In this document: one piece after another, positions 1 to 62,366 of the stretch | How the letters are laid out: each line of letters opens with the position of its first letter | How positions within the stretch are numbered: the stretch's first letter is position 1 | DNA from: a virus | Virus record (IMG/VR): IMGVR_UViG_3300020583_000001 | Location: 1-62,366 of that record | DNA length: 62,366 nucleotides | Reading direction: 5' to 3' (one strand) | Notes under the pieces: generated by a model | Database searches by the model: none | What the model was told of the DNA's origin: nothing | The model's input: the letters and a program-made list of their open reading frames with translations, nothing else | Program-made: the position numbers and the translations under genes

Positions 1-127
1 CGCCGGGTTCCTATGGGACGGGTAAAGAACCCGGCCTAAAGATTGTTTCCTACTCCGAAAAGGGCTCTAAACTCGATAAGTCGGGAGCCATGCGCCACTC
101 GTTTATGGTGGCAGCTACAAGGCCCAG
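1..127. repeat. Terminal direct repeat, left copy (circular overlap)
   Basis: These 127 bases are identical to 62240-62366. An exact 127-base end repeat equals a common maximum k-mer length of short-read assemblers, and it lies inside a coding gene whose reading frame continues perfectly across the join. It therefore most likely marks a circular assembly rather than a biological terminal repeat. Confidence 0.93.
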
Positions 128-656
128 CCGGGAGGCACTGGCGGCCCACAGTGCGACCGGGAAGAATGGCGATGGGTTGAACACCTTTGGCCCGGATTTT
201 GAGGGCACCGCTTGGCTATCGCTTACCCTGCATGAGATGTGGCTGAACCCGGAAGCCTGCGCTCTGGCCTTTACCGAGTCCAGCCGGAACAAGGAAGGGG
301 TGATTCAGGCGGATTATATCGCTGCTGCCATTCAGGAGGGGGAAGCCACCCAGGAGTCGATCTCCAAAGCTCAAGACTATTTCAAATCCATTGCCAGTCA
401 AAAGGTAATCGCTGCCAACACTCCCGACGACAAGATGCAAGAGGCTTACGAGTCCCAGTACGGAAAGGAGTTGATCCAGATCTCGATTAAGGTGGGCCAG
501 TTTGTTACCCTTCAGGATTGGAAGGGTGTACCCCGCGATCTCCACCTTGATCCCCTGCAACTGGTGGGGACGGAGTTTTCGGGAAAAATCGAGACAAAGG
601 AATTTAATGGGAAATCGGGAAGCTTATGCACGGCTGTATACTCGAAGAAAAAATAA
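3..656 (+). CDS. Possible ssDNA-binding/recombination accessory protein (C-terminal part; gene crosses the window junction)
   Basis: This is the larger part of a gene that begins at 62188 (ATG after AAAGGAG) and runs through the circular junction to the TAA at 654-656. The whole protein is 235 residues. I do not recognise its family. The last third (from KELIQISIKVGQF to the end) alternates hydrophobic and polar residues with Gly, as an OB-fold would, and the C-terminus is basic (YSKKK). It follows directly after a RecT-like annealing protein and a MazG-like gene, where phages often keep a single-strand-binding partner. That role is inference from position and is not shown by a motif. The ATG at 90 is internal and should not be used as the start. 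Confidence 0.8.
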   Translation, partial: PGSYGTGKEPGLKIVSYSEKGSKLDKSGAMRHSFMVAATRPSREALAAHSATGKNGDGLNTFGPDFEGTAWLSLTLHEMWLNPEACALAFTESSRNKEGVIQADYIAAAIQEGEATQESISKAQDYFKSIASQKVIAANTPDDKMQEAYESQYGKELIQISIKVGQFVTLQDWKGVPRDLHLDPLQLVGTEFSGKIETKEFNGKSGSLCTAVYSKKK

Positions 657-678
657 CAATCATTCACGGGAGGTCAAA

Positions 679-876
679 ATGACTTGGTGGCAGGAGTTCA
701 AAAAACGCTTTGGTAAAAAGCCTCCCGTGATAAACACACAGTGGGGGACAGTGACAGAGGGAGCGCGTAAGCAGGCGGCGCTTAACCTGCGAGACGATCC
801 CTACAAACTTAAAACAGTGATCGAAATGGTGGGAGAAAAAGAAGCGAGAAGAAGATACCCGGAGTCGTTTGAATGA
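679..876 (+). CDS. Small hypothetical early protein, 65 aa
   Basis: An ATG at 679 follows the ribosome site GGGAGGT, 22 bases after the preceding gene. The stop overlaps the start of the methylase gene by 4 bases (ATGA), so translation is probably coupled. The 65-residue product is basic and helical (WWQEFKKRFGKK near the N-terminus, KEARRRYPESFE at the end) with no motif I recognise. It could be a small partner of the methylase or an unrelated early protein. An upstream in-frame extension to 502 overlaps the previous gene and has no good ribosome site, so I reject it. Confidence 0.7.
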   Translation: MTWWQEFKKRFGKKPPVINTQWGTVTEGARKQAALNLRDDPYKLKTVIEMVGEKEARRRYPESFE

Positions 877-1331
877 GCACCTTGATTGAGCGGCCACCAC
901 TTCGATACGACTGGGAAACTCCCCCTAAGTTGTTTAATGCGCTTGATGCAGAGTTCCACTTCACGCTTGACGTTTGTGCTGACATGCACAATGCAAAGCT
1001 CGCCAACTATTACTCTCCTACAGAGAACGGACTGCTTCAGGCTTGGGCTGGAACGTGTTGGATGAATCCTCCCTATGGGCGTGGCATGATCGGGCCGTGG
1101 ATAAAGAAGGCTTATGATTCCGCGTGTAGTGGAGACGCTACGGTGGTGTGTCTGATTCCTGCACGACCCGGAAATGATTGGTGGAAATGGGTGATCAAAG
1201 CTGAGGTAAGGTTTCTGCGCAATCGAGTCAAGTTTGTTGGCGCGAAAACTGGAGCTAAGTTCGATTGTGTTGTAGCAATATTTCATGCTCATCTAGACCC
1301 CAGCGGAATTATGAAGGTGTGGAAGCCTTGA
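873..1331 (+). CDS. Phage DNA N6-adenine methyltransferase (Dam-type)
   Basis: The 152-residue protein matches the phage N6-adenine methyltransferase (Dam) family. It opens with the typical W-x-T-P-x-x-L-F-x-x-L-D-A-E-F substrate region (residues 15-28), then FTLDVCA, and has the catalytic NPPYG motif at about residue 67 followed by a hydrophobic strand (VVCLIPARPG). The family transfers a methyl group from S-adenosylmethionine to adenine N6 in DNA. It is the last gene of the rightward early arm, coupled to the gene before it by an ATGA overlap, and it converges on the late arm. No restriction nuclease partner is visible, so protection of phage DNA against host restriction is the likely role. 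Confidence 0.9.
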   Translation: MSTLIERPPLRYDWETPPKLFNALDAEFHFTLDVCADMHNAKLANYYSPTENGLLQAWAGTCWMNPPYGRGMIGPWIKKAYDSACSGDATVVCLIPARPGNDWWKWVIKAEVRFLRNRVKFVGAKTGAKFDCVVAIFHAHLDPSGIMKVWKP

Positions 1332-1383
1332 GAATAAAGCCTGACTAGTATTGGAGCGAGATGAAGGAGGTGCCTTGTGCGGC

Positions 1384-2469
1384 TTATGCAATGGCGGGGT
1401 GAAGTGATGATTGCTGGCGTGAACGCTCGGATGCGTCGGCTGCTCGGATTTGATATAGGCCACTCGCGCCAATGTCATGCGACCGAGATGGATCGACAAA
1501 ACACGCTTCCTGCCAAGGACACGGCACCCATCCATCACACTGCCCCCTTGCCATCGGTTCCTCCATTGGCTCCCTTCGTTCCTCCATCATGCGTTGCATA
1601 CGAGTCGCAAGCCTCTCTAGTTGGCCTAGCGTATCCCGGCGTACTGCCTCGCTGGGTTGAGCGATGGGTATGTGATGAAGAAGGGTCGGCGTGACCCCAT
1701 CGGAATCCATCAGGTCCACCCATGTCTCAGGATCGGGATTGGGCTGGTCGGCATAGTAGATCGGTATCCACTGTTCAGACAAGGAGGTCGCATGGCCTTT
1801 ACTGTTTTTCCTGACAAACTTATATCTATGGGCAATTGCCGGGTGTTTATACGCCCGGACCCAGGCCGACGTTCGGCGACCATTACGCTGCTGTCCGATG
1901 TTTATGACGTGGAGAGTGAGCGGCGCATCGCAGACGGCGATATCCCCGAACACGTACCAGCCGTGCGCCTCGCGTGCGAGGGTATCGTTATCAAATCGGT
2001 CAACTGTGATCCAGCGATGGAGAAGGCCGGAGTCGTCGGCCCAAGCGAGGGGGGACCATTCTAATGGACTGGAATCTTCTATGTTGGATATTGGGATTGA
2101 TGGCTGTCGCGTCATTGTCAGCAGTGTTAGCCGAGATATGGCTGTCAAGATGGTGCTCAACATGCCAGCGTAATCATTCGCCACGACCCACGAATCCTGA
2201 CCCTCCGACAGATCCAAGCCGGGATTCGCCGCCGCCGACAGAAACCGAGTCCGCGCTGCCTGAATCTCCGTCTCAGGAGACGCGCCGTTGGAGATAGCAA
2301 AGATGGCTTGCCGCAAGCACTGGTCGAAAAGACGCTTCGGGCGATAGCGAATGACCCTCCAAGATTGCTCCAGCAGCCATCGCCTGGGGCAACCCTGAAA
2401 GGTAGAGAGGGAGTAAGCATCAATGATCGAAGCTGAATTTATCTTCTGTGTGATTGGTGGGCTCGTCAT
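1384..2469 (-). CDS. RecB/Cas4-like PD-(D/E)XK family protein, active site apparently lost
   Basis: The 361-residue last gene of the leftward arm has the outline of a RecB/Cas4-like nuclease: an N-terminal S-L-S-T-F-x-x-C-P-R-R-W segment (residues 21-32) like the first cysteine region of the family, and a late C-D-G-W-V-P-C-P-W-Q-E-A-C cluster (about residues 310-322) that could complete an iron-sulphur site. Where active members have G-x-x-D followed by a strand with D-x-K, this protein reads FGDIAVCD and then HVINIGQQRNG, so the Asp and Lys appear replaced. It may be a structural or binding relative rather than a nuclease. Known members process DNA ends in recombination. It lies 24 bases after the last internal-virion-type gene, far from the recombination genes. 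Confidence 0.75.
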   Translation of the reverse strand: MTSPPITQKINSASIIDAYSLSTFQGCPRRWLLEQSWRVIRYRPKRLFDQCLRQAIFAISNGASPETEIQAARTRFLSAAANPGLDLSEGQDSWVVANDYAGMLSTILTAISRLTLLTMTRQPSIPISNIEDSSPLEWSPLAWADDSGLLHRWITVDRFDNDTLAREAHGWYVFGDIAVCDAPLTLHVINIGQQRNGRRTSAWVRAYKHPAIAHRYKFVRKNSKGHATSLSEQWIPIYYADQPNPDPETWVDLMDSDGVTPTLLHHIPIAQPSEAVRRDTLGQLERLATRMQRMMEERREPMEEPMARGQCDGWVPCPWQEACFVDPSRSHDIGASGLYQIRAADASERSRQQSSLHPAIA

Positions 2470-2492
2470 GTTCGTCCTAGCCTACCACGAAG

Positions 2493-4424
2493 TCACTGGC
2501 TTGGAGGCGGAGGGAAAGAACTCCCGGCAGGCAACTCCTGCCTTGGCTGCGAGGCGATCCATTCCCGCACCTTCTTATTGGAGAGCAACAAATGCTCGGC
2601 CAAGCGCGGCGGGAACAAATCCCACCACCCGTAAGGACGACCAGCGACGGACTCCAGCTTCCGTAGCCTGACCTCTCGCGGATCTACTGGAGGGATATCC
2701 TTGGGAGCATTCAACGTCGGCAGTGTTGGCTTATCCGGCAGCTTTGGTGGCTTAACCTCTCCCAACTCCGGCGGCTCAGGGAACTTAGGCGGAGCTGGCA
2801 TTTCAAACTTCCCTGGCTTGGCCGACACTTTGATCTTAGGTAACGCTTCCGCTTGCGCGTTCATTCGTCGTAGCGCCAGCGCGGTATGAGGTGACACTCC
2901 AGCGTCACGATACTTGGCCATCGTCTGGAGAAGTCGGTCGCCCGCCTTGCCTAGCACCTGCGAGGATATATCTGCTGCATCCTTGGCATTGCGAATCTTA
3001 GCTAGCGGGCTATCCTTGCCCTCCCAGTCATCGTAATAACGGCTCTGATCCGCCTTGAGCGATGAGTATTCATCTCCGATCCCATGCCGCTTTGCTGTGG
3101 CTTGCAACGCTGCGTCCTGCGCTTCGTGAACGTGCTTTAGCGCTTGATAAATATTCCCCGGCAAGTCTCCCTGTGCGAGTCGATCACCTACAGCCGAATA
3201 ATGCACTCGCGCTGTCTGCCACGGAATCGAGGCTCCTGGCGCGGCCTGTAATCCTTCAGCGTCATCTACTGAATCCTTAATCCCGATCTCAGTGAGAAGA
3301 TCGTTGAACACTTTAACGCTGCCAGGAGCGCCGCGTAGGTCATTCTTGATCGCCTTCTGTACTGCGTTGTGGACCGTGGTGGCGTCAGTCGGAGTCTCCT
3401 CGCCGATCTTGTCACGGATCGCGTCCCACCGGGCATCCAGCTTTCCCTTGACCACACGCTGGCCCTTATCCACGTTATCCTTGACCATCTTGGTATAGGC
3501 TTCCTGCCCACGGCCCAGCGCCTCACGCTTATTCTTGATGGCCTCAGCATCTTGCGCGGATTTCTCAGCCGCGTAAGCTTTGTCCACCCAGTCCTTTTGC
3601 GCGTCTGCAACCTTCTTGGCATGAGCCGACTTCTGTCCAGCGGTCGCCTGCTCATGTGCGGCGACTTCCTGATCGTACTTGGCCTTGGCGTCCTTTAACT
3701 TCTCTTGATGTGTATCTAACAATTCCTGCGTCTTGCGCTCATTCTCGACCAAGTCCTGCGCGTGACGCTGGTTGATAGTGTCGGCCTTGGCGGTAAATCC
3801 CGCCTGTTGCGTCTCTACCTTATGCGCCCGTGCTCGTTCTGCCTCAGCAACCGGGATCTTTCCTGCCCCAGCGACATCCTGTGCCAGTGCGCGAGTAGCT
3901 CCGCCTACGCGATCCATAGTCTTGCCTACTGTTCCCTCAGCAATCTTCCCTGGCGTTTCTCCCCCGGCTTCATCTCCGGCTAGGAATGTAGCAGCATCGG
4001 CGGATATCTTAGCCGGATCTTCTCCTTGGCTCATGCGATAGGCAATCCCCGGCGTAGTCATGCTGAGGATTCCCTTGCCCGCGTTGGCGATGCCCTCTTC
4101 CTCAGCCTCAAACGGAGCCAGCAGCATCTTGCCATAGCGGCCTTGGGCCTTAGCTTCCTTAACTTTCTTGGAAGCACTGTCGAGTATCTGCGCAGGGAAG
4201 TTAGCCATCGCTCCGAGATCGGTGCCAAGGTTCTCGCTGAAGCGCGACATGAACGACTTCTGGGGGGCGGGAGTTGTGGCGGCTGGGGATTGGCTTATCG
4301 TAGATAGTAGCTTCCCTTGCATATCGTCCGACACGCCATAATGTTTTAGCACCAACTTCTGTGCATCCGGCGACATCTTCCTGAACTCTTGATCGTCCAG
4401 CGTCTCTGTCAGGGATTGTGGCAT
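2493..4424 (-). CDS. Putative internal virion/ejection protein, 643 aa, coiled coil
   Basis: The 643-residue protein has a long charged helical middle (about residues 190-330, rich in Ala, Lys, Glu and Gln with heptad-like spacing) and a Pro-rich C-terminal region (about 530-600, repeated PPKxPxxPxL). Its N-terminus (MSPDAQKLVLKHYGV) is helical. It is the third of three genes in a row after the nozzle and spike genes. Podoviruses place their three DNA-ejection or core proteins there, and these are large, helical and poorly conserved, as here. The role is inferred from position and composition. It starts 5 bases after the upstream stop, with no strong ribosome site. Confidence 0.8.
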   Translation of the reverse strand: MPQSLTETLDDQEFRKMSPDAQKLVLKHYGVSDDMQGKLLSTISQSPAATTPAPQKSFMSRFSENLGTDLGAMANFPAQILDSASKKVKEAKAQGRYGKMLLAPFEAEEEGIANAGKGILSMTTPGIAYRMSQGEDPAKISADAATFLAGDEAGGETPGKIAEGTVGKTMDRVGGATRALAQDVAGAGKIPVAEAERARAHKVETQQAGFTAKADTINQRHAQDLVENERKTQELLDTHQEKLKDAKAKYDQEVAAHEQATAGQKSAHAKKVADAQKDWVDKAYAAEKSAQDAEAIKNKREALGRGQEAYTKMVKDNVDKGQRVVKGKLDARWDAIRDKIGEETPTDATTVHNAVQKAIKNDLRGAPGSVKVFNDLLTEIGIKDSVDDAEGLQAAPGASIPWQTARVHYSAVGDRLAQGDLPGNIYQALKHVHEAQDAALQATAKRHGIGDEYSSLKADQSRYYDDWEGKDSPLAKIRNAKDAADISSQVLGKAGDRLLQTMAKYRDAGVSPHTALALRRMNAQAEALPKIKVSAKPGKFEMPAPPKFPEPPELGEVKPPKLPDKPTLPTLNAPKDIPPVDPREVRLRKLESVAGRPYGWWDLFPPRLAEHLLLSNKKVREWIASQPRQELPAGSSFPPPPSQ

Positions 4425-4429
4425 GGGAT

Positions 4430-6079
4430 TTAGTGTGCGGCAGCGTGTTTGGCCAAGTAGGCGGCGGCTTCCTCGTCTGCGGTCTGCGGAGGCTTGGGCA
4501 TGTGCGAATCGCCGTAGCCGACCGCCGCGCCTTTCTTGCCATACTTATAAGCATCGTCCATGACATCCTTGAGCCGTGCCTTGATCGTTTCCAGTTTTTC
4601 CTTCATCAGCTTCGGCGAATCTACCCACGGATTAGGTGTGTGCTCTAGCGCCTTCTTTAACGCCAGCACGGATCGACTGGTCCCTTTGAGCACTGACGCG
4701 GCCTCGACTACCGAGCCAAGCGACAGTCCAGCGATATCCTTGCCCAGTGATCCTTCTGGGGATGCGATGCCAATGGCGTACTTAGCCCGTGGCCCCAGCA
4801 GGTATCCAGAGGAGTTATTATTCCCCAGCTTGAGATCGTTGATATCCTTCAGCAGCCCGTCGATCTGATCCATGACCGGGCTTGCGGCGATGATCGTCTT
4901 CTGTGCTTCGGGGATCAGCGTCACCGGAGCATTGCGCCCTTGGTCTTTGAGATATTTTTCAACCGCTGGCTTGTCCTTGGACGATGGCACCACGCCATTC
5001 TGCTCCCAGTCATCGGCCATCGCAGCTACGCGGCCCCCGCCACCTCCCTTGGCTGTCGATGGCCCTCTGCCAGACTTCGCGGTGGGCGGAGCAGGCATCC
5101 CACTCTTACCTCTCGGTGGAACCTTCTGTGTCGTCCGCGAGGATGTAGTCGTTCCTGTATCAGGATTGTAGGTGCTGGAGCTACTGCTGACCGTCGGCAG
5201 CGTCCCTGGAAGTATCTGCCCTGCATTCTCAACCGGCTCGCCATTCTGATCGAATACCTGTCCAGTCGTCAAATCCTGCGTGCCAAATAGCCGCTTGGTG
5301 GGATCATTCGGATCGCTATAGGTGACCGGATGTGGCTTGACCCGTGCCTGCGCGGCCTTAACCGAATATTCTCCTCGGACCTTCTCCTCTTCCTGCTTCC
5401 GCTGGGATGCGTCATCGAGATCGGATTGCGCGACCTGATGCGCCGACTCAGCCTGTGACCGCGCCAGCGACGTCCCTGGATCTTGCCCTGCTGGAGTGTA
5501 TCCCGGTGGTGGAGGCATTTGCGTCCCAGATGCGTCAGGCGAGGCGTTCGGCGGTACGGGCATCCCTGAGCCTCCCTTAGCCCCTTCTCCTCCAGCAGGA
5601 GCAGCGTTCTGCGGCGGCTGAGGCATCCCTGTCGCTGGTTGCTGACCCTGCCCACCTTGTCCCGGCTGTGGTGGGTTTCCGCCCGCTCGATGGTGTACGA
5701 GCTTATCGGTGAACTGTCCTAGCTTGCCGATGATCGACTTGTTCTCTTTGCTTACTCCCGCCGCCTTCTGCCATGCGTCGAATGCTGCTTTGCGCTGGAG
5801 TTCTAACTTCTGCCCTTCCGGCGTCAGCGTGCCATCCTTGCCCATATACTTGCCGGTAGTATCCCCGGCGAGCACCTGTGACAACTCTCCATAGCTGCGG
5901 TGATTACGATCCGCTTCGGCGACTCGCTTGGCGTGGGCGTCTTCCAACTGCTGCCGGACCATCGGCATTCCGCCGCCAGTAAGATTGACGAGGAATCCCT
6001 TGAGCTTGTCGCCTTCAGAGCCGGAGCCCACGCCAGCAACAGGCGTATCTGTCGGAGGTGGTGGCATGGAAGTTCCCAT
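4430..6079 (-). CDS. Putative internal virion/ejection protein, 549 aa, Pro/Gly-rich linker
   Basis: This 549-residue protein joins two helical regions (about residues 20-125 and 350-549) by a long disordered linker rich in Pro, Gly, Gln, Ser and Thr (about 130-345) that contains repeated MPxPPxxxPxG units. The start overlaps the stop of the preceding gene by one base (TAATG), which supports coupled translation. Position between two other helix-rich virion-type proteins at the end of the structural arm suggests a second internal or ejected virion protein. The sequence itself gives no family match that I can name. Confidence 0.8.
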   Translation of the reverse strand: MGTSMPPPPTDTPVAGVGSGSEGDKLKGFLVNLTGGGMPMVRQQLEDAHAKRVAEADRNHRSYGELSQVLAGDTTGKYMGKDGTLTPEGQKLELQRKAAFDAWQKAAGVSKENKSIIGKLGQFTDKLVHHRAGGNPPQPGQGGQGQQPATGMPQPPQNAAPAGGEGAKGGSGMPVPPNASPDASGTQMPPPPGYTPAGQDPGTSLARSQAESAHQVAQSDLDDASQRKQEEEKVRGEYSVKAAQARVKPHPVTYSDPNDPTKRLFGTQDLTTGQVFDQNGEPVENAGQILPGTLPTVSSSSSTYNPDTGTTTSSRTTQKVPPRGKSGMPAPPTAKSGRGPSTAKGGGGGRVAAMADDWEQNGVVPSSKDKPAVEKYLKDQGRNAPVTLIPEAQKTIIAASPVMDQIDGLLKDINDLKLGNNNSSGYLLGPRAKYAIGIASPEGSLGKDIAGLSLGSVVEAASVLKGTSRSVLALKKALEHTPNPWVDSPKLMKEKLETIKARLKDVMDDAYKYGKKGAAVGYGDSHMPKPPQTADEEAAAYLAKHAAAH

Positions 6080-6708
6080 TACATTGACGCTCCCAGGTCG
6101 AGTAATGTACTGACAGTTGTGGCGGCGTTATTGGCGTTCTGATTATGCAGATCATTCGACTCCGCCCGCGAATCTCCCGCCAACGATGTCAGCGACTTGG
6201 CCGCTCCAGTCCCAATCCCAAGCAGGTTCAAGGCCGCGCTCAGTTGCGAATCCCCCACCTTACTCGTTGTTCCGGCAACCTGTGTGGCCCCTTGCGCCGC
6301 TGTGGACTTCGCCTGATTTACCGCCGTATCGACCGCTGCGTTCTTATTCGTATCAATCTGCTGGCCGACCGCGTTTACTCCCCCGCCGCGAGCCGTCCCT
6401 GAATTAGCAATCTGTTTCTTCTGCGCATCGGCCCCGGCGTTCGCTGCGTTGACCGTTGGCGCTACTGCGCTGAGAGTCTGCTGCCGATTACCGCTCAAGA
6501 GGTCGGAGTAATACTTCGCTGGCGACGACAACTGCGAGAGGGCATCCTTTTGTGTTGCCTGTCCCGCCGTGTATCCAGCTTCAGCATTGGGCAGCGCGAA
6601 GTTGAACACATTGTTGAGATCGCCGAATCCCTGGAGTTGATTCTTGCGATCAGTCTTCGCCCCACTTCCCGAGAACAGGCTGAATATCGCGCTCAGTGGT
6701 GATCCCAT
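6079..6708 (-). CDS. Putative internal virion/ejection protein, 209 aa
   Basis: The 209-residue product is Ala/Asn/Gln/Thr-rich with predicted amphipathic helices and a Gly-containing N-terminus (MGSPLSAIFSLFSGSG), a composition typical of small podovirus ejection proteins. The ribosome site AGGAGACAA precedes the ATG at 6708 and lies within the last codons of the spike gene upstream (16-base overlap). It is the first of three consecutive virion-internal-type genes. The role is inferred from order and composition. Confidence 0.75.
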   Translation of the reverse strand: MGSPLSAIFSLFSGSGAKTDRKNQLQGFGDLNNVFNFALPNAEAGYTAGQATQKDALSQLSSPAKYYSDLLSGNRQQTLSAVAPTVNAANAGADAQKKQIANSGTARGGGVNAVGQQIDTNKNAAVDTAVNQAKSTAAQGATQVAGTTSKVGDSQLSAALNLLGIGTGAAKSLTSLAGDSRAESNDLHNQNANNAATTVSTLLDLGASM

Positions 6709-9065
6709 TTGTCTCCTATCTTAGCACTGGGGTAAAGGATCGTAGCCATAAACGCTGCGGAAGTGGGAACGCCGAAGGGTGGCGGTATTGGATCGTTCGC
6801 ATAACAACTGGTTTCATTGAAACTCAATACACCGCCAGTTCCATCCGGCACCCCGCCCATTACATGCAGAAAGCATTCCATTGCCGGGATTGCATTGGCG
6901 TGTCCTCCGAAAGTTGCCACCAGACTTCCGCCGCCCGGAGTGCAGTCCGAGTTAGAACTTGCTTGGGCATAGGAATAAGTCCCACCATTGCAGCGCCCGA
7001 GATTTCCGCTCGCCACGTCTGGTCCGGTAATCGGCCATCCCGCACAATATCCGGTTGTGGGATTTTTACCGAACGGCAGATTGCTATGACCGCATCCCGT
7101 ACCAACGCTTCCGCCAGTGAAATAAAAAGAAGATGGCATGGCGGACTGTCCTGCGCCCGTATCCCCAAGCGTCGGCACGGCGGTCGCAAAACTTACCGAA
7201 CCATTGCAAATCGAACAGGACCACAAGGAAGATGGAATTTCTGTCGTGCTGCCGCAAGTCGTTCCCCATCCCGTATCCGACGAGCTGCCGCACCACCGTA
7301 CCGTAGCCGTCGTACAGACTGGAGAACCGGAAGTGGGACACCCCGCCGTGATCGCGTCCCAATTCCCCCAGCGCATCAGTGTAGCCGGAGTTACGGCGTC
7401 CCAAGAGTTAAGCGTTCCGCATGAATTGTTGGTAGAGCACCAAGTCGTGTTGTAATTCGTGTTGCAGGAAAAGCCATTGTTGGAACTGAAGCCGCTGTTG
7501 TAGATCGATTGCGTTCCTGCCCCAGAAGTGCAGGCCGAAGCATTTGTCTGATAGACTCCGATCTGATTTCTGCCAGGGTCGCCCATAACGTTTCCTATTA
7601 CATTCTCGTAGCGCGAACTGGCGTAAAGAGCAATCGCGATGGTAGAGACCGTGCAGGTTGAACCGCCGCAGGAGTTTTGATTGCCGGGAAAAAGATTGCG
7701 AAACAACGTCTCCAAGTGATGCGTGCCGTGAACCGCGTCGGAGACGTAACCCAGCGAACTATTGCCTTCGTGCAGGTTGAAGTAATTACCGCCTGCGTGT
7801 GAGTAGTCCCCAGCGGCAAAGGCCGTGGCAAAGAACACGCTGCCAATTGTGTAGTTGTAGGCGATGACATTGCCGCCTGCGGAGCCATTGTTATTCGGGC
7901 AAGAGTCGGTGACTTGCTGGCAGATGTTGTTCACGAACACGCTGTCGGCCACACTGTTGAATTCTGTGGCGTAGCTCACGGCAGCGTGCGACTGGCCTTG
8001 ATAAAAATAGTTGTTCTCGTCCACGTTGTGCGAGACGATGATGTTGCTGATGTGCGCCCGCGACGGATAGACTCCCTTGATTCCCTTGACCCAGCATTTG
8101 TAGCAGTTGCTTACTTCGAGGATATTTGCTCCGGTTGCGCTCGTAGCATCAATCGACATATCCTCAATGCCGCGCTGGGTGGCAAACGAGGTTGCATACC
8201 AGACTTGCGGACTTTGCCCGCTGCGCCAGTTTGGCATGTATAGGCCGGGAGAGATAGTGATACATGGAGCCGTGAATGTGCAGGAACCGCCGCTAGTAGC
8301 TATATTTGTGACGGTGACGATCTGCTCTTGCCCTCGCGTGCAGGTTGATGTCGTGGGATTCCCCGAGTTGAGGCAAGGCCCATCGGTCCTCTGAAATCCT
8401 CCCTGGTAAGCGGTCGCGGTTGATGTGCCCCCGATGCAGGACGAGTAATAAGTAATCGAAGTGGCGCTCGCCGGAGGGCCGTTGCAGTTGAAGACAGAGC
8501 CTGGATCGGTGCCTTCATCCAGTTGATCGAGCACAAGCATTGAACCAACTGTTAGATTCGAGAGACTGCCGACTGCCGGAGTGGTTGAGCCGCAGTTGGC
8601 GATTGTGATGACCGTCGTGCCTGCCGTATATCCAGCGATCCAGTCGCACACATTGTCGGGATTGGAACTGGCGTTAGTCGTCGAACCTTGAATGCAGACC
8701 GCTGCGTAGTTATAGAGGCAGGCATTGTGCCCGGTCATCACGAGGAACGTCTGATTCGCTCCCCCGCCCCGCACCACTACATTGTCATGGCTGATGTTGA
8801 AGCCGCTCGTCAGGTTAAATGTTCCGTTTCCCAGGAGAACATATTGATTGTTGGAGCAGCCAGCCGTCGCGCTCGTTATCGTTGCTCCGCTGCCCGAGTA
8901 TGGCGCGATGGTCGAGCCGCACTGCGTCCATGAAGCATCGGGCGGTGTGATGCCAGGGAATCCAGCCTGTGTCCAGTCGATAGCACGCGACGGGTCGATG
9001 ATGCCGGACCATGCTTGGCCGAAGCAGGATGCAACCAACAATAGAAATGTGAAGCAGTGCTTCAT
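6693..9065 (-). CDS. Large beta-helix spike-like protein with export signal, 790 aa
   Basis: The 790-residue protein begins with a positively charged, hydrophobic export signal (MKHCFTFLLLVASCFG). VASC at residues 11-14 fits a lipobox, while CFG-Q could be an ordinary signal peptidase site. The mature part is rich in Gly, Ser, Thr and Asn with short repeating turns (GFNISHDNVVVRGGGANQTF at about 90-110), which suggests a right-handed parallel beta helix of the pectate-lyase or tailspike kind. Cysteine is frequent, which fits an oxidising compartment. The gene is coupled to its neighbour by an ATGA overlap. It may be a secreted depolymerase or a cell-surface or virion spike. The substrate is unknown. 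Confidence 0.8.
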   Translation of the reverse strand: MKHCFTFLLLVASCFGQAWSGIIDPSRAIDWTQAGFPGITPPDASWTQCGSTIAPYSGSGATITSATAGCSNNQYVLLGNGTFNLTSGFNISHDNVVVRGGGANQTFLVMTGHNACLYNYAAVCIQGSTTNASSNPDNVCDWIAGYTAGTTVITIANCGSTTPAVGSLSNLTVGSMLVLDQLDEGTDPGSVFNCNGPPASATSITYYSSCIGGTSTATAYQGGFQRTDGPCLNSGNPTTSTCTRGQEQIVTVTNIATSGGSCTFTAPCITISPGLYMPNWRSGQSPQVWYATSFATQRGIEDMSIDATSATGANILEVSNCYKCWVKGIKGVYPSRAHISNIIVSHNVDENNYFYQGQSHAAVSYATEFNSVADSVFVNNICQQVTDSCPNNNGSAGGNVIAYNYTIGSVFFATAFAAGDYSHAGGNYFNLHEGNSSLGYVSDAVHGTHHLETLFRNLFPGNQNSCGGSTCTVSTIAIALYASSRYENVIGNVMGDPGRNQIGVYQTNASACTSGAGTQSIYNSGFSSNNGFSCNTNYNTTWCSTNNSCGTLNSWDAVTPATLMRWGNWDAITAGCPTSGSPVCTTATVRWCGSSSDTGWGTTCGSTTEIPSSLWSCSICNGSVSFATAVPTLGDTGAGQSAMPSSFYFTGGSVGTGCGHSNLPFGKNPTTGYCAGWPITGPDVASGNLGRCNGGTYSYAQASSNSDCTPGGGSLVATFGGHANAIPAMECFLHVMGGVPDGTGGVLSFNETSCYANDPIPPPFGVPTSAAFMATILYPSAKIGDKWDHH

Positions 9066-10879
9066 GGAGTTATGGTCGGAGGGCAGATTCCGCCGTTAAT
9101 CATGTCGTAGCAGAATGCCCACTTGTCGTAATAAAATTTTCTTCCGCTAACTGTGGTCGGTGACGGAATTCCAATACGAGCCGCTTCCGGCAAGTCAGCG
9201 CTGGCCGATCCGTAGAAAGTTGCCAGTACGGTTCCTGTGTCGCTCAAGATTGTCATCGGGCTTGCAGGCTGGACGGTGTAACCGCTGGAATGAGGGTTAA
9301 CCGTCGTAACCGTTATCGTCCCTGACGCCGCCCCGCTGGTACAAGTTGTCGAGGTTGGCTGCACGAATTCAGCCGTCCCCGTACCGGCAATGTAGTAAGG
9401 CGCATTGGGATTAAACGGACAGCCAGACGCAAGCGTAATCGTGTTGGAACCAGCCGATAAAGAGGTTGGAGATGATGGAGATTGCGCTGCAAGCCCTCCG
9501 TTGACCTGCATGTTGAACTTTACCCATGTGCCTGAAGTGTAGGTCAAAGGCGCGGCCACGCCGGGATTCAGACCGTTCAAACAGCTTCCGGCTCCAGCGG
9601 TTGCGCACTCCAGCAATAAAGTAGAGCCATTGGCGATAAGTTGGATGTTGGGCGAGTCTCCCGTACCGTTGGTAACTGTAACTAGTGCGTGCTCAGTCAC
9701 CGTATCGGTCGCCAGCACGGTCGAACAGAAATCCATCGAGGTTGTTGTGGTAGATTGGATCATGTAAGGAAATGTGAGGCTCGCTCCGGGTAAATTCCAC
9801 TGCACGGTAGAGTTCTGCGAGCCGCTATTAGCCAGAGAGAATGCCAATCCAAGCGTGCTACTGTTCGGATAAGTTTGTCCACTGTAAAGAAATCGTGGAG
9901 GAGAGTTTAAGAGTGGATGACTGGCGCTGGTGCAGGAGTCTCCCGTGCTGCCTATATATTCAATGGAACTTCCGGTTGCATCCGTCACTGCGAAATTCCC
10001 GCTATTTGAGGCCGTTCCGTCGATGGCTGCGCCGAATAGCGAACTGTGTAGCGTGGTTGCGGTCGGTTCTACGGTGCTGGTTCCACCACTATTGTCCATC
10101 AGCGCCCACTGCGCAGAAGGAAGGACATTGTAGCCCAGCGCGAACTCAAAGACTCCAGGCTGTCCGTTGCCATTGGCATTTGACCATGTAGGCGTGGCTG
10201 GGGATGACGTGATATTGCTCAACCACGACGTTCCCGTGTAGTTATCGGTGGAATTGGTTGTCGAAAAATTCGTGTTCCACGGCGACGATACCGAACTAGT
10301 GTTACCCGATAGACCAATGATGCAGTCATCGGAACCGCTGATATAAATCGGCACTTGAACCAATGATGTGCTGGTATTATCGGCCAGTGAGTATGCGGAG
10401 ATGGCGTCGATGGCTGCCGTCCCAGAAACATCAGGGACGCGAAAGGCAAACAGGTAAGGGGTTGTTGCGCTGGCGCTAAAGTTTACGGTCAGAGTAGCAC
10501 CAGTGATCGCGCTGGCCGAAGTGATGTAATATGCAGATCGAGTTCCGCCCGCGAAACTGCCGCCGATATACTGGTTTTGCCAAAATGGGATTCGGTAGCC
10601 CGTCTGCCCCGTGACGCTCGTGATGTAGACTCCGCCGCCACTGGAGTTCTCTGACATCAGTACAAGAACATGATCGCCAGAAGCAAGGGTGACACTTGTT
10701 ATCCCAGCCGAACTCCCTGTGGAAGCGCTGTTTGAATAACGGACGATGGTCCCACAGGAGCCGATTATTACAACCGAGCCTCCACCTAATCCAGCTTTGC
10801 CGCCAATGCCTGCGTTGCCACCGATGCCTTGGGACCAAGCAAGCGAACAGAGAAACGGAACGAGCCAAAGTGTTTTCAT
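9062..10879 (-). CDS. Exported spike-like protein, 605 aa
   Basis: The ATG at 10879 overlaps the preceding stop by one base (TAATG). An in-frame extension to 10927 would remove the signal peptide from the N-terminus, so I use the shorter form. The first 16 residues (MKTLWLVPFLCSLAWS, then Q) form a classical signal peptide, followed by a Gly-rich collagen-like stretch (GIGGNAGIGGKAGLGGG). The rest is Ser/Thr/Gly-rich beta structure with a lectin-like look in the C-terminal half (about residues 270-600). No catalytic motif is evident. It sits between two other exported spike-like proteins and probably belongs to the same surface assembly. Confidence 0.8.
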   Translation of the reverse strand: MKTLWLVPFLCSLAWSQGIGGNAGIGGKAGLGGGSVVIIGSCGTIVRYSNSASTGSSAGITSVTLASGDHVLVLMSENSSGGGVYITSVTGQTGYRIPFWQNQYIGGSFAGGTRSAYYITSASAITGATLTVNFSASATTPYLFAFRVPDVSGTAAIDAISAYSLADNTSTSLVQVPIYISGSDDCIIGLSGNTSSVSSPWNTNFSTTNSTDNYTGTSWLSNITSSPATPTWSNANGNGQPGVFEFALGYNVLPSAQWALMDNSGGTSTVEPTATTLHSSLFGAAIDGTASNSGNFAVTDATGSSIEYIGSTGDSCTSASHPLLNSPPRFLYSGQTYPNSSTLGLAFSLANSGSQNSTVQWNLPGASLTFPYMIQSTTTTSMDFCSTVLATDTVTEHALVTVTNGTGDSPNIQLIANGSTLLLECATAGAGSCLNGLNPGVAAPLTYTSGTWVKFNMQVNGGLAAQSPSSPTSLSAGSNTITLASGCPFNPNAPYYIAGTGTAEFVQPTSTTCTSGAASGTITVTTVNPHSSGYTVQPASPMTILSDTGTVLATFYGSASADLPEAARIGIPSPTTVSGRKFYYDKWAFCYDMINGGICPPTITP

Positions 10880-13800
10880 TATGGTATGGAGTACTGTGCT
10901 GAAACTATAAATTGATCGAGCGTGCAAGTAGCTCCAGCGGTAGAGATATAAATTCCGATGATGTCTCCTGCCGCGAAGGTCAAAGTTTGCGCCGTGCTTG
11001 TTCCCGTCCCCTTGGTCTGCGTCGTGGAACCAGCCGTTACGGTTGATCCCACGTTGCTAGTTCCGTCGAACACGTTGAAGATTGGGACGGTGGTGCATGT
11101 CCCGCCTAACGATGTAACAACTTGCAGGTTTGTAAAGTGTCCAGCCGCGTTTGCGACCGTCGAAGCGAGGACCGCGTTAACGGCTAGCGTACCTAACACG
11201 CCGACTCCAGAACTCAAGGTGCCACTCGTGGCGCTGATCGTCTCCGTCATCGTGCCGGAGGAGTTAGTATACAGTGGGAATCCCGTTGCTGGCGCACCAG
11301 CAAACACGCGCAACTGCGAGGTCACCGAAGTCGGTGCCATCAAGCAAATCGAGGTCGCGGTATTGCATGGTGCAACGGCTGCGGAGGTTGTCCCTTGAGG
11401 AAAGTCAGCAAAGCCTGCCGTGGTCCCGGTGGCGGTAAAAACCGGGGCTGCTAATCCACCTGTGCCTGTATAGGTAGCCGTCGTGCCAGTGTCGGTCAGC
11501 AGCGAATTTGCCAGTAGGGTATTGCCCGAAGCGATAACAGCTTTAGGAATTACATTCGTTGTAGGCGCTGAAGCGAAGTTGGCAAAGATGGAATCTGCTC
11601 CATTTACATATCCGTGAAAATTCTTATTTGTCGTGTCGAAGTCAATTACTCCAGCCGCGCTAGCCGTGTTGGTCGTAGTCTGCGGAACCTTAAAAGCCGC
11701 TGTTCCGGTAGCCGCGCTCAGATCAAAGATCGTGTTAGCGGTTCCACTGAACGTGTGGGTAGCATAAGTAAGGTCTGCCGCACCAGTCAAGGCCGCGCCC
11801 GATCCGCCACTTACTGCCATTTGTCCAGATGTTGCCGATTCAACCGCGCAGGTAGAACCAAGAGTACAGGTCTGACCGTTCACGGTTGTAGCCGAGTTGG
11901 TTAGTGCGCCGTTCGGTATCCCCGTGAAGTTTGTTCCCGTCAGCGTTGGAGCCGTATTGCAGGAAAATCCAGTCGTGGTCGAGAATTGCATGACCCCGGT
12001 GCAGCCAGGGAATGCCGCAAAGGTCGGAAAGTAAATCCGGTCCCAGTTGGTCGCCGCATCGGAGTACACGAAGCTGGCGAAGTTGTTCAGGATCGTGCAA
12101 GTGGAAGCGCCATCGCACAGATCGGAATGGCCCGCGTTTGGCGTGAGTGTGATGGTCGCGCCTTCGGTATTTCTCAGAGCGAAACCGTCGTTATTGGTGA
12201 ATCCCGATGAGGCTAACGATGGCAGCGCCAAGGCGGTTCCTGAAGTCCAAGACAGAAAGTTAAATCGGTCGGTGGCGAGCAATGTAGCTGGATTTGTGGC
12301 ATCAATCGGAACGCCCGCCAACTGCAACACCGGAGCCGTGGCGGCTCCTCCTGACGGAGTGCTCACCATGAATTGAGGCACACCATTCGGAGTAGTCGGC
12401 GGAGTTGTGCTTCCAAGGGTGGAAGTGGTTGCCCAGTAAGCGGGAGCGTATTGAGTTCCCGTTCCCGGCCCGCCAGAACCACAGCCTGAACAGCTCACTA
12501 CCGTCAGCGCTCCCGCAGAGGTCAGCGATGCGTTCGATCCCAAGCTAAGAGTGCTGGCAGTGCTATTGATCGTTACCGCGAACGTGCCCGAGGTCGATCC
12601 ATTCAGATTGAGAGAGTTCGCATTCCACGCTCCGATGGTCCCGTCGAACGCCGTTGGCTGATCATACTCTCCGACCGTGCAGCCCGATGCAGGGCATCCC
12701 GACGCGGACGAGGTGATTGTCTGTCCGGCTGTGCCGTCGTCCTGCACGATCTTGGTGCTGTTGGCGATGACGCTGGCATTGTAGACGTGGCTGCCAGTCT
12801 GTCCTGAGTAGAAGTGGACCGCTGCTGTATTCGCTGCGCCAGCCATGTTGGCTGTCGATACGTTCTGGATGATAACGCCGTTGCCGCCGTTGAGCGAGCC
12901 GACTTCAATCCCGTTGTTGTCGAACTCGCAGTGCGGATTCATCACATGCAGGCGAAGGAACCCGTCATAGAAGCCGCAATCGTGGAATGCCTGAAAGGTG
13001 CCGATGGCCTTGCCGGTGACCGTGCCTTGATCGAAAGGATTGTTTCCAGAGTCGCCCAGGTTGCCTCGGATAATATCGTAAGCCTCTAGTACCCAAGGAT
13101 AACCCTCGGTGTTGGCCGCACTGGCGATATAGCTTGGCCCGGTCGTGCAATCTCCGGTATAAAACTGGTAATGCGCTGGTCCCGCTTCACCCGTGAAATT
13201 GAATGTCCGATCCCACATTCCACACGCGCTGATCGCAGCCGTAGCCGTTTCTCCGGTGCAGCCTGCCGAGCCGGGATTGCAGCCCGCCGATCCGCCGTTG
13301 TTCCAGTTGCCGGAGTTCAGCACCACATGATTGGCAAAATAGCGGTCACGTTCCTGCGTGCCGTTATAAAGAATGCCGATACCAAGCGGCAAGCCTTCGA
13401 GATCGACGCCAAAGTCCTGCAAGACGCTGCCGAAAGAATTGGTCTGATAGGAATCGTTAGTGATCTGTCCCGCCCATGACAGCACCGGGATCGCGGTTGG
13501 ATGGTAAATTTTATAAACCAGTCCGGCGGTCGCAGTTGGGCATACCACGCCGGGATTGTTTCCCTCCGTTCCCCAGTTGCCAGAGATAGTAATCGAAGTG
13601 GTCGAGGTGAACCCGGTAATGAGCGCGGAGCAGGCATTGGTTGCGTTGGGGCAAGTGGCGGTAAGGCTGCTGGAAGTCGCACAACTCGTCAGGTAGCCGC
13701 CGACCATTCCACTGGTGAAGGTTGTGCCGGAGCCAGTGACGATAGGATTGTTTCCCGCTGCAACACTGATGGTTCCGGTTGAATAAGGAGATGCGTCAAG

Positions 13801-16257
13801 GAACGGCCCGCCAACAGCTCGTGTGGTTGTGGTGGGATATTGCGTGTAAGCGCTGGGGCCACAAGTAGCCGCCGGAGTCTGCGGTGAGTAGCAGACGATC
13901 AGCCACGTTCCCACCGGCCCCTTGGATGCGCCGCTAGTCACGCCGATCCATTGCCGCGCACCGGCAGGCGTGGTCCACGGGGCGCTGGTCACGATCCAGT
14001 AGTTACCCCAATAGATTGTTTCCTCAAATCCCGAGCCTAGCCCCGCACTGATGTCGGAATCGGAGAATACGCATTGTTGCTGCGAGCCTCCGCCCAGACA
14101 ATAAGTGCTGCCAGTGGATGCGAACGCGCCGGGGTTGCGGGTATCAATGATATATCCAGGACCAAGGTTACCCATCAAGGTGCTTAGAGCAAGCGCGAAA
14201 TCGGCGGTCGCAACCGGGACGGTTCCGCACAATGCCACCGTGCAATCACGGATATCGAAGATCGGCTTGGTCTGCGCGATGGGAGCCGCGCCTACCGTAG
14301 GACTGGGAACGAAGAGGCTGCCAGCAGGGACGGTTAGTGCTGCGAGATTGGTTCCAGTTGTGAAATAGGGAAATTGATTCGCGGTCGGGGGGCCGCTGCT
14401 GGTTACCGTGCCGCTGCCGCTCGGCGCGTTCCATGTTCCGTCTCCACGCAGAAACGTTGTGCTAGATGGTGTTCCACTGGCATTGATATCGGCTACGGTC
14501 ACTAAAGCTGTGCAAACACTGGATAGATTTTTGCTGGCATCGGTGCAGATGGGAAGTGAGGCTGTCAGGCCGCTGTCATTGAAAAGCGGCGCTGCTACTG
14601 AAGTCCCGGCAGTGGCCGCACCCCCGATGCTGAAGGCGTGCGTGACTAAATTGTCTACAAAGAAATTGGCGGCACCATTGGCGGTATAGGTTGCCGCTGA
14701 TCCGTTGTACGACCATGCGGCGGTTCCATATAAGCGGTTGCCCACATCGTAAACGTCATCTACGATGGCGAACGTTCCAGCATCATGTTCCGATGCCATC
14801 ATGTTAACCGTAAGCGCAGTCAGAACATTGCTGCTTCCGCCGATAACGTCGATTCCATACTGGGTCTGCTCATAATTTAACTGCCCAATGTTCATCCCCG
14901 GCGAAATCCCGCTTCCTGTGGGATTATTGATCACGACGCAAACTTCATCGTAACCACAAATAAGGTGTTGCACGGCAGCGTGTTCAACTAACGTCAAAGC
15001 GGTAGTAAAGCCATCAGCCCGCAATGTTCCGATGTCGATCAGGTCGGGATTCCCGGCACCGGGAGCGATCACGCATACACCGCCTGCGGTCGGAACTGCC
15101 ACAGGGACGCTGCCCACATCGCAACTATTGAACCCCGGCATCGAGAGTTGGCCGATGGCTACTGCGTTGATCGCGCTGTAAATTGGATTAACCGTCCTAC
15201 GAAATGCGATTCCATTGACGATCAACTTTACGGCAGTGTAACCACTGTTTCCGCCCGTGGATGATCCAGCGCCCGCGATTAGATCGCAACCCGTGCTAGC
15301 GGTTTGAATCACCGTGCCGCCTTGGGCTGCCCCGTTATCTAAATTTAGCGCGGGCGTGAGGCCTTCGATGTCTACAACTGCGAATGGAGTATCGACGAAA
15401 GTTGCGGTGTTGATTGTTGGAACCAGAATCATCGAGGTTGCGGCATTGGAGGTCTGACAAGCGGTGTTTACATTGAATACCCCGGAGGGTAGAAGAATCT
15501 TTGCTTCGGTCGATATCGTAGCCGTGCTAACTGCCGCTTGCAGTGCAGCGCCATCATCGTGATAAACACCTTTACCTGCAGTGGTTGGCGCAGAACTGCA
15601 AGCCGGGGAGATAGTCAGATTCCCCGTCGCGACCGCTGTGATCTTGCTCACGCAATCACTCGTACTCGACCCCGGACAGTGTTGTGTTCCGGTTGCGCCT
15701 GCACCGACGATACACACTCCCTGATTTACTGCAAAGTCAGTGATCGAGGCGACATTAATCGAAGTTGTGGTACTGGCTGTACCAGAAATAGTAGTGCTAA
15801 GATTCGCGCCGGAAGAAGCGACGAGCGCTGACGATGGAATGGAAACAGTTGGATTGATCGGACCTGAAACTAGGTTCTGCGCCGAAATTGCCGAGATACT
15901 AGAAATGGTTCCCGTTCCGCTAGTTGCGAGGGATGACCCGCTGCCCACCGTCATTGCCGCTCCGGTATTCGTCCCTGAGCCAATCGCACTGAAGGCTGGG
16001 GCGGATGCCGATGATCCGGCAAAGGCCCAAGCGCTGCCGGTGTAGATGCAGGCGACTGCCGTGGTTCCGCCACCTACAGTGCAATCGCTGGCGGTTGAAC
16101 CATCGGATACCGTGGCGAAGGTTCCGCGAGACTTCCCGGTGGGTAGGGTGGCAACCGTGTAAGGAGTGAGTCCGGCGTTGCCGCCGCTGCTGCTCGACTG
16201 TGCGACGGCTATACCTGATAATAGAAGCGCGGCGAGGAATAGCTTTAAGTGTTTCAT
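10879..16257 (-). CDS. Giant exported fibre/spike protein, 1792 aa
   Basis: At 1792 residues this is the largest gene in the window. Residues 1-19 (MKHLKLFLAALLLSGIAVA, then Q) form a clear signal peptide with an AVA-Q cleavage site. After a low-complexity head, about residue 230 has DDGAALQAAV, a hallmark of the first turn of pectate-lyase-type beta helices in phage spikes, and a second beta-helix-like domain starts near residue 700. The C-terminal third resembles fibre shafts with repeated Gly/Thr strands. Cysteines are common. The start overlaps the upstream stop (ATGA). A long receptor-binding or polysaccharide-degrading fibre is likely, but a signal peptide is odd for a virion part. Confidence 0.85.
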   Translation of the reverse strand: MKHLKLFLAALLLSGIAVAQSSSSGGNAGLTPYTVATLPTGKSRGTFATVSDGSTASDCTVGGGTTAVACIYTGSAWAFAGSSASAPAFSAIGSGTNTGAAMTVGSGSSLATSGTGTISSISAISAQNLVSGPINPTVSIPSSALVASSGANLSTTISGTASTTTSINVASITDFAVNQGVCIVGAGATGTQHCPGSSTSDCVSKITAVATGNLTISPACSSAPTTAGKGVYHDDGAALQAAVSTATISTEAKILLPSGVFNVNTACQTSNAATSMILVPTINTATFVDTPFAVVDIEGLTPALNLDNGAAQGGTVIQTASTGCDLIAGAGSSTGGNSGYTAVKLIVNGIAFRRTVNPIYSAINAVAIGQLSMPGFNSCDVGSVPVAVPTAGGVCVIAPGAGNPDLIDIGTLRADGFTTALTLVEHAAVQHLICGYDEVCVVINNPTGSGISPGMNIGQLNYEQTQYGIDVIGGSSNVLTALTVNMMASEHDAGTFAIVDDVYDVGNRLYGTAAWSYNGSAATYTANGAANFFVDNLVTHAFSIGGAATAGTSVAAPLFNDSGLTASLPICTDASKNLSSVCTALVTVADINASGTPSSTTFLRGDGTWNAPSGSGTVTSSGPPTANQFPYFTTGTNLAALTVPAGSLFVPSPTVGAAPIAQTKPIFDIRDCTVALCGTVPVATADFALALSTLMGNLGPGYIIDTRNPGAFASTGSTYCLGGGSQQQCVFSDSDISAGLGSGFEETIYWGNYWIVTSAPWTTPAGARQWIGVTSGASKGPVGTWLIVCYSPQTPAATCGPSAYTQYPTTTTRAVGGPFLDASPYSTGTISVAAGNNPIVTGSGTTFTSGMVGGYLTSCATSSSLTATCPNATNACSALITGFTSTTSITISGNWGTEGNNPGVVCPTATAGLVYKIYHPTAIPVLSWAGQITNDSYQTNSFGSVLQDFGVDLEGLPLGIGILYNGTQERDRYFANHVVLNSGNWNNGGSAGCNPGSAGCTGETATAAISACGMWDRTFNFTGEAGPAHYQFYTGDCTTGPSYIASAANTEGYPWVLEAYDIIRGNLGDSGNNPFDQGTVTGKAIGTFQAFHDCGFYDGFLRLHVMNPHCEFDNNGIEVGSLNGGNGVIIQNVSTANMAGAANTAAVHFYSGQTGSHVYNASVIANSTKIVQDDGTAGQTITSSASGCPASGCTVGEYDQPTAFDGTIGAWNANSLNLNGSTSGTFAVTINSTASTLSLGSNASLTSAGALTVVSCSGCGSGGPGTGTQYAPAYWATTSTLGSTTPPTTPNGVPQFMVSTPSGGAATAPVLQLAGVPIDATNPATLLATDRFNFLSWTSGTALALPSLASSGFTNNDGFALRNTEGATITLTPNAGHSDLCDGASTCTILNNFASFVYSDAATNWDRIYFPTFAAFPGCTGVMQFSTTTGFSCNTAPTLTGTNFTGIPNGALTNSATTVNGQTCTLGSTCAVESATSGQMAVSGGSGAALTGAADLTYATHTFSGTANTIFDLSAATGTAAFKVPQTTTNTASAAGVIDFDTTNKNFHGYVNGADSIFANFASAPTTNVIPKAVIASGNTLLANSLLTDTGTTATYTGTGGLAAPVFTATGTTAGFADFPQGTTSAAVAPCNTATSICLMAPTSVTSQLRVFAGAPATGFPLYTNSSGTMTETISATSGTLSSGVGVLGTLAVNAVLASTVANAAGHFTNLQVVTSLGGTCTTVPIFNVFDGTSNVGSTVTAGSTTQTKGTGTSTAQTLTFAAGDIIGIYISTAGATCTLDQFIVSAQYSIP

Positions 16258-16700
16258 GCGATTATCAGTGTGACCAGAGCGCTGTCTCCAGCCGTATCTG
16301 CGTCAACAAAATATCTGTAAGGAGAGAACACGTTCCGCTCCAGCGGTGCAGACGACAGAAACAGATTCGCGCCAGGGGCGAGAGAGAACACCATCGCGCC
16401 ATAGTCATCGCGGTTACCTGCGCCTTGCACGCCTTTACGGACGATGTAGATATTACCGGTGTTATTCTGCACGCCATGCGATGCCCCAGCCTTGACCGCC
16501 TGGAAGATGATCTGCTGCACTGAGGGGGAATATTCATACTCGCCAGCGGTCCCGGTAGTGGTAGCAGTGTTCGGCGCGTTGACGCTCGCGGAATCGACCA
16601 GCGACATGATCGACACTGGAGTGCCGGGGGTGGCCACGACGATCATACCCAACGGCCAATCAGGTCCAAATTGATCGAGCATTACGGATTGAGTTGGCAA
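16254..16700 (-). CDS. Structural-type protein, 148 aa, TTG start
   Basis: I choose the TTG at 16700 because GGAGGA lies 4-5 bases upstream of it, whereas the ATG at 16682 has no ribosome site and an ATG at 16721 would lie in the terminator hairpin. The 148-residue product is beta-rich (IVVATPGTPVSIMSL, NIYIVRKGVQGAGNRDDYGAMVF) and resembles small virion or fibre-associated proteins, but I cannot assign a family. It is the first gene after the hairpin at 16719-16748 and is translationally coupled (ATGA) to the giant fibre gene, so it may cap or trimerise it. Confidence 0.7.
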   Translation of the reverse strand: MPTQSVMLDQFGPDWPLGMIVVATPGTPVSIMSLVDSASVNAPNTATTTGTAGEYEYSPSVQQIIFQAVKAGASHGVQNNTGNIYIVRKGVQGAGNRDDYGAMVFSLAPGANLFLSSAPLERNVFSPYRYFVDADTAGDSALVTLIIA

Positions 16701-16718
16701 TTTATCCTCCTCAAATAA

Positions 16719-16748
16719 CAAAGGCTCATGGACGAATCCATGAGCCTT
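16719..16748 (-). terminator. Leftward hairpin terminator
   Basis: GGCTCATGG (16723-16731) pairs perfectly with CCATGAGCC (16738-16746) around a 6-base loop. Read on the minus strand the stem is followed by TTTGTTATTT, as in a Rho-independent terminator. It separates the 95-residue gene from the fibre genes, so it probably lowers rather than abolishes expression downstream. A weaker hairpin (GGGC/GCCC) lies at about 16754-16767. Confidence 0.75.
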
Positions 16749-16801
16749 CTGGTGGGCCTCGCAGCCCCAGCAAGAATCTCTGTCCGTGCCAGCCTACCAC
16801 A

Positions 16802-17089
16802 TTACACAGGTATCACCCAAGTGATATCGCCACTTTTACTATCGTAAGTGAGGACAGGTATCTTAGATAGCGTTGCCACACTTGCGCCGGATGTTGGTGG
16901 GATTCCACGGACGTTTAGGCCCGCTATCTTGGTAGTTGATGGCCCCCCAGCAGCGGGCGTAGCAGGCTTATCCTCCGCTGGTTTAGCCGCTCGTGTCTGG
17001 TCCTCCATCTTGTAAATCTTGTCGTACAGCAATCGCAGGTCTTCGTCCAAACGCTTGCCGTGGCCTTGGGGATAGTAACGCTCGGTCAT
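16802..17089 (-). CDS. Small hypothetical tail-region protein, 95 aa
   Basis: The 95-residue protein has a helical N-terminus (KRLDEDLRLLYDKIYKMEDQ, residues 12-31) that could form a coiled coil, a Pro/Ala linker, and a short beta-rich C-terminus. This layout is typical of small trimerising or adaptor parts of fibres. It is coupled to the glycosyltransferase gene upstream by an ATGA overlap and is followed by the terminator at 16719-16748. No family was recognised. Confidence 0.7.
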   Translation of the reverse strand: MTERYYPQGHGKRLDEDLRLLYDKIYKMEDQTRAAKPAEDKPATPAAGGPSTTKIAGLNVRGIPPTSGASVATLSKIPVLTYDSKSGDITWVIPV

Positions 17090-17880
17090 CGCGGCACCAT
17101 CGGATAGGAGTCATCCGGCAGGAAATAAACATTCCCGTGCTCATCCCAGTGTCCCGGCAGCACTCCGCCGTGCGCCAGGATTCGCATCCCGGCTTCTCGC
17201 ACCTTGCGGCAGAAGTAGATATCGTCGGTCATCTGGTAGTAAGGAGGATTCGACACTGGCGACAACAGATTGTGCTCCCGCGCCTGCTCTGTCGATTCGA
17301 TATCCACGAACCACGGCTTGGGAATACGGGCGAACGCCGAGGCGCGGATCATCATGCAGCCGGTGGCAATGCGCTCGCACTCGAACACATCGCCTTTCTT
17401 CCATTTCCAGAATGATCCCACCGATTCCCCTTGGAATACGAGCGGCGCGGAGGGATTGGTCTTGGTACCGTAAATTCCAGCACAGACTGCTACATCGTCA
17501 TCGGATGAATCCATCACCTGCAACAATTTATAGAGAGTGTCCGGTGGCGGCGGGTTGTCGTCATCGAGGAATAGCACGTAGCGAGTATTATAGCTTAGAG
17601 CTTGTTCGACCAGCTCGTTCCGCGCCCGGTCGCGCTTGGCTCCTTTGATCGTCAGGTATATCTGATTGGTATTGGGTGGGCATTGCAGGAGTGCGAGCGC
17701 AATCCCCCATTCCGGCGGGCAGTAGCGCCCTGACGATGGGATGCAGATGGCAACCGTGACCGTTCGCGGAACCGCTCCAGTCAGCGTCCACAGCACCGTT
17801 GCAAGCGGCTTATCCGCACTGCCATCCCTCGCACAGCCTTGCAGCATTACCTCTCCAATATCCATCAACTTGATCGTCAT
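17086..17880 (-). CDS. GT-A fold glycosyltransferase (family 2-like)
   Basis: The 264-residue protein has the start of a GT-A fold (VTVAICIPSSGR, about residues 41-52), a helix with K-R-D-R-A-R-N-E-L, and the metal/nucleotide-sugar motif LFLDDD (Asp 106-108) followed by NPPPP. A later MTDDIYFCRKVREAG segment resembles the acceptor/base region of family 2 enzymes. Such enzymes move a sugar from a nucleotide-sugar to an acceptor. It is coupled (ATGA) to the glycoside hydrolase gene upstream. It could glycosylate a spike protein or alter the host surface sugar that the spikes recognise. Both roles are inference. Confidence 0.85.
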   Translation of the reverse strand: MTIKLMDIGEVMLQGCARDGSADKPLATVLWTLTGAVPRTVTVAICIPSSGRYCPPEWGIALALLQCPPNTNQIYLTIKGAKRDRARNELVEQALSYNTRYVLFLDDDNPPPPDTLYKLLQVMDSSDDDVAVCAGIYGTKTNPSAPLVFQGESVGSFWKWKKGDVFECERIATGCMMIRASAFARIPKPWFVDIESTEQAREHNLLSPVSNPPYYQMTDDIYFCRKVREAGMRILAHGGVLPGHWDEHGNVYFLPDDSYPMVPR

Positions 17881-19826
17881 TCCTCCCCCACAATCACAAT
17901 CGGATTGAACACCGGCGATGGTATGGTCGGCTGGTTATCCACGTTGGTCACTTGTCCTGTCCCCTCGCCATTCACTATCAGAAAATCGCTGAAGCTGGAG
18001 CTGTCATAAATATACGCTGAATTATTATTGTTCCCTTGTGTGCTCAGATTCTCGCCGAACACCACCGAATCGGTGATTGACGTTGACTGCCCGGTAGCAG
18101 GCGCGGCGGTAAAGCTGGCTTGGTCAATGTAGTAGGTAATATTCCCGCCGGGACCGCTCGACCACAGATCCACCTGAAACTGAATCCCACACTCTCCGGT
18201 TGTGTATCCCGGCCCTGATGGCTGCTGCACTGGCACTCCCGGCGTTCCGCTGTACCAGTAGGTCGTCCCGTTAATAATCACGTAATCAAAATACATATGC
18301 TTGGTATCCCCGGCGATGCGGTGCGCCGACTGTTGCACATGCGTCCAGTTGCCAAGCGTGAATCCCACCGTCGCCTTGGTATCGATCCAGTGACCGTGCT
18401 GCTGATCCCATATCTGCCACTTGCCGCTGGCCTCGTTCCATTGCGTACCGAACATGTACTCTACGTTATCGGCGGAGGAGAACAGGAACATGTCGATCTC
18501 ATAAGAGCCGACTAGTCCTTTGCTGTCCGTGGGAATCCAGACATGGAAGTCGTTGGTGAAATTGGTGGCGGCGTTGTTGTATCCAGCGATCAGCACCCAC
18601 AGGATATTCGTATTCGGCGGTCCCGTCATCGAGAACTGCATGGACGCGCCATCGAGCGACGGGGTGGAATGGCCTGTAGTCTGGGAGTTATATGTCGGAC
18701 GCCCCGAGCCGCCGGGATTGCACGAAGGGAGATAGCAGGGAGCCTTCCAGCGCGGATTGGTCTTCCCTCCCGGCACGATGTCATCCAGGTTATTAACCGT
18801 GGTGGTGGCGGTCAGGCTATTGTAGAAATTGCTGTAAGCCTTCCCGGCGGTCGTTAGCGTTCCCGAGGAAAGTTGCAGGCCGTCTACTGAATCAACCGTA
18901 GCGTACCAATAGATTCTCGCAACCAGTGGATAAAGTGCAGTGTACCAGCTGGTAACAACACTGTTGGGATCGCCGGGAAGGGTGTTCCAGCCCAGTTCCG
19001 TCAGCCACAGAGTTTTCCCTATGTTGGCTCCGGTGAGAATCCCCGTGAACAGGTTGTATTGCAGCAAGGCGTCTCCGTTGGCCTCGCCATAAATATGAAA
19101 AGCCAGCACCTCCGCTGCCGCAATCGCTCCCGGTGCCTGCGCCATGTACGCCTGATACACCGACAGGTGCGTTCCCGAGTTGCCTACGCCCGTACTCGGA
19201 CCCTGCATCACGCTACTGGACGCTGAATTATAAGCAGCAGAAGTCAGTCCCACGGTGGAGAGGGCATGGGCTACGGTTTCTCCGGTAGCGGTGATGCTGC
19301 CTCGGCCCAGAATAATCGCCCGTGCGTCTTCGGACAGCCGCAGCATTTGTGCGTTCGTGCCCACCCATGCGTACTGTCCCGCGCCGCTATTCCGGGTGAA
19401 CTCATTCCACGGGCACCACCCCGACACAAGAATATCCGACTGGGTGTTGAAGTATTGCGCGACCGCCTTGCACCATTCTCGCCAGATCAGGTTCGCGCCG
19501 GTGCCATCGGAGTTGAGGTCGGTGGGTGGCGCACAGTATCCATCCCCTCCGGCTTGATTATCGCAGCCGGTGTTGGATGGCTGGCTGCTGGCCCATTGCG
19601 GCGTTCCGCCTAGTTCGTAGATAACGTCGTGAACTCCAGCGGTGCGTATTTTATTCAACCAGAACGCGAAGTTGGTGAATGAATAGACGCCTGAAGAGGG
19701 ATTGCACAATTGCCAGCGGCAGGTGTTGTCCCAGAATCTATACGTCGAGAAAGGGACGTTGACTGGATAGGTACTGCCGCTGTCGCCGACGATGTTCAGG
19801 CCGAAGAAGCTGGATTTGATGGCCAT
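17877..19826 (-). CDS. Glycoside-hydrolase tailspike/depolymerase (clan GH-A-like)
   Basis: Residues 1-340 look like a TIM-barrel glycoside hydrolase of clan GH-A: WCPWNE holds the Asn-Glu acid/base pair (Glu142), FHIYGE (about 243-248) fits the conserved His strand, and LWLTELGW carries the probable nucleophile Glu277. Residues from about 370 form a beta-sandwich, lectin-like region. Together this suggests an enzyme that cuts a surface polysaccharide. No signal peptide is visible, unlike the spikes further left. The ATG at 19826 lies 5 bases after the upstream stop. A GTG at 19850 is an alternative start. Neither has a strong ribosome site. Confidence 0.85.
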   Translation of the reverse strand: MAIKSSFFGLNIVGDSGSTYPVNVPFSTYRFWDNTCRWQLCNPSSGVYSFTNFAFWLNKIRTAGVHDVIYELGGTPQWASSQPSNTGCDNQAGGDGYCAPPTDLNSDGTGANLIWREWCKAVAQYFNTQSDILVSGWCPWNEFTRNSGAGQYAWVGTNAQMLRLSEDARAIILGRGSITATGETVAHALSTVGLTSAAYNSASSSVMQGPSTGVGNSGTHLSVYQAYMAQAPGAIAAAEVLAFHIYGEANGDALLQYNLFTGILTGANIGKTLWLTELGWNTLPGDPNSVVTSWYTALYPLVARIYWYATVDSVDGLQLSSGTLTTAGKAYSNFYNSLTATTTVNNLDDIVPGGKTNPRWKAPCYLPSCNPGGSGRPTYNSQTTGHSTPSLDGASMQFSMTGPPNTNILWVLIAGYNNAATNFTNDFHVWIPTDSKGLVGSYEIDMFLFSSADNVEYMFGTQWNEASGKWQIWDQQHGHWIDTKATVGFTLGNWTHVQQSAHRIAGDTKHMYFDYVIINGTTYWYSGTPGVPVQQPSGPGYTTGECGIQFQVDLWSSGPGGNITYYIDQASFTAAPATGQSTSITDSVVFGENLSTQGNNNNSAYIYDSSSFSDFLIVNGEGTGQVTNVDNQPTIPSPVFNPIVIVGEE

Positions 19827-19831
19827 TGGAT

Positions 19832-20335
19832 TCAGTAGTTGATCGTCCACACAAGCTGGAGAGTTTGGCCGTTGGAGTTGAGTGTCACGGTCGGTGCCAG
19901 TCCTGTTTCGAGCGCCAAGGTGCCGCCGCTGGCATAAGTATTATTGAACAGTCCCGCCATGCCGATTATCACCGGAGGAGCAGGCGTAGTGCCATCGTAA
20001 GTCCAGGTGTAGGAGAATTGCGACTGGCTGCTTCCGGTGACGTGCGATGGAGAAAGCGCGGCGGTGCGGATGAGCGTGGTTCCAGTGGCGATCTCTCCCG
20101 GCATCACCGTGTCGGTCGCGCTCGGGGTAGTGTTGGTGCTGAGTCCGATGTAGCCTGCGCCCTTGACCGATGGTGATGTGCTGAATAACTGCGCGTTCCA
20201 GAAATCCGCACCTGCGTTGGTCCGCAGGTTGTGTTGTTCGGAACGGAATCGCAATCGCCCGTCAGCGTCACGAACCTCGATCACCACATCGGAATGGATT
20301 CCCACGCGGTCGCTAAATCGTCGCCTTATCTCCAC
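19832..20335 (-). CDS. Tail protein, 167 aa, beta-rich
   Basis: GTG at 20335 follows GGGAGG with 5-base spacing and overlaps the end of the nozzle-like gene by 23 bases. The 167-residue protein has the pattern common in small phage tail proteins: an N-terminal strand region (VVIEVRDADG), YIGLSTNTTPSATDT, then IGMAGLFNN, Gly-Gly-Thr-Leu and a final LQLVWTINY. Members are usually minor tail or fibre-attachment proteins. It stands between the nozzle-like protein and the glycoside-hydrolase spike, which fits an adaptor for the spike. Confidence 0.75.
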   Translation of the reverse strand: MEIRRRFSDRVGIHSDVVIEVRDADGRLRFRSEQHNLRTNAGADFWNAQLFSTSPSVKGAGYIGLSTNTTPSATDTVMPGEIATGTTLIRTAALSPSHVTGSSQSQFSYTWTYDGTTPAPPVIIGMAGLFNNTYASGGTLALETGLAPTVTLNSNGQTLQLVWTINY

Positions 20336-23300
20336 GATTGCCTCCCAAGGAGCGGTAGTTTGTATAAGCGCCGTCGCGTCCCCAGTTGCCAACGAGGACT
20401 TCAAAATCCTGTAAGAATAATTGAAATGGAGCAGTTGATGTCGCCAAAAAGAAGTATAACTGACCTTTGTTAGCCGTCAGCACTTGCAGCAACTTCTGAT
20501 ATTGCCCGCCGGTCGCTGGCAACACAACTGGCGCGGGTGACTGCCCATCAAAGCTGGTGATGACGAGGGTGATCGGCGTCGTGGCGGCGTAGGCTCCGAC
20601 TATCCGCTGGATGTGCGAGTAGCCCTTGAAGCCGAAGCTGGTTCCCTGCGTCTGCCATACCTCGCCCAGTTCAGGCGTGGCCTCGGCGATCCATTGCACG
20701 TCAAATAATCGCCAGGGAACGGTGTCCTGCGGCTCGATGCGAACCAGATGTGCAATGAACGGCGTGTTGAAGCTGTAGGAGAGAGTGCTCTCGCCGTCTT
20801 GCTCGACCACCGGCGTGAACGCATGAAGGGTAAGGGTATCCGCGTCACGGACTAGCAAGGACTTGTTGTTTCCGAAGGTATCCGCGTGCAACAGAAATCC
20901 CTGTACGAATCCGGCCCCTCCTCCAGGCTGCACCGGCATCCAGTCACTATAGCGATCCGCGATGGCTTCGGGCTTGGGAATGAAGCTCGGTTGCCAGCCA
21001 TGAATGAGCGAGGCGGCGGACTGAACAGTAAAGTCGTCCGTCCACTGCACCATCAGGCCCATGAAATTAGCGAGTAAGCCGCCGCCGAGTGAGGCCAGCG
21101 CATATTGCCGCGTAGTGGATTGCGGGACTGCGCTCGGAGATGCCACCGCCGACCCATTAGACATCGGCGTGATGAACATGGTAGGGCTATTCGGCGTGGT
21201 ATCAAGATAGATATCCCCCCATTGCTCGTTGGCGCGGAGATCGCCGCCGTCGTACTCGAAGCTGGCCACGGTCACCGGGATCGGCGCGGACAGGTCGTTA
21301 GTGGAATCCTGCTGCGCGGTTACAATGCCGTTGATGAGCCCATAGGTCAGCATGGGATAGAGTGCCGAACTCGACAGTACTGTGCCTTCCTGTTGCTCGG
21401 GATGGTAGACGACGGACGCAGGTGTGGCATAGATGTCGAGTTGCCACGCCTTGCGGCGGCGGTCATAGACGAGGGTGTGATAAGTGGCGCTCGAATCCTG
21501 ATAGGTGGCATAGAGGAAGCCATTGCCGGTTTCGAGACGAAAGGTTCCAGCGCGGGTGTAATCAGGCGGGAGGAACGTCACCGGTCCATAGGTGACAGGT
21601 TGCCCCGGCACGCCTTCGTGGGGGAACAGGTTGTAGAGATCGCCGTCGGTCAGTGAGCCTTCGGCGGTATCGTAGATCCCGTCCTTGGCCCACCATGAGA
21701 TGGATGCGCCATCGTTGCACTTGCCGTAGGGAGCTGCCAGCCCACGGGAGACAGATTGCTGCACGACGGAGTAGCGTTCAAGCCCGTCGGATTGAAAATA
21801 CATCCGCCACCAGCGCTCGGTAGACGCCACGTAAGACACTCCGTCCATGATCTCTCCGCCCATCAGCGGCTCAGTCGGAGGAGTTATTTCCTGGTTATAG
21901 GTGTCGGGGGCGGAGTCGGGGGCGTTGGATTTGCATTCGTAGACTTGGCCGGGACGGAGAGAGTCACCGCAGGCGAAGACAGTTCCGTTAGCGTCTGGTC
22001 CCCACATGTAAGGGAGGCGTTGCTGGGCGATGGCGGGTTCATAGATGGAGAGTGGAAGATTAGTCCCGGCCCCAGCATTCTCAACAAAGCGGAACATATA
22101 AGTGGTTCCCGAGACGAGAACTGGACGGGTATAGAGAGTATAGACATTCGTTCCCCCAATCTTAACAAGGTTGCCAGGGAGATATCTGAGCGCATTTGTC
22201 GGAGATGGAATTGTAACCAGCGCCAGCGTCCCAGTCACAGTCGTAGCGGTGACATTGAGCGGGATGTCAATCGACGGCCACGGCTGGTAATTGTCAAACT
22301 CCAGCGGCTCCCCAGCGGCGGCGGTGAAGTCGGAATAATTATCAAAGAACGTCGCTGGACTTCCATTGGTAAGGCTGATCTGCCCGATCTTACGCCATGA
22401 GGTTATGGTCCCACCGTAGCGGAAGATATCCAGGGTGTCGATCTGCGAGTCGTAGACGGTGGACGGAGTAAACACCAGCACCAGTTGCCGCCGGGGATTG
22501 ACGCCGTAGCGAGTCGCCGGGGATGGATTCCCTTTCGCTCCGGTAACGCTGGACCGTGGCCGCACCCGATAGAGATAAGGCGCACCGCTTGCTCCCACAT
22601 CCGGCGAGAATCCACCTTTATACGTCACCGAGTTGAAGGCTACGTTCACGACTCCCGAAGCGTTGATGAGTATCTGCACCTTGCTGAGTGTCGCCAGCGT
22701 CTTCGTCTGATCGTTGCCTACGCGGGTCAGCTCGTTGATGGCGAATTTAATCTCGCTCCATTGTGTGGTTCCAGTGGCGGACTGGGCGCTCGATGCCGTC
22801 GGCCCCTGATTGGCGCTCTCTGCTGTAACTTCTTCGTCAATAGCAGCGCGTTGCGCGACCAGTTGCGCCACTCCTAATTGAGTGAGGCCGTTCTGGACGC
22901 CGAGTGCAATATCGTTGGGACGGATGGTGTAGTAGTAGAAATTCTCAGTGAAACTGCCGTCGCCGACATCGAGCAGAATCTTGGCTTCGATCAGGTTGGC
23001 GAGGTTATCAATGTTAAGCGACAGGTGGATGTAGTCTTCCGGTTGCGCTGACGCGAAGGGATTGAGCGTATCTGGATAGGATGCCGTGCCAATTCCCGTA
23101 GCCACCGCAAACAGGTTGTCCGACGAGGTGATGCTGTTGCCAACGGCGACCGTGGGATGGAAAATCTGGATCGCCGGAACGCCGCGCAGGAACTCAGATG
23201 AGGTATGAGTGTTAACCGTAGAAGTCGTGAAACATACCGTCCCGTTCGGCCCGGTTTCCACGTCAAGCACGTAGCACACTTCCGAACCGATCTGCACCAA

Positions 23301-24812
23301 GGCACCACGGCGCAACGAGTTGACATAGGCCAGCTCGTTTACCGAGGCATCGTCGATCCCCGGCCCTGACCCCAATGACGATGGCACCACAACGCATTGC
23401 CCGGTTGTTCCGCTTAGATAAGTAATCCCTGAAATCGCCAGCGCTTGCGAGAGTGGAGGGAATACGTCCTCAACCGTATAAGGACCGTTCCCTCCAATCA
23501 CCAGAGCCATGTCCCGCTGATAGGCTCCGATCCCGGTAGCCTGCTGGAATATCTGGCCGTTGTTGAGCGCGACCAGGGTTTGCTCGTTCTGCCACTGCAT
23601 GAAGTCGATCTCGATGGGATAGGCTCCAGAAGCAGGGAAGTTGACGACGAAGGTTTCGGCGTACTGCGATCCCGGCGCGGATAGATTGGTGCCACCGAGG
23701 ACTGAAGATGATCCCGGCGCGAACGCATATCCACTGACTGCGGTCTGGGTGTGATTAAAGAAGTGATCGTTGAACGGCCCGCTGACCAAGGTCGCGCCTT
23801 GGATAGCGAATATGATTCCGTCGTCGTGATTGATATTTATCGTGTAGTTGCCGGGAGCAGGCACGAACAAAGTAGCGAGCACCACCATGTCGTAATCCTG
23901 GGTCGCGCCACTCCACGGCTGAGTATAGCCTGTGATCGCTCCAACGGGACTAACTGTCGCCCACTCTATCGGCTGCACATTGGGATCAGTGGTCCCATTG
24001 TACTGTGGAGGATTGAACATGATGGAGGAGCCGGATGCGGAGGCGGTTGCGGAGGAGGTGGACAGAGGATAGTAACGCCCAAACGCACCTTGCTCATAGG
24101 ACAACCGGGGCCAGAAGTAAGCGTTTACCGCGCCGGATAGGTAGACTCCAGCCGCCAGTCCCGCACCACCCGCTACCTGAATCGTCGTCATGCCTGTAGT
24201 GCTGGGATCGTGAAACACTCCCTGCACAGTGTCGGTGATACGAGCGCCATTCGAGAGGCCGGATGCAGTGCCACCAAGGGCGACCGTGCCAATCCCCGCT
24301 GGGAGGCTCATAAATGCGATGTTGAATTCGTTGATCCCGGTGATTGGCGCGATCTGGGGCTCGGCGATCCCTGCGTTCTGTTGGATCACCGTCGGGCTGG
24401 GCGAGGAGAATTTCTGATAGTCCGTCGAGGTTGCCACGTACATGTACGGCGTTGGGGATTCATCGGGGCGGAACGGGATCATGGCCGCGCCGGGAGAGAT
24501 GCCACCGCCCTGCATCGCTCCGACTTGAGCTCCGGTGTCGAGGAAGAGAGTGTCGTTGGCGTTGCGCGTCAGGAACCTTGGCTTGTTGTCAGTGTTGAGA
24601 GTCGAGTAGGCGCGGAGGTCGGTGATGTTCGATCCGTTGGTCGAGAAGAGTTGGACCATGCCGGGACGGGTACGCATGGACGAATCTGAGACGGAACGGA
24701 CGTTGACTAGAGCGGCGTATTTGTTCGGCGGGATGTTATCGGGAACGGAGTTGGTCTTGAGCCCGCCGTTGACATAGCGGAAGCCTTCCGATGGCCGCTT
24801 GTAGTCGCTCAC
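20313..24812 (-). CDS. Very large tail nozzle-like protein with PA14-like insert, 1499 aa
   Basis: The N-terminus (residues 13-52: FRYVNGGLKTNS, IPPNKYAALVNVR, MRTRPGMVQLF) has the logic of podovirus nozzle (tail tubular B) proteins, which start with a gene-wide RPG and NG motif. At 1499 residues it is much longer than the roughly 800 typical of that family. Residues about 295-415 look like a PA14-type carbohydrate-binding domain: a strand with LFVPAPGNYTI and the HDDG signature at 329-332. Many later beta repeats suggest propeller domains. GTG at 24812 follows GGGAGG and overlaps the upstream stop (GTGA). The nozzle assignment is inferred from order and motifs. Confidence 0.8.
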   Translation of the reverse strand: MSDYKRPSEGFRYVNGGLKTNSVPDNIPPNKYAALVNVRSVSDSSMRTRPGMVQLFSTNGSNITDLRAYSTLNTDNKPRFLTRNANDTLFLDTGAQVGAMQGGGISPGAAMIPFRPDESPTPYMYVATSTDYQKFSSPSPTVIQQNAGIAEPQIAPITGINEFNIAFMSLPAGIGTVALGGTASGLSNGARITDTVQGVFHDPSTTGMTTIQVAGGAGLAAGVYLSGAVNAYFWPRLSYEQGAFGRYYPLSTSSATASASGSSIMFNPPQYNGTTDPNVQPIEWATVSPVGAITGYTQPWSGATQDYDMVVLATLFVPAPGNYTININHDDGIIFAIQGATLVSGPFNDHFFNHTQTAVSGYAFAPGSSSVLGGTNLSAPGSQYAETFVVNFPASGAYPIEIDFMQWQNEQTLVALNNGQIFQQATGIGAYQRDMALVIGGNGPYTVEDVFPPLSQALAISGITYLSGTTGQCVVVPSSLGSGPGIDDASVNELAYVNSLRRGALVQIGSEVCYVLDVETGPNGTVCFTTSTVNTHTSSEFLRGVPAIQIFHPTVAVGNSITSSDNLFAVATGIGTASYPDTLNPFASAQPEDYIHLSLNIDNLANLIEAKILLDVGDGSFTENFYYYTIRPNDIALGVQNGLTQLGVAQLVAQRAAIDEEVTAESANQGPTASSAQSATGTTQWSEIKFAINELTRVGNDQTKTLATLSKVQILINASGVVNVAFNSVTYKGGFSPDVGASGAPYLYRVRPRSSVTGAKGNPSPATRYGVNPRRQLVLVFTPSTVYDSQIDTLDIFRYGGTITSWRKIGQISLTNGSPATFFDNYSDFTAAAGEPLEFDNYQPWPSIDIPLNVTATTVTGTLALVTIPSPTNALRYLPGNLVKIGGTNVYTLYTRPVLVSGTTYMFRFVENAGAGTNLPLSIYEPAIAQQRLPYMWGPDANGTVFACGDSLRPGQVYECKSNAPDSAPDTYNQEITPPTEPLMGGEIMDGVSYVASTERWWRMYFQSDGLERYSVVQQSVSRGLAAPYGKCNDGASISWWAKDGIYDTAEGSLTDGDLYNLFPHEGVPGQPVTYGPVTFLPPDYTRAGTFRLETGNGFLYATYQDSSATYHTLVYDRRRKAWQLDIYATPASVVYHPEQQEGTVLSSSALYPMLTYGLINGIVTAQQDSTNDLSAPIPVTVASFEYDGGDLRANEQWGDIYLDTTPNSPTMFITPMSNGSAVASPSAVPQSTTRQYALASLGGGLLANFMGLMVQWTDDFTVQSAASLIHGWQPSFIPKPEAIADRYSDWMPVQPGGGAGFVQGFLLHADTFGNNKSLLVRDADTLTLHAFTPVVEQDGESTLSYSFNTPFIAHLVRIEPQDTVPWRLFDVQWIAEATPELGEVWQTQGTSFGFKGYSHIQRIVGAYAATTPITLVITSFDGQSPAPVVLPATGGQYQKLLQVLTANKGQLYFFLATSTAPFQLFLQDFEVLVGNWGRDGAYTNYRSLGGNRGDKATI

Positions 24813-26455
24813 TGACTTCCTCCCGCCGCTGGATCGCTGTCAGGAGTATAACGTGGATTCATGTTAGCTTCGTTCTGCGACATCCCGTAGAGAATCTTTG
24901 TGAACTCACCTTGCTCGGCCAGTTTGGAGGAATATAACGCTGCCATCTGCATAAAGCGTTGCAATAGCGATTCCGTCATCGTAAATTCCTCGCCGCCCAT
25001 CTTAAAGGCCGCGAGGTGCTGAGCGTAGTCAATTATAACGTCGTACACGTCCTGCGTCAGTTGCAGGCAGTCCGTCAGGTTCACTGGGATGGGAGCGTTC
25101 TCCACCACGGTCGTCGTGATCGAATATGGACCCGCATCGGGTGGCGGCGACAACGCAACCAGATTCAATCCTGCCGTCAGTCCCTCCTGCGGCGACCCCT
25201 GCGCCGATCCCTGCCAGAGAGGGTTATAGAGGTCGGCGGATTTGACGGCATCCACTTGAAGAGGGATGTTATTGCTGCGAAGGGCGAGGACTGCTGAAGC
25301 CGCCGCCAGAAGTTGCAGACCTTGCTTATAACGGCCTTCGCAATACTTGGCGCGAAGCAGATCCTTGGCATTCGATTCCCTCCCCAAGAGATCCGCCAGC
25401 GCTCCCCATTTCACTATCCACGCCCAGTCGTCAGGGATGCTCAAGGTGGATGGGCAGGCGACTCCTTCATTAACCGAATAGCCGCTCTCGATAGTCAGCA
25501 GATCGTACTGACCGGGGACTGGCGGCGTATCCACGTCGAACGACAGCAATGGCTGTGTGCTTACGAGATAAAGTTGCGGTGTCCCTTGCGGCTGGGTGGT
25601 CGAGTAAGGCTCGTAAGCATTCATCCCCCAAGTGTCGTCTTGGAACATCAGTGACATCGCGCCTTGTTCGGGAAAAAAGGCTACGCGGCGGAGGTCCAGC
25701 ACCGATGCGGATAAGAGGGTGCGACCGGGATCGGCGGGGGCTTGGCGGTGGGTGTAAGTGCAGCCGGTGACGCCCAGAGTTTCATCGCGGCGGCGGGTGA
25801 TCGCTGATTCGATGTCGGAGACGTTGAACTGGAGTGAGCCAGTCCACAAGCCAAGGCCGGTCACAGGCTCCAGCAGATGATATTCCATGACGGTTGCCAG
25901 CGTAGCGATGGTTTGGTTCAGTGAGCGCAGAGTATTCGGCGCGATGGTCGAGTCGGTGATGTCGTAGAAGGTGACACCCTGCTGCGACTGAAAGGTGAAG
26001 TCGCCACGCCAGTACGAGGTCAGTGCATTCCACGTTTGCATCGCCTCTTGGATATAGATGATAAGTTCCGGTTGCGACCAGAACTGCATCGTTGGGTCAT
26101 AAAGCCGGTCGGCAAGCGCAGCCAGAGCGTCAGAGAGGGCGAAGGCGCATAGCGTGGCCGCGACGATATCCACCACGCCAAGATTGACCTGAATCCCATA
26201 GAGATTGCCGTTGGGAGAATAAACCAGCAACTCCGATTGAGCGCAGATAGTATTGACCGAGGTCTGCTGAAGCACCCCGGTCGTAGTGATTGTTAACCGC
26301 CATGTCACCGCCTGCGAGACATCGTTGAGAAATATCCCGGTTACCGCTGCAACATTGGATACCTTGGAGTATTGAATTACCGGATCATTCGTGACTGTAA
26401 CCTGCCACGCTTGTCCGCTAGGATCGAGGAGATAGATAAGGGGAACAGTTTCCAC
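24809..26455 (-). CDS. Putative tail adaptor-type structural protein, 548 aa
   Basis: The 548-residue protein has a helical core (about residues 135-165, LIIYIQEAMQTWNALTSYWR) that resembles the head-to-tail adaptor pattern also seen in the 338-residue protein at 33396-34412, embedded between beta-rich stretches. The C-terminus has another helical segment (MTESLLQRFMQMAALYSSKLAEQ). It is coupled to the nozzle-like gene (GTGA overlap), so it is probably a tail-connector component. GTG at 26455 is used, with GGAGG 13 bases upstream inside the preceding gene. The exact role is unknown. Confidence 0.75.
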   Translation of the reverse strand: METVPLIYLLDPSGQAWQVTVTNDPVIQYSKVSNVAAVTGIFLNDVSQAVTWRLTITTTGVLQQTSVNTICAQSELLVYSPNGNLYGIQVNLGVVDIVAATLCAFALSDALAALADRLYDPTMQFWSQPELIIYIQEAMQTWNALTSYWRGDFTFQSQQGVTFYDITDSTIAPNTLRSLNQTIATLATVMEYHLLEPVTGLGLWTGSLQFNVSDIESAITRRRDETLGVTGCTYTHRQAPADPGRTLLSASVLDLRRVAFFPEQGAMSLMFQDDTWGMNAYEPYSTTQPQGTPQLYLVSTQPLLSFDVDTPPVPGQYDLLTIESGYSVNEGVACPSTLSIPDDWAWIVKWGALADLLGRESNAKDLLRAKYCEGRYKQGLQLLAAASAVLALRSNNIPLQVDAVKSADLYNPLWQGSAQGSPQEGLTAGLNLVALSPPPDAGPYSITTTVVENAPIPVNLTDCLQLTQDVYDVIIDYAQHLAAFKMGGEEFTMTESLLQRFMQMAALYSSKLAEQGEFTKILYGMSQNEANMNPRYTPDSDPAAGGSQ

Positions 26456-26461
26456 AAGTTG

Positions 26462-27652
26462 CTAAGTCCTCCCTCGGCATTCATAGTCCACAGTGATGGA
26501 CACTGAGGATGAATCGGTCAGGGTCAGCGTGGTAGTGTTCAGGGTGCTAATCCAGATGCGTCCGACTGGATCAGCCAGCGGGGTGATAGTGCAGATTGGA
26601 GCGGTAGCATAAGTCCCGGTGAAAGTGTAAGAGTTAGAAGTGGTGGAAGCTGAGAACGTAAGTTGCCCCGCTGCGTCTGTATTAGACGAGGTGCCTGTTC
26701 GCGTGCCGCTATTGGTCACGTTATTGCCTAAAAACACAGGAGCGTTGTTGACATAGAGGCCATAATTAGTGGCATGGCCGGAGTATGAAGTCTGGGCGTC
26801 AATATAGACCCCATAGAATGATGCGCTGGTGTTATTGCCGAGTCCCTGATCTCCCACATACATTCCCATCAGCGTGCCAACGCACAACGGACCACCGCAG
26901 ATAGACTCTCCGGTCTGCGGCTCTATATAGACTCCGTATTCGTTGGTCACGGGATCGGACACCGCTGATCCTGAAGGCACTACGTCCAGCACCATCGCTT
27001 GGGTTACCGTCCCTCCGAGACTGGTCATCTCATTGGTAGCTTGCCCTGAGAACGCCGCTACTTTAGAGACTGTGGCAGTTCCAGAAATAGCGCCTCCCGG
27101 CCACGCCTCGGACTGAACTCCGATGATCGCGTTGGCGGTTCCACCGTTGGCCATAGTTTGCAGGGTGAAGTTGGATATCCCAGCTATAGTTCCAGCGGCA
27201 CCGGCGTTGCTGGTAGTGTGATTCTCGACGAACACAGCAGCGTTCGCTCCATATCCTCCGGTAGGAGTGCCAGTACGAGAAAAGCTAATATTGAGATTAT
27301 TGATGCCGCTGGCTACGGCGGGATATGAGAGATAGAAGGGCTCAGTGGTATCCGCTACCTGCGTTCCATTATCGGAAACCGACGAATCTTGTACGGTGGT
27401 GGGAGTTACGAACACCGGAAGGTAGGGGCTGGCGCAGGTGTCCCCACTGGCGCAAGTGATACCACTGCCACTACTGGTTGGGCAAGGAGCGCTGGTAGTG
27501 GTTACGAAGCCGAATATGGAATCGGCCTGGACACAGTTGCCGGAGGTCCAGTTGGAATTGTAAGCGCCGCCGTGGATAGTGGCGTTAGTATTGATGACTT
27601 GGGCGGAGCAGCCAACGGTCAGGAGGACGAGTGCCAGCCATAGCCATCTCAT
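26462..27652 (-). CDS. Lipoprotein-like beta-rich surface protein, 396 aa
   Basis: Residues 1-15 (MRWLWLALVLLTVGC) form a signal sequence ending in a lipobox-like LTVGC, so the mature protein may be lipid-anchored at Cys15. The rest is Gly/Ser/Thr/Asn-rich beta structure with repeated GVYI/YGLYV strands (about residues 240-310), similar to phage fibre head domains. A lipid-anchored fibre-like protein could sit in the host envelope and block superinfection, or be secreted. The start overlaps the previous stop (ATGA). The function is not established. Confidence 0.75.
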   Translation of the reverse strand: MRWLWLALVLLTVGCSAQVINTNATIHGGAYNSNWTSGNCVQADSIFGFVTTTSAPCPTSSGSGITCASGDTCASPYLPVFVTPTTVQDSSVSDNGTQVADTTEPFYLSYPAVASGINNLNISFSRTGTPTGGYGANAAVFVENHTTSNAGAAGTIAGISNFTLQTMANGGTANAIIGVQSEAWPGGAISGTATVSKVAAFSGQATNEMTSLGGTVTQAMVLDVVPSGSAVSDPVTNEYGVYIEPQTGESICGGPLCVGTLMGMYVGDQGLGNNTSASFYGVYIDAQTSYSGHATNYGLYVNNAPVFLGNNVTNSGTRTGTSSNTDAAGQLTFSASTTSNSYTFTGTYATAPICTITPLADPVGRIWISTLNTTTLTLTDSSSVSITVDYECRGRT

Positions 27653-27804
27653 TTGCTGCCTCCCTTGCGCTTGGACTTCTTCTTCGACTTCTGTTTATTT
27701 TCAGTTGCGTAAAATACTCTCTTGGCCGTCTCGGGATCGTAGGTCTTTTTCATTGACGACATCACTTCGTCGCCGTGACCTTTGTAATGTTCCGAGACTG
27801 GCAT
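27649..27804 (-). CDS. Small basic phage protein, 51 aa
   Basis: The 51-residue product starts MPVSEHYKGHGDEVM, then KKTYDPETAKRVFYATEN, and ends in a Lys/Arg-rich tail (KQKSKKKSKRKGG). Small proteins of this pattern are common among podovirus structural-region genes, where they are uncharacterised. The gene overlaps the next start (AATGAG). The tail could bind DNA or RNA. It is too short to say more. Confidence 0.75.
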   Translation of the reverse strand: MPVSEHYKGHGDEVMSSMKKTYDPETAKRVFYATENKQKSKKKSKRKGGSK

Positions 27805-27805
27805 C

Positions 27806-27958
27806 CTACTTCTCCTCTGGCTCCGACTCCCTCCCCGTCTCGGAATCGTGCCGCTCGGTGTGAGTCTTGGTAAGACCGAGAGTGGGACGCTCGGCGATGT
27901 CCTTGACGTTCATACCGTCGCGCTCGCAGGACCAGGGGTAGCCTTCTTTGTTCGCCAT
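27806..27958 (-). CDS. Small hypothetical protein, 50 aa
   Basis: The ATG at 27958 follows AGGAGG at ideal spacing, and the 50-residue frame ends one base before the next gene's ATG. The product (MANKEGYPWSCERDGMNVK and a Glu-rich tail GRESEPEEK) is charged and short. I recognise no family. The strong ribosome site and tight packing with its neighbours support it as real. Confidence 0.65.
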   Translation of the reverse strand: MANKEGYPWSCERDGMNVKDIAERPTLGLTKTHTERHDSETGRESEPEEK

Positions 27959-27968
27959 TGCCGACCTC

Positions 27969-28310
27969 CTATGTTATGGGTGTGATGGGTTGAAGTTTCG
28001 TCGGATCAACGCTCACAATGGTCGCCTGCTGCGATAGTGCTGCCGTCAGCGCGTCATCGAGCAAGGTGATATCCGCAAGCGCTTCCGCTGGCAGCCCTGC
28101 TGTGTTCTTCAACTGAGCGATCACTGCTTGCAGGGATGCGATTACGAGCGTTGAGGTGCTGGCTTGGGACGAAGTACCCACACCGTTCTTTAGGAGCACG
28201 CCGAGCACCGAGGAGATGCTGCCGACAGCGGTGCCAATCGTGCCGGGGATTCCCTTAATGCTCCCGATAGCGGTAGCAACTAAACTAGCTATTAAAAGCG
28301 CGAGGGACAT
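27969..28310 (-). CDS. Small Ala-rich, possibly membrane-associated protein, 113 aa
   Basis: The ATG at 28310 follows GGAGGAAA and gives a 113-residue product. A longer upstream frame overlaps the preceding gene, so I reject it. The first 45 residues are hydrophobic (LALLIASLVATAIGS, then Gly-rich VLGVLLKNGVG), and the rest is Ala/Leu helical with few charges. A membrane-associated role is plausible beside the lysis genes. No known motif. Confidence 0.65.
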   Translation of the reverse strand: MSLALLIASLVATAIGSIKGIPGTIGTAVGSISSVLGVLLKNGVGTSSQASTSTLVIASLQAVIAQLKNTAGLPAEALADITLLDDALTAALSQQATIVSVDPTKLQPITPIT

Positions 28311-28311
28311 A

Positions 28312-28683
28312 TCACTTTCCTCCTTGGATTTGCGTGGCCAGCGCTGCGATGTCTGCCACAATCTGGTTAATAGCCGCAGTAAGAGCAGCGGTGTTTGATG
28401 TGGCTCCCGAATGATAGACTTGCCATGCGGCTTGGGCGAGGTCATAGTCCTGGATGGATTGGTTGAGAACGGTTTTCTGAGTGGCGGTCAGCGTCACCTT
28501 GCCAGACGCTATATCCGCCTTGATCGCATTAATCCCCGCCTGCGCATCCATGAGCGTCTGGTAGCTCATTTGGTCAAACGAGTTAATAGCGCCGGGAATT
28601 GGTGCGGTAGCAGCTTTGTTGGCGCATCCCAGTCCAGCTAACGACAAGGCAAGCGCGAGCGCAACTACGAGCGATCTCTTCAT
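28312..28683 (-). CDS. Small lipoprotein, 123 aa
   Basis: A signal sequence (MKRSLVVALALALSLAGLGC) ends in Cys20 in a lipobox-like LAGLGC context, so a lipid-anchored outer or inner membrane protein is predicted. The mature part is an Ala-rich helical bundle (about residues 40-118) with repeated ALxxAINxIxAD patterns. It stands in the lysis region between the endolysin and the tail arm. A spanin subunit is one possibility, and a lipoprotein that blocks superinfection is another. The sequence does not decide. Confidence 0.75.
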   Translation of the reverse strand: MKRSLVVALALALSLAGLGCANKAATAPIPGAINSFDQMSYQTLMDAQAGINAIKADIASGKVTLTATQKTVLNQSIQDYDLAQAAWQVYHSGATSNTAALTAAINQIVADIAALATQIQGGK

Positions 28684-28696
28684 GTGGTGCCTCCAG

Positions 28697-28984
28697 TTAA
28701 GAAGTGCTTACAGCATCCAGCCAGAATGTCGTTCCGGTTTCGGCAGTCGTCGGCGTTCCCGAGAGAGTAACGTTGCCAGAAGCGTCCACCGCTGCGGTCA
28801 GTCCTGCTGGGATCTGCGCCGGGGACGCTGGATCGGTCGAAACGGTGAACGGCCCGGTGCCTTGAGCCGTGCCCACTGGAACCGCGTTGACGGGCACGCC
28901 GACTGTTTCAGCTGGCAGGGTTACAGGCACGACAGTCACTCCGGGGTTGATGGTTAAGGTAACTTGAAACTGTGTGGTTGGCAT
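28697..28984 (-). CDS. Small beta-rich protein, 95 aa
   Basis: The ATG at 28984 follows GGGGAGG, giving 95 residues. A longer frame starting at 29053 would overlap the endolysin. The protein is nearly all beta (FQVTLTINPGVTVVPVTL, GNVTLSGTPTTAETGTTF) and resembles an immunoglobulin-like domain of about 90 residues. Such small domains decorate phage capsids and tails and can bind carbohydrate. Its role here is unknown. Confidence 0.7.
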   Translation of the reverse strand: MPTTQFQVTLTINPGVTVVPVTLPAETVGVPVNAVPVGTAQGTGPFTVSTDPASPAQIPAGLTAAVDASGNVTLSGTPTTAETGTTFWLDAVSTS

Positions 28985-29030
28985 ACAATCCTCCCCTAGA
29001 AAGATGTTGATGATGATAGGTTGACAGCGT

Positions 29031-29444
29031 TTACGCATTGAGAAAACTTCCAAAACTGAATTGCGGATCGACTCCCAACTCTCTCGTAACGTTATTCACC
29101 CAGTTCACCGAGTCTCCCGCCCACTTCTGCCCCAACTCCTGCCACGTCATCTCAGGCGAATATACACTGGATTTTCCCAGAGCGATACGATTAAGTTTGT
29201 CGTATAGCCATTGCCAGCCCACCTCGGCAGAGGGAAAGTGGGTGACGTTTGAGCCCGAGTGCTGCTCGCCACCAAAGGTAATGTAGCCATCGCTAATATC
29301 GCCGGGGTTATTGAGACGAAAAGGATTGGAATCGGGCTGATCGTAACCCTCGGCGACGGCTACCGCATGAGCAATCTCCCACAGCTTGGCGTTCGGATTA
29401 TCAGGCGTAGCGGTCGGCCACGTAGATCGGTCAGCGGTAATCAT
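29031..29444 (-). CDS. Endolysin, lysozyme/transglycosylase-like
   Basis: The 137-residue protein has the hallmarks of a lysozyme-like peptidoglycan hydrolase: AVAVAEGY (probable catalytic Glu32), RLNNPGDISDG (residues 43-53, the N-N-P-G motif of virion and endolysin muramidases), a central HFPSAEVGWQWLYDKL helix and a C-terminal MTWQELGQKWAGD helix. It has no signal peptide. It overlaps the holin-like gene upstream by 4 bases (ATGA), the classic lysis-cassette order. It is the probable enzyme that breaks the cell wall at the end of infection. Confidence 0.85.
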   Translation of the reverse strand: MITADRSTWPTATPDNPNAKLWEIAHAVAVAEGYDQPDSNPFRLNNPGDISDGYITFGGEQHSGSNVTHFPSAEVGWQWLYDKLNRIALGKSSVYSPEMTWQELGQKWAGDSVNWVNNVTRELGVDPQFSFGSFLNA

Positions 29445-29644
29445 CCCTTCGTATCCCTCTCCGATGGATCAAGGAAATGTAGCGCTAAGAATCCAATCAC
29501 CGCTGCTAGCAACCCACGCGGGAAGTGATTCTCGATGAAGAAGGTGAGGGTCATACCTCCGGTCGGACGCTTCCACAGACCGATAGTCTCCAGTATGAAG
29601 AACGCAGCCAGCCAAACGATCCAAGCGTATCCTTCCCAGTTCAT
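29441..29644 (-). CDS. Holin-like membrane protein, 67 aa
   Basis: The 67-residue product has two hydrophobic segments (about residues 6-23 and 44-57, WIVWLAAFFILETIGLW and GLLAAVIGFLALHF) with basic loops and a charged C-terminus (DPSERDTKG). Size, topology and position (coupled to the endolysin by an ATGA overlap) suit a holin that opens the inner membrane. The gene also overlaps the preceding stop. No sequence family can be named from here. Confidence 0.75.
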   Translation of the reverse strand: MNWEGYAWIVWLAAFFILETIGLWKRPTGGMTLTFFIENHFPRGLLAAVIGFLALHFLDPSERDTKG

Positions 29645-30381
29645 GCGAGACTCAGATTGTTGACCGCTACCGAAAGCGGAAGTCCGTTCCCGGTGTCAGC
29701 GGAGCAATAAATTTGCACCTGGATCAACATTTGATTCCTTGTCCAGTTAGTCGGCAAAGCCTTGAAGTTCTGACCGATGGGATAAGTGTTCGTCCCGGCC
29801 TGCACGCTCACGATGCCGAAGGTTTCATTGCTGAAATCGAACTCCATAACCGTGGCACGATGAACCCAGACTCCAGCGGGAAACGCTGTTGGGTTGAACT
29901 TCGTAGCTTCCCATTCCCCCTTGGGACCGGACACCACCAGTGTGTTAGGTGGGGCCACGTCAGGATACTTCCAGACGCAAGCCGTGCTGCAATTCTCCCC
30001 AAATCCATTAGCGTCTGTTAGCCGCCCGTCGAACTCGTCCATCCCGTCTGGCCCGGAGATATACATATAGTCGCAGGAAAGCGTATGCTGTCCACTCTGC
30101 CAGCCAGTGGTTGGAACGCTTAGATACCACAACCCGGTCGCCTTATAAGGTCCGGTGATCGAGAATAACTGGGAGCCGTCCTTCTGCTGCGAGGTGACAT
30201 GAGAACGAGTAGCGACTCCACCGATTCCGTTGGTGCCGCCGTCATGGTAGCCCCAGCTCCCCTGCTGAAGCTGCTGGCCCGCATTCCAGTTGAACTGGAT
30301 GGGTGGAGTGGATGCCAGCGTCACTTGCTTGCCAGCGTTTACTGCCGCTATGGCTGTAGCGAGATCATTTGTATCTGTCAT
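29641..30381 (-). CDS. Beta-sandwich protein in lysis region, 246 aa
   Basis: The 246-residue protein has no signal peptide or helix of note. It is Trp-, Gly- and Thr-rich with repeated strands and a lectin-like look (FSITGPYKATGLWYLSVP, GMDEFDGRLTDANGFGENC, VMEFDFSNETFGIVSVQ). A concanavalin-type carbohydrate-binding or lyase fold is possible. It overlaps the coiled-coil gene (by 17 bases) and the holin gene (ATGA). It could be a virion or surface protein transcribed with the lysis genes. Confidence 0.7.
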   Translation of the reverse strand: MTDTNDLATAIAAVNAGKQVTLASTPPIQFNWNAGQQLQQGSWGYHDGGTNGIGGVATRSHVTSQQKDGSQLFSITGPYKATGLWYLSVPTTGWQSGQHTLSCDYMYISGPDGMDEFDGRLTDANGFGENCSTACVWKYPDVAPPNTLVVSGPKGEWEATKFNPTAFPAGVWVHRATVMEFDFSNETFGIVSVQAGTNTYPIGQNFKALPTNWTRNQMLIQVQIYCSADTGNGLPLSVAVNNLSLA

Positions 30382-30514
30382 TTTCCAACTCCTTTAACTT
30401 TTGTTCCAAATCCGCAATCCGCTGCTTGATCGCCCAACTGATGACGGTATCGTACTGGCCGGGGCTGATCCGGCGTAGGCGTTCGAGTTCCTCTTTAATC
30501 TCATCAACACTCAC
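30365..30514 (-). CDS. Small coiled-coil protein, 49 aa, GTG start
   Basis: The GTG at 30514 overlaps the stop of the gene before it by 4 bases (GTGA). The 49-residue product is highly helical, with heptads of Leu/Ile: VDEIKEELERLRR and IADLEQKLKELE. It is too short to be in most gene predictions but is well packed in the operon. A trimerising helper or a regulatory peptide is possible, without further evidence. Confidence 0.55.
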   Translation of the reverse strand: MSVDEIKEELERLRRISPGQYDTVISWAIKQRIADLEQKLKELENDRYK

Positions 30515-30744
30515 GGCAGCGGTGTTTGCGGAACTCCGGGTACAGTTACTGAATGCGAATCACGTTCCTGCTGCCGTCCTTCCGCGTGCGCGGCTTTGAC
30601 CAGCTGATCCAATCGGCTGTTAATGCTAAGGTGAACCTCGTTGATCTTCCCCCGGTTGATCCACCCCAGCACAACACCGCCCATTGCCACCACGCTGGGT
30701 GGGGTAGCGGCAATAATAGCGATCTTGACGGCTTCAGAGATCAT
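30511..30744 (-). CDS. Small membrane protein with basic tail, 77 aa
   Basis: Residues 6-27 (VKIAIIAATPPSVVAMGGVVLG) form one probable membrane helix. The rest is a charged helix (SRLDQLVKAAHAEGRQQERD) and a Pro tail. A single-span protein with a long soluble helix resembles inner-membrane spanin or holin-associated proteins of lysis cassettes. It is coupled on both sides by 4-base overlaps. Confidence 0.65.
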   Translation of the reverse strand: MISEAVKIAIIAATPPSVVAMGGVVLGWINRGKINEVHLSINSRLDQLVKAAHAEGRQQERDSHSVTVPGVPQTPLP

Positions 30745-30956
30745 CGCGGTGGTAAGTCGCCGTTATAGGGAGCCAGTATCCAGTTAGTCGCCTGCTCTTG
30801 CTCTGGCGTTGGCGTAAACGGGCCCAGATCGGTTTCCGCTACCAGATGCAGAGTCCCGTCGGTCCACTTCACGACCGCTTCCGGTGACGGCATGTTGCCT
30901 TGATAGGTACATTGATTGCCCATCATTATTCCAGCTTTAGCTTGTTTCCAAGTCAT
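30741..30956 (-). CDS. Possible Tad2-like (DUF2829-like) anti-defence protein, 71 aa
   Basis: The 71-residue product has a pattern like the DUF2829/Tad2 family: MTWKQAKAGIMMG in front, then an acidic-Thr stretch LHLVAETDLGPFTPT and PEQEQATNWIL, comparable with the family's GPWTPTxxDxxATDWE ending. The family length is about 70-90 residues, as here. Known Tad2 proteins bind and sequester the cyclic nucleotide made by Thoeris defence. The conserved Arg-x-x-Trp of the N-terminal part is replaced by TYQGNMPSP, so the match is partial and the call tentative. It is coupled by 4-base overlaps within the lysis operon. Confidence 0.4.
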   Translation of the reverse strand: MTWKQAKAGIMMGNQCTYQGNMPSPEAVVKWTDGTLHLVAETDLGPFTPTPEQEQATNWILAPYNGDLPPR

Positions 30957-31339
30957 TGGACCTCCTTATAGTCCGCGTGTGGCCCGGTGAAAGTGTTGCA
31001 CTCCCCATCCGGCCCCTCACTAATTTCAAATGCTACCTTGTAAGTATGCCCAGCATCGAAATCAGGGTCGATCTCGGGTGGTGGACAAACGGCAAACTTA
31101 CGAAGTTCATTATCCAAAGGCTTGTCATCCATCGTGAAGAACTTGGCTCGCACGAGACGCGGTTTAACCTTCTCGAATACTCTCATCTTGTACGGCCCGC
31201 GCTCGTTGTCGTAGCGGTGCGCCTCTCGCATATCCGTCTGCCAGATTCCCACCGAGAACAAGGTCATTGCTGTGATGAGAAATCCAAAGGTAACGCTAGT
31301 CGAGATCGCCTGGATCGCGGGGACGCGGGAGCATTCCAT
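30953..31339 (-). CDS. Membrane-anchored protein with soluble domain, 128 aa
   Basis: I place the start at the ATG at 31339, which gives 128 residues and overlaps the previous gene by 44 bases; a longer frame begins inside that gene. Residues about 10-28 (IQAISTSVTFGFLITAMTL) are hydrophobic. The rest is soluble (MREAHRYDNERGPYKMRVFEKVKPRLVRAKFFTMDDK). One membrane helix and a periplasmic or cytoplasmic domain fits a lysis or envelope-interaction protein. No family is recognised. Confidence 0.65.
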   Translation of the reverse strand: MECSRVPAIQAISTSVTFGFLITAMTLFSVGIWQTDMREAHRYDNERGPYKMRVFEKVKPRLVRAKFFTMDDKPLDNELRKFAVCPPPEIDPDFDAGHTYKVAFEISEGPDGECNTFTGPHADYKEVQ

Positions 31340-31571
31340 AGAGGTAGAATATCCCCCTGACCCACTCTCTAAATCGGTTCTGATCTTCTTCAAACTGCTC
31401 CCGGTCTGCGAGGAATTTATCCATCCGAGCAACTTCCCGATGGATTGCAAATTTAACCATCCAACAAAAAGCAGCAAACACGCCAGCGCCGACAGCCCCC
31501 ATAACAGCGATGAGAAGACTGATTTGCTCACGATCAGAGAGTTCATAAAGTGCAAGCGTGAAAGCAGCCAC
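31296..31571 (-). CDS. Small membrane protein, 91 aa
   Basis: The 91-residue protein has hydrophobic stretches (about residues 16-46: ISLLIAVMGAVGAGVFAAFCWMVKFAIHR) followed by a charged helical part (ADREQFEEDQNRFREWVRG). It overlaps its neighbour by 44 bases in a different frame, which is unusual but supported by the coding quality of both. A holin-like or lysis-regulating membrane role is possible. Confidence 0.65.
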   Translation of the reverse strand: MAAFTLALYELSDREQISLLIAVMGAVGAGVFAAFCWMVKFAIHREVARMDKFLADREQFEEDQNRFREWVRGIFYLYGMLPRPRDPGDLD

Positions 31572-31582
31572 ATCTTCAACTC

Positions 31583-31894
31583 CTAAGTCGTTTTAGTCGC
31601 TTCCGTCTCCGCTGCTGCCACCTTATGCGCTTCAACCTGTGCTATCGCTGCCGGATCGGGTGGCTTACCAAAGTAAGTTTGCGTGCCCGAGGTTGGATCG
31701 TTTAACCGCAGACTGGGGAATAGCCTTGGTAATGCGGCCCCGATGCTGGTCGAGAATGCAAATGCCCACTTGTAGAATCCGTTACTGTTGTTGTTCGGGC
31801 TGGGGAGCGCCGATACAAAGTTGGAAAATAGAAAGTAAGCTCCCAGCGCGACGATGGTCTGGTGAGCCACGATGAAAGCCCAGAGGGCGGTCAT
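31583..31894 (-). CDS. Small membrane protein, holin-like, 103 aa
   Basis: The ATG at 31894 overlaps the previous gene by 4 bases (ATGA), giving 103 residues with hydrophobic helices near the N-terminus (TALWAFIVAHQTIVALGAYFLFSNFVSAL) and in the middle (YKWAFAFSTSIGAALPRLFP). The polar C-terminus is Ala/Glu/Thr-rich. Small two-helix proteins of this sort are common holin candidates. An extension to 31951 would hide the coupled start, so I reject it. Confidence 0.65.
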   Translation of the reverse strand: MTALWAFIVAHQTIVALGAYFLFSNFVSALPSPNNNSNGFYKWAFAFSTSIGAALPRLFPSLRLNDPTSGTQTYFGKPPDPAAIAQVEAHKVAAAETEATKTT

Positions 31895-32067
31895 CGCAGT
31901 GGATGGCCCCCGTAGCCAAGACCGCCAAGCAACACGCTTAGGTAATAGCAAGCCAGAGATGCCCAGCCCAGATGCCAGCGAAAGTTAGGTGCAGGAGCGT
32001 ATGGCCCTACGAACACCGCGATCACAGCAAGTACGAACGCAAATACCAGCAGAATCGTGCTAATCAT
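31891..32067 (-). CDS. Two-helix small membrane protein, 58 aa
   Basis: The ATG at 32067 gives a 58-residue protein with two hydrophobic spans, about 2-20 (ISTILLVFAFVLAVIAVFV) and 35-49 (WASLACYYLSVLLGGL), split by PYAPAPNFRWH. It follows GGAGGAACC and ends 4 bases into the next gene (ATGA). It is one of the shortest members of the run of small membrane proteins before the endolysin. Confidence 0.65.
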   Translation of the reverse strand: MISTILLVFAFVLAVIAVFVGPYAPAPNFRWHLGWASLACYYLSVLLGGLGYGGHPLR

Positions 32068-32076
32068 GGTTCCTCC

Positions 32077-33396
32077 TTATTGCAGTGTTAACAACAAGTA
32101 ATACAAATATACGACCAATGTCCCGTTACCCAAAGTCATATTCGACCCGCCCGACGCGCCGATGGTATAAGGCTGATTATTAAGCAGAGTCAGGGCTCCA
32201 TGCGCGGCAGCGATGGCCAGCGATGCGATCTGCGATACCGTCTGATCGAGGAATCCGGTTTCAGCAAAGGTGATCTTGAACGCGGTGCCAGCGTTGTTCC
32301 AGTCGAGGATCAAAGAATCGCCGTTGATCGTGTACGCGGTCGTGTTGTAATCGTAGCCAAGCGAGATGGCAACCGGGTAGATGGCAAAGCCTGCGCCAGG
32401 AGCGGCGACCAGTGTAATCGGCGTGCCATGTAATGCCAGGAGTTGCGCCGAGGTTAGCGTCGTGTAAACGGTGATGATCGGCGACAGGCCAGCTTGGTTG
32501 ACGAACTGCGTGGTAGCGATCTTGGTGGATACGTCACCGATGGACGGCGTGGGAGCGGTTGGCGTGCCGGTAAGCGCAGGGGAAGCTAAAGGAGCAGCGC
32601 CGGTAACTTGGGCTACAGTGTAATCGCCGCTCACCGGGACTACCGCCCCCGAGCGAGTGTTCCATGTGGTAACGCCGGTCGATGGCAGCGCGGCCTGCAC
32701 GAACGCCGTGGTGGCAAGCTGGGTCGTGTTGGTGCCAAACGATGCCGTGGGACCAGCCGGGACTCCAGTGAAGGTCGGAGTAGCGAGCGGTGCCGCTCCG
32801 GTGACTTGGGAGACGGTATAGTCGCCGGTAGTCGGTACGACGGCACCAGTGCGGGAGTTGAAGCTGGTCACGCCGGTGGAGGGGATAGCCGCTTGTACGA
32901 ACGCGGTCGTGGCGATCTGCGTGGAGGTAGTGCCAAAGGTAGCAGTCGGCGCGGTGGGAACGCCGGTCAGTGCCGGAGATGCGAGAGGAGCCGCGCCGGT
33001 TATCTGAGCGACTGCGTAGTCTCCGGTCTGGGCGATGACCGTGCCCGTGCGACCGAAGACCGAGTTGACCGTGCCTGCGCCACCTGCGGGATCGTTCAGC
33101 AGGATATCGGAGATGGTAATCGGAGAGGCAGGACCGGAGCCAGCGTTGTTTGAAAGGATCACGTCGTAGCGATTGTTAGCGGCGTAGAAGGTGAATTGAC
33201 CGTTCGAGTTCGCGGTGAAGGGATTGGCGAGAGGGGTGATGCCGTTGTCGGAGTAGATGGTAGCAAGGCCAGCGCCGTGCAAATTTACAGTGACAAGACA
33301 CAACGGGTAGGAGCCCTCGACGACCGTCGTCGAAGATAGTCCCGAGGTGACTACCTGCACATCTCCTTGTTGGGCAAATCCCGTGTACGATTGCAT
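32077..33396 (-). CDS. Tail fibre with three 66-residue repeats, 439 aa
   Basis: I take the ATG at 33396, which overlaps the adaptor stop (ATGA), rather than a frame extended to 33462. Residues 1-100 form an N-terminal attachment region (MQSYTGFAQQGDVQVVTS), then three tandem 66-residue repeats run from about 111 to 300. Each has GDYxVxQxTGAAPLAxPxxTG and xxIATTxFV, with GDY at 125, 191 and 257 and IATT/LATT at 161, 227 and 293. The C-terminus is a beta-rich knob. Repeats of this type are common in phage fibres that trimerise, and the tip could bind a receptor. Confidence 0.85.
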   Translation of the reverse strand: MQSYTGFAQQGDVQVVTSGLSSTTVVEGSYPLCLVTVNLHGAGLATIYSDNGITPLANPFTANSNGQFTFYAANNRYDVILSNNAGSGPASPITISDILLNDPAGGAGTVNSVFGRTGTVIAQTGDYAVAQITGAAPLASPALTGVPTAPTATFGTTSTQIATTAFVQAAIPSTGVTSFNSRTGAVVPTTGDYTVSQVTGAAPLATPTFTGVPAGPTASFGTNTTQLATTAFVQAALPSTGVTTWNTRSGAVVPVSGDYTVAQVTGAAPLASPALTGTPTAPTPSIGDVSTKIATTQFVNQAGLSPIITVYTTLTSAQLLALHGTPITLVAAPGAGFAIYPVAISLGYDYNTTAYTINGDSLILDWNNAGTAFKITFAETGFLDQTVSQIASLAIAAAHGALTLLNNQPYTIGASGGSNMTLGNGTLVVYLYYLLLTLQ

Positions 33397-34412
33397 CAGG
33401 ATTGCACTCCAGCGAATCCGGGGGAGGCCACGCCGCCCTGCGTATTGTAAAATGCCAGCCACTTCGCGTAGTTCGAGCGAGTGCGCGTCGAGAACCAGTT
33501 GTCTACGCGATCACGATCCATCTGTCGATACTTCCTAAACAGCGTGTCGTACTCCTTGTTCGCCGCTCCCATCAGGAACTTGAAGTCCGGCCCTTGGTTA
33601 CGCGGCGTCGTGTCCTTGTTCGCCTCGGCCCATTCATAGGCATAGTATTTAGCACGAGCGATCACCACGTCTTGGCCAATCACATAGGGCAAAGTATCCG
33701 TCGGCTTGGCAAGGTCTGGTCCGAAGCGAATCCCGTAAAGTTGATAGTTCACATTGAACGTCGGAATCCCCCACAGGAAATACATCAGCGAGCCGTAGGT
33801 TGGCGAGGCTGGGTTCTGGTCGTCCTGATAAGGGATCACATCCGAGGGTATGCCGTACCACGTCCGCTGCGGGTCTTGCACGTCAATGTCGCGCATCTGA
33901 TAGCGCTCGGTGTAGAGGTCTATGAAGTTTTGCATGTCGCGGACGCTGATCCATGTGCGAAAGTCCTTGATCGGAGAATTCTGGACTATGGGAACGTAAT
34001 AGCACTGAAAGATGGAGAACTGGGCTCCAGTGAGCGAAGGCTCTCCATACCAGCGGTCGAGGGTCGCTACGCCAGTGCCAGAGTTCCATCCCCAGATGTT
34101 GTAGATGCCACCGCTGGCAATGCGGAACTGGCGCTGAGTGATGAGGGAATAGGGCTGAGAGGCTGCGAGGGCGTTAATGGCGGCGGTAGCGGTGGCATCA
34201 AACGTGACAGTCGAGGAGCCTTGGACGGTGGTAACAGTGCCGGTTGAGGCGACCTGTGGAGGAGCGATCCATTGGCCCTCGAATAGTTGGAAGGACCAGA
34301 GGTTCTGGCGGCGGAGGTCGGCATAGGCGCGGTTGATCAGGGTCTTTGTGTAGGACATCGCCATCTTTGGCACTACACCGCGCAACTCGGTTTGAAGGTC
34401 AAGCAAGGCCAT
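33396..34412 (-). CDS. Head-to-tail adaptor-like protein, 338 aa
   Basis: The 338-residue protein has a helix-rich start (LIN-RAYADLRRQNLWSF, residues 26-41) typical of podovirus head-tail adaptors, and a mixed alpha-beta body with many aromatic residues. It follows the coat and decoration genes and is the first gene after the terminator at 34425-34451. A gp11-type tail-connector role is inferred from order and the N-terminal pattern. A second protein with a similar helix pattern lies at 24809-26455. Confidence 0.75.
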   Translation of the reverse strand: MALLDLQTELRGVVPKMAMSYTKTLINRAYADLRRQNLWSFQLFEGQWIAPPQVASTGTVTTVQGSSTVTFDATATAAINALAASQPYSLITQRQFRIASGGIYNIWGWNSGTGVATLDRWYGEPSLTGAQFSIFQCYYVPIVQNSPIKDFRTWISVRDMQNFIDLYTERYQMRDIDVQDPQRTWYGIPSDVIPYQDDQNPASPTYGSLMYFLWGIPTFNVNYQLYGIRFGPDLAKPTDTLPYVIGQDVVIARAKYYAYEWAEANKDTTPRNQGPDFKFLMGAANKEYDTLFRKYRQMDRDRVDNWFSTRTRSNYAKWLAFYNTQGGVASPGFAGVQS

Positions 34413-34424
34413 AGCTGATCCCTG

Positions 34425-34451
34425 TTAAAAAGGCGCGACCGAAGCCGCGCC
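34425..34451 (-). terminator. Leftward hairpin terminator after capsid genes
   Basis: GGCGCG (34432-34437) pairs with CGCGCC (34446-34451) around an 8-base loop. On the minus strand the stem is followed by TTTTTAAC, as in a Rho-independent terminator. It lies between the 125-residue and 338-residue genes and probably lowers transcription of tail genes relative to capsid genes. Confidence 0.75.
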
Positions 34452-34475
34452 ATCAAGTTTACTCCTCCCCGAACA

Positions 34476-34853
34476 TCACACGCAGTCAAGTGTCAGGCGA
34501 ACGTACTCCGCTGACAGGTTGGTCGCCGCGCTAGCTTCAGTTGAGATCGCGCCGAACGCAGCGGAGGTCGTGTACCATTGCACGGTGAATTTGGCGACGG
34601 CTGATCCTGGCTGGGTCTGCGTAGCCGTGTTGAGCTTAATGTTGACGATGTAGTTGCCGGAGTTGGAGTAACCGGACCACGACGCGCCTGCGGATTCGAA
34701 TCCCCCCACACCTACGTCGGAGGCGTTGACCACATCACCTACGCCTGTTGCGGCAACGTATTGAACGTAGGAGGTAGGACCGTAGTGGTCCACCTTCATC
34801 TGGATCTTCGCGCCGACCGCTTGCGGGTATCCGTAGACTATCGTGTTCGCCAT
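34476..34853 (-). CDS. Structural/decoration-like protein, 125 aa
   Basis: The 125-residue product is an almost all-beta protein (GAKIQMKVDHYGPTSYVQYVAATGV, NYIVNIKLNTATQTQPGSAVAKFTVQWY) with no charged helices. It lies two genes after the coat protein, before a terminator, and looks like a capsid decoration or head-completion protein. I do not recognise its family. Confidence 0.7.
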   Translation of the reverse strand: MANTIVYGYPQAVGAKIQMKVDHYGPTSYVQYVAATGVGDVVNASDVGVGGFESAGASWSGYSNSGNYIVNIKLNTATQTQPGSAVAKFTVQWYTTSAAFGAISTEASAATNLSAEYVRLTLDCV

Positions 34854-34862
34854 TGCGTCTCC

Positions 34863-35519
34863 TTAAATCCGGCTTAGGCCACGGGTAATTGCCACCTTGA
34901 CAACGGTTGAAGTGGTAACAGTAGCGAGCGAGATGCCAATGACCGATCCGGTTATCAGCGCGGTCATCGCGGTGCCGGAGGTAAGGTTGTCAGCCGTCGA
35001 GGCTACCACCGCCGATGCCTTGGCGATAACCGTGCCGCCGGAGGTAACCGCCGAGACGGTTGAGTCAAAGAGAACTCCCGCCACGCCCATGACCTGAATC
35101 CAGCCGAGGTTGCCAGCAGTGATGACGTTGATGAACACTCCGAGGACTTGCGTCGGGACTAGGGTGGTCGGAGTTGCAGTCGAGGTTACTTGATATTGAG
35201 TCGAGGGACCGCCGGATGCCGCTGTCGAACCCACGGACGCGCCAGTGAAATAGGCCAGAGTGCCGACCGCCGGCGTGCCTCCCGTCGAGAGCGTGTTGAC
35301 GTACATGTAGACGCCGCCGTAGAGAGTGCCAATGGCGGTGTCAGAGAGCGCGTAGGCAGTCGTGTCATCGAGGATGATGCGGTCGCCGGGTATGTTCTGC
35401 TGGTACTGCGAGAACCCCGTAGGCATGGATGTCAACTGCCCGCCCTGCAACGAATCGTTGACATCGTTGAGGTACTTGGCCGAGAGGTAAAACGGCGGCT
35501 TTACGAAAGTGTCTGCCAT
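34863..35519 (-). CDS. Capsid decoration/head-fibre-like protein, 218 aa
   Basis: The 218-residue protein has an N-terminal helical segment (PFYLSAKYLNDVNDSLQGGQ) and a beta-rich, Gly/Ser/Thr-rich body with a long run of short repeats (SVGSTAASGGPSTQYQVTS and later VTSGGTVIAKASAVVASTA). It is coded next after the coat protein. Such neighbours usually bind the outside of the capsid. The function is by position only. Confidence 0.7.
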   Translation of the reverse strand: MADTFVKPPFYLSAKYLNDVNDSLQGGQLTSMPTGFSQYQQNIPGDRIILDDTTAYALSDTAIGTLYGGVYMYVNTLSTGGTPAVGTLAYFTGASVGSTAASGGPSTQYQVTSTATPTTLVPTQVLGVFINVITAGNLGWIQVMGVAGVLFDSTVSAVTSGGTVIAKASAVVASTADNLTSGTAMTALITGSVIGISLATVTTSTVVKVAITRGLSRI

Positions 35520-35528
35520 AGCGTCTCC

Positions 35529-36662
35529 TTAGAATCCAGCTCCGTAAAAGTGCATGTTGTCTCTCGGTGAGAGGCAATAAACGTTCAGCGCGATCTTGAA
35601 GAATCCGACGACCAGATCAGCGTTGGTTTGCGACCGCACCCACGGCGTAAAGTTGAAGTTGTATTCTGGGTCGGTAGTCGGGCGTACCTTCCAGCCTTGG
35701 GAGCGAAGCACAAAGATCGGCTCGCCGGGATTGATGGTCTTGTTAGCTGGGAGATTCGAGATCGACGAGATGCCCGAGGTTGCCGAAGTGAAGGTAGCAG
35801 GCTTTACGGCGGTGGTCTGTGACAGCCCGGTCGGGAGTAGCTGGCCGTACTTCGTCGAGGGGCAGAGCTTATCCACGAAGAACATGGTGGACATAACACG
35901 GAATCCACTCATGCCCATCTTCACGTCCTGCTCCTCGCCGTAGCGCTGCTTGGGATCGAGGCGTTCGAGAGCGTAGGCGTAGGCAGCTTTGTTCATCACG
36001 CCGAAGTCAGGCGGCTGCACGCAATTGAGGATACCTTCGACCAAGGGCTTGTAGGCGAGCTGGCCCGTGTTGCCGTTCTGGTCGCCCAACCAGATGGGAA
36101 TCGAGTTGAGGGTATTGCCGACTGCTCCGTTGCGGGTCTGACCGCCATAGGTGGTGAAGATGTTACCGTCCCAGGAATTGGTCACGCCGTCGTTCATGGC
36201 TTCAGCGAAGCCGTTGATGTAGACGATACGGTTCGAGCCGGAGATGTTCTGGCCGTGATGAAAGATGTCGATACCGAGATCGGTATTCGCCGCTTGTACC
36301 GCGTTGGTCATGTAGGCGTCGATGATCTTCACTTTGCCAGCGGGGCCAGCGTTGATGACGCCGACTTGAAAGAGGTTGACGCCGATCTGCTCCAGGTATT
36401 CCTTGGGCTGGAAGGCGGTCGCGGCAAGGATCTGCACTTGGGACACGTTCACGTCGGTGCCAGGAGCGATAGCGCCGCCGTTCACGCGGTTGTACTGGAA
36501 CGGATTCTGCATGGCAGTGCCGCCCGCGTAGTCGTCGAGAGCACCGGCGAGGCGGAGCTTGCGCAAAGTTGTTGAGTCAACAAAGAAGTTATCTATCACG
36601 ACGTCGTCGCGAAGATCGGCTAGTGTAGTTGCACTTATTTGATCAAAACTCGGATCAGCCAC
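35529..36662 (-). CDS. Major capsid (coat) protein, 377 aa
   Basis: The 377-residue protein, starting at GTG 36662 after AAGGAG, follows the scaffold gene (with a homing endonuclease gene in between) and precedes decoration-like genes, the normal position of the coat gene. Its order of helix (TTLRKLRLAGALDDYAG), extended loops (GGAIAPGTDVNVSQVQILAATAF) and the final beta-rich segments is consistent with an HK97-type fold, but I cannot show this from motifs. High copy number would fit the strong ribosome site. Confidence 0.8.
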   Translation of the reverse strand: MADPSFDQISATTLADLRDDVVIDNFFVDSTTLRKLRLAGALDDYAGGTAMQNPFQYNRVNGGAIAPGTDVNVSQVQILAATAFQPKEYLEQIGVNLFQVGVINAGPAGKVKIIDAYMTNAVQAANTDLGIDIFHHGQNISGSNRIVYINGFAEAMNDGVTNSWDGNIFTTYGGQTRNGAVGNTLNSIPIWLGDQNGNTGQLAYKPLVEGILNCVQPPDFGVMNKAAYAYALERLDPKQRYGEEQDVKMGMSGFRVMSTMFFVDKLCPSTKYGQLLPTGLSQTTAVKPATFTSATSGISSISNLPANKTINPGEPIFVLRSQGWKVRPTTDPEYNFNFTPWVRSQTNADLVVGFFKIALNVYCLSPRDNMHFYGAGF

Positions 36663-36673
36663 GGTTTTTCTCC

Positions 36674-37174
36674 TTAGTCAACTCTCGGCCCTTTGGCGTT
36701 GAGCTTCTTTACTTGAGAATGTATCGCATCACGATATTCGTGATCTGCTTCTGAAAGTCTAGTGCCTCTACCATGCGGCGTAGTGTCGATGTGTTCTTGG
36801 AGTTCCATTAACAATTTTGCTTGCGCTGACTTCAGCAGGAACCACGGCAAGCAATTGTGTAGAATCCAGCAAGCTCGTTGCGCCGTACAACTCCAAGCGT
36901 AAGAGGTCTTCCAGTTGGGATTGTCAAAGGTACGCGGAACAATGTGTCCACCGAATGTCTCTTGCAACCACAATGGAAGAATTTCGTTCGTGTTAATTAC
37001 CACGATCCGCACTTGAACCTTACGAGTCTTCTTGTAAGGGTTGATCTGAATGCAACCTTCACCGTCGATGAAAGCTGCCATCCGCACCCAGTCATAGACC
37101 GTAGGTTTTAGGCCATGGAACTCCTCGGCCTTCCACTGACCACGCTTACCTGCCGACTTGTAAATGTCACTCAT
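36674..37174 (-). CDS. LAGLIDADG-type homing endonuclease, 166 aa
   Basis: The 166-residue protein carries one LAGLIDADG-like motif, AAFIDGEGCI (about residues 33-42), followed by an NPYKKTRKVQVRIVVINTNE strand pattern and a second helix region, typical of single-motif homing endonucleases that act as dimers. It lies between the scaffold and coat genes, is coupled to the scaffold gene (ATGA), and ends 11 bases before the coat start. It cuts a specific DNA site to spread its gene. A free-standing gene here is a known style of phage mobile element. Confidence 0.85.
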   Translation of the reverse strand: MSDIYKSAGKRGQWKAEEFHGLKPTVYDWVRMAAFIDGEGCIQINPYKKTRKVQVRIVVINTNEILPLWLQETFGGHIVPRTFDNPNWKTSYAWSCTAQRACWILHNCLPWFLLKSAQAKLLMELQEHIDTTPHGRGTRLSEADHEYRDAIHSQVKKLNAKGPRVD

Positions 37175-37998
37175 GCGTTGCCCGTCATATCGGGATGTGC
37201 TGCCAGAACTTTGTTGATGCGCGAATTAACCTTTTCCGAGTCCGAACGGTTCCACGGAATCTGAGCGTCGGACGCGGATGGAACTTTGCCGGTGAACGGA
37301 TTCGAGGATAGAGCGCCGAAGCCGAGGGCTGGATTGACTGCCGAGGCCGGATGTTCCTGCTTCCACTTGGCTACGGCAGCATCAGCGATCTGCTTCTCGT
37401 AGGCCGCTTTTTCAGTAGCGGCACGTTCCGAGCGCTTCTGATCCACGTTGAACTTGGTCTTCCAGTAGGATTCCACGTCTTGGTTCGCCGCTGCCGCTTC
37501 GGCCTTCAGCGTGCGCCATGAAACAGGGGGAAGGCCGAGAGCGGTGTGTTCCTGTGCGAGGTCGGCGACCAGGGTGATGGAGTCGGCGGCTTTGATAGCG
37601 AGTTCGTTGAACTGCTCGCGGGGGACAAACTTCGTAGGATCGAAATTCACTTCGCCTCTCTTTGCTGCCTCCTCAGCTGCTTTCTTGGCAGCATCATCCT
37701 GCGCGGCCACTTCGATGAGGCCCGCTTCCTGCAACGCCTTCAGGCGAGCGCGTTCTCCGGTCAGGGTAGCTTCACTGACTTTGAGCTTGGATTCTACTTC
37801 GGAGACGTAGGGGAGGGCTTGCTCGTTGTACCATTTCTGGTAGGACTCGGCCTGTTGCTTTGCCTTAATCTCAGACTCCTTGGCGGCAGCGAGATCGGCT
37901 TGCTGCTTGGCAAACACTTTCTCGGCGAGTGGAGTCGCCAGAACTTTAATGTCATCTTCAGTCGCGCCGTTAGATTTCAGGTACTCAGCGTAAGTCAT
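37171..37998 (-). CDS. Scaffold-like protein, 275 aa
   Basis: The 275-residue protein is dominated by charged, Ala-rich helices (about residues 25-160; KQQADLAAAKESEIKAKQQAES) and a Pro/Gly-rich C-terminus. Phage scaffolds have this composition, and it lies just before the coat gene. It would help assemble the prohead and then leave or be digested. No protease is visible in the operon. Confidence 0.75.
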   Translation of the reverse strand: MTYAEYLKSNGATEDDIKVLATPLAEKVFAKQQADLAAAKESEIKAKQQAESYQKWYNEQALPYVSEVESKLKVSEATLTGERARLKALQEAGLIEVAAQDDAAKKAAEEAAKRGEVNFDPTKFVPREQFNELAIKAADSITLVADLAQEHTALGLPPVSWRTLKAEAAAANQDVESYWKTKFNVDQKRSERAATEKAAYEKQIADAAVAKWKQEHPASAVNPALGFGALSSNPFTGKVPSASDAQIPWNRSDSEKVNSRINKVLAAHPDMTGNA

Positions 37999-38010
37999 GG
38001 TGTCTCCTTG

Positions 38011-38400
38011 TTACGGTTTCGGTGCCACGGGCGGCGTCGGTGGAACTGGAGCCGGTGATGGCGCAGGCGTCGGCACGGGATTGGTTTTCGGTACATTCCC
38101 CTTGACCACGCCCATCGCCAACTGCACCTGCTTGACGGCTTCGGCGATATAGGTGGAAGTTTCAGGGAAGCGCTTGGCAATCGCCCGCAAGCTGCCCATT
38201 GCGCCAGCGAAGGTATGGATCGCAGAGGTAAGATTCTCCGACTTCTCGCTGAGCGCGGCGTTTGCGGCAACAGCGTTATCGAGCGCCTTGAGCTCGGCGT
38301 TGGCAGCGGAGCAGAAAGCGTCGTTGGCCAGCAAAGGTTGAAGATCAGCGGCACTGGTGCCTGCGTTCGCGGATACTAAAGATTGCACAGTGGTTGGCAT
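38011..38400 (-). CDS. Hypothetical virion-region protein, 129 aa
   Basis: The 129-residue protein has Ala/Leu/Ser helices for its first hundred residues (LLANDAFCSAANAELKALDNAV) and a Pro-rich tail (PVPTPAPSPAPVPPTPP). Helix-plus-proline-tail proteins in this position can be scaffold accessories. It resembles its 92-residue neighbour at 38412-38690, both having a run of Ala/Gln helices followed by a Pro/Ala tail, which suggests a related pair. Confidence 0.7.
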   Translation of the reverse strand: MPTTVQSLVSANAGTSAADLQPLLANDAFCSAANAELKALDNAVAANAALSEKSENLTSAIHTFAGAMGSLRAIAKRFPETSTYIAEAVKQVQLAMGVVKGNVPKTNPVPTPAPSPAPVPPTPPVAPKP

Positions 38401-38411
38401 ATAAATTCTCC

Positions 38412-38690
38412 TTAACCGTTCGTCGGTGGCGCGGCGGGCTCGCTTGGTTGCGCCCCTTTCATCATCGCCATTTGAACTTCGCGCATTAAATTATTGATTT
38501 CTGAGATAGGTTTCGACGCTGCCGGGAATGCCTGCGCGATGTTGCGTAATCCCTGCACCACTTGAATCACCATCTTCGATCCCTGCTCCAGCTTGGGATT
38601 CGGAGCGGGAGATGACGGGGATGCCGAGGGAGTGGTGGGTGCCTGCGCTCCGCCGGGAGGTGGTGGCATCGTGGGTGAGGCTGCGGCCAT
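38412..38690 (-). CDS. Hypothetical virion-region protein, 92 aa
   Basis: This 92-residue protein has a Pro-rich N-terminus (TMPPPPGGAQAP) and a helical remainder (MVIQVVQGLRNIAQAFPAASKP, VQMAMMKGAQP). The repeated AFPAA/FPET type segment in this and the next protein suggests they share ancestry. It may be a scaffold or virion accessory. The gap to the next gene is only 11 bases. Confidence 0.65.
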   Translation of the reverse strand: MAAASPTMPPPPGGAQAPTTPSASPSSPAPNPKLEQGSKMVIQVVQGLRNIAQAFPAASKPISEINNLMREVQMAMMKGAQPSEPAAPPTNG

Positions 38691-38691
38691 A

Positions 38692-38895
38692 TTAAACTTT
38701 GGCCCTCGCCATCTTGCGTGCCTTGCCCTTGCCCAGCATCGAACCGCGCAGTCCCTTGCCGCCGGACTTGCCGAACGGTTTCTTCTGGCTCGACTTGGTG
38801 CTGCTCATGCCGTGATCCTGCATGTCGGTCTTGAGGGAGAAGCCATGTCCACCCTTGCCGCCCATGCGAGCTCCGGTTGATCGTCCGTATGCCAT
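38692..38895 (-). CDS. Small basic virion-region protein, 67 aa
   Basis: The 67-residue protein is strongly basic and Gly/Ser/Lys-rich (KKPFGKSGGKGLRG, MLGKGKARKMARAKV) with little hydrophobic core, so it may be disordered and bind DNA. It comes just after the terminator at 38911-38948 and starts the scaffold and coat gene group. The role is unknown. Confidence 0.7.
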   Translation of the reverse strand: MAYGRSTGARMGGKGGHGFSLKTDMQDHGMSSTKSSQKKPFGKSGGKGLRGSMLGKGKARKMARAKV

Positions 38896-38910
38896 CTGGA
38901 ATCCTCCGCG

Positions 38911-38948
38911 TAAAAGAGGGGACGGTTCTTCCTGTCAGGAGCCGTCCC
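38911..38948 (-). terminator. Leftward hairpin terminator
   Basis: GGGACGG (38919-38925) pairs with CCGTCCC (38942-38948), with an inner TCCT/AGGA pairing. On the minus strand the stem is followed by CTCTTTTA. It follows the 22-residue gene and precedes the 67-residue gene. The T-tract is short, so termination may be partial. Confidence 0.65.
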
Positions 38949-39012
38949 TTACCTCGGTTGATCCGATCTCGGAGACGCGGCATTATCCGCATCGTTTCCG
39001 GGTCGGGGACGC

Positions 39013-39081
39013 TTACTTTTTCTTGCCTCCCTTGTGCCGACGTTTGTTGGCGACAGGGCCGAAGCCAGTCTCGATGCTCAT
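39013..39081 (-). CDS. Tiny basic peptide gene, 22 aa
   Basis: An ATG at 39081 follows the strong ribosome site AAGGAGG and opens a 22-residue frame: MSIETGFGPVANK, then a basic tail RRHKGGKKK. It ends at TAA 39013. It stands alone between two hairpin terminators (39119-39147 and 38911-38948). A perfect ribosome site in an otherwise empty stretch and a Lys/Arg-rich tail like those of nearby small proteins argue that it is made. It may bind nucleic acid. It is far below usual gene-calling length. Confidence 0.45.
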   Translation of the reverse strand: MSIETGFGPVANKRRHKGGKKK

Positions 39082-39118
39082 AGTGTTGTCCTCCTTTCTA
39101 AGAATGCGATGCAAAATG

Positions 39119-39147
39119 AAAAAGCTCCAGGGAGTGAACCCGGAGCC
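39119..39147 (-). terminator. Leftward hairpin terminator after portal operon
   Basis: GCTCC and GGG (39124-39132) pair with CCC and GGAGC (39139-39146) around a 6-base loop with one bulged base. On the minus strand the stem is followed by TTTTTCATTTT. It closes the terminase and portal block and lies 43 bases upstream of the 22-residue gene. Confidence 0.75.
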
Positions 39148-39237
39148 CTTTGGTTACGTCTTAACGACGACCTTGGAATCTCTTCGCTAGTGCGAGTGGA
39201 GCATAATCACGATTCTACTGTCAAGCAATTTCGTAAA

Positions 39238-39444
39238 TTACGTCAGCGATATCCGCGTGGATTCCTTTACCTGCACATTCGCAATCGTTCCCTGCGACAT
39301 GTTGATTAAGACTTGCCCGGTCATGTGCTCGCCGCAGAGATTGTCAATGATGCCTGCTATCGTCTCTACCGATGGACGGGAGACAGTGAAGGTGCGCTCG
39401 CGGATCAGGTGGTGATGCTCGGTGCGTTGGATGGATGTATTCAC
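39238..39444 (-). CDS. Small hypothetical protein after portal, 68 aa
   Basis: The 68-residue protein (HHHLIRERTFTVSRPSVETIAGIIDNLCGEHMTGQVLINMS) is coupled to the portal by a short overlap and is the last gene before the terminator at 39119-39147. It is likely to fold as a small alpha-beta protein. The 93 bases between its stop and the hairpin hold nothing recognisable. No family was recognised. Confidence 0.65.
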   Translation of the reverse strand: MNTSIQRTEHHHLIRERTFTVSRPSVETIAGIIDNLCGEHMTGQVLINMSQGTIANVQVKESTRISLT

Positions 39445-41510
39445 TGAATATTCTGACCCCCGCCTTCTGATTGAGTAATAGTCGAGGAGCCATCGGAACG
39501 CTGCTTTAGCGCCGGAGCCTGATTGCCGGATGGCGGCCTGCCTTCAGGCCCACTCTTGCCGGGAGCAGGCGCACCGGGCTGCGATGGCATGGCATCGATA
39601 CCGATAGCCTTCATCCGCGCCGCGAACTCTAAGTCTTCTTCCTGCTCCTCGCGCCACTTCTCCATCACGGTGCTACCTTTTATTTGACCGTAATTTGGAA
39701 TATTCCAACTCTCGGCCAGTGTCTGCGAATCTATCTTCACGCCCGCTTTTTTGAGTTGCACAAGTCCCAGCTGCATTTTTAGCTGAGTGATTTCATGCGC
39801 CGAATGCGGTGTCACCATATATTTCAGGTTGCCCGCGAACATCCGCGCCCGCTTGATCTGGTCGAAGGCGGATTTCACAGGCGCGTCGGCGGTGCCCGGA
39901 TTCTCTCCCGGCATGTGCGATGGCACAAGTCGAGAAGGATCGTAGTCGAAAGTTTCACGGGTGATATTGTCTTCGCCGATATATTGCATGACGCGGGCGG
40001 TAGGGAGATATTGCAGAATCAGATATTTCGTCTGATCCGCCATCTCACGAATGGGAGGCTCCATCGAACGGGACATGTCCTCGATGATAGGGCCTAGAGC
40101 TTCCAGTAATTTCTCCAAGTCGTCGCCTGCCATGCGGGCTTTGGCGAGTGCGAGTGCATCTTTGATCGCGTGCTGCGAGTCCATCGAAGTCTGGAGGTAT
40201 TCGAGCCACTGGAAGTCGGTGGCATCGAGTTTGATGACCTCGGGAGGGATTGGCATCTGAAATGGCTTGTCAACTTGGGAGCCGTCGTAGCCGCAGCGAG
40301 CGCGGGGCTGCATCGGGTCGAATGCTTTGGCCTCGCGGCTGGAAACGGAATTGATGTCGTAGGCCAGCGGCATGTCAAGCTGCACTCGCTTTTTGTCTGC
40401 CATGCCACGCTCTTGTTCCGTAATCGTCTGTTGGAGGTCGTAGCCATCGCGCACCATCGAGAATCCCAGAGGCTCCCACGGCCAGTGATCGGTAGAGAAC
40501 GGGATGAGGTCCGAGCGTCCATGCCAGTTGAAAGAGGGGCCGTCGTAGATGATGACGCCCTCGCTACTGATGATGAGACGGCGATAAGGATATAGCCGAG
40601 CGTCATTATCGTCGGCCTTGCGCATTCCACCATTGCCGTCGGGGATCTCCATGCCGATGAATGGAACTTCGTAGTACCACGTCGAGCCAAACTCGCCCAT
40701 TGGGATCATCTGCTGGGTGGTGTTACGGGTGAGGTCGATGATCGTGGTGTAGCGGATCGGGATCATCAGGTCGGGCATGTTACTGGGACCACTGGAGGTG
40801 GATTTGCCAAAGACGCGCTTCCAGATGTTGCCCTGCGCGGATTTGCGGATTTCGTTCGAGTACCAGTAGAGAGATGAGGTCGGCTTCAGAAGATGCTGCT
40901 TCGTGGGGAACAGCGCGTGCGCCATGAAGATCGGCATCTCGTCCAGCAGGGTCATGGCATAGGCTTTTTGAAAATTACCTGACGGAGGCAACTGAGTCGG
41001 TAACACACAGGGAGCGCCATAGCTAAGAAGCTGGATAGAACCTTCCCCGCTAACCAGATCGCGGGAGTAAATCGGACGTATCCATCCAGTGCATGTGGCT
41101 GCGGCATATTGCAATGCCTCCTTGATCGAGCGGTCAAAGTCGTTCTCCAGAAAGATGGCGCGGGTCAGGAGGTTCATTTGATTGGCCTGCGCCGCGAAGG
41201 CGGGATTGTTTGAAGAGTAGCCCCACAGTGGGCGGAGTTTAGAAAGGACGCCGACAATCTCTCTAATATTCCGCTTCAGGTGATTAGTGTTGAGTTGCGA
41301 GCGGTATTGGGGAATATCCGCCGACATGATCTTGCCGGAGATCACGTCAAGGGATTTGCGCCAGTCGGAGGTACCGCGCTGCGTCTTGAGCCATGCGGTC
41401 CCAGTCTCCTGACATTCTTGAATCCAACCGAGCTTGATGTCGTCCTTGGAGGCAGCAGGAGGGGCTTGCCACTGGCGATAGGGTACGTCGTAGCCGTCGT
41501 CACCGGGCAT
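39441..41510 (-). CDS. Portal protein, 689 aa
   Basis: The 689-residue protein follows the terminase genes and precedes the scaffold and coat genes, the position of the portal. Its pattern fits a podovirus portal: an N-terminal helical wing (DIKLGWIQECQETGTAWLKT), beta-rich stem (residues about 330-420 with WYYEVPFIGMEIPDG), a long crown helix (about 455-500) and a disordered Gln/Pro-rich C-terminus. It forms the 12-part ring through which DNA enters and leaves the capsid. The start at 41510 overlaps the preceding gene by 11 bases. Confidence 0.85.
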   Translation of the reverse strand: MPGDDGYDVPYRQWQAPPAASKDDIKLGWIQECQETGTAWLKTQRGTSDWRKSLDVISGKIMSADIPQYRSQLNTNHLKRNIREIVGVLSKLRPLWGYSSNNPAFAAQANQMNLLTRAIFLENDFDRSIKEALQYAAATCTGWIRPIYSRDLVSGEGSIQLLSYGAPCVLPTQLPPSGNFQKAYAMTLLDEMPIFMAHALFPTKQHLLKPTSSLYWYSNEIRKSAQGNIWKRVFGKSTSSGPSNMPDLMIPIRYTTIIDLTRNTTQQMIPMGEFGSTWYYEVPFIGMEIPDGNGGMRKADDNDARLYPYRRLIISSEGVIIYDGPSFNWHGRSDLIPFSTDHWPWEPLGFSMVRDGYDLQQTITEQERGMADKKRVQLDMPLAYDINSVSSREAKAFDPMQPRARCGYDGSQVDKPFQMPIPPEVIKLDATDFQWLEYLQTSMDSQHAIKDALALAKARMAGDDLEKLLEALGPIIEDMSRSMEPPIREMADQTKYLILQYLPTARVMQYIGEDNITRETFDYDPSRLVPSHMPGENPGTADAPVKSAFDQIKRARMFAGNLKYMVTPHSAHEITQLKMQLGLVQLKKAGVKIDSQTLAESWNIPNYGQIKGSTVMEKWREEQEEDLEFAARMKAIGIDAMPSQPGAPAPGKSGPEGRPPSGNQAPALKQRSDGSSTITQSEGGGQNIQ

Positions 41511-41730
41511 TGACAGTGCGCCTCCCGCAGATTTCCTCGTACATGATGATTCCGTTTACCGGATCGACGTGGCCAATGAGAGTGAGACGTTCGAGCACTC
41601 TCCGTCCTTCGGTAGCATACACATTACCATGTTCGTCTTCTACTTCCTCACTCAGTTCAATGATCGGCGGTGCTTCTTCGTAGTCGCAGAGGGAGATTCC
41701 GCCGGAGGAGAAGACGAAGCAGAGTCTCAC
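41500..41730 (-). CDS. Small hypothetical protein, 76 aa, GTG start
   Basis: The GTG at 41730 overlaps the stop of the gene before it (GTGA). The 76-residue product has an acidic stretch (DYEEAPPIIELSEEVEDEHGN) and a short strand-rich end. It is coupled on both sides and lies between terminase and portal. No family is recognised. Confidence 0.65.
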   Translation of the reverse strand: MRLCFVFSSGGISLCDYEEAPPIIELSEEVEDEHGNVYATEGRRVLERLTLIGHVDPVNGIIMYEEICGRRTVNAR

Positions 41731-42152
41731 AAAGATTCACCGAGAGTTTCTTCCACGTTGCGGGCACGATCATTCTCTCTTAATTCGAGGTAAGCCCGGT
41801 CACAGATGAACCGCGAGCGATATTTGGCACGCTTCTCCTCTTTCAACTGGATATAGGCGCGGATGAACTCGCGCTCGTACTCGGAGGTGCAGGATGATCG
41901 CAGGGTGGCGTGGAGAGAGTCGATCACCCACTTGCGTGATGCCGCCCAGGTTTGTTCGTCGTGCTCCCACTCCGCGTGCTGGCGCTCGTAGGTCTGCTGC
42001 TGCAATCGCTTCTGTAAGGCGTCCACTTCGGCGAGAGTATTCGCTTCGCGGCGGTCATAGCCAGCGGGACAGAAGGTGAAGTAGCATTCGTCGTTCGGAG
42101 GGATTTGGATGTCACCTTGCGCGTTCTCGAAGAAGTAGAGCTTTATCGCCAT
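41727..42152 (-). CDS. Helical hypothetical protein, 141 aa
   Basis: The 141-residue protein starts with a small strand region (AIKLYFFENAQGDIQIPP, a C-x-x-x-C pair at FTFCPAGY) and then a long charged helix rich in Arg, Glu and Gln (residues 40-135, RLQQQTYERQHAEWEHDEQTW), likely a coiled coil. It follows the terminase. A packaging or portal accessory is possible but unproven. Confidence 0.7.
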   Translation of the reverse strand: MAIKLYFFENAQGDIQIPPNDECYFTFCPAGYDRREANTLAEVDALQKRLQQQTYERQHAEWEHDEQTWAASRKWVIDSLHATLRSSCTSEYEREFIRAYIQLKEEKRAKYRSRFICDRAYLELRENDRARNVEETLGESL

Positions 42153-44383
42153 CGGTCCAGCTCGGCTGTGGATGAGTAAATGATATCGCTCATAGATATA
42201 GCACGATTCCCGTCACGCTTGGTAGAGAAAACATTCCCGGCGTACTTTTCAACGTTGATCGGCGGCAGGGCTTGCTGGTCGGCGGCACCGAATCGCTTCT
42301 TCGAGCGTTCGGTCATCGACTTGAGATCGTTGACAATGATTTCTGAGATCGCCGCCGCGAATAAGCCGTCGTCGTGCTCGCCTTCCTCGTGCTCCTTCTT
42401 TTCCTTGCCGGAAGCAGTGTAGTGAACCTCGAAGTGTTTGCACTCGTCGATCAGCCACGGGGAGTTGATAACGTACCATCCGTTCTGGACGGAGTGAACA
42501 AAGGAATCGACGAGTATGGGACGCGACCAGACGTTGGTATACCAGCCGATCTTCTTCGACTTCTGCTTCTTAAGATCTTTTCCGTCGTAGCGGATGAAGG
42601 AGGGGAAGCGGGTGTATCCCATCTTGCGCATCTGCACCTGGGCCACGTCTCCCACCGAGGCGATTTGCTCGACGCCGACGATGGGATTGCGGTGCGGAGT
42701 CGAGTCTTCCATGTAGCGGGAGTAGTAGGCGGCAATGCACATGATGAAGGCGTAAGCTTCTACGTGGGATACATAAGCTGATCGAAACTCGGCAACCTGG
42801 ATATCCGGTTGACCACGGCGGGATGCCGGTGCGGTGACACAGATAACGGTGGAATCTTCTCCCATACCGTTAGAAGTATCGACCCCAATACTGTAGTCGA
42901 TCCCCGGAGCCGGAGGGCAGAACACCATGAGCTTGCCATTCGCATACTCGCGGAATGCATCAGGTTTAGTCTTGAGCGAATTAACATACTGCATGTCGTG
43001 ATGCAGAGGGATGAGTTCCCATCGGTAACTGTCACCTCGATTGGAATTGAAGGTGACGATTTCGCGTTGCCGTGGCTTATCAGAAGTTCCATAGTCGATG
43101 TCCTCCGTTGGCGGCTCATGGTGGTCCTCGATGGACTGGCCGGAGATGCCGAACGCCTGGAATGTCTGCTGGGCTGCGTTCTCGACCTCAACCATCACGT
43201 CATGGCCGAACACCGATTCCTGCGACCGCTGCAAGGCTTCGATGTCATCCCCGGCCATCTCCTGAAACCAGATCCCTTCCATGCCCTTGGCTTTGTGTTC
43301 TTCGTGGCCGACCTCCCAGAACCATTGCTGTTCAAGAGGCATCGTCCATCGCGGGCCTAACTGTTTCGACAGGAGTGGAGTGTTGGCGATGTAGGCTTCG
43401 ACGCGGGCGACGTGCTCTTGCGTATCGGGGAGGCGGTGCTCGTAGAACGCTTCCGGGACGGGCCGCATTTTTAGCCACGCGGGCTTCGGGTAGAGGTCGC
43501 GCCCGATGACCCAGGGGAAGAAGATCGGGCAGAGGCGGCAGGTGCGCGAGGCCCAGTTGGCTTTCGAGTAGTGCCAGGTTTCTGCCCACCAGCCTTCATC
43601 TCCCTCGCCAGTTGATTCCAGGATTCCAAAGATGCTTGGAGATGCGTGTACAGCCTTAAACAGTGAAGCCTCGATTTGTTCCTTTGCGTTTGTAAACGAG
43701 GCGCATTCAGAAAGGTGATAGAGGGTGGGCGTAGAGCCTCGTGCAATTCCAGACATCTGGTTGCCATGCTGCACATACACTCCACTGTTAAGTTGTCCAA
43801 ACGTGAGTTCTCCATTTTCCGTCTCCACACGCGAGGTGTACTGAGGCCGCAACCATATCGGAAGCATGTCGTAGCCCATCAGTAATTTCTTACCCATCAT
43901 CTTCGACTTCTGCCGATCCGCCGAGGCGATGATGGCGTTGACGCCGTTTGAGAAAATGATGCGGAACATTATCAGGAGTTCGACCAACGTGGTCATTCCC
44001 AATTGTCTTGCTTTCAAAATTTGGATTTCGATTGCAGCGTCTAAATTCTCTAGATCAGAGATCACGTTAAAGAGAATTAGTTGCGCGAGGCGAAAGGTAA
44101 ACCTACGAATCACGCCCTCTTCATCAGTAACGTATCCGTATCGTGTAACGGCATAAGCGTGGTCCGACATCACGAGGAGTTGTTCGTTGAGCATCCACTG
44201 CGCTTCTTCGGCAGTAAGATTCTGTGTGGCAATAGGAAGGCCAGTTTGGCCATAGATATACTTTCCGCCTTTACGCAGACGTTCCTCGAAATCATCAACC
44301 TCCCAGACTTCGTGGTGAGTCAGGCGAATGGGATTACCGAGATCGCGCTGGTAAGATTCAGCGAGTGCTATTCGTCGCTCCAC
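42143..44383 (-). CDS. terL: Terminase large subunit (TerL), 746 aa
   Basis: The 746-residue protein has the ATPase and nuclease motifs of the large terminase. The Walker A-type KARQLGMTT lies at residues 124-132 and the Walker B-type LYHLSE at 221-226. The nuclease domain starts at IDYSIGVD (Asp502) with a second acidic GED at 509-510, and continues with GVEQ (Glu572) and the metal-binding HDDG at 670-673. It cuts and pumps phage DNA into the prohead. The start at GTG 44383 overlaps the small subunit stop. No deletion is apparent. Confidence 0.93.
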   Translation of the reverse strand: MERRIALAESYQRDLGNPIRLTHHEVWEVDDFEERLRKGGKYIYGQTGLPIATQNLTAEEAQWMLNEQLLVMSDHAYAVTRYGYVTDEEGVIRRFTFRLAQLILFNVISDLENLDAAIEIQILKARQLGMTTLVELLIMFRIIFSNGVNAIIASADRQKSKMMGKKLLMGYDMLPIWLRPQYTSRVETENGELTFGQLNSGVYVQHGNQMSGIARGSTPTLYHLSECASFTNAKEQIEASLFKAVHASPSIFGILESTGEGDEGWWAETWHYSKANWASRTCRLCPIFFPWVIGRDLYPKPAWLKMRPVPEAFYEHRLPDTQEHVARVEAYIANTPLLSKQLGPRWTMPLEQQWFWEVGHEEHKAKGMEGIWFQEMAGDDIEALQRSQESVFGHDVMVEVENAAQQTFQAFGISGQSIEDHHEPPTEDIDYGTSDKPRQREIVTFNSNRGDSYRWELIPLHHDMQYVNSLKTKPDAFREYANGKLMVFCPPAPGIDYSIGVDTSNGMGEDSTVICVTAPASRRGQPDIQVAEFRSAYVSHVEAYAFIMCIAAYYSRYMEDSTPHRNPIVGVEQIASVGDVAQVQMRKMGYTRFPSFIRYDGKDLKKQKSKKIGWYTNVWSRPILVDSFVHSVQNGWYVINSPWLIDECKHFEVHYTASGKEKKEHEEGEHDDGLFAAAISEIIVNDLKSMTERSKKRFGAADQQALPPINVEKYAGNVFSTKRDGNRAISMSDIIYSSTAELDRWR

Positions 44384-45069
44384 GTGTCTTGTGCAGTAAA
44401 TGAGTCCTCCTCGGATTCCACGTACTCAGATTCGGCAACTCGGCCCATGTCAAGTGGTACTACTTCTTTAGCGTCGGGTAATAACTGCTGCGTCTTTGGC
44501 GTAAGGTTGAAGCGGTTAACAAGGCCACGAATAGTATTCTCTGGCGACGGCGCTACCACGGTCGCAGATTGCGCAGCGGCGTTAGCGTTCGCATTCGCGT
44601 TCACGTTGACGCTGACCTGTGATCCTTTCGGCAGCGGCAGGAATCCCATGTGCTTCATGTTCAGCGTCACATGGTCGATGTCGCCTTCGAGCGCCAACTC
44701 CGAAGACTTGGCAACGATTGCTGGATGGACCGTGGCTGCCTTGATCGACCCCTCGAATTGACTTTTCTCCAGAGCCGCTTGGGAGAGAGCGAAACGGAAT
44801 TGTTCCGAGGTCACCTTAGCCGCCACGCAGAACGCTTCGAGCGAAAGGGTGCGCCGAACAATCGCTGGGAGCATGATGTCGTCGTAGACTTCGATAAAGC
44901 GGCGGGCGGTAATTGAAGAGGAGGAGCGGAGATGTTCGAGGACGGAGGACTTGCCGCCGAAAGCTTTGACGGTGTAAGAGAGGCGAGGGAATTGAGCGAC
45001 TTCGTTCGGATCAACGCCGATGGTTTTGTAGCAGAGGGCGCGAGTTTCGGCGGCGGTTCTCAAGGGCAT
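44368..45069 (-). CDS. Probable terminase small subunit (TerS), 233 aa
   Basis: The 233-residue protein lies directly before terL and overlaps it by 16 bases. Residues 70-100 (RTLSLEAFCVAAKVTSEQFRFAL) look like the helix-turn-helix DNA-recognition segment of small terminases, and EALEGDIDHV follows. A low-complexity NVNANANANA tract (about residues 150-165) joins to a C-terminal tail that could contact TerL. TerS recognises the packaging site. The call is by position and helix pattern, not by a strict motif. Confidence 0.75.
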   Translation of the reverse strand: MPLRTAAETRALCYKTIGVDPNEVAQFPRLSYTVKAFGGKSSVLEHLRSSSSITARRFIEVYDDIMLPAIVRRTLSLEAFCVAAKVTSEQFRFALSQAALEKSQFEGSIKAATVHPAIVAKSSELALEGDIDHVTLNMKHMGFLPLPKGSQVSVNVNANANANAAAQSATVVAPSPENTIRGLVNRFNLTPKTQQLLPDAKEVVPLDMGRVAESEYVESEEDSFTAQDTWSDE

Positions 45070-45079
45070 ACTTACCTGA

Positions 45080-45316
45080 TTACCAGTACAGTTTCTCTAA
45101 AAGATATCGACCTCGGTGACTTCCATTGTGACCAGTGCGACGATCGCAGGTCAGATTAACATCTATTGTCTGCCCACTCTCATCCGTATTAGTCTTGTAG
45201 AACTTTGTGCGACCGCAACGGTTGGCTAATGTGGCCCGCAAGGAAGGTTTAAGAGGCTGAGGCTGATACATCCCTTTGCATAAATCGCACGGATCTTCTG
45301 GTCCACAATAACTCAC
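45080..45316 (-). CDS. Small zinc-type protein, 78 aa
   Basis: The 78-residue product has CxxxxCDLC near the N-terminus (residues 4-12) and further Cys and His residues (CGRTKFYKT, LTCDRRTGHNGSH), which could make one or two zinc sites. It overlaps the next gene upstream by 4 bases. It is of a type repeated through this genome, without a named family. Confidence 0.65.
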   Translation of the reverse strand: MSYCGPEDPCDLCKGMYQPQPLKPSLRATLANRCGRTKFYKTNTDESGQTIDVNLTCDRRTGHNGSHRGRYLLEKLYW

Positions 45317-45546
45317 AACTCACCTTCCTCGGCGTCGTCCAACTGAGGATGCGCTTCATCATACGCCCGGTTCCAGTCCGCGACCGATGCAACTTCGACC
45401 ACGGCTTTCTTGATGTCGCGGCGGGCAGGGGTGCGCTGGCGTTCGATGGCGACGAGTTGCTGCAAAGAGCCTGCGATAGACTCGGAAGCGCTGACCAGTT
45501 TCTTCAGCCATACAACGCCACGAGCGACTTGCCATGCGAGGATCAT
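45313..45546 (-). CDS. Small hypothetical protein, 77 aa
   Basis: A helical 77-residue product (WLKKLVSASESIAGSLQQLVAIERQ, then RRDIKKAVVEVASVADWNRAYDEAH). It is packed between two zinc-type small genes by 4-base overlaps and precedes the terminase genes. No family recognised. Confidence 0.6.
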   Translation of the reverse strand: MILAWQVARGVVWLKKLVSASESIAGSLQQLVAIERQRTPARRDIKKAVVEVASVADWNRAYDEAHPQLDDAEEGEL

Positions 45547-45785
45547 AAGGGGTGAGTCCCCTTAGTCAATGAGGGAAAAAGAGACACAATTTTGTTATGG
45601 CATTGAGCACACATTTCTGCTGACCTGGCTGGCATTACTAATATATCGGTTACTTTGTTAATCGGCTGTCGCAGATTAATATCTCGTTGCTCTAGATTGA
45701 GACTAATTTCAACTATCTTCATCAAGAATATTTTTTCTTCATTGGAGATACAACGTCCGCAAGAGTCGCATGTAGTATTTCTCAC
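45543..45785 (-). CDS. Small zinc-finger-type protein, 80 aa
   Basis: The 80-residue product has a CDSCGRC cluster (residues 6-12) at the N-terminus and a MCAQCHNK pair near the C-terminus (residues 58-65), so a single treble-clef-like zinc site or two half-sites are likely. It is coupled to neighbours by short overlaps. DNA or RNA binding is a guess. Confidence 0.6.
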   Translation of the reverse strand: MRNTTCDSCGRCISNEEKIFLMKIVEISLNLEQRDINLRQPINKVTDILVMPARSAEMCAQCHNKIVSLFPSLTKGTHPL

Positions 45786-46324
45786 AGCAGATTATCTCCC
45801 GAGTCGAACGCTTTCTTCACCATCCGCGTCAGGTCGTGATCCTCGGGTGGTACCACCACATCCTGCACTGTTTCCTTGGGATATAAAACGCCTTCCTCGA
45901 CCGAGATCGCATTCCCGCCCGTGTCCCGACCCTGGCGCACGACGGAGATGGGAAGGCCGTGCTCGATGCGGGCGACGTTCGGCGAGTCGATGGTGCGGTC
46001 ACGCTGGGTGGCGGAGACGTAGGCGTCCTCGGAGATCGGCTTCGAGAGCGGAGGATGGGATTCGAGTGCCGACAGTTCCGGTTGCGCCTCCACCTGATTG
46101 TCCGACGCCGGATGCGAGCGAATGACCGAGGTGGATTCCTTGAACGCCGGATTGTCAAGGTGGAGGATGACGCGGAGTTCGTAGCTCACGCGACCATAGG
46201 CGACACGGGAGGTCATCATGCAGTCGCGGGAGAGGACATCGTGGACATCGGCTTCGATGATCTTCTGGAGTTCATCCCCGCGTAGGGGACGGTTTGAGAC
46301 TAGCTCTTGCCTAGCGGGTGACAT
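45782..46324 (-). CDS. Hypothetical protein, 180 aa
   Basis: The 180-residue product has a mixed alpha-beta N-terminal domain (ELQKIIEADVHDVLSRDCMM, YGRVSYELRVILHLDNP) and a flexible Ser/Pro/Glu-rich middle. The C-terminus is acidic. Its role is unknown. It precedes four small genes and the terminase. Confidence 0.65.
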   Translation of the reverse strand: MSPARQELVSNRPLRGDELQKIIEADVHDVLSRDCMMTSRVAYGRVSYELRVILHLDNPAFKESTSVIRSHPASDNQVEAQPELSALESHPPLSKPISEDAYVSATQRDRTIDSPNVARIEHGLPISVVRQGRDTGGNAISVEEGVLYPKETVQDVVVPPEDHDLTRMVKKAFDSGDNLL

Positions 46325-46598
46325 TATTTTGTTCTCCTATCCGTGTTGGATCAAGGTTCTCCAAATCCCAAATAAATTGGGTATATGCTTCCGACTTCAT
46401 ATAATCCTTCAAAGTTTGGTCAGGAGATTTTAGTGGAGCATCCAGCCAACGATCCAGCGCCACTTGTGCGCTTACAGAGTCAGCTTGCATCTCAGCAAAA
46501 TCTACTCCATCGGGAATCCTGCATCCACGAGCCAGCCACATCCCGTTTGGTAATTTAGTAATGGATTTAGTTTCTTCTTGCCACGATACGTCAGGCAT
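46311..46598 (-). CDS. Hypothetical protein, 95 aa
   Basis: The ATG at 46598 follows GGAGGATC at good spacing; a longer frame would begin at 46625. The 95-residue product has a WLARGCRIPDGVDF segment and a helical C-terminus. It overlaps the next gene by 14 bases. No family recognised. Confidence 0.6.
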   Translation of the reverse strand: MPDVSWQEETKSITKLPNGMWLARGCRIPDGVDFAEMQADSVSAQVALDRWLDAPLKSPDQTLKDYMKSEAYTQFIWDLENLDPTRIGEQNNVTR

Positions 46599-46893
46599 TT
46601 CTGATCCTCCTTGTTCGTTTCTCAAGATACATTCTAACCCTGCGATGCAACTCGCTCAGAGGTTGCCGGGGATCGTCGAGGGACGACCGGCGCACCTGGC
46701 GCATGTCCACTCCCTGTTGCAGGAGCGAGAGTAGCCATCCCTGATGCCATGCCGCGTCCCAGCACGGGTGATCGGGACGGACTTGGGCTTCCAACTTCAA
46801 TTGAGGTTGCCACTCCTGCCAGCGCTGACGGATCTTCATCAGGGTGCGCTCGGGGACGACGATGCGGGAGCGGGGGGAGTTAGCGTCCATCAT
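46591..46893 (-). CDS. Basic helical protein, 100 aa
   Basis: A basic, Trp-containing 100-residue protein (MKIRQRWQEWQPQLKLEAQ, RRSSLDDPRQPLSELHRRVRMYLEKRTRR) with two helices. The Arg-rich C-terminus suggests nucleic-acid binding. It overlaps its neighbours by 4-8 bases. No family recognised. Confidence 0.6.
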   Translation of the reverse strand: MMDANSPRSRIVVPERTLMKIRQRWQEWQPQLKLEAQVRPDHPCWDAAWHQGWLLSLLQQGVDMRQVRRSSLDDPRQPLSELHRRVRMYLEKRTRRIRNA

Positions 46894-47417
46894 TCATCCT
46901 CATCGAACTTCGGCGGCGGGGGCATACCACTCGGCTTGGTCATCACGTTATCGAACTTAATAGACGACTTCAATATTTCAAGATCCTTGGCGGTGAACTT
47001 GGGGCTGAATAGTTCATGTATGAGATTGACCGACTCCGGCCCCAGCTTCCTTGCCGACCTCTCCAGCCGATTCCGCAACGCCTTCCTCGCCCGCTCCTGC
47101 TGCCGCTGCGTCACCCGCGCTCGAATCTTCGCCTGCGCCGCCTTGATATCCTTCTGCGAGGTGAATCGCTTGAAGGGAACGTTCCAGTAGGCGGAGAGGC
47201 AGAAGGGGCAGCATTTTGGCGTGCGGCCCTTGCGTGGGAACCATTCGTGAGCGCAGCGCAGGCATCGCAATTCGCCAACTCGTTCACCGCTCGGTTGGCC
47301 CCCGGTTACAGCAGGTTGGGCGTCGGGCCGTATGTCCCGTCCATTGGGCATCACCTCCTCGGACTTGTCGGAGAGGATCAGCTCCGACTGATCGACGGCG
47401 TTGGCACTTGGTCGCAC
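46890..47417 (-). CDS. Zinc-ribbon protein, 175 aa
   Basis: The GTG start at 47417 overlaps the preceding stop (TAGTG). In the 175-residue product a zinc ribbon occupies about residues 53-75 (CLRCAHEWFPRKG, then CCPFC), followed by a long basic helical stretch (ARVTQRQQERARKALRNRLERS). It may bind DNA or RNA. It is in the early part of the leftward arm and no family is recognised. Confidence 0.65.
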   Translation of the reverse strand: MRPSANAVDQSELILSDKSEEVMPNGRDIRPDAQPAVTGGQPSGERVGELRCLRCAHEWFPRKGRTPKCCPFCLSAYWNVPFKRFTSQKDIKAAQAKIRARVTQRQQERARKALRNRLERSARKLGPESVNLIHELFSPKFTAKDLEILKSSIKFDNVMTKPSGMPPPPKFDEDE

Positions 47418-47686
47418 TAATTGGCTCGCTCCACATCCGGTTTCTTCAGCACCAGGATATTCGCCATCGCCGTCCCCGGCGCGAACTGGACCGGGATAGT
47501 CGCGGTGATCGTGATTGTCCCATTCAGCGACAGGGGATGGTCATCCGGTCCCATCAGCGTCCCGGCGGGATGCACGTCGGCGACCGTGAAGATGAGCGCA
47601 GCCTCGGAGAGGGCCACCCGAACGAGGTCATCCTTACGGATGGTGTTCCCAATGGCATCAATAGGATAGGATTTGTCGCCGGTCAT
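47417..47686 (-). CDS. Small beta-rich hypothetical protein, 89 aa
   Basis: The 89-residue product begins YPIDAIGNTIRKDDLVRVAL and is mostly strands (TIT-ITATIPVQFAPG). Its first residues look like a beta-barrel opening, as in small capsid-associated or regulatory phage proteins. It overlaps the Acb2-like gene by 4 bases (ATGA), so both are expressed together. No function known. Confidence 0.65.
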   Translation of the reverse strand: MTGDKSYPIDAIGNTIRKDDLVRVALSEAALIFTVADVHPAGTLMGPDDHPLSLNGTITITATIPVQFAPGTAMANILVLKKPDVERAN

Positions 47687-47904
47687 TGGACCTCTAACTG
47701 ATTCTCAGGAACATTGGCGATTGACTTCTTGGCGAAGAAGCTGGCTTCCTCTAATTTGGTCTTAACAATGGAGAACTCACGCCCATCGGGACATACCTGA
47801 CTGAGTTCCTTGAGCAGTTGGTCGAAGTCTCTGGCTATCTTTACAGCCAACTCAATCCCCTGAGCGTTGAGCTTGTGGAATGGAAACAAAGGACTTACTG
47901 GCAT
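47683..47904 (-). CDS. Acb2/Tad1-hairpin-like protein, putative cyclic-nucleotide sponge, 73 aa
   Basis: The 73-residue product, first gene of the leftward operon (ATG 47904 after GGGAGGG), resembles the Acb2/Tad1-hairpin family. Its conserved C-terminal helix reads DGREFSIVKTKLEEASFF, then AKKSIANVPENQ, against the family's GREx-S-x-x-x-T-K-L-E-E-A. Its N-terminal half is a helix (IELAVKIARDFDQLLKEL) as expected for the hairpin. Family members form oligomers that bind cyclic di- and trinucleotides and so block CBASS and, in some, Thoeris defence. It sits directly under the strong leftward promoter, as an early anti-defence protein would. A structure or binding test would be decisive. Confidence 0.7.
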   Translation of the reverse strand: MPVSPLFPFHKLNAQGIELAVKIARDFDQLLKELSQVCPDGREFSIVKTKLEEASFFAKKSIANVPENQLEVQ

Positions 47905-47929
47905 GTTCCATACCCTCCCTAATCCACCT

Positions 47930-47958
47930 ACTATAACCCATACTCGTGAGGATGTCAA
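47930..47958 (-). promoter_or_regulatory. Leftward sigma70-type promoter (main leftward arm)
   Basis: On the minus strand TTGACA (plus 47953-47958) lies 17 bp from TATAGT (plus 47930-47935): two near-consensus boxes at ideal spacing. Transcription should begin near 47923 and give a short leader with GGGAGGG before the ATG at 47904. Confidence 0.85.
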
Positions 47959-48310
47959 CTATTATTTTGCGATGGTGGTTATTTTTTATTTTTGTAAATT
48001 ATTGAGCGGGAAGGAGATGGAGCACGTCTCCGTCGCCCCTCCCCCTCTAGTCTGGACAACTCGCACTGGACCGCCACGGTCGGCAATCGTACCGGCATGA
48101 CGGTAACCGGTTCGATGGTCCCAGGGGGTGCGACCAAGGTATCGTCATCGTCCGTCGCTATCGACCGACCGTGAGCTGGCGTCTCATAATGGGACAAGGG
48201 GCCGGGGTAATCTGATGGGACTGAGACACACGTTTAGGGCCATCTTTCGTTATCCGGTTACTATAGTTGGCATGATACGTGCTAAGAGAAGTCACATCCC
48301 CACGCCATCA

Positions 48311-48341
48311 CCAGCTAATCCATCGGCTATCCATTAGCTGG
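48311..48341. repeat. Inverted repeat CCAGCTAAT / ATTAGCTGG
   Basis: Perfect 9-base arms around a 13-base loop, plus a third copy of ATTAGCTGG at 48366-48374. A likely protein-binding palindrome in the divergent control region. Confidence 0.7.
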
Positions 48342-48406
48342 ACGGTAACTAATAGCCGTATACGCATTAGCTGGCGCGTCAGGATTGGGATGCCAAACTA
48401 GGTGAG

Positions 48407-48430
48407 ATCATCATAATAATCATCATAATA
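48407..48430. repeat. Two tandem 12-bp repeats (ATCATCATAATA)
   Basis: Exact tandem copies at 48407-48418 and 48419-48430 in an AT-rich stretch just before the rightward promoter at 48458. They may be operator or DNA-unwinding sequence. Confidence 0.7.
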
Positions 48431-48457
48431 TTTCCACAGGTCGGTAATTGTTTCCCA

Positions 48458-48485
48458 TTGACAAAGAACTGCAATCTGCTAATCT
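48458..48485 (+). promoter_or_regulatory. Rightward promoter of the early arm
   Basis: TTGACA at 48458-48463, then 16 bp, then TAATCT at 48480-48485, a weaker -10 box. The first base of RNA would fall near 48492, which is the ATG of the next gene, so that messenger would have almost no leader. Confidence 0.6.
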
Positions 48486-48491
48486 ATGCAT

Positions 48492-48680
48492 ATGGATGTA
48501 CAAACAAAGAAACGCAAGATGACGATAGCACATGTGGCAATGTCGAATGGGGAGCTGGACGCGATTGACCAGATAGCTAGGGAAGAGAATCGCAGCCGCG
48601 CCAATACGATCCATACGTTGCTTCGTGAGGCTATCGAGTCGCGTCAGGGGCAGCGGGAAGAAAAGGAGCAATCACGGTGA
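48492..48680 (+). CDS. Ribbon-helix-helix (CopG/Arc-type) regulator, 62 aa
   Basis: The ATG at 48492 coincides with the predicted transcription start and gives a 62-residue product (an ATG 6 bases earlier is in frame). Its first 20 residues form a basic strand (VQTKKRKMTIAHVAM), followed by helices (GELDAIDQIAREENRSRANTIH and LLREAIESRQ), the ribbon-helix-helix layout of CopG/Arc repressors. It probably binds operator DNA, and the palindromes just upstream are the natural targets. As the first gene of the early arm it may regulate its own promoter and perhaps the divergent leftward one. No strong ribosome site precedes it. Confidence 0.75.
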   Translation: MDVQTKKRKMTIAHVAMSNGELDAIDQIAREENRSRANTIHTLLREAIESRQGQREEKEQSR

Positions 48681-49075
48681 CAACGAAACGATTCACCAAG
48701 AAGTACGCGGCTGAGGATTACGAACGGCTGTACGATCACGCGGCATTGTTGGACCTGTACCTATTTGACACCCAGACCAAGGCACAGCCGGACGCGACCG
48801 AGTTCTATTCGACAATGAAGAATGGACGGCTGGAATCGGATGTCCGCGTGGAATTGTGGCGCGGTAAGTCCGCTCATGGTGGGTATGTCGTCATCATGGA
48901 GACGTTACCCAATATCTGGTATCTCGATGATGCAATAGCGAAGTACCGGGATAATCACAGTGAGCACACGCTGGGGATTCGGATTTGCTTGGAACGGCTG
49001 ACAGTGAAACGGAACAAGTTGTATGAGGCGAACTTAGGACGGCCACTCATGGCGTCCGAGCAGGTATCGGCATAG
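48677..49075 (+). CDS. Hypothetical early protein, 132 aa, GTG start
   Basis: The GTG at 48677 overlaps the regulator's stop by 4 bases. The 132-residue product (YAAEDYERLYDHAALLDLYLFDTQ, then WRGKSAHGGYVVIMETLPN) is a mixed alpha-beta protein with a helical end. I recognise no family. It shares an operon with the ribbon-helix-helix gene, so it may be a partner. Confidence 0.65.
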   Translation: MTTKRFTKKYAAEDYERLYDHAALLDLYLFDTQTKAQPDATEFYSTMKNGRLESDVRVELWRGKSAHGGYVVIMETLPNIWYLDDAIAKYRDNHSEHTLGIRICLERLTVKRNKLYEANLGRPLMASEQVSA

Positions 49076-49099
49076 TAGATGCCGAAGGATCATCACAAG

Positions 49100-49120
49100 T
49101 CGCTCTTTGAGCGAAGCGAA
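49100..49120 (+). repeat. Short hairpin repeat with GAGCGAAGCGAA (copy 1)
   Basis: TCGCTC-ttt-GAGCGA forms a small hairpin (49100-49114), and the extended 13-mer TGAGCGAAGCGAA (49108-49120) recurs at 49699-49711 and 50462-50474. It lies just upstream of the ribosome site AAAAGGAGG. A regulatory or RNA-processing role is possible. Confidence 0.5.
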
Positions 49121-49136
49121 AAGGAGGATTGAGGTT

Positions 49137-49478
49137 ATGACAACGAAGCAGGCAATCAGCAGTCCTTATGCGATGCGGCAATGCCGGATCGCTTATGTCG
49201 AAGTCTTAGGCAAGCTATGGATGCCGATGGCAACGGCTGGCACTCGATACGAGCTGTCCGATTACGACCTTGAGAACATCGGCGAGTTCACGCGAGAGAA
49301 CGTAGACGATTGGCTGGGAACGCACGCGGGAGACTTTAGCAGCGTCAAGGATTTTGCTGCGGTCTGCGGTGAGACGGTGATTCCGTGGTCATCGGAAGAT
49401 AATGAATTGGAGTTCTCGGATTGCATGTATCCCTCTGAGGACTTTGCGCCCGGAGAATGGAAGGCTCAATATGACTAA
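49137..49478 (+). CDS. Hypothetical early protein, 113 aa
   Basis: The ATG at 49137 follows AAAAGGAGG. A longer frame from 49107 begins in the hairpin repeat, so I do not use it. The 113-residue product is acidic (DLENIGEFTRENVDDWLGTHAGD, SSEDNELEFSDCMYPSEDFAPG) with mixed alpha-beta content. No family recognised. Confidence 0.65.
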   Translation: MTTKQAISSPYAMRQCRIAYVEVLGKLWMPMATAGTRYELSDYDLENIGEFTRENVDDWLGTHAGDFSSVKDFAAVCGETVIPWSSEDNELEFSDCMYPSEDFAPGEWKAQYD

Positions 49479-49656
49479 GAAGCATTTCATTGCATTAGCG
49501 GACAAGATTAGAGAGGCATCACACTATCGTATTGGTGCCTTCAGTGATCACCAAATAGATACTCTAGCCGACTTCTGCCAATCGCAGAATGCACACTTTA
49601 ATCGCTCACGCTGGATTGGCTACATCAAAGGCGGGAAGGTGAAGCAGGCCACGTAG
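49471..49656 (+). CDS. Hypothetical early protein, 61 aa
   Basis: The ATG at 49471 lies within the end of the previous gene (8-base overlap). The 61-residue product has a helical start (KKHFIALADKIREASHYR) and a strand-rich end (RWIGYIKGGKVKQAT), and resembles small regulatory phage proteins. No family recognised. Confidence 0.6.
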   Translation: MTKKHFIALADKIREASHYRIGAFSDHQIDTLADFCQSQNAHFNRSRWIGYIKGGKVKQAT

Positions 49657-49687
49657 TCGTCCGAAGCAGCCCTCCCCCGGCGCTGCA

Positions 49688-49711
49688 TTCGCTCAGATTG
49701 AGCGAAGCGAA
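49688..49711 (+). repeat. Short hairpin repeat with GAGCGAAGCGAA (copy 2)
   Basis: TTCGCTCA-gat-TGAGCGAA is a perfect 8-base-stem hairpin (49688-49706) and runs into the shared 13-mer TGAGCGAAGCGAA. It lies just before the next gene's ribosome site TGGAGG. Confidence 0.5.
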
Positions 49712-49736
49712 ACTTTGGAATGGAGGATTTGGGAAT

Positions 49737-49964
49737 ATGAAAGTACCAGCGTTATACGAACTGGAACCAATGGGAGTAGGTGGTGCACTTGAAGCCAATG
49801 GCCGCATCTACTTTTTCTGTCCTGCCACGGACTGTCGTGACAAGTTTGCCCCGTCTTTGGGAGATCCCAAGCTTGTAGGCTGGGGCTGGGATGAGGATCA
49901 TATTGAAGGAACTGTCTGCGATTTCTGTGGCGCAGTATTAGAGCCAGACGAGGCAACCGCATGA
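49737..49964 (+). CDS. Small zinc-type protein, 75 aa
   Basis: The ATG at 49737 gives 75 residues. CPATDC (about residues 23-28) and CDFC (about 62-65) could make one zinc site, with a WGWDEDH segment between. It ends in an ATGA overlap with the LuxR-type gene. No family recognised. Confidence 0.65.
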   Translation: MKVPALYELEPMGVGGALEANGRIYFFCPATDCRDKFAPSLGDPKLVGWGWDEDHIEGTVCDFCGAVLEPDEATA

Positions 49965-50269
49965 CAGCCGCCGCCACTTCGTTAAAACTGGCCATTGCTC
50001 CTCCTCGACTGCGGGGAGTATCCATCAACAAGGAACTGACCGACCGCGAGCAAGAGGTCGCTGCGCTGGCAGCGTCCGGCATGGTATCGAAGGAGATCGC
50101 TGAGGCGCTGGGGATTTCCCGGCCCACGGTCGATACTCATCGGGTGAATATCTACCGCAAGCTGGGGAATCATCGGAGGCCGGGGAATATCACGGACTTG
50201 GTTATGTATGCCTTGGCTAGGGGACTTGTGTCGAATCGCTATCAGTCGGAGGGTTTCTATGGAAGCTGA
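49961..50269 (+). CDS. LuxR/GerE-type HTH DNA-binding protein, 102 aa
   Basis: The 102-residue product contains a LuxR/GerE helix-turn-helix in residues 28-80: LTDREQEVAALAASGMVSKE, then IAEALGISRPTVDTHRVNIYRKLG, with the conserved T-V-x-x-H and K-L-G. No sensor domain is attached, so it is a stand-alone DNA-binding domain that may act on host or phage promoters. It is coupled to the neighbours by ATGA and short overlaps. Confidence 0.85.
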   Translation: MTAAATSLKLAIAPPRLRGVSINKELTDREQEVAALAASGMVSKEIAEALGISRPTVDTHRVNIYRKLGNHRRPGNITDLVMYALARGLVSNRYQSEGFYGS

Positions 50270-50516
50270 TGAGATAACACTGAAACTGTTCTACAATCGG
50301 CGCGGATTCTATATCTACGCTTCTAACTTATTCGTCAAAGATAAATTGATCGGCTCTTATGCTCATGGGCCGCATGTTGACGGATTGATTGGCCACATTG
50401 ACGAATTATTGAGCGAACGTGACGCTGCTGGAAACTTGGTAGCGTCGGAGCCGTCGCAGACTGAGCGAAGCGAAGCGGAATCCGAGCAGGAAATGGAGAG
50501 GAGGTTGCGGGGATGA
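50259..50516 (+). CDS. Hypothetical early protein, 85 aa
   Basis: The ATG at 50259 after CGGAGGG gives an 85-residue product with strands at the start (EITLKLFYNRRGFYIYASNLF) and a charged C-terminus (SQTERSEAESEQEMERRLRG) that includes the coding copy of the GAGCGAAGCGAA repeat (50462-50474). No family recognised. Confidence 0.6.
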   Translation: MEADEITLKLFYNRRGFYIYASNLFVKDKLIGSYAHGPHVDGLIGHIDELLSERDAAGNLVASEPSQTERSEAESEQEMERRLRG

Positions 50517-50746
50517 CCGACACGCGCAAGTTGGCTAGGCATATAGTAGACGATTTCACTTATGAACTACACCATTCGGTGACCGACCCAGTATTAGACT
50601 TTACCCGCGTGTCGTCGAAGGAGATCGTTAAGCTGATAGATCACATTCAGGAGGTGATTGAGCGGGCTGCGTGCTCTTGTGGCTCGCGTGTGCTGGCACC
50701 TAGGTATCATAAGGACGATTGTCCTATGAAGGGAGTAACGCGATGA
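50513..50746 (+). CDS. Hypothetical early protein, 77 aa
   Basis: The 77-residue product is helical (EIVKLIDHIQEVIERAACS) with a Cys/His C-terminus: CSCGS and YHKDDC could bind zinc. It is coupled to the genes on both sides by ATGA overlaps. No family recognised. Confidence 0.6.
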   Translation: MTDTRKLARHIVDDFTYELHHSVTDPVLDFTRVSSKEIVKLIDHIQEVIERAACSCGSRVLAPRYHKDDCPMKGVTR

Positions 50747-50967
50747 CCCATCCCAGGCTGATGCAGAACTTTGTTTCATATTGCGAACGCAGTGAGCACG
50801 ATCAAGTCCGCGAGCAGGAGGACTATGCCTATGATGATCGCCAGGAATTCATCTGGACTGTGACCCATTCCTGGCTGTCGCTGGCTTACCGGATCGTGGG
50901 ACTAACGATCATGGCCGGGTGCGCGGCGCTGGTGGGATGGGGATTATCGTGGATGGTGGGACGATGA
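50743..50967 (+). CDS. Small membrane protein, 74 aa
   Basis: The 74-residue product has an acidic soluble N-terminus (SEHDQVREQEDYAYDDRQEF) and a C-terminal membrane helix (about residues 47-71: LAYRIVGLTIMAGCAALVGW). It overlaps its neighbours by 4 bases. An early membrane protein could act in host takeover or superinfection exclusion, but there is no direct evidence. Confidence 0.65.
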   Translation: MTHPRLMQNFVSYCERSEHDQVREQEDYAYDDRQEFIWTVTHSWLSLAYRIVGLTIMAGCAALVGWGLSWMVGR

Positions 50968-51143
50968 AAGAAAAATGGCCTAGTGTTTCTGGGCGGTCCG
51001 ATGTTCACATGGACGTTCATCCGCAAAAGTTTCGGAAGGTAAAGCCGTTTATCTGTCCAGGTTGTGCGCTGCGGAGAGAGACCCGATGCTCCACATGTCG
51101 GCATTGCGCTCGCTGCTGCTACTTGATGCAGGAGACGATATGA
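50964..51143 (+). CDS. Small zinc-type protein, 59 aa
   Basis: The 59-residue product has CPGC (about residues 31-34), then CSTCRHCARCC (about 42-52), a dense Cys set suited to one or two zinc sites. It ends about 145 bp before the next gene. No family recognised. Confidence 0.6.
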   Translation: MKEKWPSVSGRSDVHMDVHPQKFRKVKPFICPGCALRRETRCSTCRHCARCCYLMQETI

Positions 51144-51287
51144 TTCGCCGTTCGCGAGCATCTAGAGCTGTCAAGCAATTTATATTTCCTTTGCTGTCAA
51201 TACGGATATTTGCGTAAGTCGTTTAAAGTTGATGGATCCTGCTAATCCGTGTTTCATGCGTGATACAATAGACGCAGGAGGAAACAA
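51144..51287 (+). promoter_or_regulatory. Intergenic stretch with extended -10 promoter
   Basis: Between the 59-residue and 58-residue genes no coding frame is supported. TGATACAAT at 51261-51269 is a good extended -10 box (TGn-TATAAT type). No good -35 lies 17 bp upstream. The next gene's AGGAGG and ATG (51288) follow within 20 bases. It shares the 13-mer TGTCAAGCAATTT (51169-51181) with 39219-39231. Confidence 0.5.
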
Positions 51288-51464
51288 ATGATCTATCGAG
51301 TCTATTTCCAATATGAAGCCGACGGAGCGAGTGGGCCGGAGTATTTCTGGAAGTTCTCCGCTAACAGCAAGCGAGTGGCGCGACAGAGGGCCATTCGAGA
51401 ATACCGCGCCGAGGGCAGGCCAATAGTCGTCCTCGAAGTGATCCCGGAGGCCCGCTATGCGTGA
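51288..51464 (+). CDS. Small hypothetical protein, 58 aa
   Basis: An ATG at 51288 with a strong AGGAGG before it opens a 58-residue frame ending at 51464 (MIYRVYFQYEADGASGPEYF, then basic). It overlaps the next gene by 8 bases. The strong ribosome site and tight packing argue that it is real. No family recognised. Confidence 0.6.
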   Translation: MIYRVYFQYEADGASGPEYFWKFSANSKRVARQRAIREYRAEGRPIVVLEVIPEARYA

Positions 51465-51786
51465 TATGAGCGAGAAACAATTCCAAGACGCATTGAGACG
51501 CCACGGCATGAAGAACGCCGGGTTCATGGGTTACGTGGAGATGGGCATCGAAGGCCATCGCTTATCGGTGTGTCGATACAACGCCGGGAACAATCGCCGT
51601 GCGCAGCTCGCCTATTTACTACGGAAACAGCAGGAAGAAGAGGAGCGCATAGAGGCGCTGACACAAGTCACGCCCAAATTAACATCAGGGCCAATAGTGG
51701 ATGCTGCCGCGAAGGAACGCAATGCGGCCAAAATGCGAGAAGTAAGTTCAACACTCAACCAGTTTTTCTTTGGAACACGCCGATGA
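51457..51786 (+). CDS. Hypothetical early protein, 109 aa
   Basis: The ATG at 51457 (or an ATG at 51466) opens a 109-residue product with a QDALRRHGMKNAGFMGYVEMG start, a basic middle (NRRAQLAYLLRKQQEEEER) and a helical end. It overlaps the XRE-type gene by 4 bases. No family recognised. Confidence 0.6.
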   Translation: MRDMSEKQFQDALRRHGMKNAGFMGYVEMGIEGHRLSVCRYNAGNNRRAQLAYLLRKQQEEEERIEALTQVTPKLTSGPIVDAAAKERNAAKMREVSSTLNQFFFGTRR

Positions 51787-51959
51787 AACTCGGAACCGTA
51801 CTCCGTAAATGGCGGCTGATGTCGGAGCTAGACCTCCGCTCAGCCGCCGCTGAGATGAACCTTGATGCCGCAACCCTGATGCGAATCGAACAGGGCCGGA
51901 TGCCGAGCGGCGAGACATTGCGTTCAATCCTTCGCTGGCTGATGGAGGATTCCAAGTGA
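51783..51959 (+). CDS. XRE-type HTH regulator, 58 aa
   Basis: The 58-residue product is a small Cro/CI (XRE)-type helix-turn-helix: LGTVLRKWRLMSELDLRSAA, then the recognition region AATLMRIEQGRMPSGETL, with the characteristic R-I-E-Q-G turn. It probably binds phage operators. It is coupled to the preceding gene by an ATGA overlap. As a third DNA-binding protein of the early arm it may control the switch to late genes. Confidence 0.75.
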   Translation: MKLGTVLRKWRLMSELDLRSAAAEMNLDAATLMRIEQGRMPSGETLRSILRWLMEDSK

Positions 51960-51989
51960 CCCATTGCGACTCCGTAACGGAGACGACTT

Positions 51990-52913
51990 ATGAGGGAGAA
52001 AACGGATTTTATGACTGAATCTACACGCAAACAGGAAGCCGCTGCACTGCAAGAAGAGTTGTGTGCCCGATGTAAACATGCACGCAAATACCATCATCCG
52101 TACTGTCACGCGAATTGCGGTGGATGCCAAGAATTCATTGAACAGATATCGCGGGATTGGATGCGGAAAGCTGCCAATGAATACTTTGGGCCTCGCCCTA
52201 CTTCCACCGAACTGTCCCCCGATTTTTTCCGCCGATGGGATGGGTCTGTTGACCGCTTAACTACCATCATCGCCAAGCACGCTCCCGAGCGCGAAACGGT
52301 TGCGCCCCAACCAAGATGGGAGCGCCAACAAGCGTGTCCCGAGTGCGATGGAGACGGATGCAATATGTGTGCGCCGGAAGGACTGCGGGAGAGGTTTGAG
52401 AACTTGGCGTGCGAATATTTCAAGTGCACTTTGTTCAGCAGTTTCATGGCTAAAGATGTTGCGCTTGAGAATTACTTGCAGCCAGAGGTACAGGCCGCGT
52501 GGAAATTCTTTCAGGCAGGTTCCGCCAGCGCGTCTCCGCCCCAACAAGTTAACGATCATTTACTGAATCTATTGGCGGTAATTCATCGTGACGGAGGCCA
52601 TTATGTTGCAGAACACGGCTTGAAGAAAGCCGTCAAAGATGCGCTAAAACTTTCATCCAAACGAATCTCTTTAACGGAGAGCGCGGCTCCGCCCGAGCAG
52701 GCCGCATGGATCAGCGTCAAGGATAGGTTGCCCAGCATTGAAGATGGACACGTAGCGGTTATGCTGCGTGGCGAGAAGAAGGCCCACGCCGCGAGAATAG
52801 TAAAAGACAGCGCGGATTCTCCGTATCAATGGCTTTGGGATAATGACGTTCTCTACGAGATAGACGATACAGAGTTGTGGCAACCGCTCCCCGCTCCCCC
52901 GGAGGCGAAGTAA
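51990..52913 (+). CDS. Protein with zinc motifs and a C-terminal DUF551-like domain, 307 aa
   Basis: The ATG at 51990, preceded by ACGGAGA, gives 307 residues. The N-terminus has CARCKHARKYHHPYCHANCGGC (two Cys/His clusters, about residues 25-46) and the middle has CPECDGDGCNMC (about 116-127). The C-terminal 75 residues resemble the DUF551 domain (WISVKDRLPS, then LWQPLPAPP), which is frequent in phage early genes. Function unknown. Confidence 0.7.
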   Translation: MREKTDFMTESTRKQEAAALQEELCARCKHARKYHHPYCHANCGGCQEFIEQISRDWMRKAANEYFGPRPTSTELSPDFFRRWDGSVDRLTTIIAKHAPERETVAPQPRWERQQACPECDGDGCNMCAPEGLRERFENLACEYFKCTLFSSFMAKDVALENYLQPEVQAAWKFFQAGSASASPPQQVNDHLLNLLAVIHRDGGHYVAEHGLKKAVKDALKLSSKRISLTESAAPPEQAAWISVKDRLPSIEDGHVAVMLRGEKKAHAARIVKDSADSPYQWLWDNDVLYEIDDTELWQPLPAPPEAK

Positions 52914-52915
52914 AC

Positions 52916-53128
52916 ATGGCCGACCCAATGGAATTTACGGTGCAGGAATCAACCTTGCAAAAGATATGCAGCCTCATGTTCTGGTCGCACCGTGTAGCAT
53001 CTGCGGCAACGGATGTAGCTATCGCCGAATCGGTGAACAGTAATCCAGTGCATGAATTAGTCGAGGCGTTGGAACGCACGCGGAAGGTAACAACGGACTG
53101 GCTCGATGAAATTCGGAGAGGTGCCTAA
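52916..53128 (+). CDS. Hypothetical early protein, 70 aa
   Basis: The ATG at 52916 follows GGAGGCGAAG. The 70-residue helical product (VQESTLQKICSLMFWSHRVA, then VEALERTRKVTTDWLDEI) has no recognised motif. It overlaps the next gene by one base (TAATG). Confidence 0.6.
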   Translation: MADPMEFTVQESTLQKICSLMFWSHRVASAATDVAIAESVNSNPVHELVEALERTRKVTTDWLDEIRRGA

Positions 53129-53397
53129 TGGCCGATCCCAGAGAGATTGCAGAGTTAATTCATAAGCATACGTGTCGTTGCGTGACTTGCGCTGAGGCTA
53201 TCGAAGAAGTTGAGCAGGCGATCCGCATGACCATCGAGGCCACGCAAGGCGATCTTATGTGCATGGAATGCTATCGTAGTTGGGGAACAGAAGAGTGTCA
53301 CCATAATCCCATTAGTATCGGCAAGTTAGTGGTTAAGTATCGAGACGTTGCGGAGATTTGCAACCAGCTGCGGCAGAAGTTGGAGAAAAAAGCATGA
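53128..53397 (+). CDS. Small zinc-type protein, 89 aa
   Basis: The 89-residue product has CRCVTC (about residues 16-21) and CMECYRSWGTEECHH (about 49-63), enough for one or two zinc sites, with helices around them. It is joined to the next gene by an ATGA overlap. No family recognised. Confidence 0.6.
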   Translation: MADPREIAELIHKHTCRCVTCAEAIEEVEQAIRMTIEATQGDLMCMECYRSWGTEECHHNPISIGKLVVKYRDVAEICNQLRQKLEKKA

Positions 53398-53846
53398 CCG
53401 GACCCACAAAACAGGAAATATTCGGCTGTATCGGATTGAAATGTGCAGACCCAAAATGTCCATTGCATAACGGCAGCGGTATTGAATATCTCCCGGCATT
53501 GCAGGACGAGCTAGAAAGAAAGCAGCGTGAAAGCATGAACGCAACCGAGAAGGCGCGACAGTGGCTTTGTAATGGTGGTGGTGGATTTGAGGGCGGCGAA
53601 GACGGGATTCGTGCTTGCACCATGCCAGCAGAAAGCGCGATTGAGTGGATGGACGAGTACGGAGATTACCGCGCCCGTGCCGCCGAACTCGCAGCCTATG
53701 AAGAGTGCTGCAAAGCAGTCGAAGGGGAAACACTTCCGAAGATCACCTACAAAAGTGACCGAGATTACAATATTGCAATTGCTGAAGCAGTGCGGGCAAT
53801 TCGCAGTCTCCCCAGGTTTCAGGAGTTGCAGAAATCTAAATCTTGA
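53394..53846 (+). CDS. Hypothetical early protein, 150 aa
   Basis: The 150-residue product starts with Cys pairs (CIGLKCADPKCPLH, residues 12-25) then a long helical stretch (AEYEDELERKQRES and AEAVRAIRSLPRFQEL) with an unusual GGGGFEGGED turn. It may be another zinc-type mini-protein with a helical tail. Downstream is 76 bp without a gene, containing only a weak CCCTG/CAGGG hairpin. Confidence 0.6.
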   Translation: MTGPTKQEIFGCIGLKCADPKCPLHNGSGIEYLPALQDELERKQRESMNATEKARQWLCNGGGGFEGGEDGIRACTMPAESAIEWMDEYGDYRARAAELAAYEECCKAVEGETLPKITYKSDRDYNIAIAEAVRAIRSLPRFQELQKSKS

Positions 53847-53922
53847 TCGTCTATGAATTTGCGCACGAAATAGTACACAATGGGCCCCTGCCTATCAAAC
53901 AGGGAGAAGGTGGTGGTGAGAG

Positions 53923-54168
53923 ATGAGGAGAGATTTTGGCGAGATGTTGGATGATTTACGTTGCGGAGCGCCCGACGAAGACGAGGAAGTGAGTGTTTGC
54001 ACTCGGCCAGAACCGCACATCTGCCAGGTCAACGGTCCGTGCAACGGATGGCCAAAGCCAGGTTCTGGCTGTGGAGATTTCCAAGGTCCGTGTCCGAGAT
54101 GTGGCCAGCCAATCTATGAACTTAGCGGCGATCCCTATGCGCATGTTGGGTGCAAACGAAATGAATGA
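53923..54168 (+). CDS. Small zinc-type protein, 81 aa
   Basis: The 81-residue product has several Cys pairs (CGAP, CTRPEPHICQVNGPC, CGDFQGPCPRCG), the last of them (about residues 55-61) a typical zinc knuckle. It overlaps the next gene by 8 bases. No family recognised. Confidence 0.6.
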   Translation: MRRDFGEMLDDLRCGAPDEDEEVSVCTRPEPHICQVNGPCNGWPKPGSGCGDFQGPCPRCGQPIYELSGDPYAHVGCKRNE

Positions 54169-54397
54169 CATCCGTAAGTGTCCGTTACACGGCGACATGT
54201 ACTTAACTGAAACCTTTGATGGCACGGGGAAAAAGGTAACAATCTTGGAGTGCCCACAGTGCGACCATCAGCAGCGCGTGCTTACCGCTGACGATATTGA
54301 GCGCATCGGGGAGAAGGCCGCCAAGGCTGGTGCCGTCATCCGTGGCGCGGGAACCAAAGATATTCCGCAAGTCTCGCCCACCGTACTACGGAGCTAA
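54161..54397 (+). CDS. Small zinc-type protein, 78 aa
   Basis: The ATG at 54161 gives a 78-residue product with CPLHGDMY (residues 7-14) and ECPQCDHQQRVL (about 31-42), a classical C-x-x-H plus C-x-x-C zinc site, and a helical C-terminus. It is the last gene of the first rightward block. No family recognised. Confidence 0.6.
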   Translation: MNDIRKCPLHGDMYLTETFDGTGKKVTILECPQCDHQQRVLTADDIERIGEKAAKAGAVIRGAGTKDIPQVSPTVLRS

Positions 54398-54452
54398 TCA
54401 CGCTCTGTAAGTCGCGGTTTCAATTTGTCGATGTGCATCAGAAGGAAGTTTG

Positions 54453-54560
54453 ATGACTCTCTCCGCACTCCAATACGCTGCACCGCTCCCGATTCAGACG
54501 GTCGGGGAGCTGATCCTGGGATTTGCGGCAAAACGAACACTCCCTTTTAGCGGACATTAA
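54453..54560 (+). CDS. Possible small gene, 35 aa
   Basis: ATG at 54453 with AAGGAAG upstream opens a 35-residue frame (MTLSALQYAAPLPIQTVGE, then helical). Its last codons overlap the first repeat of the CGGACAT array. It is small and unremarkable, so I give it low weight. Confidence 0.35.
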   Translation: MTLSALQYAAPLPIQTVGELILGFAAKRTLPFSGH

Positions 54561-54754
54561 AAATAGGCATGTCCGCACCTATTTTCGGACATCATGCGGA
54601 CACGATTTTAACGTGTCCGCTTTTCTAGGTAAATAACTGAATACATGGGTATTTTGTAAGCGGACATGGGTTAGGACGTATTTCGGATGGATCAGCCAGC
54701 GGACGGACATCATGGGGTTTCTGGAAGAAACCCATGTCCGGCTGTCCTGTCCGC
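54550..54754. repeat. Array of nine CGGACAT-type repeats (iteron-like, candidate origin)
   Basis: In 205 bp the core CGGACA recurs nine times in both orientations: 54550-54557, 54569-54576 (inverted), 54586-54592, 54596-54603, 54613-54620 (inverted), 54660-54667, 54704-54710, 54734-54740 (inverted) and 54748-54754 (inverted). The last four fall in the HNH coding sequence. The first pair forms an 8-base inverted repeat and CGGACATCATG recurs exactly at 54586-54596 and 54704-54714. It lies one gene from the RepA-like ATPase. Iteron-bearing replication origins look like this, but the role is inference. Confidence 0.65.
54596..54626 (+). terminator. Rightward hairpin terminator
   Basis: GCGGACACG (54596-54604) pairs perfectly with CGTGTCCGC (54612-54620) around a 7-base loop and is followed by TTTTCT. 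It ends rightward transcription before the HNH gene on the other strand. It is built from two of the CGGACA repeats. Confidence 0.75.
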
Positions 54755-55122
54755 TGGTTCATCATCCATTGGTAAATCTGTAAAAATATCTCCGGCTCGA
54801 CCTCATCGCACTTGATCCTGTTGGCACGTTGCGAGATAACCGCGATATTGTTTGGAAAGTAACCTCGTCTCGGGTCGATCCTGTCAATGGTTGGGGTATC
54901 TGGACTGGGGCCGCAGTTGCCAATATCTCTATCAAAATAAAACGGTTCTCCGGTAATCGGGCAACAGTTGTCTTTGGGCCATATCTGCTTAATGAACTCA
55001 GGAGTGATGGAACAAGCGATCCCTTCCTTATGAGCGCGGCTTTCGACATTGCGGCACATCAATTTCTCGATTGGCCAAGTTTTCCTTCGTTGCTCATAAA
55101 TTTGCTTCCCGGTTCGCCTCAT
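54625..55122 (-). CDS. HNH endonuclease-like protein, 165 aa
   Basis: The 165-residue product has an HNH-type core: CCPITGEPF (zinc/nuclease fold, about residues 53-61), TIDRIDPRRGYFPNN (about 77-91, the D-R-I-D and N of the H-N-H finger) and IAVISQRANRIK. Such free-standing HNH proteins are homing-type or packaging-associated endonucleases. The start overlaps the stop of the RepA-like gene by 4 bases (ATGA). The last 30-40 residues are encoded within the CGGACAT array and may be an acquired tail. Confidence 0.75.
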   Translation of the reverse strand: MRRTGKQIYEQRRKTWPIEKLMCRNVESRAHKEGIACSITPEFIKQIWPKDNCCPITGEPFYFDRDIGNCGPSPDTPTIDRIDPRRGYFPNNIAVISQRANRIKCDEVEPEIFLQIYQWMMNQRTGQPDMGFFQKPHDVRPLADPSEIRPNPCPLTKYPCIQLFT

Positions 55123-56066
55123 TGAAAAACATCCTTTCTGAGCCGTCGAGCATGACGGTCGGAAATATCAAAAGCTGCCGCCAGATCCGCCGTAGGTTCG
55201 TTTGGGTGAGCTTTGATGTGAGAGATGATTTCGTCGCGGGTATGGGCAATCTCGTAGCGGAACTTGATGGCATCCAGCTTCAAATCGGACACCAATCTGA
55301 GCTTAAAATTGCTCTCTTCTGCGTCTGCTCCGATCTTGGAGTCAACATCAATAGAGACTTTAGTTCCCTCCCGGCTGGTGTACTTTTGGTAGTGGCAAGA
55401 AGTTTGGAAATTAGCAGTTTGAGTGATCGTACCGGCGGCTCGCTTGCTTTTTTTGTCCCACGGAGAGTGGGTAATGACTGTCAAGGGCGACCAGTGAGCT
55501 GAGATATCGACCATCAGGGCGTTGACTGCCGCCATCTCGTCCTGCTCCTTCCAAGAGCGTCCCCCGAGAAGCCCCTGTAATGTACTTAAAACGGTAAAAT
55601 CCGGCTGGTAGGTTTCTATAGCCTGTTTCAGCTTGTCCCCGGTCTTAACGATATCGAAGGGTCCGGTTACCCCAAGGGTAAAGCAGCCGATATCCTTCAC
55701 GTCTGACGCCTTGATCGACATCCCCCGAGCCAGTTGCTGGATGCGCTGCCTGAGCAGCCATTCCGGGTCTTCCGTCTCGATATAGAGGGTCTTTTTGACC
55801 CCGGTAACCGGGAAGTGACCCCAAACCTGGTTGCCCATTGGCGCGTCTATGGCAGCCTGTAGCCATGTAAAAGACTTCATGCCGTGGGGATGGGCGGAAA
55901 TCAGCGTACCGCAGCCTTGGGCCACCAGATTACGAATACGCCAGGGAGCTTCTTTTATGGTCGGAGTTTCAAGAACTTCTTTGAGGTTTAAGAACTTCCA
56001 TGCGGCAGGCAACGATCCGTTGCCATCAATCTTCGATTGAGCGAAGCAAAACGGGCTATCTGACAC
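55119..56066 (-). CDS. RepA/RecA-like AAA-type ATPase with HTH, 315 aa
   Basis: I choose GTG at 56066, which has AGGAG 5 bases upstream, over an upstream ATG at 56129. The 315-residue protein has the P-loop layout of RepA/DnaB-like ATPases but an altered Walker A (ISAHPHGMKSF, where GxxxxGKS is expected) and a Walker B strand FTVLSTLQG in which the usual Asp is Ser. The Lys-Ser of Walker A remains. The C-terminus (TADLAAAFDISDRHARRLRK) is a helix-turn-helix-like end. Such proteins load or drive helicase at plasmid and phage origins. If the ATPase is inactive it may act as an initiator that binds DNA. It is on the minus strand beside the CGGACAT array. Confidence 0.75.
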   Translation of the reverse strand: MSDSPFCFAQSKIDGNGSLPAAWKFLNLKEVLETPTIKEAPWRIRNLVAQGCGTLISAHPHGMKSFTWLQAAIDAPMGNQVWGHFPVTGVKKTLYIETEDPEWLLRQRIQQLARGMSIKASDVKDIGCFTLGVTGPFDIVKTGDKLKQAIETYQPDFTVLSTLQGLLGGRSWKEQDEMAAVNALMVDISAHWSPLTVITHSPWDKKSKRAAGTITQTANFQTSCHYQKYTSREGTKVSIDVDSKIGADAEESNFKLRLVSDLKLDAIKFRYEIAHTRDEIISHIKAHPNEPTADLAAAFDISDRHARRLRKDVFQ

Positions 56067-56091
56067 AAGGGCTCCTCTGCGACAAGGAACA

Positions 56092-56115
56092 GGCCGGAGG
56101 CCGCAGGCTCCGGCC
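56092..56115 (-). other. Strong leader hairpin before the RepA-like gene
   Basis: GGCCGGAG (56092-56099) and CTCCGGCC (56108-56115) form a perfect 8-base stem with an 8-base loop, 26 bases before the GTG start. No T-run follows, so a terminator is unlikely. It could fold in the leader RNA and modulate RepA translation. Confidence 0.6.
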
Positions 56116-56229
56116 CATAGTTTAACCACTGACCATTCTCAGGCCAGCCCCACTATGGCACACAGACGGCTCCTTGTCTACGGTAACAAGATATATTTTA
56201 TGATTAAAGATTTCCACAGAAGATTTAGC

Positions 56230-56258
56230 TTGACAAGATTTAGTAAACGGATTATCTT
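56230..56258 (+). promoter_or_regulatory. Rightward early promoter
   Basis: TTGACA (56230-56235), 17 bp, TATCTT (56253-56258). Predicted transcription starts near 56265, within a few bases of the next gene's ATG (56269), so the messenger would have almost no leader, as at 48492. Confidence 0.7.
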
Positions 56259-56268
56259 CGCAATCGTT

Positions 56269-56583
56269 ATGAAACGTTATCTTAGCCAACGGGAAGTAGA
56301 CAGATGCGAACAAGCGAAAGAGCCAGCTTGCAAATGTCGTTGCGGCGGCAAGAAACATGGCGCAAAGCGAGTCGCAGCAGGAGGAGATTATTCAACTCTG
56401 CCCATGGACGATCCGCACTATCGCCCGCCGATGACCAAGAAAGAAGCCATCAAGATTCTCCGCCACGCCGAGACTCACGTTATTTGCTCTGATCTTTACC
56501 AGTATGATCAGGCGTACCGCGAAACTCGCAACATCCTGTATAACGCCACATTGGAACTAGTAAACGGCGTTAAACCACTATGA
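56269..56583 (+). CDS. Small zinc/helix protein, 104 aa
   Basis: The ATG at 56269 lies 11 bases after the -10 box (TATCTT), which suggests a leaderless messenger. A longer frame starting at 56155 would begin before the promoter and is rejected. The 104-residue product has CKCRCGGKKHG (about residues 21-31) and a helical end (EAIKILRHAETHVICSDLYQ). No family recognised. It opens the second rightward operon. Confidence 0.65.
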   Translation: MKRYLSQREVDRCEQAKEPACKCRCGGKKHGAKRVAAGGDYSTLPMDDPHYRPPMTKKEAIKILRHAETHVICSDLYQYDQAYRETRNILYNATLELVNGVKPL

Positions 56584-56735
56584 ACCCCAAGACCCGACGC
56601 TGCCGCCGCAAGCTATGTCCGACCGGATACTTTGTTCCCAAGGACAGACGGCAGCGTTATTGTGACCGTAAGTGCAAGAATGCAGCCGCTCAGGAGCGGT
56701 TGAGAGAGAGGGCTAAGAATCATGCCAAAGCCTAA
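56580..56735 (+). CDS. Small zinc-type protein, 51 aa
   Basis: An ATG at 56580 (overlapping the previous stop by 4 bases, ATGA) opens a 51-residue frame with CRRKLC (residues 8-13) and YCDRKC (27-32) and a basic helix (ERLRERAKNHAKA). Such compact four-Cys zinc domains are typical of small phage DNA-binding proteins. Overlaps the next gene by 14 bases. Confidence 0.6.
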   Translation: MNPKTRRCRRKLCPTGYFVPKDRRQRYCDRKCKNAAAQERLRERAKNHAKA

Positions 56736-56964
56736 GTTTATCGAACTCAAATTCGCCGACAATGGCAACTATCCCCGGCATTCCCTGACCGGGTACTTTG
56801 TGATCTCGGAAAGTCGCAACAACGGAATGGTAGAACTGTTTCTGCGGCTACCGGATGCTGATGCGGGACTGCCAGCGGCCAAGAAGAAAAAGACCAGCAA
56901 GCGGGTGTCTAAGCCGATTGGTCACATGCCATCAACTCCGATCGCAGTGGAAGGTGATTTATGA
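56722..56964 (+). CDS. Hypothetical early protein, 80 aa
   Basis: The 80-residue product starts with beta-rich residues (KFIELKFADNGNYPRHSLTGYFVISES) and ends in a Lys-rich tail (AAKKKKTSKRVSKPIGH). It is coupled to the next gene by an ATGA overlap. No family recognised. Confidence 0.6.
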   Translation: MPKPKFIELKFADNGNYPRHSLTGYFVISESRNNGMVELFLRLPDADAGLPAAKKKKTSKRVSKPIGHMPSTPIAVEGDL

Positions 56965-57317
56965 CCCCTACCCAATTCCAATCCTTCGTCAATCAGAACG
57001 ACCGCTCGCTGCTGGCTCTGCGCCGGGAGATCTCCCAGAGCCAGGATCTCGATGCCGCTACCCAACTGGCTCTTGAAGCCATTCTCATCAAGATGAGGGT
57101 AGCGTTTTTGGAATACGGTAAGCAAATCTTAGCCGTCTCCCTGTGGTCGAACTTGACCGAGGGAGCGGATCAAAGAACTAATTACCTGCGTAAGGTGGGC
57201 GGAGAGGTAACCATGACAGGAGACGACTTCGATCACTACTTTAATTATCAAGAGACAGCAGTCGATCTCTACTACCAGAACCAAGAATGGTTGGGGGAGG
57301 CGTTTCATGGGATGTGA
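56961..57317 (+). CDS. Helical hypothetical early protein, 118 aa
   Basis: A 118-residue helical product (DRSLLALRREISQSQDLDAATQ, ALEAILIKMRVAFLEYG) with a C-terminal EWLGEAFHGM. It overlaps the next gene by 11 bases. No family recognised. Confidence 0.6.
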   Translation: MTPTQFQSFVNQNDRSLLALRREISQSQDLDAATQLALEAILIKMRVAFLEYGKQILAVSLWSNLTEGADQRTNYLRKVGGEVTMTGDDFDHYFNYQETAVDLYYQNQEWLGEAFHGM

Positions 57318-57750
57318 TATTCATGCCCACATGGAAGTGAAGATCAACGGCCAGTGGCATCATGCCCATATGCCTCCGATACGTCGCTCTTACGATCTGT
57401 TCGCAAGGATGGCAGGCGTTCGCAATGCAAACAAGGGACCGGGATACATCGAACCCATAGCGCAACCTCGCGGCTTGCCGGAAGACGCCACGTTTATCAC
57501 CAATTTTCATTCTGACTACATGGGCAGCGATGGTCACTCTCACTCGTGGCTCAACTGCGAAGAACTATCCAGTCTGATCGAGTGGTACGATGCCAAGCGC
57601 AAAGAACGCGAACCCGGAAAGTACGTTTCTCCGTGGGAATATGAAACACTTGGCTACCTGTTTGGGAATGGCTGGGATGTGAAGAAGTATCCGTCTGACT
57701 TTCCGGCTGGAGTCGAAGACACGCGTATTGTTTTCTGGTTCGATAACTAA
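57307..57750 (+). CDS. Conserved phage/bacterial protein of the MGCDIH type, 147 aa
   Basis: The 147-residue product starts MGCDIHAHMEVKINGQW, a start I recognise as common to an uncharacterised family in phages and bacteria, with a central SYDLFARMAGVRN and a HSHSWLNCEEL segment. The clustered His/Asp/Cys at the start may bind metal. Ribosome site GGGGAGG precedes it. Function unknown. Confidence 0.75.
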   Translation: MGCDIHAHMEVKINGQWHHAHMPPIRRSYDLFARMAGVRNANKGPGYIEPIAQPRGLPEDATFITNFHSDYMGSDGHSHSWLNCEELSSLIEWYDAKRKEREPGKYVSPWEYETLGYLFGNGWDVKKYPSDFPAGVEDTRIVFWFDN

Positions 57751-58047
57751 ATGACCTCTCGCTCCCAAACCGCTGCCAAGGTTGCCTTGGACAAGGAGAA
57801 GCACCCAGAAAGATTCTGCCCAGTCAAGCGGTGCTTGTGGAGAACTGGCGGTGGGTTCTGTCCGAGGCATCAACCAACAGGTAAATGCTACGAATTGGCA
57901 CTGGCTTTTCTTGGAGATCATCCAGCCATTAATACGGATCAAATGGCTGATGAACTGGCGATGGAGATTCAGGAGTGTATTGAGTGTTTCATCGCTGGCA
58001 AGGAAAAGGCTTCTCTACTTGAATGGTGCAGAAAGGCGCAGATATGA
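57751..58047 (+). CDS. Zinc/helix protein, 98 aa
   Basis: The 98-residue product has RFCPVKRC and GGFCPRHQ (about residues 21-40) and later CIECFI, consistent with a zinc site, and a helical remainder. It follows the MGCDIH-type gene directly and is coupled to the next gene by an ATGA overlap. No family recognised. Confidence 0.6.
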   Translation: MTSRSQTAAKVALDKEKHPERFCPVKRCLWRTGGGFCPRHQPTGKCYELALAFLGDHPAINTDQMADELAMEIQECIECFIAGKEKASLLEWCRKAQI

Positions 58048-58238
58048 CAGCCGAAGAAATCAGGAGAAGAGAAAAAAGTGGGCCGTGTAATACGTCGGAA
58101 GATTGGATCGGACATGCACTGTGGGAAGTGGCTGCACAACTGGCAGAAATGAATGAGCATCTCGGTTCACAGCAAGGACGCTTTGATAAGTTTCTTGAGC
58201 GATTAAATTATGCGCTCATGGTGGATGTTTGCAAATGA
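58044..58238 (+). CDS. Small helical protein, 64 aa
   Basis: A 64-residue helical product (TAEEIRRREKSGPCNTSEDWIG, HALWEVAAQLAEMNEHL). Coupled on both sides by ATGA overlaps. No family recognised. Confidence 0.6.
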   Translation: MTAEEIRRREKSGPCNTSEDWIGHALWEVAAQLAEMNEHLGSQQGRFDKFLERLNYALMVDVCK

Positions 58239-58456
58239 TCTGCAAGATTTGCCATACCGAATGCTACCGCCAGTCGGAAACCGATCCGCAAGAATCTTGT
58301 CTCTGCGGAGAGATGGCTTGGGGATCGCTCTGGAATTGGGACAATAATCATCGTATATATGTCTACTGGATGTGGCTTAGATATCGGATATCAGAAGTGT
58401 TCTTTGCAGTCGGGAACTGGCTCATTAAAGACAACAGGTGGACTATCAAGCCATGA
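58235..58456 (+). CDS. Small zinc-type protein, 73 aa
   Basis: A 73-residue product with CKICHTEC (residues 3-10) and CLCG (about 22-25), an obvious zinc site, then a Trp/aromatic segment (NWDNNHRIYVYWMWLRY). Coupled by ATGA overlaps to its neighbours. No family recognised. Confidence 0.6.
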   Translation: MICKICHTECYRQSETDPQESCLCGEMAWGSLWNWDNNHRIYVYWMWLRYRISEVFFAVGNWLIKDNRWTIKP

Positions 58457-58941
58457 CCGTCACCTTCGTAATCCCGCAGCAACCTCGGGGAAAGTCGAGG
58501 CACGCAACTGTCGTCACCTTACGCTGTGGAAAGTGTCAGCGGCAAACGGTCGGCCAGCGCTCGGAATGCCCAAACTGTGGGAACAAGGATCTCTACTTCA
58601 TGTACTCGCATGAGTATACCGACAAGGACCAGCGGGAGTACGAAAGATTCGCCGCTATGTGTGCTCAGCAAGGAATGACCAATTGCACCTGCGGCAAGTT
58701 TGTGGGAGCGGTCAGCGTCCATTGCGACTTCTGGTTCGGGATTCCCAAGTCAAGGCTGAAGAAGCTGAAAGACGGCGACTGGCATCTGCAAAGACCGGAC
58801 GTGGACAACTGCAAAAAGTCAGTGCTGGATGCTTGTAATTTATTAGTGTGGGCCGACGACTGCACCATTGCCCAGATATCGGCTACTAAGAGATGGACTA
58901 CGGGAACGCCCCGTACCGAGGTAAGAGTGGAGAGCTTATGA
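58453..58941 (+). CDS. rusA: RusA-type Holliday junction resolvase with zinc ribbon, 162 aa
   Basis: The C-terminal third matches RusA resolvases: RPDVDNCKKSVLDA (about residues 114-127, the metal-binding Asp residues) and WADDC (about 134-138) with a following Lys. RusA cuts four-way DNA junctions made during recombination and replication. The N-terminal and middle part contains CGKC and CPNCG (about residues 25-42) and a CTCGK pair, a zinc-ribbon-like insert not usual in RusA. It sits with HNH, RecB-like and RecT-like genes, and is coupled by ATGA overlaps. Confidence 0.85.
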   Translation: MTVTFVIPQQPRGKSRHATVVTLRCGKCQRQTVGQRSECPNCGNKDLYFMYSHEYTDKDQREYERFAAMCAQQGMTNCTCGKFVGAVSVHCDFWFGIPKSRLKKLKDGDWHLQRPDVDNCKKSVLDACNLLVWADDCTIAQISATKRWTTGTPRTEVRVESL

Positions 58942-59450
58942 AGCCATCACGTAGCTTAGAATTACTTCGTTTATTAGTCTCCAACTCGAATCTTCGTACA
59001 GGTGTTGAAAAAAGATTCTGGACCCACGTTGAAAAGACCTCTACTTGTTGGAATTGGACTGGCACATTGAATCAGAAAGGTGGATACGCCATGTACCCAA
59101 TTCTAAGACACAACATCGTGGCCAGTAGAGTAGCTTGGGTATTAGACTCTGGTTGCGTCCCAAGCCACGATATTTGTCATACCTGCGATAATCCACGTTG
59201 CGTCAACCCTGAACATCTTTTTGATGGAACCGAACAAGATAACGCGAATGATATGGTAAAAAAAGGTCGTCAGGCAAGGTGGGAAGGGGCCGGAAATTCT
59301 GTTCTAACAATCGAACAAGTACGGCAAATCAGGGCCGAGTACCAAAAAGGTAAACCTGGATTTAGCACGGTTGCGCTTGGGAAAAAGTACGGAATAGCGC
59401 CTACCAATATCTGGCAAATTGTCGCTGGCAAGGCTTGGAGGGGAATTTGA
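58938..59450 (+). CDS. HNH homing-type endonuclease, 170 aa
   Basis: The 170-residue product has an HNH_3-type core: CWNWTG at about residues 37-42, then ICHTCDNPRCVNPEHLF at about residues 79-95, and NANDM. The C-terminus (TIEQVRQIRAEYQKGK, KYGIAPTNIWQIVAGK) is a helix-turn-helix-like DNA-binding tail seen in many homing endonucleases. It lies between rusA and the RecB-like gene, coupled by ATGA and TTGA overlaps, a typical invasion site within an operon. Confidence 0.85.
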   Translation: MKPSRSLELLRLLVSNSNLRTGVEKRFWTHVEKTSTCWNWTGTLNQKGGYAMYPILRHNIVASRVAWVLDSGCVPSHDICHTCDNPRCVNPEHLFDGTEQDNANDMVKKGRQARWEGAGNSVLTIEQVRQIRAEYQKGKPGFSTVALGKKYGIAPTNIWQIVAGKAWRGI

Positions 59451-60304
59451 TCTACCTAGACTCGACAGCGTTAAAGGCTTGGTCCGACTGTAGAGAATTT
59501 TATCGCCAGAATCAACTGGTGAATATCGTCAGTATTGCCCCAAACATTCACTACGAACTGGGCAAGGCCGTGCATCTGGCGATAGAAAGATTTTGGGCCG
59601 GAGATTCGTTCGAGAAAGCACTGGCGGCTGCCGGTGATATTACCAATCTGTATCCCGTGAAACTGTTGAGTTCATCGGATGCCGATACCTGGAAGCGTCT
59701 GGTGGACACGTTGCCAGACATAGTAGCCAAGTATTTTGATTCAGTTGAATATGAGCCCGCTAAGCTCATCAAGTGCGAGTCGGAATGGTCATTGACGTAT
59801 AACGACGAAGTTACTTTGTGTGGTCGTTTGGATCGCTTAATGGTTGGCCCTCGCCTCGTCGATGTTAAAACGGCCAGCGAGATAAACCGAGGAGGCGTAC
59901 CTTGGAAACAGGCGTACCGGGAAGAAAAACTCCTCGATCTCCAATTTCAGCTATACGATTACTGGCTGTGCAAGTCCGGCACTCCACCCATCGAATGCTA
60001 CCTGGAAGTGATTTTGAAGCCATATAAAACGAAGTCTGCCAGATATGAGCGCATTGATCTTCCTGAGGTTATCTCCGATTCATACCGTAAGCGCTTCGAG
60101 CAGCAACTCGCATGGAAGGTTTCCGAGATCACGCATTACATCAAAAATTATTCAGATCAGAAACCGTGGCCACTAGCTGGTGGATTAGCTTGCCAGAATC
60201 GCTACGGAGAGTGTCCCTACGCTGTCGGCTGCCGTTGGGGTTGGACGCCAAAGGTGCTGGAGAAGTTTACTACCCGAACTGAGCATCTTGAGCTAAGAAA
60301 ATGA
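59447..60304 (+). CDS. RecB/Cas4-like PD-(D/E)XK nuclease, 285 aa
   Basis: The TTG at 59447 has GGAGGGGAA before it and overlaps the HNH stop (TTGA). The 285-residue protein has the RecB/Cas4 motif series: LDSTALKAWSDC (first Cys and helix), HYELGKAVHLAIERF (helix motif with His), LCGRLDRLMVG then RLVDVKTASE (D and D-x-K catalytic), LQFQLYDYW, and a C-terminal ACQNRYGECPYAVGC cluster that could complete a four-Cys iron-sulphur site. It probably acts as a DNA end-processing exonuclease with the RecT-like annealing protein downstream. Confidence 0.85.
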   Translation: MIYLDSTALKAWSDCREFYRQNQLVNIVSIAPNIHYELGKAVHLAIERFWAGDSFEKALAAAGDITNLYPVKLLSSSDADTWKRLVDTLPDIVAKYFDSVEYEPAKLIKCESEWSLTYNDEVTLCGRLDRLMVGPRLVDVKTASEINRGGVPWKQAYREEKLLDLQFQLYDYWLCKSGTPPIECYLEVILKPYKTKSARYERIDLPEVISDSYRKRFEQQLAWKVSEITHYIKNYSDQKPWPLAGGLACQNRYGECPYAVGCRWGWTPKVLEKFTTRTEHLELRK

Positions 60305-60534
60305 CTCCTTGGCCCACAAAGCGCCACGTGTTGCTCAAGCTGGTTTTAGAGCTGGAGAAGCAGGTGAAGGAAATCAAGCGAGAGATTCGAGGGCATAAGC
60401 GGGGAGACGGGATGTGTACGGGATGTGGTATCAACCCGGCGGTGGCAAGCGATACCTCGAATTACTGCGCGGGTTGCCGGAAGCTGGCCAAAGATCGGGC
60501 GGAGGCGGCATGGATCAAAAGGAAAATACGCTGA
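60301..60534 (+). CDS. Small zinc-type protein, 77 aa
   Basis: The 77-residue product begins with a basic helix (LKLVLELEKQVKEIKREIRGH) followed by MCTGCG and YCAGC (about residues 38-60), a zinc ribbon of the four-Cys type. Coupled to the previous gene by an ATGA overlap and overlapping the next by 25 bases. It could bind DNA and help the nuclease. No family recognised. Confidence 0.6.
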   Translation: MTPWPTKRHVLLKLVLELEKQVKEIKREIRGHKRGDGMCTGCGINPAVASDTSNYCAGCRKLAKDRAEAAWIKRKIR

Positions 60535-60770
60535 CGTGTGCTCTGACTGTGGTCAGGTCTAGAGGCGAGAAGAGACTGGATGGTTCGATCATCAGTTGGC
60601 ACGAGCGCTGCGGCAGGCCAGCCAATCGGATAACCCTCAAGGGTGATCTAACGGAAGCGGAAGCGGTTCTGTGCTACCAGCATCAGGTAGCGGCGGAGGC
60701 GGAAACCAGGCGTCATCAGAAAGGGAAAAAGGCCAAGCCGGTCGATCCACGGCAGACTTCTTTTATTTGA
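60510..60770 (+). CDS. Small hypothetical protein, 86 aa
   Basis: The ATG at 60510 lies close after GGAGG, giving an 86-residue product with Cys/His features (ISWHERCGRPAN, LCYQHQ, RRHQKG) that could bind zinc. It ends at 60770 in DPRQTSFI. A longer frame is possible but lacks support. No family recognised. Confidence 0.6.
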   Translation: MDQKENTLTCALTVVRSRGEKRLDGSIISWHERCGRPANRITLKGDLTEAEAVLCYQHQVAAEAETRRHQKGKKAKPVDPRQTSFI

Positions 60771-61088
60771 GCTATGCGGTAGCGGCATTGCGGATCTTCT
60801 CCAAGTGGTCCGAGAAACTACATGGTTGTAAGTCACCCAATGTGCTGCTACTGGATAACTCAACTGAGTTATGCGGTAGCAAGAGAAGGAAGTTATGGAT
60901 ACCAGACAGCCACTAGCGTTCCCGATAAAACACGTTAAGCGATCCACTAGTGGTTCCACTCACTCGGGAAAAGGAGAAACCGGACATAAGTTGCTGGCCG
61001 GGATGGGGTATGGAGCGCCTCATTACAATCGGACTACAGCCCGACATGAAAGCAAGAGTGAGCCTTCTCCTGCTACTGGATAACTCAA
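60769..61088. repeat. Duplicated hairpin repeats upstream of recT-like gene
   Basis: GAGCTATGCGGTAGC (60769-60783) and GAGTTATGCGGTAGC (60866-60880) are near-identical direct copies, and CTGCTACTGGATAACTCAA (60845-60863) is repeated exactly at 61070-61088. The first kind is almost the reverse complement of the second (7 + 5 matched bases), so each can pair in more than one way, e.g. 60848-60880 as a tight hairpin. This may be a regulatory or recombination region. Confidence 0.65.
60895..61083 (+). CDS. Doubtful small gene, 62 aa
   Basis: ATG at 60895 with AAGGAAG upstream opens a 62-residue frame (MDTRQPLAFPIKHVKRSTSG, then low-complexity). The composition looks untypical, it lies within the duplicated-repeat region and it could be a by-product. 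Low confidence. Confidence 0.3.
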   Translation: MDTRQPLAFPIKHVKRSTSGSTHSGKGETGHKLLAGMGYGAPHYNRTTARHESKSEPSPATG

Positions 61089-61104
61089 TTTAATGAAAGT
61101 GTGA

Positions 61105-61917
61105 ATGAAAATGACAGATAAGAATCCCTTCAAAAGTAAGATAGGCGGTTCTGGCTCCCTCAGCGCTGACTCTGGACGAGGCAGCAATTTGGTAGCCACT
61201 CCCGAGGCAACGACGACGGAACAGGCACAACAAGATGTCCCACTCAAGGCTAGCGAGAAGGTTGCCATCATGCGCTCCTCGCAGGCCGACCAGAAGAAGA
61301 AAGAACAACTCGAACGGCTCTCCTCGATCTCGTCTCTCGACTGGAAAAGCATCCCTCCTCCGATGCTCGCCCAGTTACTGGTCAATATGCCATTCAAGGG
61401 GCAATCGGGAGAGCCGGACTTTTATCTCGAACCCTGGCAGGCAATGGTGTTTGCCATCCGCTGCTATGAGCTTGAACTCAGCCCATTCTCGAACGAGGTC
61501 TGGTTCAACCCCAAGAATAACAAAACCAACGTTTCGTTCGAGGGGAAGCTAAAACTTGCACGCAAGAATGGGCTTAATTTATCCCCTCCGATCTGCGAAA
61601 GAATTCCTGCCGATACCACGAAACCATTGGTAGCCTACAAAGCTACCATTACTACTCCCAGTGGAAAATGCGAGTACACTGCCACCCTGAAAGAGTGGAA
61701 GGTGGGAACCTCTCCGGTATGGAGGGATAAGCCAGAGCACATGCTTCAATTGCGGGCGTCGGAAAAGTGCCTCAGCTTCGCCACTGGGATCGGGACTTCA
61801 GAATTGATGGGAGAAGGCGATTTACAGGTCGGGAAAGAAGCCGAAAAGTTCATGGCAAGTGGTGCTCCGGTAATCGAGTCCACCGAGTTCAAGCCAGCCC
61901 CGATGGAGGAGAAATGA
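61105..61917 (+). CDS. RecT/Bet-type single-strand annealing protein, 270 aa
   Basis: The 270-residue protein fits the RecT/Bet type: a disordered N-terminus (about 1-60), then LAQLLVNMPFKG, LEPWQAMVFAIRCYELELSPF (the core helix region typical of the family), NEVWFNPKNNKTNVSFEGKLK and later KPEHMLQLRASEKCLSFA. These proteins anneal complementary DNA in strand-annealing recombination with an exonuclease such as the upstream RecB-like nuclease. It is coupled to the MazG-like gene by an ATGA overlap. The ribosome site before the ATG at 61105 is weak. Confidence 0.85.
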   Translation: MKMTDKNPFKSKIGGSGSLSADSGRGSNLVATPEATTTEQAQQDVPLKASEKVAIMRSSQADQKKKEQLERLSSISSLDWKSIPPPMLAQLLVNMPFKGQSGEPDFYLEPWQAMVFAIRCYELELSPFSNEVWFNPKNNKTNVSFEGKLKLARKNGLNLSPPICERIPADTTKPLVAYKATITTPSGKCEYTATLKEWKVGTSPVWRDKPEHMLQLRASEKCLSFATGIGTSELMGEGDLQVGKEAEKFMASGAPVIESTEFKPAPMEEK

Positions 61918-62210
61918 TCCCAAACGTGGAAATAGACAATCTGACCGATGAAGTTGGATCGGAGGTTAAGAGAGCAATGGGATTATTTCCTCCCATTCAC
62001 AATATGCACGAAGGTCTAGGCGTTATCGAAGAGGAGTGGGAAGAGTTCAGGAAAGAAGTATTCCTCTTTAACCTCGCCAAGGGAAGAGACACTAGGCTTG
62101 CGGCTAGAAAAGAGCTTGTTCAACTGGCAGCCATGTGTATTCGGACGATTGTAGATTGCGAAATAAATTACATAAAGGAGAATGAAAATGTCGTTCCTAC
62201 AGCAAGTTGA
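61914..62210 (+). CDS. MazG-like nucleotide pyrophosphohydrolase-type protein, 98 aa
   Basis: The 98-residue helical product has E-E-E-W-E-E-F (about residues 40-46) and then KELVQLAAMCIR (about 67-78), matching the E-x-x-E and later E-x-x-x-x-A-A pattern of phage MazG-like proteins, which hydrolyse nucleoside triphosphates or ppGpp. It starts at ATG 61914, overlapping the recT-like stop, and overlaps the next gene by 23 bases. The last conserved Asp is not clear, so activity is uncertain. It may alter the host nucleotide pool. Confidence 0.6.
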   Translation: MIPNVEIDNLTDEVGSEVKRAMGLFPPIHNMHEGLGVIEEEWEEFRKEVFLFNLAKGRDTRLAARKELVQLAAMCIRTIVDCEINYIKENENVVPTAS

Positions 62211-62366
62211 GACTAATACCCGTGAGCGGATCGCCCTCTCGCCGGGTTCCTATGGGACGGGTAAAGAACCCGGCCTAAAGATTGTTTCCTACTCCGAAAA
62301 GGGCTCTAAACTCGATAAGTCGGGAGCCATGCGCCACTCGTTTATGGTGGCAGCTACAAGGCCCAG
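62188..62366 (+). CDS. Possible ssDNA-binding/recombination accessory protein (N-terminal part; continues at base 3)
   Basis: The ATG at 62188, after AAAGGAG, begins the 235-residue gene whose C-terminal part is at 3-656. The frame is open through the junction: base 62242 corresponds to base 3, with reading continuous. The N-terminus reads MSFLQQVETNTRERIALS. It overlaps the MazG-like gene by 23 bases. See the entry at 3-656 for the role. Confidence 0.8.
   Translation, partial: MSFLQQVETNTRERIALSPGSYGTGKEPGLKIVSYSEKGSKLDKSGAMRHSFMVAATRP
62240..62366. repeat. Terminal direct repeat, right copy (circular overlap)
   Basis: Identical to bases 1-127. Removing one copy gives a 62,239-bp circle. 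Confidence 0.93.

Follow-up and report, generated by a model that had tools for sequence, protein, structure and literature searches.

The late gene cassette and its export signals

The window, which is the whole 62,366-nucleotide stretch of viral DNA that was analysed, carries on its minus strand three overlapping late genes, called here genes 1, 2 and 3. The features of this cassette and of its neighbours are as follows.

6693..9065, minus strand: gene 3, 790 aa with 36 Cys; predicted signal peptide, then a putative right-handed beta-helix of the pectate-lyase-like type, from a family of exopolysaccharide loci
9018..9065, minus strand: gene 3 signal peptide, 16 aa; predicted cut between CFG and Q; N-terminus MKHCFTFLLLVASCFG followed by QAWS
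9062..10879, minus strand: gene 2, 605 aa (ATG start); predicted signal peptide, then Gly-rich tag QGIGGNAGIGGKAGLGG
10832..10879, minus strand: gene 2 signal peptide, 16 aa; predicted cut between AWS and Q; N-terminus MKTLWLVPFLCSLAWS followed by QGIG
10879..16257, minus strand: gene 1, 1792 aa; predicted Sec signal peptide, QSSSSGG linker, mosaic body, fibre-type 'FLRGDGTW' motif, C-terminal module
16201..16257, minus strand: gene 1 signal peptide, 19 aa; predicted cut between AVA and Q; N-terminus MKHLKLFLAALLLSGIAVA followed by QSSS
16254..16721, minus strand: small conserved gene that lies just upstream of the cassette and overlaps the start of gene 1
17086..17880, minus strand: glycosyltransferase of GT2 type, located between the nozzle gene and the cassette; L008-L010 have it too
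20313..24812, minus strand: large protein of 1499 aa, read as the tail nozzle; shares 40% identity with gp32 of Tunturi 2 ('virion structural protein')
26462..27652, minus strand: fourth putative exported protein, 396 aa; predicted signal peptide MRWLWLALVLLTVGCSA followed by QVIN, cut between CSA and Q
28312..28683, minus strand: small lipoprotein-like gene, 123 aa, beside an endolysin-like gene
32077..33462, minus strand: protein of the tail-fibre type with a single Cys and no signal peptide; N-terminal domain the same as in Tunturi 2 gp12

The start codons of genes 1-3 are fixed by stop/start overlaps, which are ATGA at 16257, TAATG at 10879 and ATGA at 9065. For gene 2 an upstream TTG start called by the tool, which gives 621 aa, was set aside in favor of the ATG at 10879. 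The coordinates and lengths of the three proteins had been given correctly in an earlier, sequence-only reading of this DNA, which also assigned an export signal to each of them and described them as rich in cysteine. Both of these assignments hold, as each protein was positive in our signal-peptide test with the predicted cuts listed above, and the Cys contents are 2.5% (44 residues), 1.8% (11) and 4.6% (36) for genes 1, 2 and 3. Each N-terminus has a positive n-region, a hydrophobic core and small residues at -3 and -1, as is typical of substrates of Sec and signal peptidase I, and by reading none contains a twin-arginine motif. At the level of sequence, export of the three proteins via Sec is well supported.

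The signal-peptide test was a home-made heuristic rather than SignalP. As a positive control we used a 50-kb stretch of E. coli K-12, in which the test recovered all 12 of the exported proteins and lipoproteins named beforehand, and made two further calls, of which gfcA is probably genuine, while yccF, a membrane protein, is false. Among seven classical phages (T7, K1F, P22, SP6, Mu, phiKMV and B40-8), 16 proteins annotated as fibre, spike or tail-accessory were tested, and none was positive. Shadow ORFs were called signal-positive in 20 of 563 cases, a rate which corresponds to a probability of about 4e-5 for three signal-bearing neighbours by chance when the ORFs are treated as independent. 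Chance or misannotated starts were rejected in view of the stop/start overlaps and these control rates. Across 13 phage contigs, the median Cys content was 2.4% in proteins with signal peptides and 0.8% in the rest (p = 3e-7).

Near the signal end, a small residue followed by Gln ([AGSF]Q) was found in 21 of 24 phage signals. Because this pattern is also common in signals on Acidobacteriota contigs (16/29) and in E. coli (6/11), and is weaker with a Gln-blind site caller, which placed Gln after the cut in 8 of the 24 phage signals, it gives no indication of the host.

Two neighbours had been described in the sequence-only reading as lipoprotein-like; this description suits the gene at 28312, while the one at 26462 carries a signal peptide with the CSA cut. 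By visual comparison, the contig L001 has near its endolysin a gene of equal length to 28312..28683, with a canonical lipobox. The small gene at 16254..16721 has a relative with a near-identical start in L068 and, by way of L010, a weak one in Tunturi 2 gp34. The putative nozzle protein, judged by its similarity to gp32, ties the window to cultured podophages of Acidobacteriota.

Relatives of the three proteins

The 790-aa protein was found at 1.4e-69 by a profile built from cellular proteins alone, and a mixed phage/cell profile found the LKA1 tailspike (4ru4) with an E value of 1.8e-13. Its cellular relatives matched PF12708 (cut-off 27 bits) with 33.7 (L012), 34.5 (L013) and 55.2 bits (L050), while the window protein itself scored below the cut-off. 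All 15 alignment rows keep H423, E433, D443 and R456 unchanged, all eight rows from Terriglobia and phages keep C731 and C754, and the mature start QAWSGIIDPSRAIDW matches the cellular QAWSGILDPSRAINW. Sequence relatedness supports the membership of this protein in the pectate-lyase-like beta-helix family, and by homology, mature start and the H/E/D/R set it groups with secreted proteins of exopolysaccharide loci. Its cellular relatives in Acidobacteriota genomes are mostly secreted, and most of those examined, by a mixture of Pfam matches and reading of N-termini, sit in exopolysaccharide/O-antigen loci. The tree places the phage copies within the Terriglobia clade at two positions, on starred branches. 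It requires two label changes, a score matched in 52 of 500 shuffles. An AlphaFold2 model of the 790-aa protein (pLDDT 39, 7-row alignment) was too poor for fold reading. A lipoprotein identity of gene 3 was also considered. The VASC sequence, read earlier as a possible lipobox, is present, but the relatives keep the Gln at +1 and not that Cys, which disfavours this reading.

Gene 1 appears as a mosaic. Over residues 30-595 it shares 95% identity with L004, which belongs to another lineage, yet the signal peptides differ, while within the lineage the signal of gene 1 is kept and the body is swapped. Residues 1465-1655 form a module common to L005, L006, L069 and L071-L073. A lineage-conserved N-terminal particle-binding domain was not found, as gene 1 of the window and of L008, L068 and L010 have only the signal and QSSSGG in common, although such short tags could possibly serve in docking. 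The mature N-terminal tag of gene 2 also heads gene 2 of L069 and L005, whose bodies showed no similarity to that of the window protein by BLAST.

For the proteins of genes 1 and 2, no family or PDB match and no recognised catalytic fold were found. The viral contigs contained no relatives of gene 2 or of the middle part of gene 1, single-sequence searches of the PDB gave no credible match, and tblastn of genes 1 and 3 against annotated phages gave none. The model of gene 1 residues 190-606 (pLDDT 29, 2-row alignment) was likewise too poor for fold reading, so that 'beta-rich' is unproven for these two proteins. The beta-helix or beta-rich bodies and the spike-like character proposed earlier for all three proteins can be upheld by sequence for the 790-aa family only. 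The interpretation given in the sequence-only reading is partly supported. For the 790-aa protein, the mostly secreted relatives in exopolysaccharide clusters lend good support to the suggestion of a secreted depolymerase, as far as a secreted, polysaccharide-active protein is concerned, and the alternative named there, virion assembly through the envelope, is possible.

Recurrence in phages apparently linked to Acidobacteriota

The feature is wider than could be seen from the window, as it recurs across Acidobacteriota-type phages. Signal-peptide spike cassettes were found in several viral lineages, on about 11 contigs (L001, L004, L005, L006, L008, L010, L068 [same contig as L009], L069, L071, L072 and L073), and also in Tunturi 1 and 2, which are cultured podophages of the acidobacterium Tunturiibacter (PMC11924767). 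The phage lineages with cassettes appear to be linked to Acidobacteriota. The head and nozzle genes of Tunturi 1 and 2 are homologous to those of the window and largely collinear with them (MCP 31% and nozzle 40% identity), and both phages have a signal-peptide set, of five genes. Unlike that of the window, their cassette follows gp11, and it consists of different proteins (gp12, gp13, gp14, gp16 and gp17). The cut is predicted at residue 20 in gp12 and gp13 and at residue 19 in gp16 and gp17. The main text of the report on these phages (PMC11924767) does not use the terms signal peptide, mass spectrometry or SDS-PAGE.

A survey of 297 Acidobacteriota genomes anchored on baseplate-J (phrog_6) showed no signal-bearing fibres beside baseplate genes in the six stretches read, which suggests that the trait is not phylum-wide, although six stretches are too few to quantify this. 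The spike part of L006 had no match in the same 297 genomes.

Probable function of the putative exported proteins and comparison with known systems

The signals, relatedness, synteny and clade are supported by sequence, and this soil virus is probably a podovirus infecting Terriglobia (Acidobacteriota). Because the cassette proteins bear export tags and one has a relative encoded in slime-coat loci of the host bacteria, the virus probably exports them to work on the slime coat of its host. We favour, with a probability of roughly one half, the explanation that the late cassette encodes Sec-exported, polysaccharide-active spike-like proteins, and that these, or some of them at least, work on the host coat as enzymes that are secreted or held at the surface. 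The three genes would be co-translated with the tail genes, and each protein would pass through the host Sec translocon, where the cut by signal peptidase I would expose an N-terminal Gln. Folding would take place outside the cytoplasm, where the many cysteines could pair, and the target would then be the exopolysaccharide/O-antigen coat of the host itself. Here the 790-aa protein would probably serve as a lyase or hydrolase, one that the phage took over from an exopolysaccharide locus of a host. The phage would likely profit from a matrix loosened for virion release and spread, from a block of re-adsorption, or from both.

It is possible, though we consider it doubtful, that the proteins are instead receptor-binding spikes of the virion, which are exported via Sec, mature through disulfides in the periplasm and join the tails when lysis mixes the compartments. 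The fibre- and spike-like gp12, gp13, gp14 and gp17 of Tunturi 2 are all signal-bearing, and no signal-free one was recognised among the products annotated or examined. The tail-fibre domain of gp12, a protein of 1190 aa with 20 Cys and a signal peptide, is signal-free in the window, L008 and L009. The fibre-type motifs and modules of gene 1 also fit virion spikes, and the short, conserved Gly-rich tags at the mature start (QSSSGGG; QGIGGKAGIGG) might act in docking. However, the window and its lineage mates diverge right after the tag, with no conserved virion-binding domain, and the start of the 790-aa protein resembles those of cellular secreted relatives. Signal-free fibre candidates are also present in the window (32077, perhaps 17877), and a 338-aa protein of L006, read as a conventional tail fibre, shortly precedes its signal-bearing gene. 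Still more tentative is the proposal of a phage group whose spikes are exported via Sec, disulfide-matured in the periplasm and added to finished virions at lysis, with the signal peptide replacing the particle-binding head.

It is unlikely that the proteins are surface-displayed adhesins or shields and not enzymes, serving in superinfection exclusion, coat masking or aggregation. Modules of secreted proteins, which are ASH/HYDIN-like (L004), InlB repeat (L001) and CHB_HEX_C (Tunturi 2 gp17, L010), are consistent with such roles, as is the nearby GT2 glycosyltransferase gene, and signal proteins of Porphyromonas gingivalis phages that follow the Gln rule were read in this way (PMC10367356). 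On the other hand, the conserved His/Glu/Asp/Arg set and the pectate-lyase-like family suggest an enzyme for gene 3, and the cassette sits in the late structural block. That the signals are relics of the capture of host secreted genes, or chance hydrophobic starts, and cause no export is highly improbable, since, even though gene 3 has relatives among secreted proteins of cells and the test is heuristic, signals recur before unrelated bodies, survive sequence change and module swapping, and are found on a tail-fibre domain in Tunturi 2, and the chance estimate is very low.

The spikes of tailed phages are taught as cytoplasmic proteins, and Acidobacteriota rank with the most abundant bacteria of soil. 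That very large spike-like proteins with export signals fill a whole cassette would mean either coat-degrading enzymes secreted before lysis or a part of the virion built outside the cytoplasm, and either reading bears on the passage of soil phages through exopolysaccharide matrices and on carbon turnover. The kinship with host exopolysaccharide-locus genes shows a possible origin of phage coat enzymes, and the two cultured Tunturi phages with their host, Tunturiibacter psychrotolerans X5P2, make the question directly testable.

The family of gene 3 resembles the depolymerase tailspikes of phages (LKA1 gp49, PDB 4ru4; P22 gp9; K1F gp17) in its large beta-helix, its putative activity on polysaccharides and its place among late virion genes. 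In contrast to the classical tailspikes tested, the window proteins combine a signal peptide with a Cys-rich body and lack a conserved particle-binding head domain after the signal. With the secreted pectate-lyase-like proteins of exopolysaccharide/O-antigen loci of Acidobacteriota, gene 3 shares the signal peptide, the mature start and the invariant residues, while the phage copy is longer, contains more Cys and is encoded together with two further putative exported proteins in a late viral operon. Five genes of the Nixviridae of Porphyromonas gingivalis, with function unassigned, obey the Bacteroidetes Q-rule (PMC10367356). These phages are similar to that of the window in encoding proteins with a Sec signal cut before Gln, which in the window is predicted, while the window proteins differ from them in being very large and spike-like, and in belonging to the late structural block of Acidobacteriota-type phages.

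Secretory signals of the three neighbouring genes

The three neighbouring genes of the spike cassette are:
10879-16257, minus strand, gene 1, protein of 1792 aa
9062-10879, minus strand, gene 2, protein of 605 aa
6693-9065, minus strand, gene 3, protein of 790 aa

The positions proposed in the sequence-only reading were correct, and the starts are firm, as each lies in a stop/start overlap: ATGA with the preceding small gene for gene 1, TAATG with the gene 1 stop for gene 2, and ATGA with the gene 2 stop for gene 3. Because of these overlaps the genes look like co-translated late genes. The secretory signals claimed in that reading were borne out by textbook Sec signals at all three N-termini, MKHLKLFLAALLLSGIAVA in gene 1, MKTLWLVPFLCSLAWS in gene 2 and MKHCFTFLLLVASCFG in gene 3, each followed by a predicted cut and then glutamine. 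Signals were scored with a rule-based test written for this analysis and calibrated on E. coli and phage controls. In a 50-kb E. coli stretch it recovered 12 of 12 proteins that had been listed in advance, on general knowledge, as lipoproteins or otherwise exported; its two additional positives there were yccF, which is a membrane protein, and gfcA, which is probably a true case. It was negative for all 16 annotated fibre, spike or tail-accessory proteins taken from T7, K1F, P22, SP6, Mu, phiKMV and the Bacteroides phage B40-8. Among shadow ORFs 20 of 563 (3.6%) were called, and from this rate the chance of three neighbouring calls was computed as ~4e-5.

The gene 1 proteins of the window's own lineage (L008-L010, nozzle ~69% identical) have the signal and the tag QSSSGG in common and nothing more; past about residue 30 they are swapped. 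Over residues 30-595 the window protein shares 95% identity with L004, a contig of a different lineage, in which the signal LNLCLSLFLLAIPVFA, with its predicted cut before QQGG, is unrelated in sequence to that of window gene 1. The N-terminal piece that a lineage conserves is the particle-binding domain in ordinary spikes, but the signal in gene 1. The cysteine content was 2.4% in signal-bearing proteins versus 0.8% in the others (p = 3e-7). In 21 of 24 phage proteins the signal has a small residue with glutamine close to its end; because a Gln-blind cleavage-site caller placed glutamine at +1 in only 8 of 24, and 6 of 11 E. coli signals also show the looser small-residue-plus-Gln pattern, this is supporting evidence only. 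A tag, QG[IL]GGxxG[IL]GGKAG[LA]GG, directly follows the signal in gene 2 (9062-10879), L069 4362-6548 and L005 6010-6768, the bodies of which have no detectable similarity.

Recurrence in viral contigs and cultured phages

Relatives of gene 1, gene 3 and the nozzle gene were collected from IMG/VR. Among 90 genes encoding 240 aa or more, in 13 contigs including the window, 26 were called as signal-bearing; one call (L073 2551-3900, a capsid gene) is spurious. Large signal-bearing genes were present in L001 (with an integrase), L004, L005, L006 (with a contractile-tail baseplate protein), L008, L010, L068 (one contig with L009), L069, L071, L072 and L073, while those of L002 were smaller only. 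L004, L071 and L073 are more distant relatives (capsid protein 28-30%). The 9-kb viral contig L005 carries five signal-peptide genes in a row (759-9023). The exported phage proteins at L004 14245-17496, L010 9475-11805 and L084 8903-12745 contain modules (ASH/HYDIN-like, CHB_HEX_C) of kinds typically seen in secreted proteins of cells. In two distant lineages the capsid gene is directly preceded by a gene for a short protein with an endonuclease-like start, AAFIDGEGCI (window 36674-37174 and L004 3590-4129; 29% identity).

The 1499-aa window protein read as the nozzle (20313-24812, minus strand) has matches in Tunturi 1 and 2, phages of Tunturiibacter, which are 63 kb podophages in culture with Terriglobia hosts (PMC11924767). 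They share with the window homologous capsid, scaffold-position, adaptor and nozzle genes in largely collinear order. Tunturi 2 has signal peptides on gp12 (1190 aa), gp13 (675), gp14 (918, annotated as pectin lyase), gp16 (149) and gp17 (1280), and Tunturi 1 has the same set. No signal was called among the tail-region proteins examined in Tunturi 3 and 4. The main text of PMC11924767 uses none of the terms signal peptide, mass spectrometry or SDS-PAGE.

Other window genes of interest are:
17086-17880, GT2-type glycosyltransferase gene between the nozzle and the spike cassette, conserved in L008-L010, possibly coat- or virion-modifying
17877-19850, 657-aa signal-free spike candidate encoded between the nozzle and glycosyltransferase genes; PHROG, Pfam and PDB gave no match, nor did BLAST against the related contigs examined
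27969-28683, lipoprotein-like gene and overlapping small hydrophobic gene close to an endolysin-like gene; a possible lysis-cassette component, with a lipoprotein gene near the endolysin also in L001 and Tunturi 4

Gene 3 and its cellular relatives

Three Terriglobia/Acidobacteriaceae genomes contain cellular relatives of gene 3, as do 10 of 297 sampled genomes of the same phylum, the centre genome counted. Where surroundings were read, most lie among polysaccharide genes: Pfam assigned ten neighbours (flippase Polysacc_synt, Wzy_C ligase/polymerase, WecG, UDP-glucose dehydrogenase, GDP-mannose dehydratase, GT2), and the remainder were assigned by reading N-termini. The surroundings of L057 and L060 did not resemble polysaccharide loci, and L055 was ambiguous. 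Most relatives carry a signal, which was not called in L049 (where the match is a 2.9-kaa protein), L051 and L060. Several exceed the PF12708 cut-off. In a PDB search a profile that combined phage rows with cellular ones matched glucanases, alginate epimerases and the LKA1 tailspike. A profile built from cellular rows only recovered the window protein (1.4e-69), and H423, E433, D443 and R456 were kept in 15 of 15 rows. The C731/C754 pair was present in 8 of 8 Terriglobia-plus-phage rows. The mature starts of phage gene 3 (QAWSGIIDPSRAIDW) and cellular L013 (QAWSGILDPSRAINW) align; the cut is therefore placed at CFG|Q, which argues against the VASC lipobox.

Maximum-likelihood analysis put the phage proteins at two separate places in one starred clade with four Terriglobia proteins. 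This is consistent with two or more acquisitions from hosts, a weak count because there are three phage rows only and 52 of 500 shuffles were equally good.

Secreted enzymes or virion spikes

The signals, the gene coupling, the recurrence and the kinship to exopolysaccharide-locus proteins are supported by the sequence comparisons. The proteins of genes 1-3 would be exported, cut and disulfide-bonded, and may then act on the host coat, which could benefit virion release or spread. We give secreted or surface action on exopolysaccharide a probability of about 0.52. Three observations favour free enzymes: gene 3 has a cellular architecture, no head domain follows the signal, and both the window (32077-33462, of tail-fibre type, and perhaps 17877-19850) and L006 have separate signal-free fibre candidates. 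A less probable alternative is that the proteins are virion spikes which mature outside the cytoplasm and join virions at lysis; in its favour, gene 1 contains fibre motifs and Tunturi 2 gp12 carries its signal ahead of a tail-fibre domain that begins without one in the window, L008 and L009. This gp12 has 20 cysteines in 1190 aa versus 1 in 461 aa in the window counterpart, the lengths being unequal. Virion spikes would also agree with the apparent lack of others in Tunturi 2, where no signal-free fibre or spike was recognised among the products annotated or examined, a subset of genes being scored.

Searches of the open-licence literature turned up no account of tailed-phage spikes with Sec signals. 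In a survey of phage DGR targets, the phage proteins are reported to lack the signals seen on bacterial targets (PMC6199706). Phages use Sec for other ends, as in the signal-bearing endolysins (PMC7143992). The closest precedent is provided by the signal proteins of Porphyromonas phages, of unknown function there, which follow a Gln rule (PMC10367356).

Follow-up and report, generated by a model that had tools for sequence, protein, structure and literature searches.

Does the short gene at the head of the leftward arm of this virus genome encode a sponge for nucleotide immune signals, as an initial annotation had proposed, and which signal would such a sponge hold? The window (the whole stretch of DNA that we analysed) is a virus record of 62,366 bases, which is probably a complete genome of ~62.2 kb because it carries an exact 127-base direct terminal repeat at 1-127 and 62240-62366. 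The gene lies where it had been placed and is read on the minus strand, from 47904 down to 47683, giving a product of 73 residues, MPVSPLFPFHKLNAQGIELAVKIARDFDQLLKELSQVCPDGREFSIVKTKLEEASFFAKKSIANVPENQLEVQ, in which the motif quoted as its signature, GREFSIVKTKLEEA, occupies residues 41-54. The gene and the elements bearing on its translation are the following:

47683-47904, minus strand: sponge gene, encoding a predicted Acb2/Tad1 hairpin-domain protein close to Acb2 homolog 43 (from Pfam, PHROG, PDB 9PTQ and purifying selection)
47914-47920, minus strand: ribosome-binding site AGGGAGG, 9 nt ahead of the ATG (direct reading)
47417-47686, minus strand: 89-aa open reading frame, overlapping the sponge stop codon at an ATGA (ORF list and sequence)

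We take this to be a real gene because its relatives are 46-70% identical and silent sites are saturated while replacements stay few (pS 0.82-1.04 and pN 0.24-0.37 for the window protein against its relatives; pS 0.74-1.04 and pN 0.12-0.37 across all tested pairs). Judged by this codon comparison, the sponge gene is under strong purifying selection. The plus strand across 47683-47904 is interrupted by stops, and a chance motif was ruled out by the Pfam score together with the codon evidence. An alternative start offered by the ORF caller, TTG 47958 (91 residues), falls within the -35 box of the promoter-like site described below and was set aside; the 73-residue start was preferred because it has a ribosome-binding site and a length that agrees with the relatives. 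The 89-aa frame is likely the next gene and co-translated with the sponge gene, and its product matched nothing in Pfam or PHROG.

Profile searches of the kind that the initial annotation had suggested returned a family match. By hmmscan, the 73-aa protein matched Pfam PF24729 (Acb2/Tad1 hairpin) at 42.2 bits (cut-off 27, E 9e-11), a cut-off also passed by four relatives (L002, L005, L009 and L017), and it matched PHROG 1454, whose function is unannotated, at E 6e-12. NCBIfam contained no matching model for the protein, and a hit to PF15300 (E 0.013) was discounted as under its cut-off. The matched region is:

47716-47880, minus strand: Acb2/Tad1 hairpin domain, residues 9-63 (hmmscan range, six-frame profile match and AlphaFold helices)

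Among PDB sequences, phmmer found 9PTQ (E 1.8e-8), and a search with the family profile gave the same entry at E 1.2e-14; T4 Vs.4 scored much worse in that search (E 0.1). According to its title, 9PTQ (six chains, released 2025-09-17) is Acb2 homolog 43 in complex with 3'cADPR; from the passages citing it in PMC13232231 and PMC13148439, Hadary et al. 2025 appears to be the key paper behind this homologue. AlphaFold modelled the 73-aa protein as a helical hairpin (helices 14-37 and 42-63, mean pLDDT 88), with the two long antiparallel helices that characterise members of the family. Foldseek ranked 9PTQ first (TM 0.82/0.86, probability 1.00, 38% identity), and VIA-align gave it Z 9.0 over 67 residues, against 6.8 for T4 Vs.4 with cGAMP, 6.2-6.3 for P. 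aeruginosa phage Acb2 and ~5 for Tad1 (CmTad1 5.0). Fold matching of two-helix hairpins is weak evidence in general, and unrelated helical pairs scored up to Z 6.6 in the same list. Because such pairs also reach Z ~6, only 9PTQ stands out by fold alone, and the links to T4 and Tad1 rest on the Pfam family. 9PTQ is the closest entry in both sequence and fold, and has the same FxxHxxNxxG start. On sequence and model, the 73-aa protein belongs to the Acb2/Tad1 hairpin superfamily and, within it, to the short type represented by Acb2 homolog 43, and the earlier family call is borne out.

The initial annotation had further described the protein as a signal sponge with emphasis on CBASS. Members of Acb2 and Tad1 vary in ligand range, some binding both kinds of ligand, and sponge families switch ligand from one homologue to another (PMC12043709). 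Jenson et al. described T4 Vs.4 as a hexamer with three cGAMP molecules, which T4 Acb2 binds with a Kd of ~30 nM; Y8 and F82 stack on the ligand, Y8, H11, K23 and R79 bond to it, and L29, A66, A73 and A77 lie at subunit interfaces (PMC10097602). Binding by T4 Acb2 is lowered by T68M (PMC12657230). If the window protein were strictly a CBASS sponge, it would hold cyclic dinucleotides, such as 3'3'-cGAMP, in this T4 pocket, and its PF24729 membership, the T4 precedent and the retained hexamer-face residues speak for that reading. With the second helix counted ungapped from the TKL block, T4 A73, A77, S74 and T68 correspond to A54, A58, S55 and T49 of the window protein and R79 to K60, all five invariant among the aligned relatives, and the interface residue A66 corresponds to V47; the TKLEEASFFAKK block is invariant in 15/15 aligned sequences. 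The pocket itself argues the other way. The base-stacking aromatic F82 is absent, its position being A63 in the window protein and in all relatives, and the N-terminal lysine (K23/K26) falls on G16 if the alignment is anchored on the Asn; gap placement is uncertain here, and T4 K23 is probably replaced by G16. The window protein also lacks two features of T4 Acb2, its long inter-helix segment and its longer N-terminal helix, and the nearest solved relative holds 3'cADPR, a Thoeris signal. The family part of the earlier description therefore stands, its CBASS emphasis is not established, and we consider a strict CBASS sponge unlikely.

At the N-terminus, where the T4 Vs.4 / PaMx33 cGAMP sponges carry a Tyr (Y8/Y11), F7-P-F-H10 resembles Y8-K-P-H11 of T4, with a shorter helix following it in the window protein, and the pattern F7-x-x-H10-x-x-N13-x-x-G16 is common to the window protein and 9PTQ, as is the K60 position. 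Because these residues are shared with 9PTQ while F82 and probably K23 are lost, the overall pattern is closer to that of the relative solved with 3'cADPR than to those of the relatives solved with cGAMP. A further residue, R42, is invariant among the aligned relatives and missing from T4 Acb2, and aligns with R67 of P. aeruginosa phage Acb2, which we take to be part of the cyclic-trinucleotide pocket; if that is so, such a pocket could also be present in the window protein. This would agree with a sponge mainly for cyclic trinucleotides (cA3, cAAG), held at the three-fold axis of the hexamer in the second Acb2/Tad1 pocket and blocking NucC-type CBASS or cA3 signalling. Acb2 has a separate site for trinucleotides and binds them with higher affinity than dinucleotides (PMC12043709). 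However, R42 may be structural, and a trinucleotide site would not exclude a cADPR pocket, as CbTad1 holds both cADPR and cA3 (title of PDB 8KBF); we regard a mainly trinucleotide-binding role as possible yet somewhat unlikely. Provided that the protein is a sponge, and with overlapping ligand ranges allowed, these comparisons give the cADPR class about an even chance, make a cyclic trinucleotide a minority prospect and leave a cyclic dinucleotide slimmer chances. We would also rate as doubtful the proposal that the group sharing FxxHxLNxxG, GR and TKLEEASFFAKK is a distinct environmental clade with a remodelled pocket and a signal new to the superfamily.

Relatives are encoded at 20 environmental phage loci, and the 14 that were aligned are ~46-69% identical to the window protein. 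Direct searches of 50,697 phage records gave no nucleotide or protein match at E 1e-5. Relaxing the limit to E 10 brought in 211 of these records. Mycobacteriophages reached E 2e-5, with alignments covering part of the query, and Microbacterium phages came in at about E 1e-3; many weaker rows were doubtful, such as those to tail-fibre and phosphomannomutase genes. Mycobacteriophage relatives have already been annotated as cyclic nucleotide sequestering proteins (PMC11953737). A search of 84,980 bacterial and archaeal genomes, dependent on short peptide patterns, and one of plasmids turned up no relatives, and host assignment through these sets linked no host, Thoeris or CBASS locus to the phage. 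Between phage contigs the sponge is ~50-70% identical (65-70% for the window against L021-L023), whereas the terminase, portal-position and capsid-position proteins of the same contigs are ~26-32% identical or undetectable. Because sponge identity is so far above core-protein identity, the pattern is consistent with a small anti-defence gene passed among phages that have little else in common.

Separately, we observed a natural fusion of 246 aa in which an MGYTTEFEG-type domain (PHROG 38666, no Pfam model) is joined to the sponge hairpin:

L009:4473-5210 (the same as L028:9473-10210): fusion gene, on contig IMGVR_UViG_3300049472_000168

None of the 11 relatives found for the N-terminal domain carried a hairpin (0/11), and the fusion occurred in one contig only.

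The window gene shares its arm with the terminase, and its wider surroundings include the following:

42143-44383, minus strand: terminase large subunit, same leftward arm as the sponge gene (PHROG 2, E 2e-10)
39441-41510: portal candidate (from gene order and weak similarity to L023 alone)
35529-36662: capsid candidate (from gene order and weak similarity to L023 alone)
48486-48680, rightward arm: candidate Arc-like (RHH) repressor (Pfam/PHROG)

The rightward arm also encodes a LuxR-type HTH protein, RusA, a PD-(D/E)XK nuclease and Dam. Elsewhere, relatives are located within operons: in L023 and L032 (at about 10000) the relative comes immediately after the terminase, and in Microbacterium phage Quhwah (gp29, L041:1968-2210) it is flanked by the portal and major head genes. 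Such positions, like that of the window gene in a terminase-containing arm, would suit a hairpin protein that no longer binds ligand and has another role, for example as a small structural or regulatory protein of the packaging operon. Other relatives, however, lie beside RecA (L024), an RNA ligase (L029), a ClpB-like ATPase (L038) or an ssDNA-binding protein (L035), and because the neighbours differ from locus to locus there is no fixed partner gene. Conservation far above that of core genes and the invariant F/H/K/R/T set also suggest a ligand site, and we find a non-binding role improbable. A metallophosphoesterase, considered as a recurring neighbour (L024, L028), was dismissed, the two proteins being mutually unrelated and one of them SbcD-like. 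A systematic count of sponge relatives co-expressed with structural genes would be worthwhile.

The sponge gene is the first leftward from a 580-bp gap that separates the divergent arms, and the initial annotation had described it as following the strongest promoter. Upstream of the gene lie:

47930-47958, minus strand: promoter-like site TTGACA-17 nt-TATAGT, 11/12 sigma-70 (consensus match alone)
47959-48010, minus strand: A/T-rich stretch upstream of the -35 box, a possible UP element (direct reading)

The ATG begins 25 nt past this site, which is the sole 11/12 match in the window on both strands, in agreement with the earlier description. Because ~0.3 such matches are expected in Markov-shuffled sequence, the match by itself is suggestive and no proof of a promoter, and a comparable promoter directly upstream is absent in most relatives, as judged by eye. 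The gene had also been expected to be made first and in quantity. Its first position behind the best promoter match agrees with this. However, the arm headed by this promoter is the one that carries the terminase, so that early and abundant synthesis of the sponge is plausible but no more than inferred. In the divergent intergenic region, inverted and direct copies of CCAGCTAAT / ATTAGCTGG lie at 48311-48374 and are a possible operator for the Arc-like protein encoded at 48486-48680, and just upstream of the rightward arm two copies of ATCATCATAATA stand in perfect tandem at 48407-48430.

Taken together, family membership, conserved residues and modelled fold make it probable that the 73-aa protein is a phage anti-defence sponge for some nucleotide immune signal, and our analysis favours a hexameric sponge whose signal would most likely belong to the cADPR class. 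Six copies would assemble through the conserved alanine faces (A54, A58), and the signal would be trapped tightly, and left uncut, in inter-subunit pockets whose walls include the N-terminal F7/H10 motif and K60. Host effectors would then stay off, and the infected cell could survive long enough for phage production. The likeliest ligand would be 3'cADPR or an isomeric cyclic ADP-ribose produced by the TIR protein of a Thoeris system, with CBASS cyclic di- or trinucleotides as the next choices. A strong promoter and first position would provide the high copy number that suits the protein, because a stoichiometric sponge needs it. Against this explanation, 9PTQ is ~40% identical to the window protein, and ligand changes between homologues.

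These results show that predicted hairpin sponges near the 3'cADPR-bound Acb2 homolog 43 occur in many phages that have not been cultivated, whose annotation would either overlook them or call them 'anti-CBASS'; an Acb2 label should not count as evidence for a CBASS target. F7, H10, N13, G16, R42, T49 and K60 form a short candidate list for signal choice.

Among known systems, Tad1 (CbTad1, CmTad1; 7UAV, 8KBD, 8KBF) has a C-terminal hairpin that is the same Pfam domain, but its N-terminal beta domain is wholly missing from the hairpin-only window protein. P. aeruginosa phage Acb2 (p26; 8H2J, 8H2X, 8IXZ) shares the hairpin fold, the GR motif (R67, window R42) and KT, and differs in being longer, in its low identity (12/66 aligned residues) and in its N-terminal K26, probably lost in the window protein. 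Acb2/Vs.4 of T4 (PDB 7UQ2) belongs to the same Pfam family and has the same second-helix interface alanines, Ser and Thr; unlike the window protein, it has 88 aa, a longer N-terminal helix, an inter-helix segment 12-13 residues longer, and the cGAMP-pocket residues F82 and, probably among those not kept, K23. StellaBean gp101 of mycobacteriophage cluster E has the same short architecture (PF24729 at 59 bits, 26/64 identical) but Ala at K60; together with Xandras gp101 and Statler gp57 (mycobacteriophage cluster E, Microbacterium EG) it is 'cyclic nucleotide sequestering' by annotation. Closest is Acb2 homolog 43 (9PTQ), with 76 aa against 73, 25/63 aligned residues identical, a TM-score of 0.82-0.86, the FxxHxxNxxG start and a GRE...KTKLEEA.FFA core, differing in Met at window S55, Thr at window K59 and its C-terminal tail. 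The family, its fold and the sponge mechanism had been described before, as had a member bound to 3'cADPR, and the window protein is a new member of this family.

Follow-up and report, generated by a model that had tools for sequence, protein, structure and literature searches.

A clustered CGGACA repeat array downstream of an AAA_25 RepA-like gene is a probable iteron origin of phage replication

A CGGACA array between convergent genes

In a 62,366-nucleotide stretch of DNA from a soil phage (the window), nine GCGGACATg-type repeats are found 3' of the gene that encodes an AAA_25 RepA-fold protein. Judged from its sequence and surroundings, the array is probably the iteron portion of an origin of phage replication, bound by this neighboring protein. 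The reading draws on the clustering of the repeats, an A+T-rich dip, a palindrome, a RepA-fold neighbor that ends in a helix-turn-helix (HTH), arrays at the 3' ends of AAA_25-family genes, and CGGACA arrays on initiator genes elsewhere. Feature coordinates are given in Table 1.

The CGGACA cores start at 54551+, 54570-, 54586+, 54597+, 54614-, 54661+, 54704+, 54735-, and 54748-, spanning 203 bp (54551-54753) with a flanking consensus of GCGGACATg. An earlier note on this DNA had counted nine repeats in both orientations, and all nine were located; the inverted pairs that it described are also present, as is its 11-base direct repeat, CGGACATCATG, at 54586 and 54704. The genome holds 35 CGGACA copies in total, compared with a shuffled mean of 37.7, indicating that the word is clustered rather than over-abundant. 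Placing 35 sites at random in 100,000 rounds gave at most 5 per 205 bp, and the top count of any 6-mer per 205 bp is 9 at the array versus 4 to 5 in 60 Markov-1 genomes. The array is the strongest 6-mer cluster of the whole genome, and a scan of both strands found no second CGGACA cluster in the genome, which excludes an equal density of the motif elsewhere. Two properties expected of an iteron origin are thus seen here: short repeats clustered beyond chance (nine copies against at most five in the nulls) and an A+T-rich stretch by the repeats, at 54600-54659, whose GC content falls in the lowest 0.4% among genome 60-mers. GC skew across the genome does not single out the array, and the skew check that had been suggested gave no origin signal separable from gene direction.

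The window represents a circular assembly of about 62,239 bp with an exact 127-bp end repeat (1-127 = 62240-62366), and its large terminase is 28.9% identical to those of Tunturiibacter phages Tunturi_1 and 2. The rightward early operon stops at 54397, and next comes the leftward HNH and AAA_25 pair, in which the AAA_25 gene overlaps the HNH start by 4 bp. The array is placed between the convergent 3' ends, downstream of both leftward genes. Four copies (54661-54753) fall inside the HNH frame, most of them past the conserved HNH core (the note had seen that part of the array overlaps the HNH C-terminus), and the C-terminal tail of the endonuclease is encoded by array DNA. This overlap had been taken as a hint of co-evolution or acquisition; the overlap stands, but co-evolution is better read as an HNH gene lying between helicase and origin, with a tail drawn from array DNA. 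The array had also been placed between a rightward terminator and the RepA-like gene, but the terminator is within the array and made of two of its copies, and the HNH gene separates the array from the AAA_25 gene, whose stop lies 366 bp before the array starts. Beyond the leftward cassette, the promoter-like site at 56230-56258 is a candidate for restarting rightward transcription.

Searching viral contigs with peptide patterns identified no protein closely related to the ATPase or the HNH protein of the window, the locus has no DNA similarity to named phages, and tblastn found no match to the ATPase in phages. Neither the array nor the ATPase had a match in four related contigs. One relative, G004, has a TerL that is 93% identical, and neither the ATPase nor the array was matched in its record, which may be incomplete; the replication module at the array appears to be something that this contig lacks. 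The window ATPase was also compared with 396 genomes from the phylum to which G005 (the Acidobacteria genome behind L482) belongs. Only distant matches were found there (20 to 33% identity), none of which has a CGGACA array as its densest word.

Table 1. Features of the array and its surroundings
Feature	Position	Strand	Remarks
Nine GCGGACATg-type repeats, CGGACA core exact in all nine	54550..54754	mixed orientation	Proposed iteron origin
Perfect 8-bp inverted pair, GCGGACAT-11-ATGTCCGC	54550..54576	.	
Rho-independent-terminator-like hairpin, GCGGACACG/CGTGTCCGC then TTTT	54596..54624	+	Two array copies
A+T-rich dip within array, candidate unwinding element	54600..54659	.	33% GC
HNH/endonuclease-VII-like endonuclease	54625..55122	-	Conserved core to about residue 126 of 165
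Large imperfect hairpin/palindrome, stem with CGGACA and TGTCCG copies	54690..54765	.	No T-run follows
AAA_25 RepA-fold protein	55119..56066	-	Open frame reaches 56129
C-terminal HTH, ISDRHARRLRKD/ADLAAAFDISDRHARRLRKDVF	55122..55193	-	Proposed iteron-binding domain
Sigma-70-like promoter, TTGACA-17-TATCTT	56230..56258	+	Candidate restart of rightward transcription

A RepA-fold neighbor with a C-terminal HTH

The neighboring gene had been described as RepA-like, and comparisons of profile and structure bear this out. Its product matches the Pfam AAA_25 domain at 39.3 bits (cut-off of 27) and a profile of AAA_25 primase/helicases with an hhalign E value of 3.9e-5. A structure model built on a 62-relative alignment (pLDDT 76) has the RSF1010 RepA helicase as its best PDB fold match (E value of 1e-10). 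A GTG at 56066 with AGAGGAG upstream seems a likelier start than the open-frame end at 56129.

The C-terminal HTH is confident even in a single-sequence model (pLDDT 85 to 92), which is too poor outside this region. Its predicted recognition helix, DRHARRLR, contains RHARR, which fits the R-x-hydrophobic-R-R form of the CGGACA group described below. When the window was searched with a recognition-helix regular expression chosen from array-associated proteins, the ATPase was the sole matching reading frame. A putative initiator gene with a DNA-binding domain is therefore present near the array, though the HNH gene intervenes.

Among the catalytic residues considered (Walker A Lys, Walker B Asp, and the following His and Arg), the window ATPase keeps only Walker A Lys85. 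The Walker B Asp, found in 62/62 relatives, is replaced by Ser182; Ser222 stands in place of a His present in all 62; and a near-invariant Arg of the relatives is Ala232. These substitutions suggest that the ATPase is catalytically changed and may not hydrolyze ATP.

Repeat arrays at the 3' ends of AAA_25 genes

AAA_25 loci were retrieved with the ATPase domain as the sole criterion (alignment A2), giving 120 distinct loci; two of these, L374 and L377, correspond to the contigs from which seeds L211 and L144 came, and those seeds were found through their arrays. At least eight copies of one 6-mer occur within 250 bp of the 3' end at 38% of the 120 loci, compared with 0/108 5' ends and 0/487 other positions at the same, strict threshold. 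CGGACA is the commonest 3'-end word, with six or more copies at nine loci, and GGGACA, GTCCTA, CCGTAC, CCTACA, and more are found at others. At most loci of the CGGACA group, direct copies cross the stop codon and are followed by a (CGGACA)n/(TGTCCG)n hairpin; the palindrome at 54690-54765 in the window is comparable to hairpins 3' of other AAA_25 genes.

A helix of the form R-x-[AFILVYMT]-R-R is present at 5/9 AAA_25 loci with CGGACA arrays and at 1/115 others (Fisher, 3e-6), an enrichment that is about 5e-4 when the two seed loci are left out. Helix and word do not follow a strict one-to-one code, since KAFRR pairs with both CGGACA (L382) and CGGGACA (L389).

Among named phages, the layout of array plus palindrome was seen in four of the seven examined, two of which are related Rhizobium phages, and three were without it. 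The words found at AAA_25 genes include CGTGAC in Rhizobium phage 16-3 (15 copies), GGTACA in Idiomarinaceae phage 1N2-2 (11 copies), and CTACAA in Roseobacter phage CRP-823 (11 copies). In phage 16-3 (L533, 2590-2950), the 15 CGTGAC copies and a terminal palindrome occupy the gap downstream of p101, and this array is a candidate origin of that phage.

The window shares with this family the AAA_25/RepA-like fold and, with its CGGACA group, the helix type. It differs in that its repeats lie behind the HNH gene and outside the 250 bp next to the ATPase 3' end, and in having few direct tandem copies compared with its AAA_25 relatives, the copies being more inverted than direct.

CGGACA arrays on other viral initiator genes

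A scan of viral contigs for three GCGGACA within about 70 bp yielded at least 120 stretches. Among the matches listed, open reading frames at dense arrays include O-like replication initiation proteins (15/80 for one family). The 80 array-overlapping proteins likewise include, among the matches listed, 14 annotated as replication initiation protein, 7 with AAA_25 (one being the window itself), and 5 terminase small subunits; DnaD-like loaders are also present. In unrelated phages, CGGACA occurs as direct repeats within the initiator coding sequence, and some CGGACA arrays elsewhere are plain coding repeats. The iteron-origin layout proposed in the earlier note gains support from the CGGACA arrays on initiator genes and from the 3'-end arrays of the AAA_25 family.

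A control scan with the reversed motif returned, among the matches listed, tail fibers and collagen-like proteins with same-strand copies, suggesting that the initiator enrichment is not a general property of repeats. Mixed orientation was seen at 54/91 CGGACA loci and at 5/98 reversed-motif loci among the matches listed; the totals of both scans are lower bounds, and their raw counts are not comparable, the control being inflated by collagen-like coding repeats.

Helices of the array-associated proteins include RHTRR, RHARR, RTVRR, RQVRR, RHVRR, and KLVRR. In L089, L064, and L051, GCGGACAT arrays lie within the coding sequence just past an N-terminal HTH of the ISDRHVRR type, in a protein of 480 to 560 amino acids that has no family assigned and is possibly archaeal. 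In L021, L058, L179, L206, and L223, TGTCCGC arrays lie within or beside genes that resemble those of terminase small subunits and encode an HTH of the DKLVRR type, and it is possible that these are packaging sites sharing the word. Palindromes of AGCGGACAT occur as intergenic repeats in contigs L095 and L105, which we take to be rhizobia-like, and probably belong to an unrelated repeat family.

Comparison with known replication systems

Phage P4 alpha combines an SF3 helicase with a primase, and its C-terminal winged helix is experimentally established to bind iterons at ori and crr. The window resembles this system in its helicase-type protein, C-terminal DNA-binding domain, and iterons, with binding being predicted in the window; P4 differs in its SF3 and primase parts, its iteron, and its experimental proof. 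As in lambda, clustered iterons are tied to an initiator HTH, and O-like initiators of other phages share the CGGACA word with the window. The lambda iterons, however, fall within the initiator gene, whose product O is not an ATPase, whereas those of the window are downstream and partly in another gene, with no CGGACA cluster detected within the ATPase gene.

The origin of archaeal plasmid pRN1 lies just downstream of the ORF904 gene and requires a large stem-loop; ORF904 has a winged-helix domain and pairs a prim-pol with an SF3 helicase (PMC4234260). Its authors noted a comparable stem-loop on the 3' side of a replication gene in a phage and suggested the same origin layout, and they found no iterons at the pRN1 origin (PMC4234260). 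Common to pRN1 and the window are an origin (proposed, in the window) downstream of a replication-protein gene, a stem-loop, and a DNA-binding domain of C-terminal or winged-helix type. Unlike pRN1, the window has a fold of the RecA/RepA type, and iterons are its main feature.

AAA_25/RSF1010 RepA-like phage helicases, including primase-helicase fusions, share with the window the AAA_25 domain, the RepA-like modeled fold, C-terminal DNA-binding helices, and arrayed repeats with a hairpin 3' of the gene. GP46 of lactococcal phage F13, which belongs to this AAA_25/RepA-like type, has demonstrated 5'-3' helicase activity (PMC8965321). The window protein differs from these helicases in its short length, in having no primase portion, and in the absence of several catalytic residues, the Walker B Asp among them, and an HNH gene comes between it and the array.

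A model for the origin and a possible wider rule

In the mechanism that we propose, the C-terminal HTH would bind the GCGGACAT copies through DRHARRLR, and the inverted pairs and hairpin would aid oligomer assembly or extrude. The adjoining A+T-rich DNA would open, and the replicative helicase would be loaded. This helicase could be the RepA-like ring itself or, as the substituted Walker B suggests, host DnaB recruited by the RepA-like protein. The HNH gene between initiator and origin may be a later insertion or a hitch-hiker, and two array copies may also serve as a transcription terminator between the convergent operons.

In the open-access literature we found no report that phage AAA_25 genes have iterons at their 3' ends, and the novelty would lie in such iterons being the rule among phage genes for AAA_25 helicases. 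We put this rule forward tentatively, with rather less confidence than the origin itself. Phage AAA_25/RepA-like genes would carry their own 3'-end origin, in which the C-terminal winged helix reads a word (often in at least 10 copies, usually palindrome-closed) that changes with the recognition helix. GCGGACA would be common to unrelated initiators with an R-x-hydrophobic-R-R type helix (AAA_25, lambda-O-like, DnaD-like, the archaeal-looking HTH protein, and terminase small subunit), and the window would be a divergent, possibly ATPase-dead, HNH-interrupted case. If the rule is true, origins of phages with AAA_25/RepA-like helicases could often be read from the 3'-end word, and the pairing of word and helix would let origin specificity be predicted and checked. 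Most phage origins are unknown, and Rhizobium phage 16-3 would offer a ready test case.

Alternative readings of the array

The window is an atypical member of this group in its HNH separation, its mostly inverted copies, and its possible loss of hydrolysis, which leaves room for the main origin to lie at another site and for the array to be secondary. One example of such a site is a divergent intergenic region near 48.3 kb, which carries ATTAGCTGG repeats; the CGGACA array would in that case be a secondary or relic origin that came along with the ATPase-HNH cassette. That region is partly conserved in G004, which gave no CGGACA-module match, and the ATPase looks catalytically changed; however, there are only three repeat copies and no initiator-like gene was recognized alongside, and we consider this reading unlikely. 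The intergenic region itself (47960-48490) has ATTAGCTGG/CCAGCTAAT repeats at 48311-48374 and shares GTTTGGCATCCC.ATCCTGAC and GGTAACTAATAGC with G004 near 15,850-15,950, beside six CTCACC words. It may be a conserved region for early control, or else a rival origin.

The array could instead be a bidirectional terminator region, its inverted copies forming RNA hairpins that end the rightward early and leftward ATPase-HNH operons. Convergent genes flank it, the array hairpins are stronger than those of shuffled sequences, and the stem at 54596-54620 with TTTT directly after makes a good rightward terminator. Yet only one G+C-rich hairpin, at 54596-54624 on the + strand, has a T-run; the remaining array hairpins are without one, including that at 54690-54765 (-41 kcal/mol as RNA, z of -5.7). 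Termination needs no nine copies of one word, and the direct CGGACA repeats inside initiator genes of unrelated phages also argue against it. Terminator function could account for part of the hairpins, but as the whole explanation it is quite improbable.

It is very improbable, in our judgment, that the array is no origin and instead consists of operators or other regulatory sites recognized by a DNA-binding protein of phage or host (such as a repressor, or the small subunit of terminase at a packaging start). Mixed-orientation pairs are typical of dimeric regulators, and the terminase small subunits (5/80 array-overlapping proteins, among the matches listed) have the similar helix DKLVRR. The array, however, is at gene 3' ends and not at a promoter, the large terminase of the window is about 10 kb off, and the helix expression matches no window frame but the ATPase. 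We place both the terminator-only and the repressor-operator readings below the iteron origin. A REP-like or mobile palindromic repeat cluster with no function for the phage, suggested by the intergenic AGCGGACAT/ATGTCCGCT palindromes of L095 and L105, is scarcely credible, as the genome has no second cluster, the location agrees with the AAA_25 pattern, and the repeated word is that of the helix-sharing group.

Elsewhere in the window, a TGAGCGAAGCGAA element recurs at 49103, 49694, and 50457 in the rightward early operon, with a weaker fourth copy at 56033.
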